Below, piece after piece: positions 1-64,000 of a stretch of DNA of 64,000 nt. The notes beneath the pieces are model-generated. The model did no database searches. It was not told where the DNA came from and saw nothing but the letters and a program-made list of their open reading frames with translations. The translations under genes and the position numbers were made by a program. Within the stretch, counting starts at the first letter, position 1; each line of letters starts with the position of its first letter. Source of the DNA: Protonemura montana (taxonomy: Eukaryota; Arthropoda; Insecta; Plecoptera; Nemouridae); the NCBI GenBank assembly GCA_947568835.1, contig OX387603.1, positions 7,685,943-7,749,942 of the forward strand, written 5' to 3'.

Positions 1-205
1 ACTAGCAAAATTGTTCAGTAGTCAGTTCTGTTTTACTTTGCAAAGCAAAAGGTTTTGAATGTGATGCTGTCTGAACCAGCTTTTAGCCCGTTCTAGCCCC
101 GGTTAGCCGGTTAATGAAAATATTTTCATTGATCACTTTATTCTTTGCTTTGGGGAGCTTATACTAGACTTTCTGAGACTCAAGCTGTGAATTGTTATTT
201 TCCAG
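1..205. other. Intergenic or intronic sequence
   Basis: AT-rich sequence with no coding signal that I can see. It ends in a pyrimidine-rich stretch and an AG that could serve as the 3' splice site of the exon candidate that follows. Confidence 0.4.
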
Positions 206-363
206 ATTGCTGAGAAACTGAATCAGAAATATCAGATCAGCCGAACATTCAGAACATTATGGAAATACAAGACGTTGTCCTGCATGGGGGGTTACAAAGT
301 TGACCTGCATAATGATGGCCCATTTTACACACGCCGTTTAAATATTGCCTTATCGGCGTTTAG
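206..363 (+). CDS. Putative internal coding exon, product unrecognised
   Basis: A 158-bp block preceded by a polypyrimidine tract and AG (TTATTTTCCAG) and followed by a good donor (GTGAGG). It is open for 52 codons in one frame (starts IAEKLNQKYQISRTF, ends LNIALSAFR) and leaves two bases for the next exon. The peptide is basic and aromatic-rich and I do not recognise the family. No partner exon was found within the next 2 kb, so it could be the last visible exon of a gene to the left, a transposon piece, or chance. Seen: splice signals and open frame. Inferred: that it is an exon. Confidence 0.3.
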
Positions 364-942
364 GTGAGGTTTTCAGGCAAATTGATTTTGCCTGTTAGGC
401 TTACGTTTAGAAAAGTAAAGATGCATATAAAACTCTACAAAGCAGAGAGCAATTTGAATTTGTTGCTGATTTGGGTAGACCTGTTGAATAACCTGTCGGA
501 GAAAATACATTTTATTTTTCAGCCTTCACATTTTGTCTGCCCTAATAGCTCGTGAATATTTGAACCTGGAAGGATAAGGTTGAACTTTATAACGTTAGAT
601 TTGTAGGTCAAGAAGTCCCATTGATATTTTGTTTCAAAGCAAACACTTTGATAAAAACTACTTATTTCTCATTCTTCGTGTGTGATGTTTACATATTTTG
701 GTTTGCAATTATAAAAATATCAGTGTTTTCATGAATTAAATGACCGTGCCAGTCAATGATTATCAACAGTGGTACTGAGGTGATGGAAACAGTAAAGTAT
801 TATGAGCTACCAAATAGTCTGAAAGTCATCGGCTGGGATCAAGCGGGCTGGGATAGGAATCTTTATGAAACTAACTTTTTATATAATAAACTTAGAAATA
901 AACTTTTTTTAATTTTTTTTAATGGCAGATTTTATTTACAGC
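364..942. other. No recognisable gene
   Basis: AT-rich sequence with short chance ORFs only. I see no repeat or RNA signal. Confidence 0.4.
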
Positions 943-1150
943 CTTGTTGGTTCCGCCAGAGCCACTGCCAACACGAGGAGGTCGGTGTCAGTTCCAACGA
1001 TAGCTACACGGCGTCCAGCATTTGATTCTTGGATGACAGTGTTGATGATCAACATGTAAGCATCTACAGCAGCCTGATACACCTTGATGGCCTCCACAGC
1101 TCAAGCCGACTCCTTGGCCAACGCATTCAACAAACGCGATCCATCAACAG
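943..1150 (-). pseudogene. Decayed fragment of a PIN/NYN-like protein often found as repeated genes in animals
   Basis: Read on the minus strand, about 65 codons are open except for one in-frame TGA (near 1100). The frame contains an SRLLNALAKES-type segment, then AVDAYMLIINTVIQES, then VAIVGTDTDLLVLAVALAEP. The order (helix, 'DA-x(4)-I-x(2)-T', then a beta strand ending in TDLLVL) resembles a nuclease-like domain in uncharacterised, transposon-like proteins of cnidarians and arthropods, where the motif reads 'GEDTDLLVLL'. The family is assigned from memory of the motif only. There is no start codon or flanking frame, so this is a relic; a retro-inserted fragment or a true exon with one stop are alternatives. 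Confidence 0.4.
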
Positions 1151-2598
1151 AATGACATCCGTAACAATTAAATCAAGAAATTTTAACAATAACTAAACAA
1201 CTTTTTTGCCACGGTAACTAATTTCTTCTACTTGAAAAGTTTTGCTTCGTGTGTGATCACATCGCTCTTCGTAAAAAAGTGATCTAATCTACTAAAATGT
1301 TGGTCTAGAAGGACGACGTGGAGGTCAATGGGGTGGAGAGCAAAAACGCTCTTTTGTAACTCCAACAAACCGCCGTACAAACGTCACGTTGGATAAAGCT
1401 TACAAATAATGTTAATTTCAAAACCATTTCCAGTTGTTTTCAATCAATTGTCGCAATCTCTATTTGGGGTGTCGATTTGCAAGTGAATGTCGCGGAAGAG
1501 ACAGGCCACTTACCAATGTACCAACATACCGACAACCCCCGTTACATGAAATTACACAGTTTTCACATTTTGTTTGGCTTTCTTGGTTTTATCTTTCGAC
1601 GAGCTAAAAATCCTGTACACTTCTGATACACGATCTAATGACGAAATAAGCTTTAAATAATTTCGACCGTTTTCAATCACTTTTGACATATTGGCATACC
1701 TCTCTGCGGAAAGGGTCACATATTTCTCAGCGAATTTTTACTACACAAAGGACAGGTATGTGATTAGGTAATAGATGGGGTACGCATTGACCGTCGTTCA
1801 GCTAATTATAGAAAATAACTGCCTCGTTTAGGTAGACCTATTGTCCATGTATATATCCACCAATTATGTAGGCCGTCGATATCGGAGCTTTATGCAAACT
1901 AACAAAATGCTACACGATCAAATAAATTCACTAGACTAGGAAAGTGAGCAAGAAAACTCAACAAATATTCACTTATCTTAGGTGTTGAGCCTTTTTCAGA
2001 GCTACCAAAAGTATTTTGAGAAAATGGGATTCCTAATTTTTATATTTTTACCCTTGAATTAGACGAATTTTTAGGAGATTTGACGCAGTCCTTTTAAATT
2101 TTAAAGACCGTTGACAATGACATTGCACACTACGATTCTAATAAAATCTAGCGCTATGCTCTTGTAATTAAAAAGATCAACCGCATAAAACACTGCTCTA
2201 ATAACGCCATCATTTATCTGTCTAGCCAGCTATCCATCTATGCATGCAGCCACACACATATTTACCAAACTATATTTATTTTGTGATATTGTACGGAAAA
2301 TAAATCTGCTTGCAGATTTATTGCTTGCAAGGAAAATTGCGCCGAGGAATATGTTTTCTCTTGAATGTGTTCATATTTTCTAAGCAGTTTGGCTTAGTGC
2401 CGCTGCAAGCAGCCAGGTGGCGTTGTTAAATTAGCAGGTAGCCGGCTTCCCGCCAACCCGCCCCAACCGTTTCCTGGGTGTTTTTAGCGGGGCTCGGTCA
2501 TTCGTTTCTGAACTCTCCGACGAGAACGTTGTGCTGTCTTCTCGTCTCTTGGCCAAGAGAACTCTGAGGAAGATCAACTCGCTTGCTGTTGACTCGAA
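1151..2598. other. No recognisable gene
   Basis: AT-rich unique-looking sequence. GC content rises near 2400-2600 just before a short ATG-plus-donor candidate exon, which could mark a promoter or 5'UTR, but no core element is clear. Confidence 0.35.
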
Positions 2599-3101
2599 AT
2601 GTCTCTCAAATTATTTCGGTAAGTGGACATTTTACGATTTTTACAATTCAACTAAATAATTCAACCGTCGCAGCTCGACTCATCGTGTGCATTAATGTTA
2701 TTAGTATTAATTAGAATTTACCCGAGGTCATTTAACCCAGCATTTTTAATTATAAATAATCTATTTGGCTTGAAACTATAACGGCAGAGAAATACGGGGA
2801 TGCAATATCCGAGGCGCTATTACAATCATTGTTAGATTTACTGCTATCGTTTATTTCAATATCCACTTCATTTTTAGATAATTTTTGCAATTAACTTCAA
2901 AACGCTGTTGTAGCTTTGCTAAACGAATTGCGTACAAAGCACCTGTTCCAGGCAACGAGGAGTCGTGGTTAGAATGTGTTTCATTGTCTAATAATGGCGT
3001 CTGTTTTTCAGACATGGGACGCCTTCAACCCAAGAGCAGCAACATGGACGAACATTTCCCGCCCATGAAAGACAAGATGGAGTCGTCGCTTCATTGTTTG
3101 G
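2599..3101 (+). CDS. Two weak candidate 5' exons (2599-2618 and 3012-3101), product unrecognised
   Basis: Exon 2599-2618 would give MSLKLF plus two bases before a perfect donor (GTAAGT). Exon 3012-3101 follows TCTGTTTTTCAG and ends before GTGAGT. Joined, they stay open for 36 codons (MSLKLFRHGTPSTQEQQ...). The next plausible exon after the acceptor near 4676 does not continue this frame without a stop, so the gene model is incomplete. They lie upstream of the exon-like blocks at 6.5-9.6 kb and could be 5' exons of that locus. Seen: splice consensus. Inferred: gene membership. Confidence 0.22.
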
Positions 3102-3207
3102 GTGAGTCTTTCAATGCTTTGTCATTCCTCTTCATTTCGCAAAACCTGCTACAAATATTAGTTTTAAAACGCTCGCGTGTTGGCTAGTTGATTTAATTTC
3201 TGGTAAC

Positions 3208-3420
3208 CTGCGTTTCAATCCGATCTCCACCTGTCGCGGGTGTTGCTCTGACCAATTGAGCTACTTGGACCCCGATCTCCACCTGTCGCGGGTGTTGCTC
3301 TAACCAATTGAGCTACTTGGACACTGGCTTTTTGAGACGATTTTTGTGTATTTGATGAGAATGACGGTTCTCCAAGGAGTATAACCAAGAGGCTGTGAAT
3401 ATTCACAGTCACTCTGATTC
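3208..3420 (-). repeat. tRNA-headed SINE copy with duplicated head
   Basis: On the minus strand it reads leader (AGAATCAGAGTGACTGTG), an ACTCCTTGGAGA block, CGTCTCAAAAAGCCAGTG, then a tRNA-like head (GTAGCTCAATTGG A box). The head is present twice in tandem (about 3226-3270 and 3272-3320). The same family recurs at 4125, 7030, 7500, 7640 and 61090. It is tRNA-derived by its Pol III promoter boxes. Confidence 0.75.
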
Positions 3421-4124
3421 TAGTGACGCTATTCCACGTCAGATCCTGTCAAACTCGAGTTACTTCAATTTGACGTTGGACGCGTTTTATTTAGTTAAAA
3501 TATTATTTAACTTGCATCAATTTTGAGACGGTTATAGTGTTCATAATAATAAAAAAGAATTTTTCTGCTTCAGAAAGATCTCCCTTGCCGTGAAGTTTTT
3601 CCCTAAGTTACTTGTTTTTGAGAGGGCAAACGTTCCGTTTGTTCAGATTCTTTGTTTAAAAAAAAAAACAATTCATCACGTAATGCCAAACTTCTCAAGT
3701 ATCATCCCGGGTTCATTATCCGTTTCAACAGATTTGATTTCCTATTTTTATTTAACAAACGATCTTTTATCTTTCACCATCGTAAGGAAACATAGTACCT
3801 AAAAGCCAAGACTTGGATCCGATTTTTGGACCGTTTTTTTTCAATTGAGAACTCTCGTTTCATGAATTGAGATTCCATAATCTTTCATCAGCTGCTGCCT
3901 TAACCTCCAGTACTTTGCCAGTCTCCTCCCCTGTTTGTATCGTTGACGTAGTCAGAGACCCAGCGTGCTTTTTTGTCATGATTTAGTTGCATTTCAATTC
4001 CTGGGGCTGCCCAAATCGACCACTGAATTTGACAAAATTTAAATTGTGTTTTCTCCTTTCATGTTGCTGAACAACATTTAACGATTGCATATGTTTTATT
4101 ATTAGAAACACTAAAAACCTCTCA

Positions 4125-4315
4125 GAAATTGGTGATCTTGGTTTTACTCCTTGGAGATCCGTCATTCTCATCAAATTCACTAAAATCCTCTTCAAAGTAA
4201 GTCTTCTGTCCAAGCAGCTCAATTGGTTAGAGCAACACCCGCGACAGGTGGAGATCGGGATTCCAGTCCCCGTTGGTTCATCCATTTTTTAAAGGTTGTT
4301 AGTGTTCGTAATAAA
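4125..4315 (+). repeat. tRNA-headed SINE copy
   Basis: Holds the TCCTTGGAGATC block, then GCAGCTCAATTGGTTAGAGC (A box) and CAGGTGGAGATCGGGATTCC, where the B box (GGTTCGAGTCC in other copies) is mutated. It is the same family as the copies at 3208 and 7640. Confidence 0.75.
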
Positions 4316-4364
4316 AAAATACTTTGCCCATCGCAAGCATTAAGTCACCGAGGTTGAATGGATG

Positions 4365-4545
4365 TGGATAGAATCAGAGTGACTGTGACCATGCACGGCC
4401 TCTTGGTCATTCACCCGTCATTCGTATTCGACGCTTTAAAATCCTCTTTTAAAAGCTCTTGTCCTATTAGCTCACTTGGATGTTTGAGCAAAACCATGAC
4501 TAGACGGACCGGGTTCGAGACCCCGACCAGCCACTAATTCATGTT
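4365..4545 (+). repeat. tRNA-like unit with the same leader but a different tRNA head
   Basis: The leader AGAATCAGAGTGACTGTG and CCTCTTGGT match the family above. The head is a different tRNA-like sequence: A box TAGCTCACTTGG near 4468 and B box GGTTCGAGACC near 4511. This shows that one leader has been paired with more than one tRNA head. Confidence 0.65.
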
Positions 4546-4699
4546 GGGTTAATTATGTACCTAACAATAAACTACCCCAGGGACCAATTGCGAGCAATTG
4601 CAACTATTTTGAATTCCACAATCAAATTAAAACTGAAGCTGGTTATTGATTCGAGTGTATCTCTGTTCGTTGCAGGCCCCGCCGAGATTGAGTCTACTT

Positions 4700-4775
4700 C
4701 GACGCCCAGACTTCGACGCCGAGACTTCGACGCCGAGACTTCGACGCCGAGACTTCGACGCCGAGACTCGCCCGC
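4700..4775 (+). repeat. 12-bp minisatellite (GACTTCGACGCC)
   Basis: About five to six tandem copies of GACTTCGACGCC. Because 12 is a multiple of 3, several frames stay open through it; these ORFs are a by-product of the repeat. Confidence 0.85.
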
Positions 4776-5984
4776 GGTTCTCGTCGCCATCGGAATCGGA
4801 ACACGGTCGCGTAATCTGTTACCTCGGTCGGCCGGGATGTTTGCGTTCAACGTCAGCTAAGTGGTCTAGGGTTAGCGCTTCAAGGCCTCACACAAACACA
4901 AACACACACAACCAGTTAGGCAACAGTTATCTACAGGTCATCCACGAGCCGACGGGTCCACGAGCCGACGAGTCCACGAGCCGACGAGTCTTCATCTTCT
5001 GCATGGCATGTGGGCACCGCATGATTGCATGGCATGGGGGCATGGCATGGGGATTTAGCTAAAGGGTGGGAGAGTTAGGTTAGGGCGTCGTGTTTTCTTA
5101 ATGGTGGGTCGTATGCAGGGGATAAGTAAGGGAAAGCCCAAGTAGATCCCCTGTTCCATCGCGACGAGTGGGGTAACTGGCCTAAAGGGTGGGAGTAGGA
5201 AACTTAGCTCGGCAGGAGGCCTGCTGGTGGGGTTAGGGCAGGTGGAGGATATCGGGGATCCCGGGGCCCAACAGCTATAAATGGGAGGGTTTTTGTTAGG
5301 AGTAGGGCGTCGTGGGAGGCATTGCGGCGGTCGGGAATAGCCCAGTAGTATACCGTCCCTCTACGACGAGGAGGGTTTGCTGGCCTCAGGGTGGGTTAGG
5401 CCGTCGAGTCTACGAGTCTGCGAGTCTTCGAGCATCCATCAACGCCGTTCTCTACTCTAGGTCCCGAGGGTCAATGGCTTGCCTTCCCTCTTGGGTTTTC
5501 TCGGGAGGGTTTCGTACTAGGGAGGGTCGTGCTCGAACGTGTCCTGGAGGCAAGGGGGGATGATTGACGTCAAGCGATCCTCTTGCCTAATCACTCAGAC
5601 ACGATGGAGGGGAACAGGACCATCAGGATGGTCAACAATGGGTTGGTGGGTAGCTACTTAAGCCGGTATGCAGAAGGTCTGCTCCGGCCAGCGTAGGGTG
5701 GGGTAACGTTACGGCTTGGGGTAGTTTTACAGCTAAGTCCGCGCCTTCGAGCTTCCAGCTTCGAGCACCTATCACCGACTTCGAGATTCGCCAAAGTTAC
5801 TTTCCAGCCTTTCAGGTCATCGATCGCCTCTACGAGCACGCCGGAGGGAGAAGCAGGAGCCGGAAGGAGATCGGAAGAAGATAGCTCACACATACACATA
5901 CACATACACACTCACACTAGAAGCGCTAATCCTATGACCTTTTTCCTCAGCGTACATTACGATCTCGCTTCGGTACCGTGATAA
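4776..5984. other. GC-richer region without a recognisable gene
   Basis: Contains low-copy repeats of GAGCCGACG (4945-4990) and of the dinucleotide/hexamer CATACA (5890-5915). Weak ORFs on both strands show no family resemblance. It lies just outside the left arm of the inverted duplication. Confidence 0.4.
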
Positions 5985-6190
5985 GTCTTGCGTTATTTCT
6001 GCGTTATTTCTGCGTTATTTCTGCGTTATTTCTGCGTTATTTTTGCGTTATTTTTGCGTTATTTTTGCGTTATTTTTGCGTTATTTCTGCGTTATTTTTG
6101 CGTTATTTTTGCGTTATTTTTGCGTTATTTCTGCGTTATTTCTGCGTTATTTCTGCGTTATTTCTGCGTTATTACTCCGTTATTTCTGCG
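5985..6190 (+). repeat. 11-bp minisatellite (GCGTTATTTCT)
   Basis: About 18 near-perfect copies of GCGTTATTTCT/GCGTTATTTTT. The period is not a multiple of three but the unit lacks stops in several frames, giving spurious ORFs. It borders the left arm of the inverted duplication at the side where the right arm has a 45-bp minisatellite. Confidence 0.9.
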
Positions 6191-6332
6191 TTTATTGCTG
6201 GCGTCATGTACCGCGGTCCGAATTGTAGCGGGCACGATCCGAACTGGAAGAAACGTGGAGCGAACGAGAGTTTGGAATCAGGAACTAGTGTGCTTGCCAA
6301 GTGTGTGAATGTGGGGACTGTTGTTCCTTTAC

Positions 6333-6415
6333 ATGTTAATGTTAATGTTTGTGTTAATGTTTGTGTTAATGTTTGTGTTAATGTTTGTGTTAATGTTTGT
6401 GTCAATGTTTGTAAA
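6333..6415 (+). repeat. 12-bp minisatellite (AATGTTTGTGTT)
   Basis: Six to seven tandem copies. The matching site in the inverted arm (about 50930-50970) has only two to three copies, so the expansion is arm-specific. Confidence 0.85.
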
Positions 6416-6989
6416 TGTACCTGTTTGCGACTATGTTTTTGATTTTGTACCTGACTGTACTAATTGCATTTGATATTATTTGTACTTGCTTTTCTCTATC
6501 ACTAACTTGTGTTCTTTTAATCCACGTCACAGGAACCTAATGACGGAGCCTTCATCTTTCAGCGTCTGATAATCAAATGCCAGGCAATAACACAGTTTTT
6601 TTTTTGATTTCATTGTTGCGAACGTAAAGTCCGCAGTCTGACAGCGGCGGCTTCAAGTTGCAACGTGAACAATGCTACCAACTCGACTGGCCGATTGTTG
6701 CATTAACTCCATGGCTACCAACTTGATCATCATCTCGGCAACACAGATGGAACGCAGTTAAGAAGAGGGTTCTGGTTCGACTCCCAGTACCTGGCCAGTC
6801 GCCGTGGCAACAAAGATGGAACGCAGTTTAGAAGAGGGTACTGGTTCGTCGCCCAGTACCTGGCTAGTCGCCGTGGCAACAAAGGTGAGCCAAGAAATAA
6901 ATATTCCAAATTATTTAACAATGTTGGCTAGATTTCCATAATAACCGTTCTGATTGGGATGAAATCTTACTTCAATTGAAAACGCTTGC

Positions 6990-7185
6990 AATGCGCGGGG
7001 TATTTTATTATTAGCAACACTATCACCGTCTCAAAAATTGATGCCCAAACGCAGACTCGAACCCCGATCTCCATCTGTCGAGGGTGTTGCTCTGACAAAT
7101 TGAGCTACTTGGACACTGGCTTTTTGAGACGATTCTAGTGTATTTGATAAGAATGACAGATCTCCAAGGAGTTTAAAAAAGCTTC
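6990..7185 (-). repeat. tRNA-headed SINE copy
   Basis: Minus-strand copy with ACTCCTTGGAGATC, CAAGTAGCTCAATTTG (A box) and GGGGTTCGAGTC (B box), flanked by the inverted pair CGTCTCAAAAA (7047) and TTTTTGAGACG (7120). Confidence 0.8.
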
Positions 7186-7479
7186 GGGAAAATTTTGAAA
7201 CTCGATGCATCTCTGGCCGGTGAGATTTGTCCGCCTAACGTTTGTTTTATTTTTGTCCTTTAATTCCCAGCTGACCGCGAGGCTCCAGGATCAGCGCCCG
7301 TAACTCTTCGTCTCCCGAGACCTTGGTGAAGAAGGAAGATTCACACACTGCTAGACTAACCAATGGTAAGCCACGATTCTATCAGCATTTTCCACAATAA
7401 ATCCGCTGCAAGAATCGATTCTTCTAACTTTCCTTGCACTAAACAAGTCTGTCCATTAGGATGAAATCTGATTTTAATT

Positions 7480-7810
7480 GCAAATGCTTGCAATGCGCGG
7501 GGTATTTTATTATTAACAACACTATAACCGTCTCAAAAATTGATGCCCAAACGCGGACTTGAACCCCGATCTACACCTGTCGCGGGTGTTGCTCTGAACC
7601 ATTGAGCCATTACACTAAAAATTACACTAGAATCGTCTCAAAAAGCCAGTGTTCAAGTAGCTCAATTGGTTAGAGAAACACCCGCGACAGGTGGAGATCG
7701 GGGTCTAAGTAGCTCAATGGTTCAGAGCAACACCCGCGACAGGTGGAGATCGGGGTTCGAGTCCGCGTTTGGGCATCAATTTTTGAGACGGTTATAGTGT
7801 TGTTATTAAT
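7480..7810. repeat. Two tRNA-headed SINEs in inverted, near-palindromic arrangement
   Basis: A minus-strand head (7530-7620) sits opposite plus-strand heads (7665-7790, head duplicated). The ends ACCGTCTCAAAAATTGATG (about 7526) and CATCAATTTTTGAGACGGT (about 7774) are inverted copies, so the block could fold into a hairpin of about 130-bp arms. It lies in an intron-like part of the left arm. Confidence 0.8.
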
Positions 7811-7926
7811 TAAAAGAAAGAGTCTGTCCATTGTTATTTTCTTGTTTAAATTTCACATCTGCCCGTCCCAGTGGCGTTGCAAACTGCTGGTATTCGTGAC
7901 TAACGTATTTTTTGTTTTATCTACAG

Positions 7927-9561
7927 TCTGCAGTTTTTGGTCACGATCAAGAAAAGTGATCGTGAAGACTTCTAGAAACCAAACCGATACGACTTCCCTC
8001 AGACAAGAGACTTACGATGGAATGTGCCGGACCACAAAACTAGAGGTACGCTTTTTACCATCTTACTTTAGCACTGCATGGATGTCAAGCTCCCTGCTCC
8101 AAACTAAAGCATAACTACCCTCCTGAGAATTTGTTCCCATTCGTGGAATCGACCCCCAGCGTCGAACTTACGTGGCACATACTTGGGACCGGACGGTTTG
8201 GCGAGTTGGAAACACCGGTCCTCATGAGATCACCGAAGTTAAGCAACACAGCGCTAAGTCGGGTATTAAATGGGCGACCATCATACACATGACCAGTTTT
8301 GTTCGGGAGAGAGGTTAGAGGGATGAAAGTTAAGCAACACTACGCTGGGTCAGGTATTGGATGGGTGACCATCATACACATGACCAGTTCTGTTTGGGAG
8401 AGAGGTTGGAGGGATGAAAGTTAAGCAACACTGTGCTGGGTCAGGTATTGGTTGGGTGACCATCATACACATGACCAGTTCTGTTTGGGAGAGAGGTTGG
8501 AGGGATGAAAGTAAGTACAGCAACTTCACTCGCCTTGCTTATCAACCTCTCGACAGCATGGATTTGTGGAGGAATCCTGCTGTTTACGTTGTACCGTCCT
8601 TCGGAAGGGACGTGAAGCCGGTGGTCCCCTTAGTGCTCTTCGACAGGAGTAGGCTACGTGCCAGCACCGGGTTTCCCCTCCTCCCTTCTAGGCTTGTTAA
8701 GGTTCATCATCATCCTCATCATCCACTCATTCACCGACGCAATTAGACCAGTGCCGCATGGCCAGTCGTCAAAACAGTGCGTCGTTAAACACCGCAAATA
8801 ATAATAAGTGGCACATACTTGGAATCGACCTCGAAAAGTTGTCGCTAGCGACCGTCTAGCGGAAACTAATTGAATGTGTAGACTAATCCGCGGCCTTCCT
8901 TTTCACGCAGGTTTCTACTCAGCCTTGGTTTACATGGAACGTTGTCCGCGATCTGATTGCTGGTCACGGTGGGACAGAATCCGATCTCCTACCTGCGTCA
9001 TCGAGACTTGGCTACTGCAGCGTCGATAGATGTAAGTTGGCACGAGCCTTCACAGACATCTGATAATATATGACTGATACACTTACCGTAATGGTAAACG
9101 CACTCTTTTGACAGATCTCAACAATGCTGGCACAAATATATTATGTTAATCCTTCGTCCCCAACAATGGAACATCAGCGCAAGCTTTATCCAAGAAGCAG
9201 TGCAATGTTAGCAAAAACTAGTTCTTGATCTCCACATCAGTTCGTTTGCATTTTGCACTGACTTTTGACCCGTCGTGAACACTAGAAAACAGCTGACAAA
9301 ACTAAACCCAATCAAAGGTTCATGACCAGTGCAAAAAAGCTAATGTTTCCTTTCGTTCTAGCCGGATTTGCACTTTTTTCCCGAGTAAACGTAGCTGTCC
9401 GGAGCATGTTTTAATGTGTGCAAGAGTCGTCATGTACCTGGCAACGAATCTAATGTGACTTTATTCTGTTGTCTTCAGGTGAACTCCACGAGCCGCTGCT
9501 GGAAGCCGATGCATCTTGGCTTCCTCCGACGAGACCTTGCTTCAAGCCCTGGAAATTGTAG
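7927..9561 (+). CDS. Three exon-like blocks of an unrecognised gene in the left arm
   Basis: Blocks 7927-8045, 8911-9031 and 9479-9561 each have AG/GT borders (CTACAG...GTACGC; TTCACGCAG...GTAAGT; TGTCTTCAG...TAG). Joined, they are open for 106 codons and end CFKPWKL-stop, with phases that fit (0 and 1). The first and last blocks recur in the inverted arm, but there the first block has two more bases, so the two arms use different frames. No domain is recognised. The upstream block at 7271-7365 puts a stop in the required frame. It could be a decayed gene, a fast-evolving small protein, or a non-coding RNA locus. Confidence 0.3.
8202..8812 (+). repeat. 5S rRNA-headed SINE (SINE3 type) with triplicated head
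   Basis: The head resembles 5S rRNA: GAAACACCGGTCCTCATGAG, then GTTAAGCAACA and TATTGGATGGGTGACC, matching the internal Pol III promoter region. The segment from GTTAAGC to GGGATGAAA occurs three times (8238, 8329, 8420; period 91 bp). The body continues through TTCGGAAGGGACGTGAAGCC and ends in GTGCGTCGTTAAACACC with an ATA-type tail. Other copies: 13695, 54272 and 58262, all minus. Confidence 0.85.
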
Positions 9562-9849
9562 CAAGAACGCGCTGTGAGAGTTTTATCAGGTGTCTGAGGA
9601 AACGTGGGGCAACTTTTGTTAGTTAGATAACATATTTAATTACTAGCTTTGCGGGGCTTAACGTCACGTCAGTTCAGAGGCTGTTTGCGTCTCGAGTTCG
9701 GGAAATATTCATAATTCTTGATTCATTTGTGTGACATGAGAGAAGCCGAGAAAAATTTGGGGACAAGGCCATTGTTGTTAGACTTCCTGTCCAAGTTTTG
9801 GATTGTTGTAGGTTCTTGCTAGAGGCTGTTTCGTTCTTCACAGTTAGAT

Positions 9850-9925
9850 TGGTTCGGTACCGAACCGTAGTAGGTTTGTTAGGTTCGTTAGGTTTGTTAG
9901 GTTTGTTAGGTTTGTTAGGTTTTGG
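9850..9925 (+). repeat. Short GTTAGGTTT minisatellite
   Basis: Imperfect tandem GGTTTGTTA/GGTTCGTTA units. The corresponding site in the right arm has a 28-bp repeat built of similar words. Confidence 0.75.
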
Positions 9926-10559
9926 TGTAGAATGGTTGTTTCTTTGTCGCTTTGTCCATCGCTGAGGGTCGCCAGAATTAGGTTAATTTGATCTTCTAGT
10001 TTTCATGTCCAATTTTTTTTGTCTTCTCTCATGTTGCGTTCTCTAAGCTTGCCTTACGCCTAGAATATGTAATATTGTGGTCAATTAAGTTAACGTAAAA
10101 TCATAGCAGATAGAGTCATATGGGAGAGTAGAGTTTCCTTAGATGCATTGAGATTCATGTGACCAAATTTACAAGCCATAGGACTTTATCGCTCGCCTGC
10201 ATAATGTTCCTGTTTGCACCCGTGAGGCCCGCCTCGGACGTTCGTTTTTCATGGTTTTCGCGCGTCTTAAGTTAAGCTAATGCTGGGCGATTGATTATAA
10301 TCTCCACAAAATACAGATTATAATCGGCCATGACCACTGACCTCACGGAACAAACGCTTGGAAATATCAAATGAATCACTCTCACAGTTAGCAAGATTTA
10401 CGTTAACACAAACACGTAAATAGTAATTCAAATATTGTTAAAGCATTTGAATTGTATTTGATAGTGAAATTATTGTCATTCTATACATGGCGTTGTGATA
10501 TAAAAATTTACAACCCTATAACCTTTTGATTGGGTCCCTGGATGAAAAGGAAACTGGAA

Positions 10560-10860
10560 TTCCTGTAAGTTCCACTTCCAAATTTTCCTTCTGCCTAAAA
10601 GTACCTCACTATGTTTTTATTATTGTACAAGATTTTTGAGTTGGGCCGGGTTTTCGTTTGATAGTTACAGCAGGTTTAGTTACTCAGGGTAGCAAGAAAT
10701 CGTGTGTGTGTTGGGATTTGGATGCCGTTTAACCCCTTCTGGGCCAATTTTCCAGCCCAAATTTTCCTTCTCCCTAAAGGTACTTCTGTATGTTCTTATC
10801 AATGTACAGAATTTTTTAGTTGGACCTGGTTTTCGTCTGGTAGTTACAGCAGGTTCAGAC
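10560..10860 (+). repeat. Two-copy direct repeat, period about 186 bp
   Basis: The segment with AAATTTTCCTTCT, GTACAAGATTTTTGAGTTGG and GTAGTTACAGCAGGTT-type words occurs at 10570-10680 and again, diverged, at 10755-10860. Its function is unknown. Confidence 0.7.
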
Positions 10861-11238
10861 ATTTACGCTTATCTGGTAAGTTTCTTATTTTAGTTGTAGT
10901 TGTGTCCTTTTAGTGCATTCTCAGTATATAAGTAATTGTGTGATTTGAAATGATCTATTTAATTTTGTACCTGGATATTAGTTGTTTTTGTGTTTCTTTT
11001 AATTACTCACAATATTTTTCATTTCTTTATGTTCGAATTTGTGCCTATGGGCTTATACCACATGGTCCATTGCTGGGTTCCCGAGTTGCTTAGCGGGAAG
11101 TTTGTAGCCTTCTAAGGGGTACTTATATGTCAGCCATGTTTAATCGGAATGTGCCTCTGGTTGGGCCGGACCCCATCAAGCAGCACATTCAGAAAGTCAA
11201 GTTGGAAAATCTTGTAAAATGATAATAGCATAACGAGG

Positions 11239-12158
11239 CATGGGCGTCCGCAGGATTTTTTCCAGGAAGGTGCAAATGCTTCTAAGGATGTCGACAAAAG
11301 GGCTTCAACTGGGGAGGGGGGTTTAAATATGTTTTATGAAAACTAATCTGGGCGAAACACTCGCCTACCGCCACTGTAGACGTCAGCTTTGTAATCATAT
11401 GCACTTGACGGACTTCATGGTTTTGTCACCAGCGTGTGTCTCAGTTCGTCGGCTAGGGATGAGGTTGAATCCTGATCCATGAAGTGGCCAATAACCAAAG
11501 CAGCTTGAGGACCAAAGATCACGTTCAGTTTCAAAGGCTGGTATTGGATTTTCGGAATCCGCCGTCATCGATGTAGATGCACATGCACTTTCAATACTGC
11601 GATCGCAGTTGTCATAACGAAATTTCACGCGCGTCGTCGTTCGCCTTTCTCTTCATACTCGCAATAAAAAATTTGCGTTTATTCATACTCTTACAATCAA
11701 CACACTTAACTAAAACGCTCGGGCTAACAAACCACCCTACTCGAATCGCTCCCGACACATAACTGACTTACGTTAAGTTGGGTTCGACCGGAAGGAAAAC
11801 TATAACTTCATTAAGTGTAAAATTCTGTTCGCGGAATCGGAATCATGAGGGAGAATTTTGGGGAAGTAGGAACCTGCAAAGTTTAACTCTTGTATGATCC
11901 CAGTTTCATAGAATTACGCCACGATTTTTTCGCTTGAAAGGTTGGATGGTCACTCACCTTTCCTCTCTAGAATGCAATACAAATTTAGCGTTTTCCGTTT
12001 AAATAGCACTATTTTGATCAATTAATTGAGAGAATATATTTAACTTGCCCTTTGAATGATGAAATAACAAGGCCTTTATAGAGTGTTTATTTGTTAATGT
12101 TTGAAATTTCCAGGGGGGTGCAAGCGCACCCCCTTGCACCCCCCTTCGGACGCCGATG
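11239..12158. mobile_element. Possible non-autonomous DNA transposon (MITE-like)
   Basis: The left end reads CATGGGCGTCCGCAGGA and the right end, reverse-complemented, CATCGGCGTCCGAAGG, giving a 14-16-bp imperfect terminal inverted repeat. Next to the right end is a GC-rich palindrome (GGGGGGTGCAAG...CTTGCACCCCCC, 12113-12145). No transposase is present and no clear target duplication is visible, so the superfamily is unassigned. Confidence 0.45.
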
Positions 12159-13694
12159 GCCGCAAGTGTTATCGTGTAGCACCTGCCGTTTCCTCGTGTT
12201 GCCGGCCTCGTTTGCTCAGCAGACAGTTCAACAGTAAGGCTCTGACTCTGCAAAACTATACTATCATATGAATTTACTTTATGAATATATCCTATGACTC
12301 TTTAATAAAAGAGCCGTTTTTTTAGTGTTCCGTTACAAAACTGTCGTTTAAATTGTGTTTTTTTTTTTTTCCTTGGAAACGGCCAATAAGAAAATGGTTT
12401 TTGTTTGTTAACTCTAAGAGGCATGGTGGTAACACAGGTGGTAAGACATCATTACCACCATTTCTGGTTTTTTTTTCTGCCGATTCCAAGGGCGGTAAAA
12501 CTTACGCATACCTCAAGTCGCTCGCGCTTAGATTTGTGGATTGGCGGTAAAAGAAGCTACATATTATTACACCACAATAATCAGTTCGCTCGCTCGCTGC
12601 CTTTGAGGGCATACCGATGCATGTGCGCTTTAATTTTTGAATACAAATGAATTTTTAGCTAAGCTGATATATCTACTACCATTTCTGAGCTATTAAACAG
12701 TATTTCATAATTATTACGAGTTCTAGTCATAAAAAAGGGTGGTAATGCTCTTGTACCACCATGCACTATGAGTACTGCATGGTCTAGTACGAGGGTTGAA
12801 AGTTGTTTAAAAACGTGAAGCTTTATTAGATTTATGAGGCTCACCCAATGGGCCTGTAAGTGATTAGGTGCTAAAGCCACACTTGATAAAACAAAATGAA
12901 CAGAAATTCCTTCTGATGATGGTTCATTTTTAGATGGCAGTGAATTTAAAGGTGACTTTTGATGATGAAACAATGTAACTTTGCTATAAATACAAGCAAA
13001 ATGGGTGGTAGACATCAGTGAATTAATAACTTCGGGGTAAACTAGTGTAATTGGGCACTTTAATCGCGCAATGATAACGACGTAGCGTCCAGAAGACGAC
13101 CCGCCGTTATTTTATTTGGTTTGTTTAGGTCTAGAAGAGTTTTATATTATGTTCATATTGATTTTAAATTATTTTATCTCATGTTTGTCTGTCTTAAATG
13201 ATTTTTGATGCATATCTTATCTTTTCGCATTGAATAAGGTAAAAACGCTTGCTACATGGTAGTATTCATGTATTACCACCCCATAGGGATGGGAGAGTTG
13301 GTGAAAAAAATTGTGTAGGTACACGCAATATTGTGTTTGCCATTCACTAAGCATTTAACCCATTAACTTTAAAAGATGAAAATAGACAAGAGTTAAAAGA
13401 TTGGGAAAGGTTTGTTTGTCAACCTTTGACAAAATTGTGAATCTAATTTCTTTCCTTTATGCCATTTACATGGGGGTGCATATACAACTTTGGGCAACAA
13501 TTATGCTAATGGGCAGTTTTAATGTCTAACTTAATTTATGAGACTCATCCCCATGGTTTTACCTAATCAGACAATTCTGTTTTTATCTTAACCTGGTTAT
13601 TTAACTGGCATTTAGCATTGTGAAAACGGTGAGAATAGAAATGGAGATGTTCGGCTAAAATTTAGATATTTTCCAGGAAAGCTTTTAGGAAGGT
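12159..13694. other. No recognisable gene
   Basis: AT-rich sequence with scattered ACCACC/GGTGGT words (12410-12460, 12755-12770, 13275-13285). A minus-strand ORF at 12659-13015 (118 codons) shows no family resemblance and no splice context. Confidence 0.4.
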
Positions 13695-13917
13695 ACAACT
13701 CGAACAGCAGGATTCCTCCTTAAATTCATGCATTCGAGTATTTGATAAGCAAGGCTATTGAAGTTGCTGTACTAACTCTCATTCCTCCAACCTCAACCCG
13801 AACAGAACTGATCATGTGTATGATGGTCACCCATCCAATACATGACCCAGCGCAGTGTTGCTTAACGTCGGTGATCTCACGAGAACCGGTGTTTCCAGCA
13901 CGCCAAACCGTTCGTTG
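13695..13917 (-). repeat. 5S-headed SINE, 3'-truncated
   Basis: The minus strand carries the 5S-like head (GAAACACCGGTTCTCGTGAG, then GGGTGACCATCATACACATG) and the start of the body (AGGAATCCTGCTGTTCG). The 3' part is missing. A hAT element lies just beyond its head end. Confidence 0.8.
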
Positions 13918-13981
13918 TGACGATTCGAGGAGGGCTCGTAAGCAATTGGAACCGCTGTGTGACTTGTTTCGGTCAAGAACA

Positions 13982-15084
13982 CTCACATCCAGTGATGTAT
14001 TCGTAAAATTTTTAGTGGGGGTACGCAAAAATGACAAATTTTTTTGTGTCGGCGGGCGGGGTGGGTGGGGGGGAGAGGAGGAGGAGACCCAAGGCGAATG
14101 CACCGAAAGAGTGGAAAATAGGGGGCTTTGGGCGCAGCTCCAAGTGAATTTTTATTCTAAGGTTTCTTTTGGAGTCAATCTACGAGTTTACGATGAAATT
14201 GGGCTTGGAATGACATGGTCAGAACTGCATTTTTAATTACGTAATGATTTTGAGAAAATTAAATTAAAGCCGCCCTCTCATGTCTACACCTTCCCACATT
14301 GTTGCAGTCTTGAAATTTGGTGGGGATTCGGGAATCTGGTAAAAGAAAGTCTATCATTTTAATCGAATACTGGTTTAAATTTTTGTTGAAACTATCCATA
14401 GATACGCGCGTACTTTCGCGTTGAGGAGATTACATCAGTTTCGACAATGACTCTTTTTCATTGAGCTCTTCTTCATTCGACGTTGGTGGTGTCTTCAACT
14501 TCTCCCAAACCAAATTTTGGTTTTTTAGGAGGAGCAAGGCCCGAAAGGGAATGCAAATCCACTTGCTTCCTCTTCTGTATCTTGAATTGAACTAACTCGT
14601 CCAGTGTGGCTCGTATGTGGCATTTTGGTTATTGTTTGTATTTTTGTCTTTCCTGCGAATTCTTATTATTTGAAGCGGGCTTGCTTCTGAGAGCTTGCAC
14701 CGCCGTGCGACGCCGCGAAAGCGGCTACCGACTTCCCTAAGTGATAACAGTAATATGGTTCTAACTAACCCCTTTGTTGCAAGTCGCGACGCCGGCATAG
14801 TTCCAGCCTACCTACTCTTAGTATGTTCGCATACAGTGGCATTCTTGGTAGGTTTATTTTCAAGTAAGTGGATTATTAGGAATAAAACCCTTAACTGGGA
14901 TATTTTCGCCTTGAAAATAAAGAAGTGCAGGATATTTCGAATAATCATAATTTAATACTGCTTTCCCGTGCGTTCGCCTGCGTTCCCTCAAAAGTTCAAA
15001 GTGGGGGTACGGCCAAAAATAAAATTAATAGTGGGTGGACTGCGTACACCCGCGTGCATTGACCAATACATCACTGCTCACATC
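13982..15084. mobile_element. hAT-type non-autonomous transposon with target duplication
   Basis: The element runs from CAGTGATGTATT (13990) to AATACATCACTG (15076), a perfect 12-bp terminal inverted repeat of the CAGTG type known in hAT transposons. It is bounded by an exact 8-bp direct repeat CTCACATC (13982-13989 and 15077-15084), the usual hAT target-site length. Subterminal GTGGGGGTAC occurs near both ends in opposite orientation. No transposase ORF is present; the internal ORFs are short. Confidence 0.85.
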
Positions 15085-16232
15085 TAACAAAAGCTACCAT
15101 AGTTGAAATTAATCTAATTAAACATCCTCAATTAAAGTACGAGAATTTGCAGTTCATTAGCATTTGCTTGACTGGAAAACATTTGGTCTGTGATAGCAGC
15201 CGTGGACGCCATTGCTGTTATCACTTCGATCCACTTCAAAAACCGGTCAGCTAATGGGAGCCGCGCTTCAGTCGATCGAAAGTACGAGGTGGGGTCGATC
15301 GAGCACGTGTTGTGACGTCACTTGAACAGCGATGCAGTAGGTTTCAGGCGATACTCTTCTGTCGGCTACTCGCCTGGTACGAAGAGACAAATTTTCGCCT
15401 CGTTTTAGAAGATTATTTCAGTTGAAACTTGTCATGGCTGGATTAACCGTACGTATAGGCAGTCCCGTGCCACACGCGCGTACCACGAGTTGCTTTAGAG
15501 TTTTCACAGGCAAACTCAATATCCTGACAACGTCATTCGTTCCCAGCTACTGGACGCAATTTTGTGAAATATAGCTTTGAATTTTAGGCATAGGCAACGC
15601 CTCAAAATAGGACCGATCGAGAGATAAAAAAAGTGATAATTTGACTTTGTTTCACAACTTGTGGCAAACCTTTACAAGATACGATATTTTCTGCGTTGTA
15701 GTGCGATCTTACCAGCGCAACTTAATGACAGTGACAACGGACCGGGAGTAAATATACCTTATACTATGTTTTTGTTATGTTTATGGCTTATGTTTTTTAT
15801 TTTGCAAATAAATAATACGTTTCGTTATTCATTTCGGAGCCAGGCGGCGATTATAAGGTAGAACAAATGAGAGGAGAAACAAACAACAATTTCACTTAAA
15901 AAATTAAGATAATATTTGCGGGGAGAAACAACTGAAAATCACGCTCCAGGTGAAAGATTTGAAGGAGGAAGAAACGACAAAGCAGCATTTTAGTCCTTAA
16001 TCTGTTGCAGGGTAGAAGAAACGGTGGAGGAACAAACGGCAATGCCATGTTTTGGCTTTTTATTTTAATACTGTGTAGATGAAATTAAAGAAGGAACAAA
16101 CGGAGCGTTCCAGTTTCTATTTCGGCAAATTTTCCAACAAAAAGAGCTCCAAGGGATGGATATGTTCAGTGGGCATTTTACTGAGGTCAAGAAATGAATG
16201 AAATTCCTTCACGACTCTCACAATATTTTTGC
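15085..16232. other. No recognisable gene
   Basis: Includes a short inverted pair around 15205-15235 (GTGGA...TCCAC). The right end is the breakpoint where the 6,991-bp duplicated block begins. Confidence 0.4.
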
Positions 16233-16526
16233 TGGAAATCCTCTCCAGCTATTTGACCGTTGCAGTCGAAGAAGTCGCTCAGGTGCATCTCGGCAACGTC
16301 ATCAGAGTCTCCTGAAATGTTCAACTCTGTCCTCATATCTGAGAACAAGACAAGATGTCAACTGATTGTAGACTACGGTAATGTTTACCAACATCTTCAG
16401 TGTTCATCTCATCCAGTTGGAAAGAATGTATCGAAAACACACAGATGTGTAAATATTAGTGATGCACGTGATAAATAAAATCCTGAATAGCAATTATTTC
16501 CAGCTTTTCTTTGGATAACCATTGGT

Positions 16527-16527
<1 letters not shown>

Positions 16528-16562
<35 letters not shown>
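16528..16562 (+). repeat. (ATA)n microsatellite, also at 23519-23553
   Basis: About 11 ATA units; identical in both copies of the duplication. Confidence 0.95.
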
Positions 16563-16611
16563 TGATATCTCAAAAATAAAAACACAACAAATGAAATCTT
16601 AAGGAAGGAGA

Positions 16612-16848
16612 ACAAGAAAATAACAAGAAAATAACAAGATTATAACAAGATTATAACAAGATTATAACAAGATTATAACAAGATTATAACAAGATTATAA
16701 CAAGATTATAACAAGATTATAACAAGATTATAACAAGATTATAACAAGATTAAAACAAGATTAAAACAAGATTATAACAAGATTATAACAAGATTATAAC
16801 AAGATTATAACAAGATTATAACAAGATTATAACAAGATTATAACAAGG
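16612..16848 (+). repeat. 11-bp minisatellite (ATTATAACAAG), also at 23603-23839
   Basis: About 21 units of ATTATAACAAG with two ATTAAAACAAG variants at the same place in both duplicate copies. Identical length in both copies indicates a very young duplication. Confidence 0.95.
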
Positions 16849-16889
16849 TAATCTTGTTGTAATCAAGGTAATCCAGTAAATGACTCGGA

Positions 16890-17130
16890 GCTTTACGGAG
16901 GTTTGATTTGTATTTATGTCACTACCTCAGGTCGATGGAACTGTCAACAAGAGCATCGACGTAATCTCCCCGCCACATCAACACATAGCGTGAAGTCACC
17001 TGCTGGCTCCTAGTTATGTGACATCACGGTCGTTGCATTGGTACCACTCAACTTTAGTATGTAGGTAACACTTCAAATACAATTGTAGGCTGGATTTGTT
17101 GGAAATTGGAATAAAACAAGTCTTTGCAGG
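16890..17130 (+). repeat. Dispersed repeat, also at 23881-24121 and inverted at 45055-45290
   Basis: Shares CACTACCTCAGGTCGATGGA, GTGAAGTCACCTGCTGGCTC and CAATTGTAGGCTGGATTTGT with the reverse complement of 45055-45290. The third copy is diverged, so this is an older interspersed family inside the duplicated block. Confidence 0.8.
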
Positions 17131-17186
17131 AGTATTTTTGCTGCTGCAAACATCTGTCAAGTGCAACGCTCTTCAGACCAGTTACA

Positions 17187-17583
17187 TCATGTCCATTTTC
17201 TCTGTCTTTTGGATGAGCCTACAAAGTAAACTCTTCCTATGTTCAATAAATAATAATTCTCGATGCAATTAATGGACTGATATTTAGTGATAATGCTTTT
17301 TTGTTGCAGCAAACCCAGCCTAAGGATGGCTTCTAGCAGTACCAACAAGGAAGTCACATTGTTGGGAGCATTGTTAACAAAGAGAACTTCCAATTCACTT
17401 GCCATTGCGATTTTTTGAAAATGGTAGGTAGTGGGCCTGCTGGTCGGTGCTCGGGGAGGAATACCGACGTTTCACTAACTTCCTCAAGCGTTTCATCATC
17501 TCGCTCTCAATATTAGATTCAATAGTTCCTGCCATTCTTAAATCATCAATTTGCATATTAAACAACCATTTGTACAACAACAA
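17187..17583 (-). other. Short minus-strand ORFs of unknown meaning
   Basis: Two open stretches (72 and 62 codons) follow one another; the second includes RMAGTIESNIESEMMKRL and looks helical and charged. A pyrimidine/AG context is weak. Both are repeated identically at 24178-24574 because of the duplication. I do not recognise them. Confidence 0.2.
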
Positions 17584-17719
17584 TTCATAATTACAATGTG
17601 TTCATTTCATAACCATAATCATAAATAATATTTATAACAAATTGTCAGCAGTAAGTGATTAGTAAGCTAGACCTTAATGGTCAACCATAATGTTTAAAGT
17701 CGGAAACGCAGAATTCTGC

Positions 17720-18010
17720 GTGCAAGATCTTTCAAGAATCGCAACACAAAAAAATTATTTCAAGAACTTGCTAAGAACTTGCCAAGATATCGTTTCCTTG
17801 CCAAGATTCCAAAAATCTTGCAGCCATGTAAGATCCCACGGGACCGTGTCAAGATCTTGTCAATTTCTTAATCTTGAGATCTTGAACAAATCTTGTCTGA
17901 AGGGAAAAATCTTAGATGTTTTCAAGAAATTGCCAAGAAATTGGCAAGATCTTGCTTCTTGCCAAGATCTTGCCAAGATCTTGCAAGATCTTGCAAGATC
18001 TTGCTAAGCA
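17720..18010 (+). repeat. CAAGATCTTG-rich palindromic repeat, also at 24711-25001
   Basis: The self-complementary word CAAGATCTTG and variants (TTGCCAAGATCTTGCC) recur irregularly and become contiguous at 17930-18010. It abuts the truncated 3' end of the LINE relic. Confidence 0.8.
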
Positions 18011-20303
18011 TTTTCAGCAGGCTAGTTTCATTACTACCTCTCAACCTGTGATCATGTCTTTCCACTTGTATTGCTACTTCTTTGTTATTAGTTGCATACA
18101 TGATAATATTGTATAGGTACAGACTAGGCAGAGGTAGGATGTTGAACTTTTCAAATAGCGGTCTGCACGAGTCCTTATAGAACGTTCCTGGTGTGGTTGG
18201 GTCATAACTCACCCTAGCCAGGCTCTTAACAGCTCGTTTTTGAAGTATGAACAGTTTAGATACTGACTGTGAGTGGCCCCACAGGACAATGCCATAGCTA
18301 AGTCTTGAGTGGACATAGGCAAAGTAGACAGACTTAGCCGAGTCAAAGTCACATGTTTTTGTGATTCTCTGAACGAGAAAGCATCCTGAAGAAACTAACA
18401 GGGCAGTTTAGTTGATATGCGTGTCCCATTTGAGTTAACTGTCAATATAGAGGCCAAGGAATTTAATTTCGTTTTTTACTTGGATACTTTTCCCCTCTAG
18501 GTATAGTAAGGGGATTATTGCATCGCCGTGGCCCTCAGACAATTTAGCATTTTGATTAAAATTAATTAGCACAGTTCTTTTTCCGTTCAGTCTCAACCCA
18601 TTTTCCACACTCCAGTTGGCCATTTGAGATATGGCTACTTTACATACGGAGTTGATGGACTCAGGATTTTCACCGATCAAATGGGTGGTGTCATCCGCGT
18701 ACGTCGTAAAGCTTCCAATACGTATCGTCTTTGTAAGATCATTAGTGAAGAGAATGAAGAGTATGGGGGAGATGGTTTCTCCTTGAGGAACTCCTGTTAC
18801 TATGTTCACTTCCTTTGAGTGATATGTGCCCAGTTGATCTGTTAATTTTACAGATTGCGTGCGATTACAAAGGAATGACTTAATCCACTCATTTGCAGTC
18901 CCGCGAATACCATAGTGTTTAAGTTTTTCCACGAGCAACTTATGGGATACATTTTCGAAAGCTTTCGTATAGTCATAGAACAGTCCATATGCAGCTTTCT
19001 TTTCTTTCTTAGATGATAAAAGACGGTCCACAAAGTCCGCAACAGCTGTTGTAGTTGATCTTTCTTTCCTGAAACCGTGTTGACAGTTGTCAAGGTAGTC
19101 AAACTTATCGAGGTAATTTAGCAATCGATTACAGTATGCGTTTTCAAAAAGTTTTGAAAAGACGGATAGATTGGATATTGGTCTGTAATTTCCTACATCT
19201 CTTTTATCCCCACTTTTGGGGATAGGTGTTACTATCGGTTTTTTAAGTGCTTCTGGAAAGGTCCCATTCTCGAATGATAGGTTTATTAGGAAAATTAATG
19301 GCATCATTAGGTGAACAGATGCGTGACGTAGTACATTGGCCGGGACTCCGTCATGTCCTGCAGATTTTTTTTTTATGATTTTGATCATGATATCATAATA
19401 CTCCTTCCCATCGATAGGCTTCAAAAAGATGGAGTTAGCCGGTTCGGAAAAAGTTGGGCCAGGGGTTAGCCCTTGTGTAACTTTTATGCCCGAGTCTGTA
19501 ATGACTGTATTTTTAAAATGATCATTAAAGATATCTGCTATCTCACTTCCTGAATCAATTAAACAGCCATTATGATTTAAATTAATTGGAGTTGACGATG
19601 AACATTTTTTGAATTTGTTAATAATATTCCACGCTGCTTTGCCTTTGTTGGTCGCTGTCTTAATGCAATTTATGTTGGCCTGTTTTACTTCACGTCGAAT
19701 TTCGAGGTGATAAAGCTTTTTAAGATCTTTGTACTTAACATTGTCGTGCTCACTCATGGTCGCTCTGTACCTTTGGTACAGTTGCTTTACTTTATGTGAC
19801 AGGGCGGTTAGTTCCAGGCTCAACCGATGTTTCTTCGCAGGATTTTCTTTAATTAGATGGGTCTGCATTGGGAAGGTTTTTCCAAAACACAGCAAGAATA
19901 ATTTATGAAAGTAATTAAATGCCTTGTTCAAGTCTGTGAATGAGTATAGTTTATCCCAGTTAATTTCACTTAGCATTAATTGGAATGCATCGATTTGTTT
20001 TTGCCCAAATATGCGCCTAGTAGAATACTTTTTTTTCCTGCCAGGGTTTTTGGTGGTACCTGGGTCTGCATGTGTCTCGATATAAACTAATTGGGCCATA
20101 TGGTCTGAGAGACCAATGTCAATATTAGCTGTAAGATTTACATTTTTACAGTTTGTGATGACATTGTCAATTGAGGAGGAAGTGACATGCTGTTGTGTTA
20201 CTGCAATTCTCGTGGGCTCATGATTAAGCATGTCATTTGTTTTCGACAGTACAATCCAGTCGATACTTTGATAAACAAAAAGTGGACCCGGCGGGAATCG
20301 CAC
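18008..20303 (-). pseudogene. Non-LTR retrotransposon ORF2 (reverse transcriptase), truncated at both ends, copy A
   Basis: The minus-strand frame encodes the end of an APE-type endonuclease (SSSIDNVITN, then GLSDHMAQL with the SDH motif) and a full reverse-transcriptase domain. RT motifs in order: TPIPKSGDKRDVGNYRPISN, HGFRKERSTTTA, FYDYTKAFENVSH, GVPQGETISPILF and the catalytic box TYADDTTHL. After the 622-codon ORF the same frame continues past two stops (18435-18437 and 18408-18410) into a C-terminal region with YGIVLWGHSQ and LQKRAVKSLAR, ending in the CAAGATC repeat. It resembles CR1/Jockey-group elements. Most of the endonuclease is missing; the first codons of the ORF come from the adjacent tRNA-like M0 sequence. 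The stops make it inactive. Confidence 0.9.
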
Positions 20304-20375
20304 TCGAGACCTCTTTAACCGTAGTTTCAGTCGAGATGCGACTTTTCCAATCAGCCGTGCTCACCGCTCCCTTGA
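20276..20375 (-). repeat. tRNA-like module M0 (also at 27267-27366)
   Basis: On the minus strand: A-box-like TGAGCACGGCTGATTGG, a long variable region, B-box-like GTGCGATTCCC, then CACTTTTTG, a Pol III-type terminator. Beyond the T-run comes GACTGGATTGTACTGTCG, a tail word shared with other modules at 36.7 and 37.1 kb. It is fused directly to the 5' side of the LINE relic. Confidence 0.65.
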
Positions 20376-20942
20376 ACTAATAACTAATACTTGAATGGCA
20401 GAGTATAACTTTTGTTCTGACCTGTGATTACCACATAAAGAACGAAACGAAGATTTTATAAACTGTTACTTGTTTTATTTACAAATTTTGCTACTTTGGT
20501 GCATTTGCATTTTTAAAATATATTGCCATTTCACTAGTGGATACTTAGCTCGCAAAATCTGAAACGTCATCTCACAGGCACGTCTCAGGGATACAAAAAC
20601 TGTTTAACTGTGAAAACTCCGTCAAAAAAATCTGAAAAAAATCTAACACACTACCTCCATAATTTTCAATAAAAATATTTCGACAATACTATATATACAT
20701 CAGCTGCAGCATTGCCCATCATCGTACAAAATAAAAAATACCTTCGAAGTCTTGTTCAATTAACTTATCCTGGATCTTTCGCCATTTAAAACATGCACAA
20801 GTACAGAAGGAAGCTAATGCCACCGATCTGTTTATTGCTTAGCAACCAAGGAAGTTATTCAAGTCAATAATTCCTACATTTCAAATATGTATTAGCAACA
20901 AAGTCGCTTACAGGATCACGGTTGGTAATTTTTTCCAAAACC

Positions 20943-21025
20943 AAAAAATGTCCTGCACAGGGATGCGAACCTAGACCCTTGGCATTTAGAGGCGAAGACT
21001 CTATCAACTTGGCGACCAAGCGAAT
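20943..21025 (-). repeat. tRNA-like module M1
   Basis: Minus strand: TGGTCGCCAAGTTGATAGAG (A-box region), then GGGTTCGCATCCC (B box, close to GGTTCGANTCC), then ACATTTTTTGG, a T-run. Other copies start at 22576, 27934, 29567, 31200 and 32833. The acceptor ends do not pair well, so it is tRNA-derived rather than a usable tRNA. Confidence 0.7.
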
Positions 21026-21683
21026 AATATGATCCGATATTTTGTGCCTATAAATTATACGTGACAATGTCAGCCTGCGACAGCCGACCAAGTAGTCACC
21101 TGTTACCGACCCAATACTAAATGATCAAGTTTGTTCGATACCCAACAGATAGCGCTAACATCAAAAAGGCACACTCTAGTGCTGGTTCGGTGATACTTGG
21201 TACATGTCTAGGGGGTCGAGTGCGAGTATAGGTTACTGGTCCTGCACCAGTCGGCCTCCATCGTCTTGCTGATCCACGTCGGATCTTGGCAAGTGATGGA
21301 AGCTATTTTTCTTGAAGTGGCAGAAAAGCTGCTCCCACTCCTCGCTGGAGGCTGGGTCCAGTCTGGACGGACTTTTCACACTCTTGCACTCAGTGCAATG
21401 ATTGGTGAAAATGTCAGGTGCATCTGACGTCATATGTCAAGTAATTGTGACGTATTCTTTGGAGCCAAAGCAGCATCATCTCAAGAAGACGCCGCGAGCG
21501 ATACGCCGACGTCATCACCAGCTGTACTCAAATCCACAATCGAAATTAAATTTTCAAATGGCGTCGCGACGTCGATGATGGCGCCACCTGTGAGCCAGGC
21601 TGGAACTAACCAGGACTGGAAAAATTATTTGAAAATGAAAAATCGTAAAAAGACAAAAATGAATATGGCCGACAAAAGTATAA

Positions 21684-21768
21684 ACAAAAAGTAAACCACG
21701 ACGAGGATCGAACTCGGTACCTTCTGCACATCAGGCATTCACTCTAACCGCTCGACCACTCGAGCCGC
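21684..21768 (-). repeat. tRNA-like module M2
   Basis: Minus strand: A box TGGTCGAGCGG fits the eukaryotic consensus; B box AGTTCGATCCT; T stem CGAG/CTCG pairs; then GTTTACTTTTTG supplies a T5 run. The A box resembles Ser/Leu tRNAs. Other copies start at 28675, 30308, 31941 and 33574 (the last with B-box change to AGTTCCATCCT). Confidence 0.75.
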
Positions 21769-22015
21769 TATATAGATTAGATGTTATTTGGAAGTAATAA
21801 GCTGTTGAACTGTGACGACGACCGCAAAGAATTCGAACAAATTGTCAGCCACTGCATCGATGAATTTTAATCAAAATATTTTTCGAATGCATCAGTAGAC
21901 TTCATCAAATATGGATGCCCATGATCGGAAATATTTTCCAAGTCTTGTTCAGTTTATTCATCCTGGATATTTCGCCATGGATGAACAAACTGCCATTCAA
22001 CACAACCATGCGTCC

Positions 22016-22085
22016 AAATAATGGACGGGACTCGAACTGGCGGCATTGGCCAACTCATTTGAGTCTCGGCCTTTGACCCGTGATA
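22016..22085 (-). repeat. tRNA-like module M3
   Basis: Minus strand: B box AGTTCGAGTCCCG is clear; the A box is poor; only TTT follows the 3' end, so a terminator is not convincing. Copies start at 29007, 30640, 32273 and 33906. Confidence 0.6.
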
Positions 22086-22324
22086 CGAATCTTGCCGCTG
22101 ACGTCAGCCGCGAAGCACATCACTGCACTTCACTTCACAGACTTCGGCTGCATGGAGGGAAACGCCCACACCAAACCTCATTTGAAAAATGATTCTTATC
22201 TGTATAGTTTCACCGAACGCGCAGTCGAGTTAAGAGACCCAGCGCAACCTGTCGGCCGAAACTGGCACTCACAGCAACTTAGTGCGACGACTTGCCACCA
22301 GAGCGACTCGAGTTTGGCGTAGCC

Positions 22325-22398
22325 AAAAAGCTTCCCGTCCGGGTATCGAACGCAATCCACTTATTTGAAAGGCAAGCACGCCTACCGAAGCGCTATGA
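22325..22398 (-). repeat. tRNA-like module M4
   Basis: Minus strand: A box TAGCGCTTCGGTAGGCG, an anticodon-loop-like CTTTCAA (would read TTC, Glu), B box GTTCGATACCC, then GCTTTTTGG, a T5 run. Copies start at 29316, 30949, 32582 and 34215. This is one of the best-preserved modules. Confidence 0.7.
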
Positions 22399-23223
22399 CG
22401 AACTATAAAGACATTCTTTTAAAACATGCACAAGTACAGAAGGAGGCTAACGCCACCGATCTGTTTATTGCTTAACAACCAAGGAAGTTATTCAAGTCAA
22501 TAATTCCTACATTTCAAATATGTATTAGCAACAAAGTCGCTTACAGGATCACGGTTGGTAATTTTTTCCAAAACCAAAAAATGTCCTGCACAGGGATGCG
22601 AACCCAGACCCTTGGCATTTAGAGGCAAAGACTCTATCAACTTGGCGACCAAGCGAATAATATGATCCGATATTTTGTGCCTATAAATTATACGTGACAA
22701 TGTCAGCCTGCGACAGCCGACCAAGTAGTCACCTGTTACCGACCCAATACTAAATGATCAAGTTTGTTCGATACCCAACAGATAGCGCTAACATCAAAAT
22801 GGCACACTCTAGTGCTGGTTCGGTGATACTTGGTACATGTCTAGGGGGTCGAGTGCGAGTATACGTTACTGGTCCTGCACCAGTCGGCCTCCATCGTCTT
22901 GCTGATCCACGTCGGATCTTGGCAAGTGATGGAAGCTCTTTTTCTTGGAGTGGCTGAAAGCTGCTCCCACTCCTCGCTGGAGGCTGGGTCCAGTCTTGGA
23001 CGGACTTTTCACACTCTTGCACTCAGTGCAATGATTGGTGAAAATGTCAGGTGCATCTGACGTCATATGTCAAGTAATTGTGACGTATTCTTTGGAGCCA
23101 AAGCAGCATCATCTCAAGAAGACGCCGCGAGCGATACGCCGACGTCATCACCAGCTGTACTCAAATCCGCAATCGAAATTAAATTTTTAAAAGGCGTCGC
23201 GACGTCGATGATGGCGCCACCTG

Positions 23224-23517
23224 TGGAAATCCTCTCCAGCTATTTGACCGTTGCAGTCGAAGAAGTCGCTCAGGTGCATCTCGGCAACGTCATCAGAGTC
23301 TCCTGAAATGTTCAACTCTGTCCTCATATCTGAGAACAAGACAAGATGTCAACTGATTGTAGACTACGGTAATGTTTACCAACATCTTCAGTGTTCATCT
23401 CATCCAGTTGGAAAGAATGTATCGAAAACACACAGATGTGTAAATATTAGTGATGCACGTGATAAATAAAATCCTGAATAGCAATTATTTCCAGCTTTTC
23501 TTTGGATAACCATTGGT

Positions 23518-23553
<36 letters not shown>

Positions 23554-26500
23554 TGATATCTCAAAAATAAAAACACAACAAATGAAATCTTAAGGAAGGA
23601 GAACAAGAAAATAACAAGAAAATAACAAGATTATAACAAGATTATAACAAGATTATAACAAGATTATAACAAGATTATAACAAGATTATAACAAGATTAT
23701 AACAAGATTATAACAAGATTATAACAAGATTATAACAAGATTAAAACAAGATTAAAACAAGATTATAACAAGATTATAACAAGATTATAACAAGATTATA
23801 ACAAGATTATAACAAGATTATAACAAGATTATAACAAGGTAATCTTGTTGTAATCAAGGTAATCCAGTAAATGACTCGGAGCTTTACGGAGGTTTGATTT
23901 GTATTTATGTCACTACCTCAGGTCGATGGAACTGTCAACAAGAGCATCGACGTAATCTCCCCGCCACATCAACACATAGCGTGAAGTCACCTGCTGGCTC
24001 CTAGTTATGTGACATCACGGTCGTTGCATTGGTACCACTCAACTTTAGTATGTAGGTAACACTTCAAATACAATTGTAGGCTGGATTTGTTGGAAATTGG
24101 AATAAAACAAGTCTTTGCAGGAGTATTTTTGCTGCTGCAAACATCTGTCAAGTGCAACGCTCTTCAGACCAGTTACATCATGTCCATTTTCTCTGTCTTT
24201 TGGATGAGCCTACAAAGTAAACTCTTCCTATGTTCAATAAATAATAATTCTCGATGCAATTAATGGACTGATATTTAGTGATAATGCTTTTTTGTTGCAG
24301 CAAACCCAGCCTAAGGATGGCTTCTAGCAGTACCAACAAGGAAGTCACATTGTTGGGAGCATTGTTAACAAAGAGAACTTCCAATTCACTTGCCATTGCG
24401 ATTTTTTGAAAATGGTAGGTAGTGGGCCTGCTGGTCGGTGCTCGGGGAGGAATACCGACGTTTCACTAACTTCCTCAAGCGTTTCATCATCTCGCTCTCA
24501 ATATTAGATTCAATAGTTCCTGCCATTCTTAAATCATCAATTTGCATATTAAACAACCATTTGTACAACAACAATTCATAATTACAATGTGTTCATTTCA
24601 TAACCATAATCATAAATAATATTTATAACAAATTGTCAGCAGTAAGTGATTAGTAAGCTAGACCTTAATGGTCAACCATAATGTTTAAAGTCGGAAACGC
24701 AGAATTCTGCGTGCAAGATCTTTCAAGAATCGCAACACAAAAAAATTATTTCAAGAACTTGCTAAGAACTTGCCAAGATATCGTTTCCTTGCCAAGATTC
24801 CAAAAATCTTGCAGCCATGTAAGATCCCACGGGACCGTGTCAAGATCTTGTCAATTTCTTAATCTTGAGATCTTGAACAAATCTTGTCTGAAGGGAAAAA
24901 TCTTAGATGTTTTCAAGAAATTGCCAAGAAATTGGCAAGATCTTGCTTCTTGCCAAGATCTTGCCAAGATCTTGCAAGATCTTGCAAGATCTTGCTAAGC
25001 ATTTTCAGCAGGCTAGTTTCATTACTACCTCTCAACCTGTGATCATGTCTTTCCACTTGTATTGCTACTTCTTTGTTATTAGTTGCATACATGATAATAT
25101 TGTATAGGTACAGACTAGGCAGAGGTAGGATGTTGAACTTTTCAAATAGCGGTCTGCACGAGTCCTTATAGAACGTTCCTGGTGTGGTTGGGTCATAACT
25201 CACCCTAGCCAGGCTCTTAACAGCTCGTTTTTGAAGTATGAACAGTTTAGATACTGACTGTGAGTGGCCCCACAGGACAATGCCATAGCTAAGTCTTGAG
25301 TGGACATAGGCAAAGTAGACAGACTTAGCCGAGTCAAAGTCACATGTTTTTGTGATTCTCTGAACGAGAAAGCATCCTGAAGAAACTAACAGGGCAGTTT
25401 AGTTGATATGCGTGTCCCATTTGAGTTAACTGTCAATATAGAGGCCAAGGAATTTAATTTCGTTTTTTACTTGGATACTTTTCCCCTCTAGGTATAGTAA
25501 GGGGATTATTGCATCGCCGTGGCCCTCAGACAATTTAGCATTTTGATTAAAATTAATTAGCACAGTTCTTTTTCCGTTCAGTCTCAACCCATTTTCCACA
25601 CTCCAGTTGGCCATTTGAGATATGGCTACTTTACATACGGAGTTGATGGACTCAGGATTTTCACCGATCAAATGGGTGGTGTCATCCGCGTACGTCGTAA
25701 AGCTTCCAATACGTATCGTCTTTGTAAGATCATTAGTGAAGAGAATGAAGAGTATGGGGGAGATGGTTTCTCCTTGAGGAACTCCTGTTACTATGTTCAC
25801 TTCCTTTGAGTGATATGTGCCCAGTTGATCTGTTAATTTTACAGATTGCGTGCGATTACAAAGGAATGACTTAATCCACTCATTTGCAGTCCCGCGAATA
25901 CCATAGTGTTTAAGTTTTTCCACGAGCAACTTATGGGATACATTTTCGAAAGCTTTCGTATAGTCATAGAACAGTCCATATGCAGCTTTCTTTTCTTTCT
26001 TAGATGATAAAAGACGGTCCACAAAGTCCGCAACAGCTGTTGTAGTTGATCTTTCTTTCCTGAAACCGTGTTGACAGTTGTCAAGGTAGTCAAACTTATC
26101 GAGGTAATTTAGCAATCGATTACAGTATGCGTTTTCAAAAAGTTTTGAAAAGACGGATAGATTGGATATTGGTCTGTAATTTCCTACATCTCTTTTATCC
26201 CCACTTTTGGGGATAGGTGTTACTATCGGTTTTTTAAGTGCTTCTGGAAAGGTCCCATTCTCGAATGATAGGTTTATTAGGAAAATTAATGGCATCATTA
26301 GGTGAACAGATGCGTGACGTAGTACATTGGCCGGGACTCCGTCATGTCCTGCAGATTTTTTTTTTATGATTTTGATCATGATATCATAATACTCCTTCCC
26401 ATCGATAGGCTTCAAAAAGATGGAGTTAGCCGGTTCGGAAAAAGTTGGGCCAGGGGTTAGCCCTTGTGTAACTTTTATGCCCGAGTCTGTAATGACTGTA

Positions 26501-29500
26501 TTTTTAAAATGATCATTAAAGATATCTGCTATCTCACTTCCTGAATCAATTAAACAGCCATTATGATTTAAATTAATTGGAGTTGACGATGAACATTTTT
26601 TGAATTTGTTAATAATATTCCACGCTGCTTTGCCTTTGTTGGTCGCTGTCTTAATGCAATTTATGTTGGCCTGTTTTACTTCACGTCGAATTTCGAGGTG
26701 ATAAAGCTTTTTAAGATCTTTGTACTTAACATTGTCGTGCTCACTCATGGTCGCTCTGTACCTTTGGTACAGTTGCTTTACTTTATGTGACAGGGCGGTT
26801 AGTTCCAGGCTCAACCGATGTTTCTTCGCAGGATTTTCTTTAATTAGATGGGTCTGCATTGGGAAGGTTTTTCCAAAACACAGCAAGAATAATTTATGAA
26901 AGTAATTAAATGCCTTGTTCAAGTCTGTGAATGAGTATAGTTTATCCCAGTTAATTTCACTTAGCATTAATTGGAATGCATCGATTTGTTTTTGCCCAAA
27001 TATGCGCCTAGTAGAATACTTTTTTTTCCTGCCAGGGTTTTTGGTGGTACCTGGGTCTGCATGTGTCTCGATATAAACTAATTGGGCCATATGGTCTGAG
27101 AGACCAATGTCAATATTAGCTGTAAGATTTACATTTTTACAGTTTGTGATGACATTGTCAATTGAGGAGGAAGTGACATGCTGTTGTGTTACTGCAATTC
27201 TCGTGGGCTCATGATTAAGCATGTCATTTGTTTTCGACAGTACAATCCAGTCGATACTTTGATAAACAAAAAGTGGACCCGGCGGGAATCGCACTCGAGA
27301 CCTCTTTAACCGTAGTTTCAGTCGAGATGCGACTTTTCCAATCAGCCGTGCTCACCGCTCCCTTGAACTAATAACTAATACTTGAATGGCAGAGTATAAC
27401 TTTTGTTCTGACCTGTGATTACCACATAAAGAACGAAACGAAGATTTTATAAACTGTTACTTGTTTTATTTACAAATTTTGCTACTTTGGTGCATTTGCA
27501 TTTTTAAAATATATTGCCATTTCACTAGTGGATACTTAGCTCGCAAAATCTGAAACGTCATCTCACAGGCACGTCTCAGGGATACAAAAACTGTTTAACT
27601 GTGAAAACTCCGTCAAAAAAATCTGAAAAAAATCTAACACACTACCTCCATAATTTTCAATAAAAATATTTCGACAATACTATATATACATCAGCTGCAG
27701 CATTGCCCATCATCGTACAAAATAAAAAATACCTTCGAAGTCTTGTTCAATTAACTTATCCTGGATCTTTCGCCATTTAAAACATGCACAAGTACAGAAG
27801 GAAGCTAATGCCACCGATCTGTTTATTGCTTAGCAACCAAGGAAGTTATTCAAGTCAATAATTCCTACATTTCAAATATGTATTAGCAACAAAGTCGCTT
27901 ACAGGATCACGGTTGGTAATTTTTTCCAAAACCAAAAAATGTCCTGCACAGGGATGCGAACCTAGACCCTTGGCATTTAGAGGCGAAGACTCTATCAACT
28001 TGGCGACCAAGCGAATAATATGATCCTATATTTTGTGCCTATTAATTATACGTGACAATGTCAGCCTGCGACAGCCGACCAAGTAGTCACCTGTTACCGA
28101 CCCAATACTAAATGATCAAGTTTGTTCGATACCCAACAGATAGCGCTAACATCAAAAAGGCACACTCTAGTGCTGGTTCGGTGATACTTGGTACATGTCT
28201 AGGGGGTCGAGTGCGAGTATAGGTTACTGGTCCTGAACCAGTCGGCCTCCATCGTCTTGCTGATCCACGTCGGATCTTGGCAAGTGATGGAAGCTCTTTT
28301 TCTTGGAGTGGCTGAAAGCTGCTCCCACTCCTCGCTGGAGGCTGGGTCCAGTCTTGGACGGACTTTTCACACTCTTGCACTCAGTGCAATGATTGGTGAA
28401 AATGTCAGGTGCATCTGACGTCACATGTCAAGTAATTGTGACGTATTGTTTGGGGCCAAAGCAGCCTCATCTCAAGAAGACGCCGCGAGCGACACGCCGA
28501 CGTCATCACCAGCTGTACTCAAATCCGCAATCGAAATTAAATTTTTAAAAGGCGTCGCGACGTCGATGATGGCGCCACCTGTGAGCCAGGCTGGAACTAA
28601 CCAGGACTGGAAAAATTATTTGAAAATGAAAAATCGTAAAAAGACAAAAATGAATATGGCCGACAAAAGTATAAACAAAAAGTAAACCACGACGAGGATC
28701 GAACTCGGTACCTTCTGCACATCAGGCCTTCACTCTAACCGCTCGACCACTCGAGCCGCTATATAGATTAGATGTTATTTGGAAGTAATAAGCTGTTGAA
28801 CTGTGACGACGACCGCAAAGAATTCGAACAAATTGTCAGCCACTGCATCGATGAATTTTAATCAAAATATTTTTCGAATGCATCAGTAGACTTCATCAAA
28901 TATGGATGCCCATGATCGGAAATATTTTCCAAGTCTTGTTCAGTTTATTCATCCTGGATATTTCGCCATGGATGAACAAACTGCCATTCAACACAACCAT
29001 GCGTCCAAATAATGGACGGGACTCGAACTGGCGGCATTGGCCAACTCATTTGAGTCTCGGCCTTTGACCCGTGATACGAATCTTGCCGCTGACGTCAGCC
29101 GCGAAGCACATCACTGCACTTCACTTCACAGACTTCGGCTGCATGGAGGGAAACGCCCACACCAAACCTCATTTGAAAAATGATTCTTATCTGTATAGTT
29201 TCACCGAACGCGCAGTCGAGTTAAGAGACCCAGCGCAACCTGTCGGCCGAAACTGGCACTCACAGCAACTTAGTGCGACGACTTGCCACCAGAGCGACTC
29301 GAGTTTGGCGTAGCCAAAAAGCTTCCCGTCCGGGTATCGAACGCAAACCACTTATTTGAAAGGCAAGCACGCCTACCGAAGCGCTATGACGAACTATAAA
29401 GACATTCTTTTAAAACATGCACAAGTACAGAAGGAGGCTAACGCCACCGATCTGTTTATTGCTTAACAACCAAGGAAGTTATTCAAGTCAATAATTCCTA

Positions 29501-30214
29501 CATTTCAAATATGTATTAGCAACAAAGTCGCTTACAGGATCACGGTTGGTAATTTTTTCCAAAACCAAAAAATGTCCTGCACAGGGATGCGAACCCAGAC
29601 CCTTGGCATTTAGAGGCAAAGACTCTATCAACTTGGCGACCAAGCGAATAATATGATCCGATATTTTGTGCCTATAAATTATACGTGACAATGTCAGCCT
29701 GCGACAGCCGACCAAGTAGTCACCTGTTACCGACCCAATACTAAATGATCAAGTTTGTTCGATACCCAACAGATAGCGCTAACATCAAAAAGGCACACTC
29801 TAGTGCTGGTTCGGTGATACTTGGTACATGTCTAGGGGGTCGAGTGCGAGTATACGTTACTGGTCCTGCACCAGTCGGCCTCCATCGTCTTGCTGATCCA
29901 CGTCGGATCTTGGCAAGTGATGGAAGCTCTTTTTCTTGGAGTGGCTGAAAGCTGCTCCCACTCCTCGCTGGAGGCTGGGTCCAGTCTTGGACGGACTTTT
30001 CACACTCTTGCACTCAGTGCAATGATTGGTGAAAATGTCAGGTGCATCTGACGTCACATGTCAAGTAATTGTGACGTATTGTTTGGGGCCAAAGCAGCCT
30101 CATCTCAAGAAGACGCCGCGAGCGATACGCCGACGTCATCACCAGCTGTACTCAAATCCGCAATCGAAATTAAATTTTTAAAAGGCGTCGCGACGTCGAT
30201 GATGGCGCCACCTG
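23224..30214. repeat. 6,991-bp tandem segmental duplication, copy B
   Basis: Copy B of 16233-23223. In the non-unit part I see no difference from copy A in the passages compared, including the whole LINE ORF. In the 1,633-bp-unit part there are several substitutions and two compensating 1-bp indels (around 21305-21365 versus 28296-28356). Confidence 0.9.
24999..27294 (-). pseudogene. Non-LTR retrotransposon ORF2, copy B
   Basis: The 622-codon reading frame is identical to that at 18435-20303, with the same internal stops downstream and the same fusion to the tRNA-like M0 module. It is present only because the whole block was duplicated, not by a second retrotransposition: flanks, microsatellites and truncation points are all shared. 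Confidence 0.9.
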
Positions 30215-33200
30215 TGAGCCAGGCTGGAACTAACCAGGACTGGAAAAATTATTTGAAAATGAAAAATCGTAAAAAGACAAAAATGAATATGGCCGACAAA
30301 AGTATAAACAAAAAGTAAACCACGACGAGGATCGAACTCGGTACCTTCTGCACATCAGGCATTCACTCTAACCGCTCGACCACTCGAGCCGCTATATAGA
30401 TTAGATGTTATTTGGAAGTAATAAGCTGTTGAACTGTGACGACGACCGCAAAGAATTCGAACAAATTGTCAGCCACTGCATCGATGAATTTTAATCAAAA
30501 TATTTTTCGAATGCATCAGTAGACTTCATCAAATATGGATGCCCATGATCGGAAATATTTTCCAAGTCTTGTTCAGTTTATTCATCCTGGATATTTCGCC
30601 ATGGATGAACAAACTGCCATTCAACACAACCATGCGTCCAAATAATGGACGGGACTCGAACTGGCGGCATTGGCCAACTCATTTGAGTCTCGGCCTTTGA
30701 CCCGTGATACGAATCTTGCCGCTGACGTCAGCCGCGAAGCACATCACTGCACTTCACTTCACAGACTTCGGCTGCATGGAGGGAAACGCCCACACCAAAC
30801 CTCATTTGAAAAATGATTCTTATCTGTATAGTTTCACCGAACGCGCAGTCGAGTTAAGAGACCCAGCGCAACCTGTCGGCCGAAACTGGCACTCACAGCA
30901 ACTTAGTGCGACGACTTGCCACCAGAGCGACTCGAGTTTGGCGTAGCCAAAAAGCTTCCCGTCCGGGTATCGAACGCAAACCACTTATTTGAAAGGCAAG
31001 CACGCCTACCGAAGCGCTATGACGAACTATAAAGACATTCTTTTAAAACATGCACAAGTACAGAAGGAGGCTAACGCCACCGATCTGTTTATTGCTTAAC
31101 AACCAAGGAAGTTATTCAAGTCAATAATTCCTACATTTCAAATATGTATTAGCAACAAAGTCGCTTACAGGATCACGGTTGGTAATTTTTTCCAAAACCA
31201 AAAAATGTCCTGCACAGGGATGCGAACCCAGACCCTTGGCATTTAGAGGCAAAGACTCTGTCAACTTGGCGACCAAGCGAATAATATGATCCGATATTTT
31301 GTGCCTATAAATTATACGTGACAATGTCAGCCTGCGACAGCCGACCAAGTAGTCACCTGTTACCGACCCAATACTAAATGATCAAGTTTGTTCGATACCC
31401 AACAGATAGCGCTAACATCAAAAAGGCACACTCTAGTGCTGGTTCGGTGATACTTGGTACATGTCTAGGGGGTCGAGTGCGAGTATACGTTACTGGTCCT
31501 GCACCAGTCGGCCTCCATCGTCTTGCTGATCCACGTCGGATCTTGGCAAGTGATGGAAGCTCTTTTTCTTGGAGTGGCTGAAAGCTGCTCCCACTCCTCG
31601 CTGGAGGCTGGGTCCAGCCTTGGACGGACTTTTCACACTCTTGCACTCAGTGCAATGATTGGTGAAAATGTCAGGTGCATCTGACGTCACATGTCAAGTA
31701 ATTGTGACGTATTGTTTGGGGCCAAAGCAGCCTCATCTCAAGAAGACGCCGCGAGCGATACGCCGACGTCATCACCAGCTGTACTCAAATCCGCAATCGA
31801 AATTAAATTTTTAAAAGGCGTCGCGACGTCGATGATGGCGCCACCTGTGAGCCAGGCTGGAACTAACCAGGACTGGAAAAATTATTTGAAAATGAAAAAT
31901 CGTAAAAAGACAAAAATGAATATGGCCGACAAAAGTATAAACAAAAAGTAAACCACGACGAGGATCGAACTCGGTACCTTCTGCACATCAGGCATTCACT
32001 CTAACCGCTCGACCACTCAAGCCGCTATATAGATTAGATGTTATTTGGAAGTAATAAGCTGTTGAACTGTGACGACGACCGCAAAGAATTCGAACAAATT
32101 GTCAGCCACTGCATCGATGAATTTTAATCAAAATATTTTTCGAATGCATCAGTAGACTTCATCAAATATGGATGCCCATGATCGGAAATATTTTCCAAGT
32201 CTTGTTCAGTTTATTCATCCTGGATATTTCGCCATGGATGAACAAACTGCCATTCAACACAACCATGCGTCCAAATAATGGACGGGACTCGAACTGGCGG
32301 CATTGGCCAACTCATTTGAGTCTCGGCCTTTGACCCGTGATACGAATCTTGCCGCTGACGTCAGCCGCGAAGCACATCACTGCACTTCACTTCACAGACT
32401 TCGGCTGCATGGAGGGAAACGCCCACACCAAACCTCATTTGAAAAATGATTCTTATCTGTATAGTTTCACCGAACGCGCAGTCGAGTTAAGAGACCCAGC
32501 GCAACCTGTCGGCCGAAACTGGCACTCACAGCAACTTAGTGCGACGACTTGCCACCAGAGCGACTCGAGTTTGGCGTAGCCAAAAAGCTTCCCGTCCGGG
32601 TATCGAACGCAAACCACTTATTTGAAAGGCAAGCACGCCTACCGAAGCGCTATGACGAACTATAAAGACATTCTTTTAAAACATGCACAAGTACAGAAGG
32701 AGGCTAACGCCACCGATCTGTTTATTGCTTAACAACCAAGGAAGTTATTCAAGTCAATAATTCCTACATTTCAAATATGTATTAGCAACAAAGTCGCTTA
32801 CAGGATCACGGTTGGTAATTTTTTCCAAAACCAAAAAATGTCCTGCACAGGGATGCGAACCCAGACCCTTGGCATCTAGAGGCAAAGACTCTATCAACTT
32901 GGCGACCAAGCGAATAATATGATCCGATATTTTGTGCCTATAAATTATACGTGACAATGTCAGCCTGCGACAGCCGACCAAGTAGTCACCTGTTACCGAC
33001 CCAATACTAAATGATCAAGTTTGTTCGATACCCAACAGATAGCGCTAACATCAAAAAGGCACACTCTAGTGCTGGTTCGGTGATACTTGGTACATGTCTA
33101 GGGGGTCGAGTGCGAGTATACGTTACTGGTCCTGAACCAGTCGGCCTCCATCGTCTTGCTGATCCACGTCGGATCTTGGCAAGTGATGGAAGCTCTTTTT

Positions 33201-34446
33201 CTTGGAGTGGCTGAAAGCTGCTCCCACTCCTCGCTGGAGGCTGGGTCCAGTCTTGGACGGACTTTTCACACTCTTGCACTCAGTGCAATGATTGGTGAAA
33301 ATGTCAGGTGCATCTGACGTCACATGTCAAGTAATTGTGACGTATTGTTTGGGGCCAAAGCAGCCTCATCTCAAGAAGACGCCGCGAGCGACACGCCGAC
33401 GTCATCACCAGCTGTACTCAAATCCGCAATCGAAATTAAATTTTTAAAAGGCGTCGCGACGTCGATGATGGCGCCACCTGTGAGCCAGGCTGGAACTAAC
33501 CAGGACTGGAAAAATTATTTGAAAATGAAAAATCGTAAAAAGACAAAAATGAATATGGCCGACAAAAGTATAAACAAAAAGTAAACCACGACGAGGATGG
33601 AACTCGGTACCTTCTGCACATCAGACATTCACTCTAACCGCTCGACCACTCGAGCCGCTATATAGAATAGATGTTATTTGGAATTAATAAGCTGTTGAAC
33701 TGTGACGACAGCCGCAAAGAATCCGAACAAATTGTCAGCCACTGCATCGATGAATTTTAATCAAAATATTTTTCGAATGTATCAGTAGACTTCATCAAAT
33801 ATGGATGCCCATGATCGGAAATATTTTCCAAGTCTTGTTCAGTTTATTCATCCTGGATATTTCGCCATGGATGAACAAACTGCCATTCAACACAACCATG
33901 CGTCCAAATAATGGACGGGACTCGAACTGGCGGCATTGGCCAACTCATTTGAGTCTCGGCCTTTGACCCGTGATACGAATCTTGCCGCTGACGTCAGCCG
34001 CGAAGCACATCACTGCACTTCACTTCACAGACTTCGGCTGCATGGAGGGAAACGCCCACACCAAACGTCATTTGAAAAATGATTCTTATCTGTATAGTTT
34101 CACCGAACGCGCAGTCGAGTTAAGAGACCCAGCGCAACCTGTCGGCCGAAACTGGCACTCACAGCAACTTAGTGCGACGATTTGCCACCAGAGCGACTCG
34201 AGTTTGGCGTAGCCAAAAAGCTTCCCGTCCGGGTATCGAACGCAAACCACTTATTTGAAAGGCAAGCACGCCTACCGAAGCGCTATGACGAACTATAAAG
34301 ACATTCTTTTAAAACATGCACAAGTACAGAAGGAGGCTAACGCCACCGATCTGTTTATTGCTTAACAACCAAGGAAGTTATACAAGTCAATAATTCCTAC
34401 ATTTCAAATATGTATTAGCAACAAAGTCGCTTACAGGATCACGGTT
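27775..34446 (-). repeat. 1,633-bp tandem repeat, second block (about four units)
   Basis: Units start at 27775, 29408, 31041 and 32674, with a 140-bp stub from 34307 that stops at CACGGTT (34446). Units differ by scattered substitutions; the fourth is the most divergent, as expected at an array edge. Holds 16 tRNA-like modules (four each of M1-M4), all minus. Confidence 0.92.
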
Positions 34447-34560
34447 CTGCCGGAAATCGCTTACGCACGCTGCCGCCTCGGCCCATCGGCGCGCCGGCGC
34501 GCCCGTGCACCTGAGCGCGCCTCGCGCGCGAAGCGCGCTTGGGCGCTACAAAATTGCGAA
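34447..34560. other. GC- and CpG-rich block at the array edge
   Basis: About 110 bp rich in GCGCGC words, including GGCGCGCCGGCGCGCC and GCGCGCGAAGCGCGC, both able to form hairpins. It contrasts sharply with its AT-rich surroundings and begins exactly where the 1,633-bp repeat stops. It could be the end of a DNA transposon or a breakpoint insertion. Confidence 0.5.
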
Positions 34561-34593
34561 ATTCCTCGGTTGCTGTCTTCGGTATGCGATCAA

Positions 34594-34704
34594 AAAAAAA
34601 TAAGAGGTGTGAAACTGCGGTAGTTGTGCGGACGGGATCCGAACCAGGGATTTTCAGGAGTTTTCACAAGAGGTAGTGCCTTGTACCGCACGACCACGCG
34701 GACA
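34594..34704 (-). repeat. tRNA-like module S1
   Basis: Minus strand: A box TGGTCGTGCGG (consensus-like), a long variable part, B box GGTTCGGATCCCG, and a T9 run some 25 nt further on. Outside the 1,633-bp units; first member of the diverged series. Confidence 0.7.
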
Positions 34705-34792
34705 TCTAGTTGCAAAGGCATTTTTATCGTTTATAAATTCTTCTGACTGCAGCTACCATGTGTGAATAATTTGAATGTCGTATTCCAATAGA

Positions 34793-34893
34793 AAAAATAT
34801 CCTGTCGGTGAGCGGTATCGAACCAGGTCGCAATGTAGCTTGATGATTCCGAAGTAACGACATGTCCATTGTGCTGCGTGGACGGCTCAGATA
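34793..34893 (-). repeat. tRNA-like module S2
   Basis: Minus strand: A-box-like GCAGCACAATGG, long variable part, B box GGTTCGATACC, then ATATTTTTTC. Confidence 0.65.
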
Positions 34894-35124
34894 TTGTGGT
34901 AAACAGAATATATTTTAATTTCATATCTGATGTCCCTGTGTACCAGGTTGACTACAGGCACACGTCACTGACGGCACTCCATGTATACTACGGTTTGGAG
35001 TCGCATTCTTCTTTGCGTTTCAGTGAACCATCTTTTAAGAAATTCAAGATATTATGACCGACTATTATCACTTACGCAGCGAGGACGAACTGGACCTGAC
35101 CCCCAGACTTAGAGTCCGACAGAC

Positions 35125-35205
35125 AAAATTGGGGGATGCCGGGAAGCGAACTGCGGACCCTATGCGATATATTACCCGACCATCCCACTGTGCTAGGACG
35201 TCATG
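35125..35205 (-). repeat. tRNA-like module S3
   Basis: Minus strand: A box TAGCACAGTGGGATGG (consensus match), B box AGTTCGCTTCCCG, then CAATTTTG, a minimal T4 terminator. Confidence 0.7.
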
Positions 35206-35285
35206 TTCTCTCCGGTCGATTTGTTATCAAACACGGGATGCAATCTGTCTCTCAGAACAAATTCCTGTTGCTACTTTCTGAATAA

Positions 35286-35375
35286 CAAAAAGCGAAGCGG
35301 ACTGGTGTCGAACACTGTTACGTCTGAAGATTCATGCATAGAAGCGACTTTCCCATTCACCCACCGTGACTTGTT
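35286..35375 (-). repeat. tRNA-like module S4
   Basis: Minus strand: degenerate A region (TCACGGTGGG), B box TGTTCGACACC, then CGCTTTTTGTTATTC. The GCTTTTTGTT end is shared with M0, S5, S10 and S12. Confidence 0.6.
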
Positions 35376-35425
35376 GGTACGACATGGGATTTAAGAGATA
35401 CTTGAATTGCAGGAGAGGGAACAAA

Positions 35426-35510
35426 AACGCGGACCGGTCAGGATTCGAATTCAGGCCTGTTGGAAGGCGCCTGCTGGTAAAGTAACATCTCCGTAATGCT
35501 ACTTGTGGAG
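35426..35510 (-). repeat. tRNA-like module S5
   Basis: Minus strand: A box TAGCATTACGGAG, B box AATTCGAATCC, then GCGTTTTTGTTCC. Confidence 0.65.
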
Positions 35511-35629
35511 TAACTACCCTGCACTTGAATAGCAGCTGGCGGGGATCATGGTACACCATCGAGAAGAGATGTAAGTTGTCTCTGTAAAGATTAATACGTA
35601 TCCAGCAGTTTCACACACATGTGACTTAC

Positions 35630-35712
35630 CTGCTTTAAACCAGCGACCCTCTGCATCCTGGCGCTGGGCACGAGAGCGATCTTCACTCGCCGCCAATCGG
35701 ACGCTACGAAGA
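35630..35712 (-). repeat. tRNA-like module S6
   Basis: Minus strand: A box TAGCGTCCGATTGG, variable part, and a decayed B box (GGTCGCTGGTTTAAAGC). Confidence 0.5.
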
Positions 35713-35782
35713 CCGGCGAGAGTTGCATGACAATACTTTAACAATCTTGGTAGGTGATTGATTCTTAGTTAAAAATAGTGTA

Positions 35783-35830
35783 CCAAGCGGGATACGAACT
35801 CGGCCCCGTTTCTCCTCCGATCCATTTTCT
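35783..35830 (-). repeat. tRNA-like module S7, B-box half only
   Basis: Minus strand: GAGTTCGTATCCCGC is a good B box; the A-box half is missing or unrecognisable. Confidence 0.45.
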
Positions 35831-36625
35831 TGTACCTTTTGCAGGAAGTAAATAAAACAATATGTAAATAAATCACATCTAGCAGTGAATCCTGATGGGT
35901 AGGCCCATCAGGAGCGCACATAAGCGCACACGTGTGCGCTTACGTCATGTTTATAGCCCAGGCGTTGGGAGTCGAGGAACTCGGGGAATTCTCAAAAGGA
36001 ATTCAAGAAAAACGTGGTAAGTTTCCATCGCAGGTTCAAACAGGGGGTTGCATTCAACTCTCCTTGAAATTCTACCCTGTTGACACCCCTCGCGGGTCAA
36101 AATCAGTCACTTGAATTTCCACTCAAAAAATATTGAAAAAATCAATGGATGGACCCCTTACGTTTTTACTTGATTTTTTAAGATTCGCCCATACTTTGGT
36201 CTAAGGGGCAAATAATGACAAAATTATCCATCTCGTAGGCTGAGAAAACTTGAAGAACTAGACTGGCAATATTCTAAATAATGTAGTACCGGAATTAGAA
36301 AGAATATTTGACATATTGAACAATTTCATCTAAAACGGAACTGGTGTAAAATAAGCACTTTGCTGGCAACATCTACGCAAGCAGAGCTACCAATTCCAAA
36401 AAAATTTCAAATAATCCACTGCGTTCAAAGAATAAACAATGCGTACACGAGGCCACGAAACTAGCACGTTACCATCGGGCTACGCTGCCCTGATAATTAA
36501 CGTGTGGCTTAGGTCGTATCTGAACCATCGATTTTGGACTTAGTAAAAAAAAAAATTGTATGTACTTCGAAATGTTTTCATCAGGAATATATTTCGGGTG
36601 GAGAACTGTTACTCAAAACACGTAG
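35831..36625. other. AT-rich spacer with one poor tRNA-like remnant
   Basis: Around 36440-36540 the minus strand has an A-box-like TAGCCCGATGG and, separately, GGTTCAGATACGACC, which may be parts of two broken modules. No gene is seen otherwise. Confidence 0.4.
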
Positions 36626-36697
36626 GCGCCGGGGATCGAACTGGGGTCTCTCCCCCCGGAGAATCCGACCATCACACTGAGCCACTTGGAGTTACAG
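36625..36697 (-). repeat. tRNA-like module S9 (Pro-like)
   Basis: Minus strand: TGGCTCAGTGTGATGG (A box), an anticodon arm TTCTC-CGGGGGG-GAGAG-like that would read GGG, and B box AGTTCGATCCC with a pairing T stem (CCC-CAG...). This is the closest to a canonical tRNA fold in the array, but the acceptor arms (CTCCAAG / GCGCCTA) do not pair. Confidence 0.65.
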
Positions 36698-36767
36698 TTC
36701 CTTCCTAATTAATTATCAAACAGGTGATGTCATTTGTCTCTTATAATTTAATGCAGTCGCCGCTCGT

Positions 36768-36852
36768 TGAGGAACAAAAAGCGGATCGGGCGGGAGTCGA
36801 ACCTCATCATGTTGAATACTGATGTGGTGAACTACCCAACTAGCCTTGGTGA
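36768..36852 (-). repeat. tRNA-like module S10
   Basis: Minus strand: A-box-like GGCTAGTTGGGTAG, B box GGTTCGACTCCCG, then CCGCTTTTTGTTCC and a tail GCGGCGACTGCATT related to that of S12 and M0. Confidence 0.7.
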
Positions 36853-37035
36853 CGATATGATGAGATGAAGAATTATTAGACTCTTAACATATCAACGAGG
36901 AGCTCAGGGGCTGTTGCTAGAGGTGACTTGTTGGTACAGATAAGAAAAGCGTAATTACACAGACAATTTATTTACAATCAAGACATGTGAGCATCGTACT
37001 CACCCAACACGCTGTGCGAATGTAGGTCCAATCCT

Positions 37036-37105
37036 TGCATGCGACGAGGATCGAACTGCGGACCTCACCGATTGTACAGCCACATGGATCCATGCATTGA
37101 GGGAT
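37036..37105 (-). repeat. tRNA-like module S11
   Basis: Minus strand: A box TGGCTGTACAATCGG, short variable part, B box AGTTCGATCCTCGTCG. No long T-run follows. Confidence 0.6.
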
Positions 37106-37159
37106 ATCCAAACAATCACGTGATGTCATCTGTCTTCAACAATACAATCCAGTCGCCAC

Positions 37160-37262
37160 TCCGAAAAACAAAAAGCACCATGGGACGGGAATTGAACCTG
37201 AGCAACAATAATCACACACTGTTGACAGAGATACGACTTATCCAACATGCCGTGCTCATGTC
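37160..37262 (-). repeat. tRNA-like module S12
   Basis: Minus strand: TGAGCACGGCATGTTGG (A box, like M0), B box GGTTCAATTCCCG, GTGCTTTTTGTTTTTCGG, then tail AGTGGCGACTGGATTGTA as in M0 and S10. Its 5' side has ATACTTGAATGGCAGAGTAT (plus strand), also seen beside M0. Confidence 0.7.
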
Positions 37263-37493
37263 AAATATATCCTGCGAAAATAACAAATACTTGAATGGCA
37301 GAGTATGGCCTATTTTTTTTATTTTTTTATTATTTTTTTTTATTATATCCAGATTGAACATACATGTTATTGGATTGTCAGGATTGGATTGTGATCCCAA
37401 TTAATATATATAATAATAATACTACCCTACGAGGTAGTACTATAACTACTATACTACTACTACTACTATAATACTACAATATAATGCTACTAA
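37263..37493. repeat. Simple-sequence region
   Basis: T-rich runs (37313-37342) followed by irregular TAC/TAA trinucleotide repeats (37410-37495). Confidence 0.8.
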
Positions 37494-38281
37494 TATACAA
37501 ATTCATTGACATTATAAAAACATGTTTCTAGAAGCCATGATTTTAATTTACATTTGAAAGCACTCCCTTTTATTTGTCTCAGTTCTTTTGGCAATGCGTG
37601 GCAATGCGGAAAAAACCTTTTCCCTGCAAAGGATGGTCCCTGTTTAAACTGTTGCAGTCTATGTTTGGGTAAAATCTGTAAGTTCTTTTCGCGAGTCTCG
37701 TAGTGTTTTTTCTAGTTCTTGGTCCTTCTCAGCATTATGCAATTAAAAATATATAAGCAGTACACAGTCAGAATTTTAAAATGTTTAAAAATTGGCTTGC
37801 AGCTGTCTTTATAAAATGTAACCGCACAAGGGTCATAACTTGCTCCTGCCATTGTCCTAAGAGCACGCTTTTGTAGAGAAAACAAGCTTTTCACATCGGG
37901 AGAATGTCCCCATAATACAATTCCATATTGGAGGTGAGCATTAATGTGCGAATAGTACACAAGCTTGGCTATGGCAACTGAACTTACTGATAACACTCGT
38001 TTCAAGAGATAACAACCTGATGCTAATTTATGTTTTATATTCAATACATGTGATGACCATTTCAACTTACAGTCAATCGTTATTCCTAAGTATTTTGTTT
38101 CGTTCTTTGCTATTAAACATTTGCCATTTACATCTAGATCTGGCATTGTTTCTTGCGATCGTTGATTGAAATTCAATAGCACTAACTTATCAATGTTAAG
38201 GTGTAGATGATTCTGAAAGCTCCAGTCTGACATATCATTAATTGCATGATTGCATCTATTGTTCTGACTATGGATTGCCAC
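37494..38281 (-). pseudogene. LINE reverse-transcriptase C-terminal fragment
   Basis: Minus-strand frame (189 codons, 38281-37712) starts inside the region after the RT catalytic box: LNIDKLVLLNFNQ, ETKYLGITIDCKLKWSSHV, YGIVLWGHSPDVKSLFSLQK. Weak continuation in a further frame reads LPKELRQIKGSAFKCKLKSW. It is related to, but not the same family copy as, the relic at 18 kb. 5'-truncated, as usual for retrotransposon insertions. Confidence 0.85.
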
Positions 38282-39195
38282 TTAAAACACGACATGAATA
38301 TCACCGAGACGACTTGATCATTTAATTCAACGATGATAATCTCACAATCTTGGTAGGAGGAGGTTATTTAACTCATGAGACGAAGCTTCGTACCTACAGC
38401 TGGGAGCAAAGTGAACGGCGGCATAGCAGCTCATGCTGAATGTTCTATCTCTCTCTAGCTTACTAGTCATATCATAGTTTCTCTCTCTCTGCTCCCCAAG
38501 AATCTGTCTCTCTCTTGCCTACTAGTCATAGCATGGTTTCTCTCTCTCTGCTCGCGAGCTAGTAAATGCTACAACAACGTCTGCTCGCCTGATACAAGAC
38601 TGGCATTTCACAGCAAGTTTTAGCCGTGTTTTCAGCTGGAACGCCCGAGGCTGTGCCAGCCCGTGCAGTTGTTTCACTCGTTTAGGGATGGTTTTCACAC
38701 CACAAGGGTTGCTATTGCTAATGTGGACTAAACTTTAAGTTGAGTTCAATGAACTCACATTCTGCATTCTTTTATCAAAACTGAGTAAGTTAATAAAGTT
38801 TAAATCAGTTTAGTACTGTACAAAAGTCTAGCTTTTAAATTTATTTCATCATTTAAGCCATCCAGATAAAACTGCAGATTTAAAATCGATGCAGCTGCCT
38901 TTTTGATGAGTTTTTCTATAACCATATCAACTTATTTATGGGGAAACTTGATTTTCAAAGCCGTTATGCCAACTTCAACCGAGCTACTCGTAGTTGAGGT
39001 CTACTGCTAGGTCTGTGTGGTCTTCGAGTCTCACACTGGATATGGAAGATCATTAGGGCAGCGACCCAGTCCTGCCAAAAAAATATTGAATATCGCCTTT
39101 TTTGTACTCTATATACATTATATTCTTTCTTTTACTGAGTATATGTATTTTACAAAATAAAGAAAAATTGAATTGAATTGAATCTTGGTAGAGTC
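38282..39195. other. No gene; CT-rich repeat and a possible retrotransposon tail
   Basis: A diverged two-copy repeat with CTCTCTCT and TACTAGTCATA words lies at 38440-38560. Near 39165-39183, AATTGAATTGAATTGAAT follows AATAAAGAAA, which looks like a LINE or SINE 3' tail. Confidence 0.5.
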
Positions 39196-39199
39196 TTTA

Positions 39200-39842
39200 C
39201 CTTATTATTATCCGATTACGCAACAGAAACCTCGAAGAAAGTCTGGAGACCAAGTTTTTAGGCATTATCATAAGTAACACGCTAGACTGGCTCCCACATA
39301 TCACACAGGTTGCTAAAAAGCTGGCGCCAATAGTCTTCCTACTACGCAATCTCAGAGCTGAAGCCAGCCTCGCCACTCTGAAGTTAGCCTACTTCGCGCT
39401 CTTTGAATCACACCTCTCCTATGGTATCTGTTTCTGGGGCAGCTCACCGCACTGTAAGAAGCTATTCAACATTCAAAAGCGGGCACTGCGAGCGATGACT
39501 GGCGCCACCCGAAGAAGCAGTTGCAGGCCTCTGTTCAAGGAGTTGGGAATACTAACAACAATCAGCCTGTACCTCTACTCCACGATCATATCAACAAGGA
39601 ATAACTTGGCCAATCGCATCACCAACAGCGACGTCCACGGATACAATACTCGAAGGAAGAACGATGTCGTCACCGATGCCCACTCTTCAGCGATATACAG
39701 TAAAAGCCCGGACTACATTGGAGCTAAGTTCCTTAACATGCTGCCAACTGAGATCAAAAACGAGAAGAGCACGCCTTTATTTAAGACCAATCTAAAGAAG
39801 CACTTACTTAACAAATGTATTTATTTAATGTCCGACTTTTAA
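39200..39842 (+). pseudogene. LINE reverse-transcriptase C-terminal fragment, plus strand
   Basis: Open in one frame from about 39237 to the stop at 39840-39842: ETKFLGIIISNTLDW, SYGICFWGSSPHCKKLFNIQ, KRALRAMTGA, then FLNMLPTEIKNEKSTPLFK and a natural-looking end. An AATAAATATATT tail and TTATTATTA repeat follow, consistent with a 3' end. 5'-truncated and a different lineage from the 18-kb relic. Confidence 0.88.
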
Positions 39843-40690
39843 CTGTATGCACCATATATTGTATGACATATTCTTATAACAATTATTGTATTGTTCAACA
39901 AGAATAAATATATTTATTATTATTTATTATTATTATTATTTGCAGTCTTTGTTGAAAGAAAACAAACACTAATAAATGGATACTACTAAAAACATAAAAG
40001 TTGGATTGGTACCAGAGAAGAAAATGTTTGCAAGAGCAAAAAAGACAACATCGAACTCTTCAATCGATGTCATTTTATTTCCCCCTCGTAATCCACGGGT
40101 CGTCTCGTAAGTCCCATCTTTTTACACACAAACAATTCAGAAATAAAACTACCACAATTCAAGATTTTTCAATGGAACTGACAAGATTTGTAACAGAAAA
40201 CAGCTTTTACTCAGAACAAGAATTTGTCAACAAGCAACTCAACCAATATTTAAATAATATCATCAATATGGTTCTTATAAATTAATGAATGAAGTAAATC
40301 TTGGTAGATTTCAGGACAAGTTTCAAGACAGGTAACAAAACTTTGTAGAAGTTGCAGATTAACTTTGTACAACTCCAAAATTCCGTAAGACAACGTATTT
40401 ATATTTGTATTTCTATACATGACACCAGTTCCTTGGAATGCTTGTGTATCCTATTGACCTCTGGGAGCAAACAACAGCACGTAGCCATCAAATGGAGATC
40501 GATGCAAACTTCAATCAAGGAACAAAGCTTCGTATGGATCCGAGTCAGCTCCCTCTGAAAGCGACCGAAGACTGAAATCCGAGGTCATCGTTCCCGGCGC
40601 CGTCATCATCGCCCTTGTCTTCATCAGCGCTGGTCAGGTTGTCAATGGCAACAAGGAAGCAGTCTTGGTCAGCAGCGTTATCTGCAAGCA
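39843..40690. other. No recognised gene
   Basis: A minus-strand open stretch at 40545-40690 reads acidic (SADEDKGDDDGAGNDD) and ends at a stop; it is cut by the Harbinger insertion and its origin is unknown. Otherwise nothing is seen. Confidence 0.35.
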
Positions 40691-40969
40691 ACGTAAAGCC
40701 CGGTTTACACGGGAGTATTTTTCTCGGCTCTCTGCCTCCGCAGTCTACCACACGAGAAAACTATGCCCGTGTAGACGGAAACTATTGCCAAACATGTGCT
40801 ACCACAAGTCGGCACAAGAGACGTAGTAGATATCTGCCGCCGAGATTTTCGATGAGCGCATGTTCTATTTGAACAGAGATCTCCGTTGAAACCAACCAAT
40901 CAGAAACGTTCCCGCGAGCGTGTCATCAGTCTGTCATAGAGTGACGCCAATTTGCGCCAAACTCAGAAG

Positions 40970-43023
40970 ATGGCACCCAAAATAGCTTTATTTTGGTCTA
41001 GGACCGAGTGTCAACGATTAATCGAGTTGTATGAAGCAAATCCGTGTCTCTACAACGTAGTTGCGCCAAACTACCACAACAGGTAATACTATATTTAATA
41101 ACTCTATCATTCTGTCCCGAAATCGCGACATAAAGTGACAAAATAAACACAATATAAACACAATAACCTCACACCAAGAAATACAAAATGTTTGCCTAAT
41201 GTCAACATTTCTTCATTTCTATCATATTATCTACAGAAACATGCGACAAGCAGCTTTAGAGAGCATTGCTGCCGAAATGAGAGTACTGCGGCCTGAGGTT
41301 ACTGCAGAGGCAGTGAAGCTTAAGCTGTCCAACCTCAGGTCGCAGTACAGTGAAGCCACAGCCAAGCTTCGACGGTCGCGGGTTAGTGGCTGCGGGACCG
41401 ACAGTGTTGCGACCCCATCACTCTGGTGCTGGAGAGAGTTGGCTTTTCTCGAACCGAACATCATACATGTGAAAGGCTTCACTAACATTGCGGAGGGCCG
41501 TGAACAGGCCAGTTCCGTAAGTGGAATGAGACCTTGATGAAATTTATAAGTCAACGTTGAAGTGAAATGATTGAATTCTCATCCAATTTCTACAGGGTGT
41601 TGGATTGGAGTCTGGAGTTGAAGACCAAGTCAACAGGTTTGACCAAATCTTCAACCAGGCGCTGAGCGATTTAGATGATAACGAGCTGCCTCGTCCGGCG
41701 TCTGCCCCACTCTTAAGGTAAATCATGTCAAAGTCTTTCAGAGCGGTGCATCAATTTTTTAAAGTCTGATAACAACATCTTTGATTAGACAGTGTGTATC
41801 TTTGTTGTAGCCCGGAAACTTTAAACTTTATATTTGCTAAATGTAAGATGACAATGAACGTGGAAAAGTCATGTTTAATTTAAAAAATACTGTTGTCAAA
41901 ATGATTGCTTTTAATCCAAAGTGCTCTTGCATCTTGATCTCTCGCTTCATAGGTGTCAAGACATGCCAACTCCAGTTGCCAGTGGCATGCGCGTTAGTAC
42001 GCTTTTGGCAGCGGCCAGCGAACCACCTTTGGCAGGAACCAGCAGACCACCTGTGGCAGGAACGAGCCGACCACCTGTGGCAGGAACGAGCCGACCACCT
42101 GTGGCAGGAACGAGCCGACTACCTTTGGCAGGAACGAGCCGACTACCTTTGGCAGGAACGAGCCGACCACCTGTGGCAGGGATCTGCCGTGAAGGTCGCC
42201 GTGGCAGTGTGGGTTCTGCCCCAGGATCTAGCCGAGGAAGCAAGCGGAAAGCAGGTATGTGCCAAGAAAGATATTTAGGTAAAATCATATGCTAATGAGA
42301 ATAAGATTTGAGCGAGAGGTAACGCGGGTAAGTGAAGTAGTTACGGAACTGACCAGGAGAAGACAAGCAATGGTGAATAGTTGCAATAGTCAGCTCCGCA
42401 ACTGCTTCACATTTCTCTTGATCTTACAAATATCCAGACTTCTGGCACAATACACTAAAATAAGAAATGTTTATGGGTTTCATACTTTATTGAGTTATCA
42501 ACTGGCTTCTAAATTTAAAGAAATATTTATGCACTTATCCAAGTTACTGCCTAGTTCACAAGTTCTCAAAATAATAACTGACATTTTTGTGCGTAATATG
42601 TTGCTCTGCATATTGTTTTCAAAGCAAGGATCATAAAACCCACTATCTATCGTTGGTTTAATGAGAAAAAAAAGAACAACTAGTACTGAACTAAATATTT
42701 TGCATAAGTTACTACAGAATAACTTGTTAACCAGTTAAAGTGTTGTTGAAAAAAAATTATAATAATTTGTTATTTCAGGCCTATCTCCCGTGCGAGAACA
42801 GGACGTTTACACGGAGGCCACACACTCAATGCTTGACCTGGTGTCCAGCAGAGTGGACACTGTACACGACCCGTACATGGTACGAAGTTTTGGCACATTT
42901 ATTGGAAATGAAATGCTGAGGCTGAAAAGCTACCGGGAGGTGCTGCAGCTGAAGGAGGAAATTTTCAGCTCTGTGCGAGCACGACAGCTGGCCCGGAGCC
43001 CTAGGGATTCGGATTCCGATTAG
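40970..43023 (+). CDS. Harbinger second protein: MADF/Myb-SANT-like DNA-binding protein
   Basis: Five exons with consensus splice sites: 40970-41082, 41237-41516, 41596-41717, 41953-42254, 42779-43023; 353 codons, frame kept at each junction. Residues about 5-105 form a MADF/Myb-like domain: W-x(2)-TECQRLIELYEANPCLYNV, then KLKLSNLRSQYSEATAKLRR and SLWCWRELAFLEP. A middle region holds an 8-residue tandem repeat (PPVAGTSR-type, seven copies). The C-terminus has a helical, charged segment (EMLRLKSYREVLQLKEEIF) and an acidic DSDSD end. In Harbinger transposons this partner protein binds the ends and helps bring the transposase into the nucleus; that role is family knowledge. The start is the first ATG in a good frame before the W motif. 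Confidence 0.9.
42018..42180 (+). repeat. 24-bp in-frame minisatellite in the MADF gene
   Basis: Seven copies of a 24-bp unit (GGAACGAGCCGACCACCTGTGGCA-like, given here only as pattern) encode PPVAGTSR / PPLAGTSR / LPLAGTSR. Runs of identical neighbours suggest recent expansion. Confidence 0.9.
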
Positions 43024-43102
43024 TTGAGTTAGTTTTTTCTTTTTTTCTTTATTAAGTTAAGAAGTACTTGTCAAATTAAATAATAACATTTTTCTAGCTC
43101 AC

Positions 43103-44489
43103 CTATGTATTGTAAATGTGTTGATTCTGCCATGGAACTGCTCCCTCTCCATTGAAATAGGCCATAAACTCCTCGCGAATTGCGGCTGGCTCACGAGACA
43201 ATCGGTTTCCTACACCTCCCCTTCCGATCCTTCTCAGTTGTGTCGCATCATTCCTCCATCCCCCAGGAATGAAATTTCCATCGACGTCTCTATCGACAGC
43301 CTCCACCGACATGTATTGAGAGTCTCCTTCAGACTTCAAAAAGTTGTGGAGCGCGCAAGCAGTAGCAGTAATCAACTGCACTTTATCAGGGGACAAGTTA
43401 ATTGTACCGAGAAAAATCCTGAAGCGGTTTGCGAAGATTCCGAATACATTTTCTGACACTCTTCTTGCCCTACTCAACCTGTAGTTGTGAATTCTTTGTT
43501 CTAAGGTTAGTTGCCGGTTGGGAAATGGTTTCATTAGGTTTTTAGCCAGGGCAAACGCATCGTCTGCAACGATAACGTACGGAACTGGAGTGTCTCGACC
43601 TGGAAGTGGTTGTGGTGAAGGGATGCCAAGTGTATCTTCCTGCAGTGCATTGTAAAGATCACTCTCTCTGAAGACTCCACCGTCACTTACTCGGCCATTA
43701 GTTCCTACATCGATATACAGGAATCTGTAATTCGCATCCACGAGGGCAAGTAAAATAATGCTGTCAAAGCATTTATAGTTTCGGAATTTTGATCCTGCCG
43801 ATCTTGGAGGTCGAAATGCGATGTGCTTTCCATCCATTGCCCCCAAACAGTTAGGATAGTTCCACATTCTATCGAACTCTTCAGCAACTTTGAACCATTC
43901 TTCCTCGGTTTTTGGTACCTGTGATGAGTGAAATGTGTTGGCCCAAGCATTCTACATATTACATGACAAATAAAAATTGAAGGTGAGTTTTATTTTGATT
44001 TACCGTCATGTATTCACCCACCAAATTTGCATAGATTGCCTTGCACACAATGGGCACGAATAGGGAAATGGTACACTTGGGTATTCGTGTGGACATAGCC
44101 AAGCTCTGGTATGTTTCACCGGTGGCTAAAAATCGCAAAGTGACGGAGAGCTTGTGGCGACTTGGAATGCATTGCCTCATGTTCGTGTCCTTCTTGGATA
44201 TGTCACCGTCAATTAAGGACAATAATTTTTCAAATGTCGCTGAGTCCATGCGCAAATAGTTTCTGAAAGCTAGAGGGTCTTCAGCTGCAAATTCATTGTG
44301 AACCTGATGTAATGTTCCCAAACTGTCAACTTCTCGCCTTGCTACCCACTCTCGTCGCCAGCAAGAACGGATTCTTTTTTTTTTTCTAGCCTTCACTATT
44401 TTCGCAACTTTTACTACAATCTTAACTATTGTCACTATGTCTATAATGCACTGTATATCGCGGCAAAGTTCGATCGTATCTGGATCCAT
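43103..44489 (-). CDS. Harbinger DDE transposase (HARBI1-like)
   Basis: Two exons: 44489-44004 and 43918-43103, joined in phase (donor GTAAAT, acceptor ATCACAG), 433 residues. The N-terminal part is basic (KARKKKRIRSCWRREW) and helical, followed by LSVTLRFLATGETYQSLA and SLFVPIVCKAI, the usual helix-turn-helix-like region of Harbinger transposases. The DDE_4-type nuclease shows the first Asp in NCLGAMDGKHIAF, GRVSDGGVF, VIVADDAFALAKNLMKPF with the second Asp, and the Glu in RRVSENVFGIFANRF. TACALHNFL follows. Length and motif spacing match active family members and no stop is present. Domesticated HARBI1 is an alternative, ruled out by the flanking inverted repeats and target duplication. Confidence 0.95.
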
Positions 44490-44619
44490 CTTTGTTAAGT
44501 CATCTAAATTAAATACAGTATCTAAAGGAACTAGTGATTATAATAAATTGGGAATATAAAAACTGTAAATAAATTTAAGACTAAATTGTACGAGAAATTA
44601 AAAGAGGACGTAGAGAAAA

Positions 44620-44706
44620 ATGTAATGTAACATTTTTCTTTTTTAATAGCTAAAAAAGAAAAATGTAATGTAACATTTTTCTTTTTTAATAGCTAAAAAA
44701 GCTAAA
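44620..44706. repeat. 47-bp direct repeat (two copies) with internal inverted arms
   Basis: The segment AAAAATGTAATGTAACATTT plus CTTTTTTAATAGCTAAAAAAG occurs twice in tandem upstream of the transposase start. Each copy has AAAAATGT and ACATTTTT arms. It could be a subterminal binding region of the element. Confidence 0.8.
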
Positions 44707-44984
44707 TAAAAACCAGAGAAACAAACAATCCTCAAAATCCTATAACCTAGAAACTAGAAACTGTCCGAAGCTGACGGGGCGTGCCTAGTTGCAACTGACG
44801 TCTCCGAAGAGAACTTGTGCCTATGCTGTAATGTGGAAACAGCTACGCACGCAATATTGGGCCAGCACTCTAGAGCAGCAAACTCGGCAGTAGACTGGCG
44901 CTGAGAGTCTACCGCCGAGAAGCGCCAGTCTACTGCCGAGAAAAATACTCCCATGTAAACCGGGCTTAAGACTGAGCATCGTAA

Positions 44985-45052
44985 CTGAGCAAGAGCTGGC
45001 AGGGGCTGGCAAGGGCTGGCAGGGGCTAGCAAGGGCTGGCAGGAGCTGGTTT
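44985..45052 (+). repeat. 10-bp minisatellite (GGGCTGGCAG)
   Basis: About six imperfect copies of GGGCTGGCAG/GGGCTGGCAA just outside the Harbinger element. Confidence 0.85.
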
Positions 45053-45054
45053 AT

Positions 45055-45290
45055 CTATTCACTTTTATTCCAACTTCTAACAAATCCAGCCTACAATTGT
45101 ATTTGAAGTTTTACGTACGTCCTATCGTTGAGTGGTACCAATGCAACGGCCGTGATATTACAGAACTAGGAGCCAGCAGGTGACTTCACGCTATGTGTTC
45201 ATGTTGCGGGGAGATCACGTGGATGATGCTCTTGTAGACAGTTCCATCGACCTGAGGTAGTGACATAAACAGAAATCAAACCCTCCATAA
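45055..45290 (-). repeat. Inverted copy of the dispersed repeat at 16.9 kb
   Basis: The reverse complement matches 16890-17130 with moderate divergence (see that entry). Confidence 0.8.
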
Positions 45291-45613
45291 CACTCCGTAT
45301 CAATTGCTGGTGCGTTAGAGATTCATAGATTCACTATGATAGCTTTTATACCCGTGTCTAAACATACATATAATTAGTATAGTTAGTAAAAAGCGCCAAT
45401 TTGTTCAGGATTTTATTTCAGAAAATACAAAATACGTTAGTTTTTTAATTATTGACCCTGATTATTTTATTTAGATGCATTTAGGAAGCTTGAACTAGGT
45501 AATGGTTATAATTTTTTATGTTTCATTTCTTATCAGAAAATTGTCAGGGCTGCTTTTACCCTTGATAAAGTAACAGGTACAAGTTAAGAAACGTCGGGAA
45601 ATTTAGTTGTTCT

Positions 45614-46461
45614 TCACTTGGCATTCAAAACCCAGTTGAAATAGTTTTTGTTAAGAGGCAAAGTTAAAAACAAAAGTGTTCTGGTCCATGGTTTAATCAT
45701 GGTGTAAAAATCCGAGCAATGATGTTGGTACGTACAAGCGTTTCCGCCATTAGTCGGGGGTCCCAAGAATGGGCACACAATGTACCACTGCGATGATTTC
45801 AAGCATGATGCTTGCAGAGACAATTTTGGATGCCATTGGGAGCATGTAATGCAGAACACGGTTCTTTTGACAGCATCGCCACCTAGATTTGAAGGCACCA
45901 TTGAGCCGTTCCACGCAATTCCTCACTCATGCTTCCATCTCGTTGAAATTGGCTGATGGTGAGTAAGGAGCCGGATTTACCACTGGCACCATTAGCCAAC
46001 GTTCAAGGGGGTAGCCACTATCTCCTAGGGATAATAATAAAAAAATATATATATTAGTTCCTACTTCTTTCATGTTTAATTAAATTATATAAATTCAAAT
46101 AAAAATGATAAAATAATAAGTAATGAAGTAACTCAAAATGTAATGCACTGTATCTTGTAATCTCTAGGTCTAATAACAAACAAGAACTTACTACCAATTG
46201 TTGGTAAAGATAACTTGTCTCAAAGCATGTATGAACCAACCTGCGAGTTGTGAGTAGCACTAGATGAATGCATCGTGGCTTCTTCCAGGTTAATTGGAAA
46301 CAATTTTCATCACCTTCAATTCTGCATCACATACCTGTAACAAATTTGATAACATTTCCACTTTGCCCAGAGTAGCATTGCTAAGCTTGGTTAACTCTAG
46401 ACACTGCACTAGACATGAAAGGGGTTGTTTCGTAATCACCAATTGAATGATGAGTGTTATC

Positions 46462-46514
<53 letters not shown>

Positions 46515-47090
46515 CGGGATATAGTGGATCTAGTTTTGGAGGAGGTACAATTGAAACAAGCGTCCCATCGATGCAACCAATTACCCCCATAACCAATTCG
46601 TCCTGAAATCTCAAGAAGAAAATGCGTCACATTCAATAAAAAGAAATACATTGACAGGGATAGGGAGAAACGATGAATAGCTGGCTTTGTATTGAATTAA
46701 AAAATGAATTAGAATTAGAAACAGCTACTAGAAATGAATGTCCTATCCAAAGATTTTTAAACTCTCTTTGCTTCACTGCAGCTTGCTGTAGTCGGGTGGA
46801 TTGACAGCCATCGCGTGCCTTACCCTTCTTATGCACCAACTAGCAGAAGATTGGCTCATCATTAGATTTCTATCATTAGCTCCAGCATCTGAGAGCTTTC
46901 AAATGCAAAAAATCGAACTGCAGTCAGCACCTGCAAGCAAAATCTATTGCTTTAGGAGATCAACGCTACTGCCAAGTATAACTTACCTGTACTTCCACCG
47001 TCAATACTTGGTAGCCTGCTTTGATGCGGCAAGTGTGGTATGAACTCTTCAATGAGGGTTCGAATTATGGCTTTAGGCAGTCTAAAAATG
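45614..47090 (-). pseudogene. Decayed PIF/Harbinger transposase
   Basis: Minus-strand fragments in family order: LPKAIIRTLIEEFIPHLP (about 47085-47000), MSQSSASWCIRRVRHAM (about 46870-46800), VIGCIDGTLVSIVPPPK (46585-46530, first catalytic Asp region), LGDSGYPLERWLMVPVVNPA (about 46020-45960), VRNCVERLNGAFKSRWRC (about 45925-45870, Glu region). Stops and frameshifts break it and a TA microsatellite has expanded inside. It is a different subfamily from the intact element at 43-44 kb (IDGT and GDSGYPL motifs rather than MDGK). Some gaps may be real introns. Confidence 0.8.
46467..46511 (+). repeat. (TA)n microsatellite
   Basis: About 22 TA units inside the decayed Harbinger transposase. Confidence 0.97.
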
Positions 47091-48102
47091 TGCATAGACA
47101 AAAATTAAATATATTACCACAAAACAGACAGTAATTACTTATTTACTGGGAATGCACTAGGATACTTAAAAATGTTGCAATTAAAACAGAGTAGTGTAAA
47201 CTACTAAACCGCCTACTACTACCAGACGAAAACTTGGCCCAACTCAAAAATCTTCTACATTAATGCGAACATACAAATGTATCTACCTGAAAGCAAAATG
47301 AAAATTTTACCCAGCTTCTTCTATTAAAATTGAAATAATCTATTATTATTATCCTGTTATTCTAACCATGATTGTATTTGTTTTATTTAATCACATTTTC
47401 CCAAGAAATAACTTTGATTTACATGTTAAATGAGGCGGCAGAAAATCACTACATTTTTACGTAAACCATTTCCTTTAATGAATCCTTTTTTTTTTACAAA
47501 TTGTAACATTATTTTCAGTCCTTTCACTTGTCGTCTACATTCAATTCTAATCTTTACCCATTCTTTCTAATAACCAATATATACCCAAGTCTTACCGTAC
47601 CACCGTTTCCCAGTTAAAATTGTATGAGACAGTACACTATACTGTCATGCATCATCTGAATTATCATCTATTCCAAGATCATGCCGTTTACTTTACCCTT
47701 ATCTTCACATTCAAATTTCCTGGCACACTCTATCCTAACAAATGACTATTCAATTAGCTTGTATACACATGCATCGCAGACAATTTAAATGAACTACTTC
47801 AAAATTACAAACAATTTATCAGGTAAGGTTATCGTCAGGAAATGAGTCTGGTTTTTCCACGGCTTGCAGCAGGTCACCAAAAGCCTGCACAGCTCGGAAG
47901 GGAAAGGAGATACAGTGTACTTGGATTGTCAGCCTTCTTCAAATCTGTACAAGTGAGAGCTCATTTAAATAATTATGCAACTTCTAGCGGATACAAAATA
48001 CCGCTTCAAATACGAAGAGAACAGTGAGTGAAACATCAGTTTTACATACACAATAAACACAGCAAATAGCTTTTCAACCGGGGGTATCCCAGTCAAATAG
48101 CT
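47091..48102. other. No recognisable gene
   Basis: Very AT-rich sequence with scattered short ORFs; no repeat structure is seen. Confidence 0.4.
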
Positions 48103-48420
48103 TTGGGGTTGAACATTTTTATCGTACAACATGGCAATTACAATGATTCCAATTTAACAGCTTTAGATTGGTACATTTCTAATCATCATATACAATTCAA
48201 GCGCTTTAACAACAACAATACTATGTTACTTATATCACTATTACATATTATTATATTCATTATCATACTCATCATATTATATATAAAAATGATAGCATTG
48301 TACCTAGATAGTAGATAATAGTAGGTACCTAGAAATCTAGGTACCTAAAAGTCTGCAAATCATGTAATATTGATAATGGACAATAAAGAACACTTTACTT
48401 TACTTTACTTTACTTACCAA
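48103..48420 (+). repeat. Possible retrotransposon 3' end with (CTTTA)n tail
   Basis: GACAATAAAGAACACTTTA followed by repeated CTTTA units looks like a LINE 3' terminus. The upstream ORF of 71 codons is AT-driven and not diagnostic. Confidence 0.45.
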
Positions 48421-48966
48421 AGTGCAATACCATATACAATTGTAAGATGAGAAATAAATATCAAATATCAAATATCTGAGTTACCATCTACGTGTTTGTG
48501 TTTACATAAATCTGCCAACTGCGAGAGTGATTCATTTTATATTTACAAGAGTTTGTTCCGTGAGGTCAGTGGTCATGGCCGATTATAACCTGTAATTTGT
48601 GACGATTTTAATCAATCGCCCAGCATTTGCTGAACTTGTGACGTGCGGAAACCATGACAAACAAACGTCATGGCAAGCCCCACGGGTGCAAACACAAAAA
48701 TTATGCAGGCGAGCGATGAAGTCCCATGGCTTGTAAATTAGGTCACATGAGTCTCAATGCATCTGAGGAAACTCTACTCTCCCTTATGACTTTCTGCTAT
48801 GATTTTACGTTGGTTTTATTTACCACAATATTACATTCTCTAGGAAAAAGGCTAGCGGACATGAGAGAATACAGAAAAAAAAGGACATGGAAGCTAAAAG
48901 AACAAATCAACCTAATTTTAGCGACCCTCACCAATGGACAAAGCGACAAAGAAACTACCATTATAC

Positions 48967-49118
48967 ACCAATCAAAACCTAACTAACCTACCAAACCAAT
49001 CAAAACCTAACTAACCTATCGAACCAATCAAAACCTAACTAACCTACCAAACCAATCAAAACCTAACTAACCTACTAAACCAATCAAAACCTAACTAACC
49101 TAACAAACCAATCAAAAC
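48967..49118 (+). repeat. 28-bp minisatellite
   Basis: Five copies of a 28-bp unit built from ACCAATCAAAACCTAACTAA plus CCTACCAA. The matching position in the left arm (9850-9925) has a shorter 9-10-bp unit. Confidence 0.92.
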
Positions 49119-49448
49119 TGAAGAAAAAAACCACCTCTAGTAAAAACCTATAACGACCAAAACTTCGACAGGAAGCCTAACGACAACGGACTTGTCCCCA
49201 AATTTCTCTCGACTTCTCTCATGTCACACAAATTAATCAATAATTATGAATATTTCCCAAACTCGAGAAGCAAAGAGCCTCTGAACTGACGTGACGTTAA
49301 GCCCCGCAAAGCAAGCAATGAAAGATGTTATCTAACAAACAAAAGTTCCCCACGTTTCCTCAGACACCTGATAAAACTCTCACAGCGCGTCCTCGCTACA
49401 ATTCCCAGGGCTTGAACCAAGGTCTCCGAGCCGTGTGCCGAGTTCTCG

Positions 49449-50117
49449 TCAAGAGTTCTCGTTGATTCGAACGAGAGGCTTCAAGCAGCGGCTCGTGGAA
49501 TCCACCTGAAAACAACAGAATAAAGTCACATTAGACACGTTGCCAGGTACACGACGGCTCTTGCAGACTTAACACATGCTCCTGACAGCTATATTTACTC
49601 GGGAACAAGTGCTGAACTAGTTCTTGAACAAAGGAAAACATCGACTTTGTTTGCTGGCCATGAACCTGTTGATTGGGTTTAGTTTTGTCAGCTGTTTTTT
49701 AGTGTTCACGTCAGGTCGGAAGTCGGTGCATGATTGCAACACAAGGGGCGCGTCAAATTACAAGACATTCGCAAGAAATTGTTATGTTGCAAAATGGGCG
49801 TCCTCCATTTTCAATAATGGTTTTAAGATATTTGATAGATTTAATGTCAATGTAACGAGTGTAGATATGAATTAATTTAAAATAATGGGCATGAAGTGGG
49901 CGAAACAATTGTAATGTTATGTTCCTCCGTTACATAATGTGTAAAATACTGGCTGAATAGCTAATAAATAAACATTATTATTAAAAAGTGGTAAAAAGCG
50001 TACCTGTAGTTTTGTTGTCTGGTACATTCCATCGCGAGTCTCTTGTCTGGGGAAAGCGGTATCGCTCTGAGGTTCCTCGAGGTCTTCATCATCACTTTCC
50101 TTCATCGTGACCAAACA
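49449..50117 (-). CDS. Exon-like blocks of an unrecognised gene in the right arm
   Basis: Block 50117-50004 (acceptor CTCTGCAG, donor GTACGC) and block 49505-49449 (acceptor GTTTTCAG, stop TGA). From the ATG at 50105 the joined frame is 52 codons: MKESDDEDLEEPQSDT... then TKLQ|VDSTSRC and stop. The acidic start (DDEDLEEP) is not diagnostic. Earlier exon-like blocks of the same locus occur at about 50830-50590 (acceptor CATGTCGCAG, donor GTGAGG). Splice sites are kept in both arms but the reading frame is not, which argues for a non-coding or decayed locus. Confidence 0.3.
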
Positions 50118-51057
50118 CTGCAGAGAAAGCAAACAATATGTCAGTCATGATTCCCAGCAGTTTGCAACGCAACTGGGACAGACAGGTGCGACATTTAAAC
50201 GAACAAACATCAATGGACAGACTCGTTTACTGCAAGGCAAGTTGGAAGAATCAATTCTCGCGGCGGATTTATTGTGGAAAATGCCGATCGAATCGTTGCT
50301 TCGTAGACGAGCAGAAGGTCAATCTTCATTCTCCTCCTGAATCGAGCTCTGAAGTGTCGTGGGGGCCTGTCCTGGAGCCTTACGGTCAGCTGGAAATCAA
50401 AGGACAAAAATAAAACAAACGTTCGGTGGACACATTTCACTGCTCAGAGATGCACCGAGTTTCAAAACGATCTCGAAACAATCAGCCTTTCTTCGGTCTC
50501 GACTCAACTTGTTAAATAATTTGTAATTTTTATTTGTTACCTCACCTCTGTTGCCATGGTGACTGGCCAGCTACTGGGAGACGAACCAGGACCCTCTTCT
50601 AGACTCTGTTCCATCTTTGTTGCCATGGTGACAATCCAGTCGGTAGCCATGGGGCCGACTCAACAATCGGCCCGTCGCGTTGGTAGCAGTGTTCACGTTG
50701 CGACTTGAATCCTGCCTCTGGCAGACTCCACACACGCGACGTTCGCAACAATGAAATGAGAAAAGCTTTTGTTATTGCCTGGCATTTGATTAACCGGCGC
50801 TGAAAGGTAGGGTTAGGTAACAAAGTAGGTTCCTGCGACATGGACACAAGTCAGAGAAACAGCAAGGCAAGTAAAAATAACATCAAACACAATTAGTACA
50901 GTCAGGTACAAAAACATAAAACATGGACAGAAACATTGAACACAAACATTAAACACAAACATTGAACACACACAGAAGCATTAAAAGGGAGAACAGTTCC
51001 TGATTCCATACTCTCGTTCGCTCCACGCAGAGAGGGCTCCACGTTTCTTCCAACGCA

Positions 51058-52600
51058 GTGTGGACCTCGTTCAGCAGACAGCGTGGCCTGGCAGGGACCG
51101 CAGTGCGGCCCTCGTTCAGCAGACAGCGTGGCCTTGCAGGGACCGCAGTGTGGACCTCGTTCAGCAGACAGCATGGCCTGTCAGGGACCGCAGTGTGGCC
51201 CTCGTTCAGCAGACAGCGTGGCCTGTCAGGGACCGCAGTGTGGCCCTCGTTCAGCAGACAGCATGGCCTTGCAGGGACCGCAGTGTGGACCTCGTTCAGC
51301 AGACAGCGTGGCCTGTCAGGGACCGCAGTGTGGCCCTCGTTCAGCAGACAGCGTGGCCTGTCAGGGACCGCAGTGTGGCCCTCGTTCAGCAGACAGCGTG
51401 GCCTTGCAGGGACCGCAGTGTGGACCTCGTTCAGCAGACAGCGTGGCCTGGCAGGGACCGCAGTGTGGCCCTCTTTCAGCAGACAGCGTGGCCTGGCAGG
51501 GACCGCAGTGTGGCCCTCGTTCAGCAGACAGCGTGGCCTGTCAGGGACCGCAGTGTGGACCTCGTTCAGCAGACAGCGTGGCCTGGCAGGGACCGCAGTG
51601 TGGCCCTCGTTCAGCAGACAGCGTGGCCTGGCAGGGACCGCAGTGTGGTCCTCGTTCAGCAGACAGCGTGGCCTGGCAGGGACCGCAGTGTGGCCCTCGT
51701 TCAGCAGACAGCGTGGCCTGGCAGGGACCGCAGTGTGGACCTCGTTCAGCAGACAGCGTGGCCTGTCAGGGACCGCAGTGTGGCCCTCGTTCAGCAGACA
51801 GCGTGGCCTGACAGGGACCGCAGTGTGGACCTCGTTCAGCAGACAGCGTGGCTTGGCAGGGACCGCAGTGTGGCCCTCGTTCAGCAGACAGCGTGGCCCG
51901 GCAGGGACCGCAGTGTGGCCCTCGTTCAGCAGACAGCGTGGCCCGGCAGGGACCGCAGTGTGGCCCTCGTTCAGCAGACAGCGTGGCCTGGCAGGGACCG
52001 CAGTGTGGACCTCGTTCAGCAGACAGCGTGGCTTGGCAGGGACCGCAGTGTGGCCCTCGTTCAGCAGACAGCGTGGCCCGGCAGGGACCGCAGTGTGGCC
52101 CTCGTTCAGCAGACAGCGTGGCCCGGCAGGGACCGCAGTGTGGCCCTCGTTCAGCAGACAGCGTGGCCCGGCAGGGACCGCAGTGTGGCCCTCGTTCAGC
52201 AGACAGCGTGGCCTGGCAGGGACCGCAGTGTGGACCTCGTTCAGCAGACAGCGTGGCTTGGCAGGGACCGCAGTGTGGACCTCGTTCAGCAGACAGCGTG
52301 GCCTGGCAGGGACCGCAGTGTGGCCCTCGTTCAGCAGACAGCGTGGCCCGGCAGGGACCGCAGTGTGGCCCTCGTTCAGCAGACAGCGTGGCCCGGCAGG
52401 GACCGCAGTGTGGCCCTCGTTCAGCAGACAGCGTGGCCCGGCAGGGACCGCAGTGTGGCCCTCGTTCAGCAGACAGTGTGGCCTGGCAGGGACCGCAGTG
52501 TGGCCCTCGTTCAGCAGACAGCGTGGCCCGGCAGGGACCGCAGTGTGGCCCTCGTTCAGCAGACAGCGTGGCCTGGCAGGGACCGCAGTGTGGACCTCGT
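51058..52600. repeat. 45-bp minisatellite, about 34 units
   Basis: Units of 45 bp built from CCTCGTTCAGCAGACAGCG, TGGCCTGGCAGGGACCGCAG and TGTGG(A/C). The main variants are CCTGTC/CCTTGC/CCTGGC/CCCGGC/CTTGGC and the final A or C. Since 45 is a multiple of 3 and the unit is nearly stop-free, all three plus frames and one minus frame stay open for hundreds of codons (minus frame 593 codons, 15-residue period VHTAVPARPRCLLNE). None has a recognised domain. It lies just upstream (minus sense) of the right-arm gene blocks, so a coding role on the minus strand cannot be excluded. Confidence 0.95.
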
Positions 52601-52739
52601 CAGCAAAGTTCGACTCCGGGCTCCAACATGAAAATAAAGAGAAAAAAAACACCCGATGACATAAAAAGTGGTAGTCAGAAAAGCATGATATTTTATAAGA
52701 AAACTGAACTAAATGCTTACGAGTCGTCATGAATTATCA

Positions 52740-54080
52740 CTTCTTTTCTTCGGTTCTTCGAGATCTTGACCTAAAAGCACACGAGCAGGAATCATCGCCT
52801 TCCTGAGACCGCGATACCATCGAGCACGTGCTCTTCGTGGGACAGGAGCGTCTACTCAAACTGTCCCAGGGGTTGGTACCCCTTGAAAGACAAGGTCGAC
52901 CCACGTGAAGCGATGAGTCTACTTGCATGGTATACTTTTAGGACGGTCAAGGGATTAGCGCTATTTTTGTGTGTTTCCCCACAAAATTGCCGAACCCGTT
53001 CTAGCACGGGCCGTGCAGAACGCCCTCATGCCTTGAAGCTGGAAGCTCTCGAAGTTCTGCGTCGGCGCTTGATTGGGCGCTCTGGAACTTAACTGCACTA
53101 AGGAGCCTAGACCGAATCGCGAATATGTTGCGAAATAATACAAGATGAAAATCAAGTGTCTTAGCCTATTTAGAAGAGGTTGAACCTGTCAACTATCGCT
53201 GGGACGCAAACAGCTGTTCATAAAATGGTATTTTTTAACCTTTTTGAAACTTTTGTTGAAAAATGCTAACAACGCGCAAGCGATGGCTGTGAAACAAGAA
53301 GTGTGGGCCGAAAATAAACTAGCCTTCATTGCAGATCATGCCCTTGCCGATATTCTGCATTCTTGTGTTAATGTTAAGCAATGACTTCTGGCTCCAGTTG
53401 TTCATTCAGAGTGTGGGGATATTAACAGGTACCGATGTACCATGAAGAGGCGGGGAACGCAACGGGGCAGGGGGATGAGATGGCAGGGCGTTGACTAGCG
53501 GGGGTTGATTCCAGTGATCTAACTTGTTTCTAGCTAAGATGGTGCCTAACTACGGGGTTGGGGTTGCCGAAGTCGTCTCTTACAGACCACGGAACTGATG
53601 CTAGATAAACTGGAAAGCCAAGAGACACCCCAGCGTGCAGAGACGCATTGAAACCCCAAGGGTCAATGCGCCTACTGGCGGTGAATTCATCAGTCATTAG
53701 CACATCCTACGTTCAGCCAACAGTTCGGTGAACATTTGCAAGAGTTATTTAACTCTGTGTTTGAGCTAAAATACATCCTGAGTGCCATCTAGCGGGCGAC
53801 TTTTGTATGACAGACAGTAGAGTATTCGGACTCTCAACGTCGTCAGCTAAAAATGGGATCCTGCCTGACCTCTTGAAGCTTTCTGTAACGGGACAAGGCG
53901 AGACAAAATACAAGAAAATACAAACAAAAATACATTTGTCAAGCTGAAAGAAAGTGTGTTCCCCGTAGCGCCAATCCCTCGACCTGCCCTTTACTTAACT
54001 TGACTTCAGCAATGTGCTGCTGGTAGTTTCCACGATTGGATTACTTTCCTTGCTTGGAGAACCGTTGTAACCGCTCGACT
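52740..54080. other. No recognisable gene
   Basis: Mixed-composition sequence with weak ORFs. I see no repeat, splice-linked exon or RNA gene. Confidence 0.4.
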
Positions 54081-54084
54081 CGGC

Positions 54085-54160
54085 CGGGATGCATGCATCG
54101 GGTTGCATCGGGATGCATGCATCGGGTTGCATCGGGATGCATCGGGATGCATCGAGTGGA
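54085..54160 (+). repeat. GCATCGGGAT minisatellite
   Basis: About seven imperfect 10-bp copies with interspersed GCATGCATCG words. Both strands carry short open frames because of it. Confidence 0.9.
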
Positions 54161-54271
54161 TGATGATGCTGCTATCCATCTTGGGTATTCTTTTCAAAAC
54201 TTGGCATGCGCTCTCCTGCAATGATCGGGAAATCAGGAATAAATGCAGGGTTGACATGCTTTGATTATTAT

Positions 54272-54710
54272 TATTATTTGTGGTGTTTAACGACGCACTG
54301 TTTTAACATCTGGCCATGCGGCACTGGTCTAATGGCGTCGGTGAATGAGTGGATGATGATGATAAATGATGATGAACCTTACTTAGCCTAGAAGGGAGGA
54401 GGGGAAACCCGGTGCCGGCACGTAGCCTACTCCTGTCGAAGAGCACCAAGGGGACCACCGGCTTAACGTCCCTTCCGAAGGACGGTACAACGCGAACAAC
54501 AGGATTCCTCCACAAATCCATGCTGTCAAGAGGTTGATAAGCAAGGCGAGTGAAGTTGCTGTACTAACTTTCATCCCTCCAACCTCTCTCCCGAATAGAA
54601 CTGGTCATGTGTATGCTGGTCACCCATCCAATACCAGACTCAGCGCAGTATTACTTAACCTCAGGGATCTAACGAGAACCGGTGTTTCCAACACGCCAAA
54701 CCGTTCAAAT
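54272..54710 (-). repeat. 5S-headed SINE, near full length
   Basis: On the minus strand the copy runs from the 5S-like head (GAAACACCGGTTCTCGTTAG, then TATTGGATGGGTGACC) through the body (CTTCGGAAGGGACGTTAAGC) to GTGCGTCGTTAAACACCAC and an AAT-repeat tail. It is the least rearranged copy here, with a single head. Confidence 0.85.
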
Positions 54711-55639
54711 GACATGCTTTGATGTATAATTGCAAGACAGTCATTGACATCCACGCGGGTTTGTTTCTGGTCCATAACGATCTTATAAATAGCACGCAAA
54801 ACATATTAGAGATATGGGAAATATCCTAGAGAGTTTTGGAAAGCAAAACAGCTGATGATTTTCATGCCATCTAGTTCATTTATCTGCAGTAACAGCGAGA
54901 CAAGATGCGACAGTTGAAACGTGCGTCATAACAGAATAAAACAGAACTTGAGCTTGCAAATATTTGTTTTCATATGTATCCCAATGAAATCACAATCACA
55001 CCGATCGCTATTTCAAAACTCTCTCCGAGTATTGTTGTGCAATGCTGAAACCTAACCAGCAAAGCAATCGGTTAAATAATTGGTCTGTACCTCTTTACTG
55101 ATATCATAGCAGAGCGTTTTATTGTCACGTACATAAAGTTGGGTGTTGTTAGAATATGACCACTCATAGCTCAATAAATCAAGTTTTCTAATCACCCTGG
55201 TCGACCAGGTATCCACCGGACTGTTTCCCGAAACAATATGGCGGCTAACGGTCATTTGTCTGTGCGCCCGGGCTAATGAAGGTCACCGACGGCACGTGCC
55301 GTTTAACCCATGGTAGAACAATGTCGGCAAATGGCGACCGACATTTATTTGAGAAGTAAAAATTATCAATAAATTCGATAAAATGAAAGGCCTGATGAAA
55401 AAATGATGAGATAAGCGGAGATTATTATCGAAAATAAACGTTATCGTCAATTTTCCTATGTACCACCCGCTAGGAGTTTTTAAATAACTTAGCAACTAGG
55501 TTAATAATTCGACCTTTGTATTCTGGCCTGACCTCCAGACAGACCAAGCCGGCGAAACTAATTTCATAGAACGAGACGAAACTAAAGTATACGAATTGTT
55601 AATTTATTGGCAAAATCAAAGTGGAACCAAATGTAAAAC
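54711..55639. other. No recognised gene; possible promoter motif
   Basis: At 55237-55252 the plus strand has AACAATATGGCGGCTAAC, which matches the YY1-type motif AANATGGCGGC often found at animal promoters. No convincing downstream exon was found on either strand. Confidence 0.3.
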
Positions 55640-55803
55640 TTACAGGACGGCGCTGATCGCGATTTGAGGAAATGTAACGCACATTCTTTCGATTTTGATC
55701 GGAGGTATTTCGGGCGCGTCCGTCTCCATTGCCGCGAAACAGACAAGGAAGTTGGCATGTGTCCTCACCCAAGCAAAAGTCATTTTCAAAAGTCGAAGTC
55801 ATA
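55640..55803 (-). CDS. Weak candidate first exon, product unrecognised
   Basis: The minus-strand frame starts MTSTFENDFCLGEDTCQLPC and stays open to SSNRDQRRP, followed by a perfect donor GTAAGT. No second exon with a fitting frame was found. It could be chance. Confidence 0.2.
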
Positions 55804-56587
55804 GTCAAACATTTTCGTGACACAAAATATCGGTGGGTTTCATAATGATGCTCAGAAAGAAACTTAGATGTGTGGGCGAAACTTGAGATGGGTTGAGTAC
55901 CAAACCAAACTATAAGATGGGTGAAGCCAAATCGGCGCAAACATTCGCAAGACTCCCTCTGCTTGTAGCGGTGACCAAATAGGCAAAGTAATTACCAAAT
56001 AACTTATAAATCACTTGCAGAATGTCATCGGTGGAAAGAAGTTGCCCGTCAATTTCTGGGCCTCCACGTTCCGTACGAGGCTAGCAGCTAGCTTGACCTT
56101 GCCGGTCACCAACTGCCCTCTTCACATAGTCGCAAACTTGAGGCCATGATGTGTAACCAATCTCTCACCAACAGATTCTGCACGAAGCTTGCATGCGATT
56201 CTAATATACTTTGTCTACATTTAATTTCACTTCAAAATGTAATATCACACAATCTGTAGCTGCTAGCATCGGTCTGCACCTCATGGGTCGATGACATTCC
56301 AACCCTGTAGGAATGTGGTAATAACGTTCAAAGACACTAGTATAAAACCTTGCCATCGTTGGTCTAGTATCAAAATATTGAATCAAATTGCAATACTTTT
56401 TAAATGAAAGTATTGTCTAATTGACGCTGAAAAATACAGTTAAATTTGCAGATATGCTTATATAGTTATTCGGGTAGCAAGTCGTTGCACTCGCGACATG
56501 TCTCGCCCAGGTCTGCTTCCTACATAGAGTTAGTAATATGTTTCAATACTCACGGTTTAATTCGCTATCGGTTATCTTCTTGAGCTA

Positions 56588-56803
56588 TTTCTCTGCAAAT
56601 TCGCTGCCGATCAGTGCTGGCCAAATCCGGGCTGTCTCGAGGCGCACGTCTGCAATGCTCGCCAAAGTTCGGCAGAATGACCTGCGCTGTGACTTGTGCA
56701 TGGTGCGCTGAGGAGGGATGAAGACTACCTCCCCTACTCCCAAGCAATTAGCTGTAGTACTTTCAAACCAACTAGCGAATTCAAGGCAATCAGCATTTGC
56801 CAT
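56588..56803 (-). CDS. Small ORF, product unrecognised
   Basis: 71 codons from MANADCLEFASWFES to GSEFAEK-stop, with balanced composition in an AT-rich region. A second frame of 60 codons overlaps it, so coding evidence is weak. No family is recognised. Confidence 0.18.
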
Positions 56804-57399
56804 ACTCAATTAAATCGCTGAATAATAACCTAAAGTACTTTAATATCCACGACTATTTGCCCAGGAATGTGAACAGCTTGAATTCAATTTCTGGAATAAA
56901 TTCGTGTTCTCTTTAGAGCCCGGCATCTTGTTTTAAATAAATTATTGATTTTAATATTACCACAAATATTACCTTCTAAAAGCTTGGGCACTGAAAATAT
57001 GCTAGACACTGTTTGATCTGCATATGCTTACATTGCCGGGGGGAGAAAACATTGTCTGAGATAAACATGTCGTTTTAGAATTTCAGTTGTCAAATGCTTC
57101 GATGCTCAGTTTTAGTGGCAGCCTATTCATGTAATTGTACAATTATTACTTATTATTAATAACTTTTAGTGCAGTGATTTAACTCGGCGAATTGTCAACG
57201 TCATGCACATTATATTCGCTCGGTAGGGGATCTAGCAATACATAACGTACGTCTGAGTATAGTCTAAAAGTGAGGGCAAATGACAGAAGTTTTTTCCTTC
57301 TGTAGCACGGGTCGGACAGAGACAGAGCCTAACCCCAGCTGCGGTGTGCGAGGGAGAAAATACTGTCATGTTATGATTCTCTTCATACACATTCCATCG

Positions 57400-57870
57400 A
57401 AAATTTTGGTAAAAGTTTGCCTTTTTTTGTCCAGGGCTGGGCCAAAAATTTAGACCATCACAGATCGAAAGCCCATCACGTACTCTATCATCTGTGAAAA
57501 TTTCAAGGGAGTACCCCCCCTTCATTTTCTCGCAAATAAATGATAAAAAAAATTTGGTAAAAGTTAGCCTATTTTTGTCCAGGGCTAGGCCAAAAAATTT
57601 ATACCATCACAGATCGAAAGCCCATCACGTACTCTATCATCTGTGAAAATTTCAAGGGAGTAGCTCCCCTTCATTTTCTCGTAAATAAATGATAACACAA
57701 ATTTTGTAAAAGTTAGCCTTTTTTTGTCCAAGGCTGGGCCAAAAATTTAGACCATCACTGATCGAAAGCCCATCACGTACTCTATCATCTGTGAAAATTT
57801 CAAGGGAGTACCCCCCTTAATTTTCGCGCAAATAAATGAAAACAAAATTTTTTTATTGTTAGCCTGTCTG
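57400..57870 (+). repeat. 148-bp tandem repeat, about three copies
   Basis: Copies start near 57408, 57556 and 57705, with a short fourth stub at 57850. Shared words include TTTTTGTCCAGGGCTGGGCC, CAGATCGAAAGCCCATCACG and GTGAAAATTTCAAGGGAGTA. It lies about 200 bp upstream of OGG1. Confidence 0.93.
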
Positions 57871-58069
57871 GTTCAGTACATCACGTATTTTTTAAGGCTA
57901 GCGCTTATGAGTTTTGTAGGCTGTTTTCTCGTTGCGCTATGTTGAGTTGGTGCCTTTAGATGGCGTTTAGATTTTGCGAGCTAAGTATCCACTAGTGTTA
58001 AAAAGCAACAACAAATAAAACCACGTGGTGATTGTCAGACTTTACTTGTCAGTATAGATTTGCTTAATA

Positions 58070-61000
58070 ATGAAAATGTGGAAGAAATTACCTTGTGATA
58101 GAAAAGATCTGCAGCTTACGTTTACGTTATGTGGAGGGCAAACTTTCAGGTTAGTGTATTTATTTCTATAACAAACGCTTCAAATTGTTTAATGTGAATT
58201 CTTGACCGTCAAATAACGATGGACCCTTGCTCTACTTGTAATATATGGAATCGATTGATTAATTATTGGGGTTTAACGACGAATTGTTTTGGCATCAGGC
58301 CATGTAGTACTAGTCGTATGGTGTCAGTGAATGAGTGAATGATAAGGATGATGACAAACTTGACCTACCCTAGAAGGGTGGAGGGGAAACCGGGTGCCGG
58401 CACGTAGCCTACTCTTGCCGAAGAGCACTCAGGGAATCACCGGCTTAACGTCCGTTCCGAAGGACGGTACAATGCGAACGACAGGATTCCTCCAACGCTG
58501 TCGAGAGGTTGAGCATCACGGCGAATAAAGTTGCTGTACTAACTTTCATCCTTCCACCTCACTCTCCCAAACAGGATTACTCATATGTATGGTGGTCACC
58601 CATCAGAAGTGTTGCTTAACTTGGGTGACCTCATGAGAACCGGTGTATCCAGCATGCTAAACCATTCGGTTGCACGGAATGAAATGTTACGGTGCTGCAA
58701 GATACTTTGCGCTATTTAATGAGAGGCATTTACATGAAGCTTGCAGCTAGATACTATACGTACAGTTTGTTTACTATGGTGGGGCTCATCAATAACAAAT
58801 TCCTTCCACTATATGAAGACCTATTGGGACACCCTTATTTACAAGTGGGTTGCAAGTTCAATTCTCAAGGTCATTAACAGTGTGTCAGGAGTAGCGTACA
58901 GTTAAGGGGGTGTAAGTGTCTTCCTTTTTTTTCCCTGGGTGATCCATGGATCAATATATTATTTTTTTATTCTTTATTTGGGTTTGGTATAAACTGCGTA
59001 ATAAACTAAAAAGAAGAAAAAAAACTCTTTAGACTGAACATTTTCCAGAAAATGTTTAAAAATGTAGCATGGTATATTCCTTCAAAGGAAGGCTGTTCAA
59101 GATTTTTGGCTTGTGAAGCTCATGAAGGTTATTTTTATGTGAAGTTAATGTTTAATGTGTTGACCAAATTTGGGATCCACAGCTGCTACACAAGCTTAGA
59201 TTTTTTTTGGAAAACACCGAAAAAAACGCCTTGGACTTTTACAACGCTTGTAAGACAAAATAATACAAAATAAGACGAAATAATGTCTACGATTTTGAAA
59301 CACGTCAGTTTTTTGCCAATAGTGCGATGGGTCACCTAGTTTTTCTTTTGTCGCGATCTGACAAATCGTGTGGCCACTTAGTAGTAACCAGTTAGAAGTA
59401 ATTTCTGCACTGGAGTGGGCTCGTTCTCCAGCGAGTAAGAGCTAACTAGATGGATTTTCCAAAATTGAAAGCATACCTGTTGCTGATTGTGCCATCCTAC
59501 CATACCACCCTTTTTATGTTTGATTTGGAATATTGGTATAAGATTTTTTAGTCATGGTATCTTTCTATCTTACCTGCTACCCATTTGAATTTAAATTTAT
59601 ACAAAATTTTGAATTAAACCTCTAGATGGAAGAAAACAGCTGACTGTGAATGGACAGGAGTATTCTCCCACAAGATTTGGACACTCTCCCAGACCGACAA
59701 CTCCATTCTCTACAAAGTGGTTGGAAACCAGAAAGAAGCTAGCAAAAAAGAAGAATTCGACTCAGATAATGAAAACGAAGAAACTCTACGAAAATATTTA
59801 AGACTGGATACAAATCTCGATGATTTTTATGACAGCTGGTCTGAGAGCGATCACCACTTCAAAGAGGCTGCTGTGAAGTTTCACGGAATAAGAATATTGG
59901 CGCAAGATCCCACCGAGAATTTGTTTTCATTTATTTGCTCAACAAACAATCACATTTCAAGGTATGTTCTTTTTTTATAAATCCTAGACATGCATGTACT
60001 GTACACTTAATAGAGCAGGCAACTACATAGTTATTTTAACATCAGGGTACTTTGATTTTATTTGTATAGTTAACTTTTAACTATATTTTTTAACTAAAAG
60101 TACGAATATCTGATCTAAATCACTGCTGATTACGCTATTGCAAGTGAAAGAGCACTCATCATTCATGTGGGCTTTTTAATATCAGTCAAGTGATTTTTAG
60201 AATTAGTGTAAAGAACTATTGCATTTATTGTAATTAATTACTTGTTCCCACTCATGCTCAATCAATGCTCAACTTATTAGAAAAATATATAAAAATGTTG
60301 GTTAATTTTCAGCTCTGGTCTGGCGAGTGAAACTAGCAATGATTTCCATTTATTCTATTTCTTTCACACTTTCACCAAATAATCACACAACCAAACAGAC
60401 AAAAAAAAAACTTATGGGACATCTTTTAACTGTGTAAATAAAATACCTATTTTTACAGAATCTCATCGATGGTAGAAAAACTGTGTTCTTTCTACGGTTC
60501 CCCGATTGGCAAGGTAGATGGTGTCCTCTATCATGATTTTCCTCCGGCTTCTGCCCTGGCTGGGCCATCCGTTGAGAAGAAGCTGAAGGAGGCAGGTTTT
60601 GGATACCGAGCCAGATACATCCATCAATCCGCTTGCCAGATTGCGGAAATGGGAGGCGCAGCTTGGCTAAACAGTCTTAAAGACATGCCCTATCTCGAGT
60701 CAAAGAAGGAACTTATGAAGCTCACTGGAATTGGACCTAAGGTACTCATCCTTCTTTTTTATGAGAATCGTATAATACGGACAGTTTTGCAAATATTTTT
60801 GGATATCCCCATCAAATGCCACAATTACCAAACTTATTTTAATCAAAGCAAATAGATGTCATAAATGAAGAGCTCAAAGTTGTAATAAAACCCAAAAGTT
60901 ACCAAAATGCCCTTTAAAAAGAGCCTCCTGGTAGCTAGTCAAAACGACACTGCATACTGCCAAATATAAATCCAGCAAGGTCTTACGTGTCAAAATGACA

Positions 61001-62048
61001 TCGGAATAGTACAAAGAGTTGAGATTTTCTGGCACAAATACAGCGGCATTTTACAGTGGCAGAGGATAAAAAAAACAGAGTTGCAAGGTATTTTATTATT
61101 ATCAACACTATAACCGTCTCAAAAATTGATGCCCAAACGCGGACTCGAACCCCGATCACCACCTATTGCGGGTGTTGCTCTAAACAATTGAGCTATTTAG
61201 ACACTGGTTCTTGAGGATTATAATACCGTTTATGACGGGTAAAATTCCGATTGTGCGCCACGAGTAGTGACAGCAGTTGGAAATATTGGCTGCCTCCATT
61301 CCCTTATACAACAATGAGAAAGCCCATAAAAAAATCCTTTGTGTTCCTATCTCAATTCGAATTTGTCCATGTCTGTGGTACAAAGTTCATTTGTACAAGA
61401 ATGCCATTCCGGTTATTTTTTTAAGCTGAACTATAGTTCCTGTATCCATCCCTGTGTCTATAGGTGGCTGACTGCATCTGCTTGATGTCCCTTGGCCACC
61501 TCGAGGCAATCCCGGTGGACACGCACATCTTCCAGGTGGCTGTCTCGCGGTACCTGCCGCACCTCAAGGCGTGCAAGTCCGTCACTGACCGAGTGTACAC
61601 TGAGATAGGAGATCACTTCCGCGGCCTGTATGGATCACACGCTGGATGGGCGCACACGGTAATTAGAACAAGTCTTTCCTGTTTCTCATCCATTTGCTTC
61701 TTATCCTTTGAACATTGGGTTCAAAATGGGTTTTTTGAAAATTAAATTTCATTATTTATGTTTAAAAAAAAAAATAATTACATCAGACAAACATACCAAT
61801 TGGGCCAATTGGCTCATATCAAGTCCAAGTGTTCTTGGTGGCAGCTGACAGTTAAATCAATAAACATCCAGCCTCTTGGCACCCTATTAGCATTAAGTTT
61901 GTTCAATAATAAACAACTCACTGCATTGTTTCAGATTCTCTTCTGTTCAGATCTGAAAATGTTTCAAGAAAAGGACACAAAAGCCGTAAAAAAGAAAAGC
62001 GACCCCTCAAAATCGAAGACAGCGATAAAAAAGAACAAACTCTCGTAA
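58070..62048 (+). CDS. OGG1: 8-oxoguanine DNA glycosylase/AP lyase
   Basis: Removes 8-oxoguanine opposite cytosine in base-excision repair, in nucleus and mitochondria. Five exons with GT/AG borders: 58070-58149, 59626-59961, 60459-60741, 61464-61658, 61935-62048; 335 residues (human 345). Residues 1-35 give the N-terminal strand (LTFTLCGGQTFRWKK); FSFICSTNNHISR is the base-binding helix region; GYRARYIHQSA follows; the helix-hairpin-helix is LTGIGPK with catalytic Lys233, the last codon of exon 3; the essential Asp252 lies in IPVDTH, 19 residues on, as in human (Lys249/Asp268). HAGWAHT and ILFCSDL match the C-terminal substrate-pocket helix. The tail is Lys-rich (KKKSDPSKSK, KKNK), a possible nuclear signal. 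A second Met lies two codons after the chosen start. Introns 1 and 4 hold 5S- and tRNA-headed SINEs. Confidence 0.97.
58262..58680 (-). repeat. 5S-headed SINE in OGG1 intron 1
   Basis: Antisense to OGG1. Diverged copy with head (GAACACCGGTTCTCATGAGG-like, minus) and 3' end TCGTTAAACCCCAAT. Its body carries TTCGGAACGGACGTTAAGCC. Confidence 0.82.
61080..61215 (-). repeat. tRNA-headed SINE in OGG1 intron 4
   Basis: Antisense to OGG1. Has CAATTGTTTAGAGCAACACC (A-box region), GGGGTTCGAGTCC (B box) and ATCAATTTTTGAGACGG, as in the 7.6-kb copies. Confidence 0.85.
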
Positions 62049-62085
62049 ATTTAGTACATTTTAACATGACCTACCTTATTTTATT

Positions 62086-62096
62086 AATAAAATAAA
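62086..62096 (+). terminator. Overlapping AATAAA polyadenylation signals of OGG1
   Basis: Two AATAAA words (62086-62091 and 62091-62096), 38 bp after the OGG1 stop. Confidence 0.7.
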
Positions 62097-62231
62097 AATA
62101 CGTTTTATCAGAAACATTTCATTTAATCACTTTCAAGTCCAACACATTCATTGCGATACAACGAAATAATAAACTAGCTTTTTGCAACTATTCATTCATC
62201 TGTGCATTATTAAAGTGCATTGTGCTTAGGA

Positions 62232-63643
62232 TTAGTTGTTCTGCTCGCGCTGGAAGCGGTTGAACTCTCGCAGACGGACGGCGTGTGTGCGGATGAAGCC
62301 GGTTGCATCCTCAGGTCGGAAGTCCCCGTGCTGGTCCATGGACACCAGCCCTTGGTTGTACAGCGAGACCGGCGACTTGCGCGCAGTGACTTGTACTGGA
62401 CGAAAGAAAATTAAATGAACATTGCTAAGCTCTGCACACAAGCAACGCATTCAACGTTTGGGGTGTTGCAAGTTTTTAAATGATTTTCAGGAGTTTTATC
62501 TTTGTTTAGATGGAATTTTGTATTTCTATTTTGTTGCCAGTACCAGCTAATTGTGGGTGTATTTCAAAATAAGGCCCCTGCTTTAAGCTATAAGCACACA
62601 AAACCTTAAAAATACCTGCAAGTATAAAAATTAAAATAGAGTAATTTCCTATGTCTTTCTGCTAGGCAAATCCGCAATTTAATAGTGTTTGTAACCGATT
62701 TTGTAGTATTATTGCAAGAAAACTAATTATTCAAACAATTTTTTTGCTGTGGTACTCATAGCTTTCAAGAAGTAAACAAATGCAATCTGGACTAACTTTA
62801 CTGTTAAAAACCGAGCTTGTATTACCGTTTCCTTTGTAAAGTTCGAGCTGCACCCATCCGGTCACATTGCGCTGAGAAATCAGGATGCTCTCCCGTACAA
62901 AGTCGCACTCGGGACTGAACCAGAATCCTGGATAGTTGAGGAAAATATCAGTGCTACAGATGATTACTATATATATTTTTTTTTTATGAGGGACAAGTCA
63001 AATGAAAGTGGCTTATACCGTTATAAACGTAATCTGCCATCTTATCTCTGAGGAAAGACTTCACTCGTAAGACTTCTCGATCGAGGCAGAACGCTTCGAG
63101 GTCGACGTGGGCGTGGTGCAGAACTGTGCCTCCGGGCGTCTCGTAAACACCTCGAGACTGAAAAACCAATAACGGCACTGATTATTGGCGACAGGAATTG
63201 TCATGTATCTTGCCTATTATTTAAACAAGGTTTAGTAATGATTAATGTAAGTGTTTTATGTCATATTTTGCATAGAATTACTGTCTGAAACGGGAACTTC
63301 AAATCTAACAGGGATTCGAAGGGATTCCTTAAATACCTGTTAAGATAATAATTATTGGATAATTATATGAATGGTTTTCATGACTAGGTTTTTTCAGTAT
63401 GTTACACAAGTAAAGACATGTTAGGAATGTGGGGCTATGAAACCTATGTTACAAAACAGATTCGAAATAGGACAGATTTTCAAGAATTTTGACTTACCTT
63501 GAGACCAATGAACCTGTTTTCGACAATGTCGATTCTCCCCACGCCATGTTTTCCACCGAGTTCGTTGAGAAGAATGAACATGCGCAACGGATCAGTTATT
63601 TCTTTGCTGCCATCGTCAAGATTGATCACACCAACGGGAAACC
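62232..63643 (-). CDS. ASS1: Argininosuccinate synthase, C-terminal four exons (partial)
   Basis: Joins citrulline and aspartate with ATP to make argininosuccinate in the urea/arginine pathway; cytosolic homotetramer. Exons on the minus strand: 63643-63498, 63157-63019, 62927-62826, 62395-62232, all with GT/AG borders and matching phases; 182 residues, about the last 44% of the usual 410. Family signatures in order: [99 protein letters not shown], then [14 protein letters not shown]-stop. The rest of the gene lies beyond the right edge; the 357 bp to the edge look intronic. It converges on OGG1 with 183 bp between stops. Confidence 0.97.
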
Positions 63644-63714
63644 CTGAAACACAGCCAGTTGTGGTTGATATACATAATAGTTACTTTTTACTAATATGTA
63701 GATTTTCTGGGTAT

Positions 63715-63735
63715 GGGGGGGGGGGGGGGGGGGGG
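63715..63735 (+). repeat. Poly-G run of 21
   Basis: Twenty-one consecutive G on the plus strand (C on the ASS1 sense strand) in the ASS1 intron. Confidence 0.95.
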
Positions 63736-64000
63736 ACTGACAAGAAAGTTTCTTAGATTTTGGGTGAAAGCTAAATTAATTGAAAACCATACAAAATATA
63801 AATTGAGTTTTGAGCCTTTACAAAATTGAGGTCAAGCAAAATATAAGGACTACTAAAGACAGCTATAAATATTATTACTAATAGTATGAGGGTCAAAAAG
63901 GTGGTGAATGTCTTTGAGAGAGTTTTAGGAAAACTACGTCGTTTGCAGCTGGCTTTTAGTAATTTTTGTTTCCTCTGTCCACTTTGCCATGGTTTATAAA

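What the first reader, a model, noticed from the sequence alone, without database searches (positions are those of the whole stretch)
20276..37262. One-directional 17-kb array of about 35 tRNA-like Pol III modules
Two M0 copies, 21 copies of M1-M4 and about twelve diverged S modules all lie on the minus strand. Most keep a B box (GTTCGANTCC-like), many an A box, and most have a T4-T9 run just after the 3' end. The heads differ in sequence, so several tRNA-like ancestors are involved. Random SINE insertion would give both orientations; tandem growth explains M1-M4 but not the diverged S series with the same orientation. This may be a cluster of old tRNA-derived genes grown in place, a tRNA-headed satellite, or a source locus for SINE heads.
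Basis: partly seen in the sequence, partly recalled or inferred. Interest (0 to 1): 0.82.

Follow-up and report, generated by a model that had tools for sequence, protein, structure and literature searches.

The report
Tandem tRNA-like Pol III promoter arrays
This stretch of an animal genome is one of many scattered tandem arrays whose 1.6-kb repeat unit carries three short tRNA-like elements that look like RNA polymerase III promoters with terminators but are not recognised as tRNA genes; whether they are transcribed or useful is unknown.

Summary
A 1633-bp unit repeats on the minus strand (about 1.5 + 4.1 copies). A profile built only from other loci finds 16 modules (M1 x6, M2 x5, M4 x5) at E<=4.5e-14, M0 x2 and three S places weakly, all minus. 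M3 fails: no terminator, no profile hit. Rfam (E<=10) and ARAGORN find no tRNA in the array. The array is not unique: at least 23 clusters with this unit lie on six contigs, in both orientations; a 1.16-kb relative spreads over 66 kb; another family has modules on both strands. Between arrays, the 20 nt just upstream of M1 and M2 are the most variable windows of the unit, M4's less so, M3's not at all. Within 7 arrays these flanks vary 5.3 times more than non-module sequence, but the window's own units and two later test arrays show no significant excess. Best reading: dispersed tandem clusters of tRNA-derived Pol III transcription units that are not tRNAs. Transcription and function are inferred, not shown.

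The parts
20785..23225 (-). short tandem stretch of the 1633-bp unit (about 1.5 units)
27776..34446 (-). main tandem stretch of the 1633-bp unit (about 4.1 units)
   Evidence: G000:C2:7713718-7720388
20940..21020 (-). M1 module; further copies 22573-22653, 27931-28011, 29564-29644, 31197-31277, 32830-32910
   Evidence: R1 hits, 6 copies, E 1.2e-16 to 3.3e-15; T6 run
22323..22400 (-). M2 module; further copies 29314-29391, 30947-31024, 32580-32657, 34213-34290
   Evidence: R1 hits, 5 copies, E about 4e-14; T5 run
21683..21765 (-). M4 module; further copies 28674-28756, 30307-30389, 31940-32021, 33573-33655
   Evidence: R1 hits, 5 copies, E 5e-19 to 3e-16; T5 run
22013..22078 (-). M3 (B-box-like only; judged not a transcription unit); further copies 29004-29069, 30637-30702, 32270-32335, 33903-33968
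   Evidence: no R1 hit; no T4 run near the B box; 5' flank not variable; coordinates
20274..20350 (-). M0, diverged module next to a LINE fragment
   Evidence: partial R1 hit 20274-20320, E 1.3e-4; upstream end by eye
27265..27341 (-). M0, second copy (by the 6991-bp duplication)
   Evidence: partial R1 hit 27265-27311; duplication
34574..37325 (-). S region: diverged modules, with homologous stretches at other loci (34574-34924 to the two-strand array family; 35117-35230; 35230-35416; 35419-36208; 36456-36719; 36738-36880; 37126-37325)
   Evidence: blastn; R1 hits 36616-36678, 37040-37071, 37167-37201 at E 0.004-0.07
16233..30216 (.). 6991-bp tandem duplication (16233-23225 / 23224-30216) that doubled M0, the LINE fragment and about 1.5 units
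   Evidence: 99.67% identity

Best explanation
The array is one of many dispersed tandem clusters of tRNA-derived RNA polymerase III transcription units that are not tRNA genes. Each 1.6-kb unit holds three type-2 (internal A box + B box) units, M1, M2 and M4, each followed by a T run 12-14 nt after the B box in this window, so that TFIIIC, TFIIIB and Pol III would make RNAs of about 75-95 nt. Arrays are homogenised, presumably by unequal crossing over and gene conversion, and spread, at least in part, by copying of blocks. The promoter boxes change less than the stretches beside and (mostly) between them, so recruitment of the Pol III machinery, as a selfish satellite or as a TFIIIC-bound chromatin element, is a likelier target of retention than a particular RNA. 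Shown: arrays, dispersal, homogeneity within arrays, no recognisable tRNA, uneven divergence. Inferred: transcription, mode of spread, role.
For: 16 of 16 M1/M2/M4 window copies found by a profile made without the window. 322 genomic matches to the M4 A-box core against 1 for the reversed control; 103 against 0 for a B-box-plus-terminator pattern, with the same distance to the T run in 99 of the 100 places listed, although 4-14 nt were allowed. Full copies 98-99% identical within the window, 79-95% between loci over matches longer than 1 kb. Between 15 arrays, mismatch in the 20 nt upstream is 0.588 (M2), 0.507 (M1) and 0.295 (M4) but 0.039 for M3, which also lacks a terminator; spacers 0.089-0.196. 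Within 7 arrays, 35 of 417 flank sites vary against 142 of 9032 outside modules and flanks; 2 of 1633 circular shifts, the true one included, reach this; dropping any one array leaves a ratio of 4.4-5.9; AT-matched windows do not explain M1 or M4. I recall that real tRNA genes are hypermutable beside the gene (Thornlow 2018; only its title in a reference list was seen, and the paper is not held). The 1.16-kb relatives match M1, M2 and M4 but show no match to unit 445-620 and 1003-1267, so those spacers can be lost.
Against: No expression data. No tRNA match. Modules fold no better than shuffled sequence (mean z -0.15 to -0.36; the one tRNA-like control scored -0.23, so the test is weak). The flank excess is absent in the window's own 4 units (0 of 60) and not significant in two arrays tested afterwards: C11:2.24 Mb, 17 units, ratio 1.11, 411 of 1163 shifts as high (M1's flank alone 0.053 against 0.030 overall); C5:11.08 Mb, 4 units, ratio 1.8, 426 of 1640. 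M2's flank within arrays is only weakly raised (0.036; 60 of 445 AT-matched windows as high). The boxes are not more conserved than spacers: A boxes 0.061 (M4), 0.145 (M1), 0.291 (M2), B boxes 0.059 (M2), 0.148 (M4), 0.210 (M1), against spacers 0.089-0.196. So low flank conservation could partly reflect constraint on the rest. Transition share does not differ between flanks and rest (0.46 and 0.46).
Confidence: 0.5

Rival explanations
1. Ordinary satellite-like repeat: tRNA-derived pieces caught in a unit that then amplified and was copied around; promoter boxes are relics and nothing is transcribed.
For: No tRNA recognised; arrays vary in length and locus; fold z near 0; boxes no more conserved than spacers; no significant flank excess in the window's units or in two test arrays.
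Against: Uneven divergence inside the unit with peaks just upstream of M1 and M2, a smaller one at M4 and none at M3; same B-box-to-T-run distance over many loci, though shared descent could give this too.
Confidence: 0.33
2. Functional small non-coding RNA gene family (as with vault or 4.5S RNAs): the RNA itself is selected. (A sub-case of transcription.)
For: Two short stems of M2 covary (90.7% of cells paired, covariation score 0.384 against 0.174 in shuffles, 0 of 500 reach it; slid versions 38.6-47.6% paired). M1, M2 and M4 are kept while spacer blocks are lost.
Against: The M2 stems were taken from the same alignment and rest on few lineages; pairs with a double change are no better than shuffles (363 of 500); by eye part of the second stem is broken in the 1.16-kb relatives, which were not in that alignment. 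M1 and M4: 0 of 2 and 0 of 9 predicted pairs have a compensatory change. The interbox stretches of M1 and M2 are more variable than the spacers.
Confidence: 0.15
3. Arrays are TFIIIC-bound boundary or looping elements; transcription is incidental. Unit 829-838 reads like the fly CTCF core and 1262-1276 resembles it (recalled motif, not tested).
For: Clustered B boxes; the spacer motif AGCGCTATCTGTTGG occurs 42 times against 0 for the control, 34 of the 42 in regularly spaced runs.
Against: No chromatin data; the CTCF likeness is from memory and by eye.
Confidence: 0.15

Closest known systems
tRNA gene arrays of Entamoeba (PMC2652664; start of abstract, found passages and the Function section seen)
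   Same: Many distinct tandem arrays whose units carry up to several Pol III-type genes each; array function obscure there too.
   Different: Those are almost all of the organism's tRNA genes; here the modules are not recognised as tRNAs and the 62 tRNA matches listed lie elsewhere (63 of 23590 candidates scored).
Arabidopsis SYY cluster of tandem tRNA-Ser/Tyr genes (PMC12308677; start of abstract and found passages seen)
   Same: Tandem multi-gene Pol III unit, silent in most tissues.
   Different: True tRNA genes in one cluster; here tRNA-like modules at tens of loci.
4.5SH / 4.5SI RNA genes of rodents (PMC10137851; only the start of its abstract in a listing; the tandem 4.5SH arrays are recalled)
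   Different: No sequence relation tested; here three different modules per unit.
tRNA-derived SINEs (recalled)
   Same: tRNA-like head with A and B boxes.
   Different: Here a T run follows the head at once; no body, tail or target-site duplication was seen at modules (by eye only).

Membership tests
tRNA gene (Rfam RF00005) | score at or above the family's gathering score, or an ARAGORN call | tested here: not met
   No tRNA match in window 10000-50000 or 27000-37300 at E<=10, in 14 loci from arrays at gathering or in 4 further ones at E<=5; ARAGORN 0 genes in 18 array loci and 8 B-box loci and in 4 further loci, and none inside the window array
tRNA gene (Rfam RF00005) | cloverleaf stems | tested here: inconclusive
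   72 of 75 modules scored. Mean pairs M4/M1/M2: acceptor 4.2/3.9/2.9 of 7 (shuffled about 3), D 3.6/2.9/3.5 of 4 (2.8), anticodon 3.5/3.8/3.8 of 5 (3.5-3.7), T 3.5/3.9/3.8 of 5 (2.2). Some arms exceed shuffles, but whole-letter shuffling also destroys the boxes; three tRNA-like controls scored 4-7, 3-4, 4-5 and 4
Pol III type-2 transcription unit | internal A box and B box plus a T4+ terminator | tested here: met
   By alignment for M1, M2, M4; not for M3; A boxes weak by my own matrix
Pol III type-2 transcription unit | Pol III occupancy and a discrete RNA | not testable with these tools
   no ChIP or RNA data at hand
tRNA-derived SINE | body and 3' tail after the head, target-site duplications, scattered single insertions | tested here: inconclusive
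   Not seen by eye; isolated copies were not fetched
Satellite / tandem repeat | head-to-tail homogenised copies | tested here: met
   full units of the window array 98-99% identical
Vault RNA (Rfam) | covariance-model match | tested here: not met
   no such match listed up to E=10 in the window stretches scanned

The most novel reading that the evidence does not exclude
A large, undescribed superfamily of tandem Pol III clusters, with tens of arrays in one animal genome, makes germline tRNA-like RNAs or anchors TFIIIC; selection keeps the promoters rather than a tRNA, and in active arrays the start sites are mutation hot spots caused by the transcription itself.
Probability: 0.22. Interest if true: 0.75.

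Novelty: new variant of a known kind. Interest (0 to 1): 0.5.

Why it matters
If transcribed, these arrays would be a multi-gene tandem Pol III cluster built from modules that are not tRNAs, and a natural test bed for transcription-linked mutation next to Pol III start sites, since a non-module (M3) inside the unit serves as a control. If silent, they show how tRNA-like promoters become part of a satellite.

Tried and rejected
Rejected: genuine tRNA genes. A protein in the conserved spacers was judged unlikely only from single-base gaps; no codon test was made. Conserved hairpins: several windows of the unit have low alifold z (for example 421-540, -7.2; 1081-1200, -5.6 and -7.0 on the two strands; 25 column shuffles each); the changes in the 1111-1170 hairpin are not compensatory by eye and the 1.16-kb relatives show no match there, so this was not followed. 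The alifold energies had no control and are not used. Transposon termini: array edges compared; no target-site duplication or common terminus found by eye, not searched systematically. Taxon: COX1 read with table 5 (AGA=Ser, ATA=Met, TGA=Trp) looks arthropod-like to me from memory; TTAGG-like repeats stand near one array; paper searches for the assembly gave nothing that fits. Literature searches for arrays of this kind; none listed a matching system, but the library lacks most subscription papers.

Dropped rows: two of 17 aligned units (one cut short, one diverged end unit, both from clusters already represented) were left out; could use only the 7 arrays with two or more full units; three of 75 modules could not be anchored; the alignments hold 25 of 37, 32 of 45, 25 of 39 and 18 of 21 copies listed, picked by hand to thin near-identical ones. 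Of four further arrays prepared only two (type-I, C11:2.24 Mb and C5:11.08 Mb) were put to the flank test; C16:21.22 Mb and C2:3.18 Mb were not. Flank borders used were fixed after seeing (between-array data). In mending this report I lowered the best explanation from 0.55 to 0.5 and raised the inert-satellite rival from 0.3 to 0.33, because on recount the boxes are not more conserved than the spacers.
Full report
WHAT IS THERE. The window is G000:C2:7685943-7749942 of a 258-Mb, 34-contig assembly. On its minus strand a 1633-bp unit repeats at 20785-23225 and 27776-34446, full copies 98-99% identical. A 6991-bp tandem duplication at 99.67% (16233-23225 / 23224-30216) doubled M0, a LINE fragment and about 1.5 units. 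A sequence profile of 21 modules from other loci (alignment, model R1) finds 21 places in the 64 kb at E<=10, all minus: M4 x5, M1 x6 and M2 x5 at E<=4.5e-14, M0 x2 at 1.3e-4, and three S places at 0.004-0.07. M3 is not found. B-box-like sites are enriched in the 17 kb (18 against a shuffled mean of 4.9, maximum 8; 17 of 18 minus); my stricter A-box + T-run criterion leaves only 1.

NOT RECOGNISED AS tRNA. Rfam lists no tRNA match up to E=10 in 10000-50000 or 27000-37300, none at gathering in 14 loci from arrays and none at E<=5 in 4 further ones; ARAGORN finds none in 22 array loci and 8 B-box loci. Some cloverleaf arms pair better than shuffled letters (T stem in all three modules, D stem in M2 and M4, acceptor mainly in M4), the anticodon stem does not: relics of a tRNA, not a tRNA. 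The 62 tRNA matches listed for the genome (63 of 23590 candidates were scored) lie outside the array coordinates I had seen (checked by eye).

DISPERSED. The 1633-bp unit occurs in 23 clusters, this one included, on C2, C3, C4, C5, C11 and C13, at 79-95% identity to this one over matches longer than 1 kb at other loci. By my count the main array is plus in 14 and minus in 9, and 12 of the 23 have an opposite-strand piece at an end; only 24 of 233 candidates were scored, so this is a lower bound. Pattern counts: M4 A-box core 322 against 1 reversed control; M1 A-box core 171 against 20; M2-like 3' end 103 against 0. At C11:2.19-2.26 Mb M1-core hits, mostly at about 1.16-kb spacing or multiples of it, spread over 66 kb; I read 22 kb of it, tandem throughout. 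Its units, read in a 4.5-kb piece, match M1, M2 and M4 but show no match to unit 445-620 and 1003-1267. A third kind (C1:31.14 Mb, 1754 bp; C2:3.18 Mb, about 1707 bp) has modules on both strands and shares short blocks with this unit; the S stretch 34574-34924 is related to it. The S region is shared in pieces with several loci, and four pieces of 37142-40164 match, in order, the left flank of the C11:15.897 Mb array: blocks were probably copied between loci.

HOW THE UNIT EVOLVES. Over 15 arrays (105 pairs) the most variable 20-nt windows of the unit are those just upstream of M2 and M1 (flank means 0.588, 0.507), then the M2 interbox stretch; M4's flank is 0.295. The median window is 0.117. 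M3's flank is 0.039. A and B boxes: M4 0.061 and 0.148, M1 0.145 and 0.210, M2 0.291 and 0.059; spacers 0.089-0.196. So boxes vary less than the flanks, but not less than spacers. One variable zone, unit 926-961, belongs to no module and is unexplained (all). Within arrays (7 arrays, 2-5 full units each) 35 of 417 flank sites vary (0.084) against 142 of 9032 (0.0157) outside modules and flanks; 2 of 1633 circular shifts, the true position included, are as high; M3's flank 0 of 140. M1 and M4 flanks exceed all AT-matched windows; M2's does not. Leaving out any array keeps the ratio at 4.4-5.9; the window's own array contributes 0 of 60. Two arrays tested afterwards do not repeat it: C11:2.24 Mb (17 units) 1.11-fold, 411 of 1163 shifts as high, with only M1's flank raised (0.053 against 0.030); C5:11.08 Mb (4 units) 1.8-fold, 426 of 1640. 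I read the pattern as a trace of Pol III initiation in some arrays, because it marks the three modules that have terminators and spares the one that has none; the two negative arrays keep this at the level of a suggestion.

RNA STRUCTURE. M1 and M4 show no compensatory pairs (0 of 2 and 0 of 9 predicted). M2 has two short non-cloverleaf stems that covary between subfamilies, with the caveats that the structure came from the same alignment and that the 1.16-kb relatives, not included, break part of one stem by eye. Module energies equal those of shuffles, a weak test since the tRNA-like control was also near zero.

MECHANISM. Most likely: type-2 Pol III promoters in tandem, homogenised within arrays and spread at least partly by block copying, with recruitment of the Pol III machinery rather than a tRNA product as the retained property. 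Arrays, dispersal and divergence pattern are shown; transcription, mode of spread and role are inferred. Rivals: inert satellite, functional RNA family, TFIIIC boundary element.

NOVELTY. Tandem multi-gene tRNA arrays are known in Entamoeba (PMC2652664) and Arabidopsis (PMC12308677); both consist of tRNA genes. I found no description of arrays of tRNA-like modules that are not tRNAs in searches, in an open-licence library only. Hence 'new variant of a known kind'.

Noticed in passing
8188-8308 (+), 13796-13916 (-), 54589-54709 (-): 5S rRNA-like sequences (40-54 bits); about 350 bp beside or overlapping them recur at other loci, which looks like a 5S-derived repeat.
   Followed up: partly
7042-7114, 7544-7615, 7703-7775, 61128-61203: Similar tRNA-like heads (ARAGORN names three of them Ser or Leu; all four are Rfam tRNA matches), probably SINE heads.
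   Followed up: no
18435-20360, 25426-27351, 37712-38281, 39192-39842: Non-LTR retrotransposon reverse-transcriptase fragments (judged by eye) inside or beside the array.
   Followed up: no
43103-44537: Harbinger-like transposase frames (by eye).
   Followed up: no
51054-52605: 45-bp minisatellite, 34.5 copies, open in several frames on both strands.
   Followed up: no
60442-60855: Frame that reads like 8-oxoguanine glycosylase (OGG1), by eye.
   Followed up: no
G000:C4:5760925-5762262 and C34:3504-4841: COX1 found twice with the same score: a recent nuclear copy of mitochondrial DNA or an assembly join.
   Followed up: no
unit 926-961 (window 28448-28483 in one copy): A zone as variable between arrays as M4's flank, with no module.
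   Followed up: no
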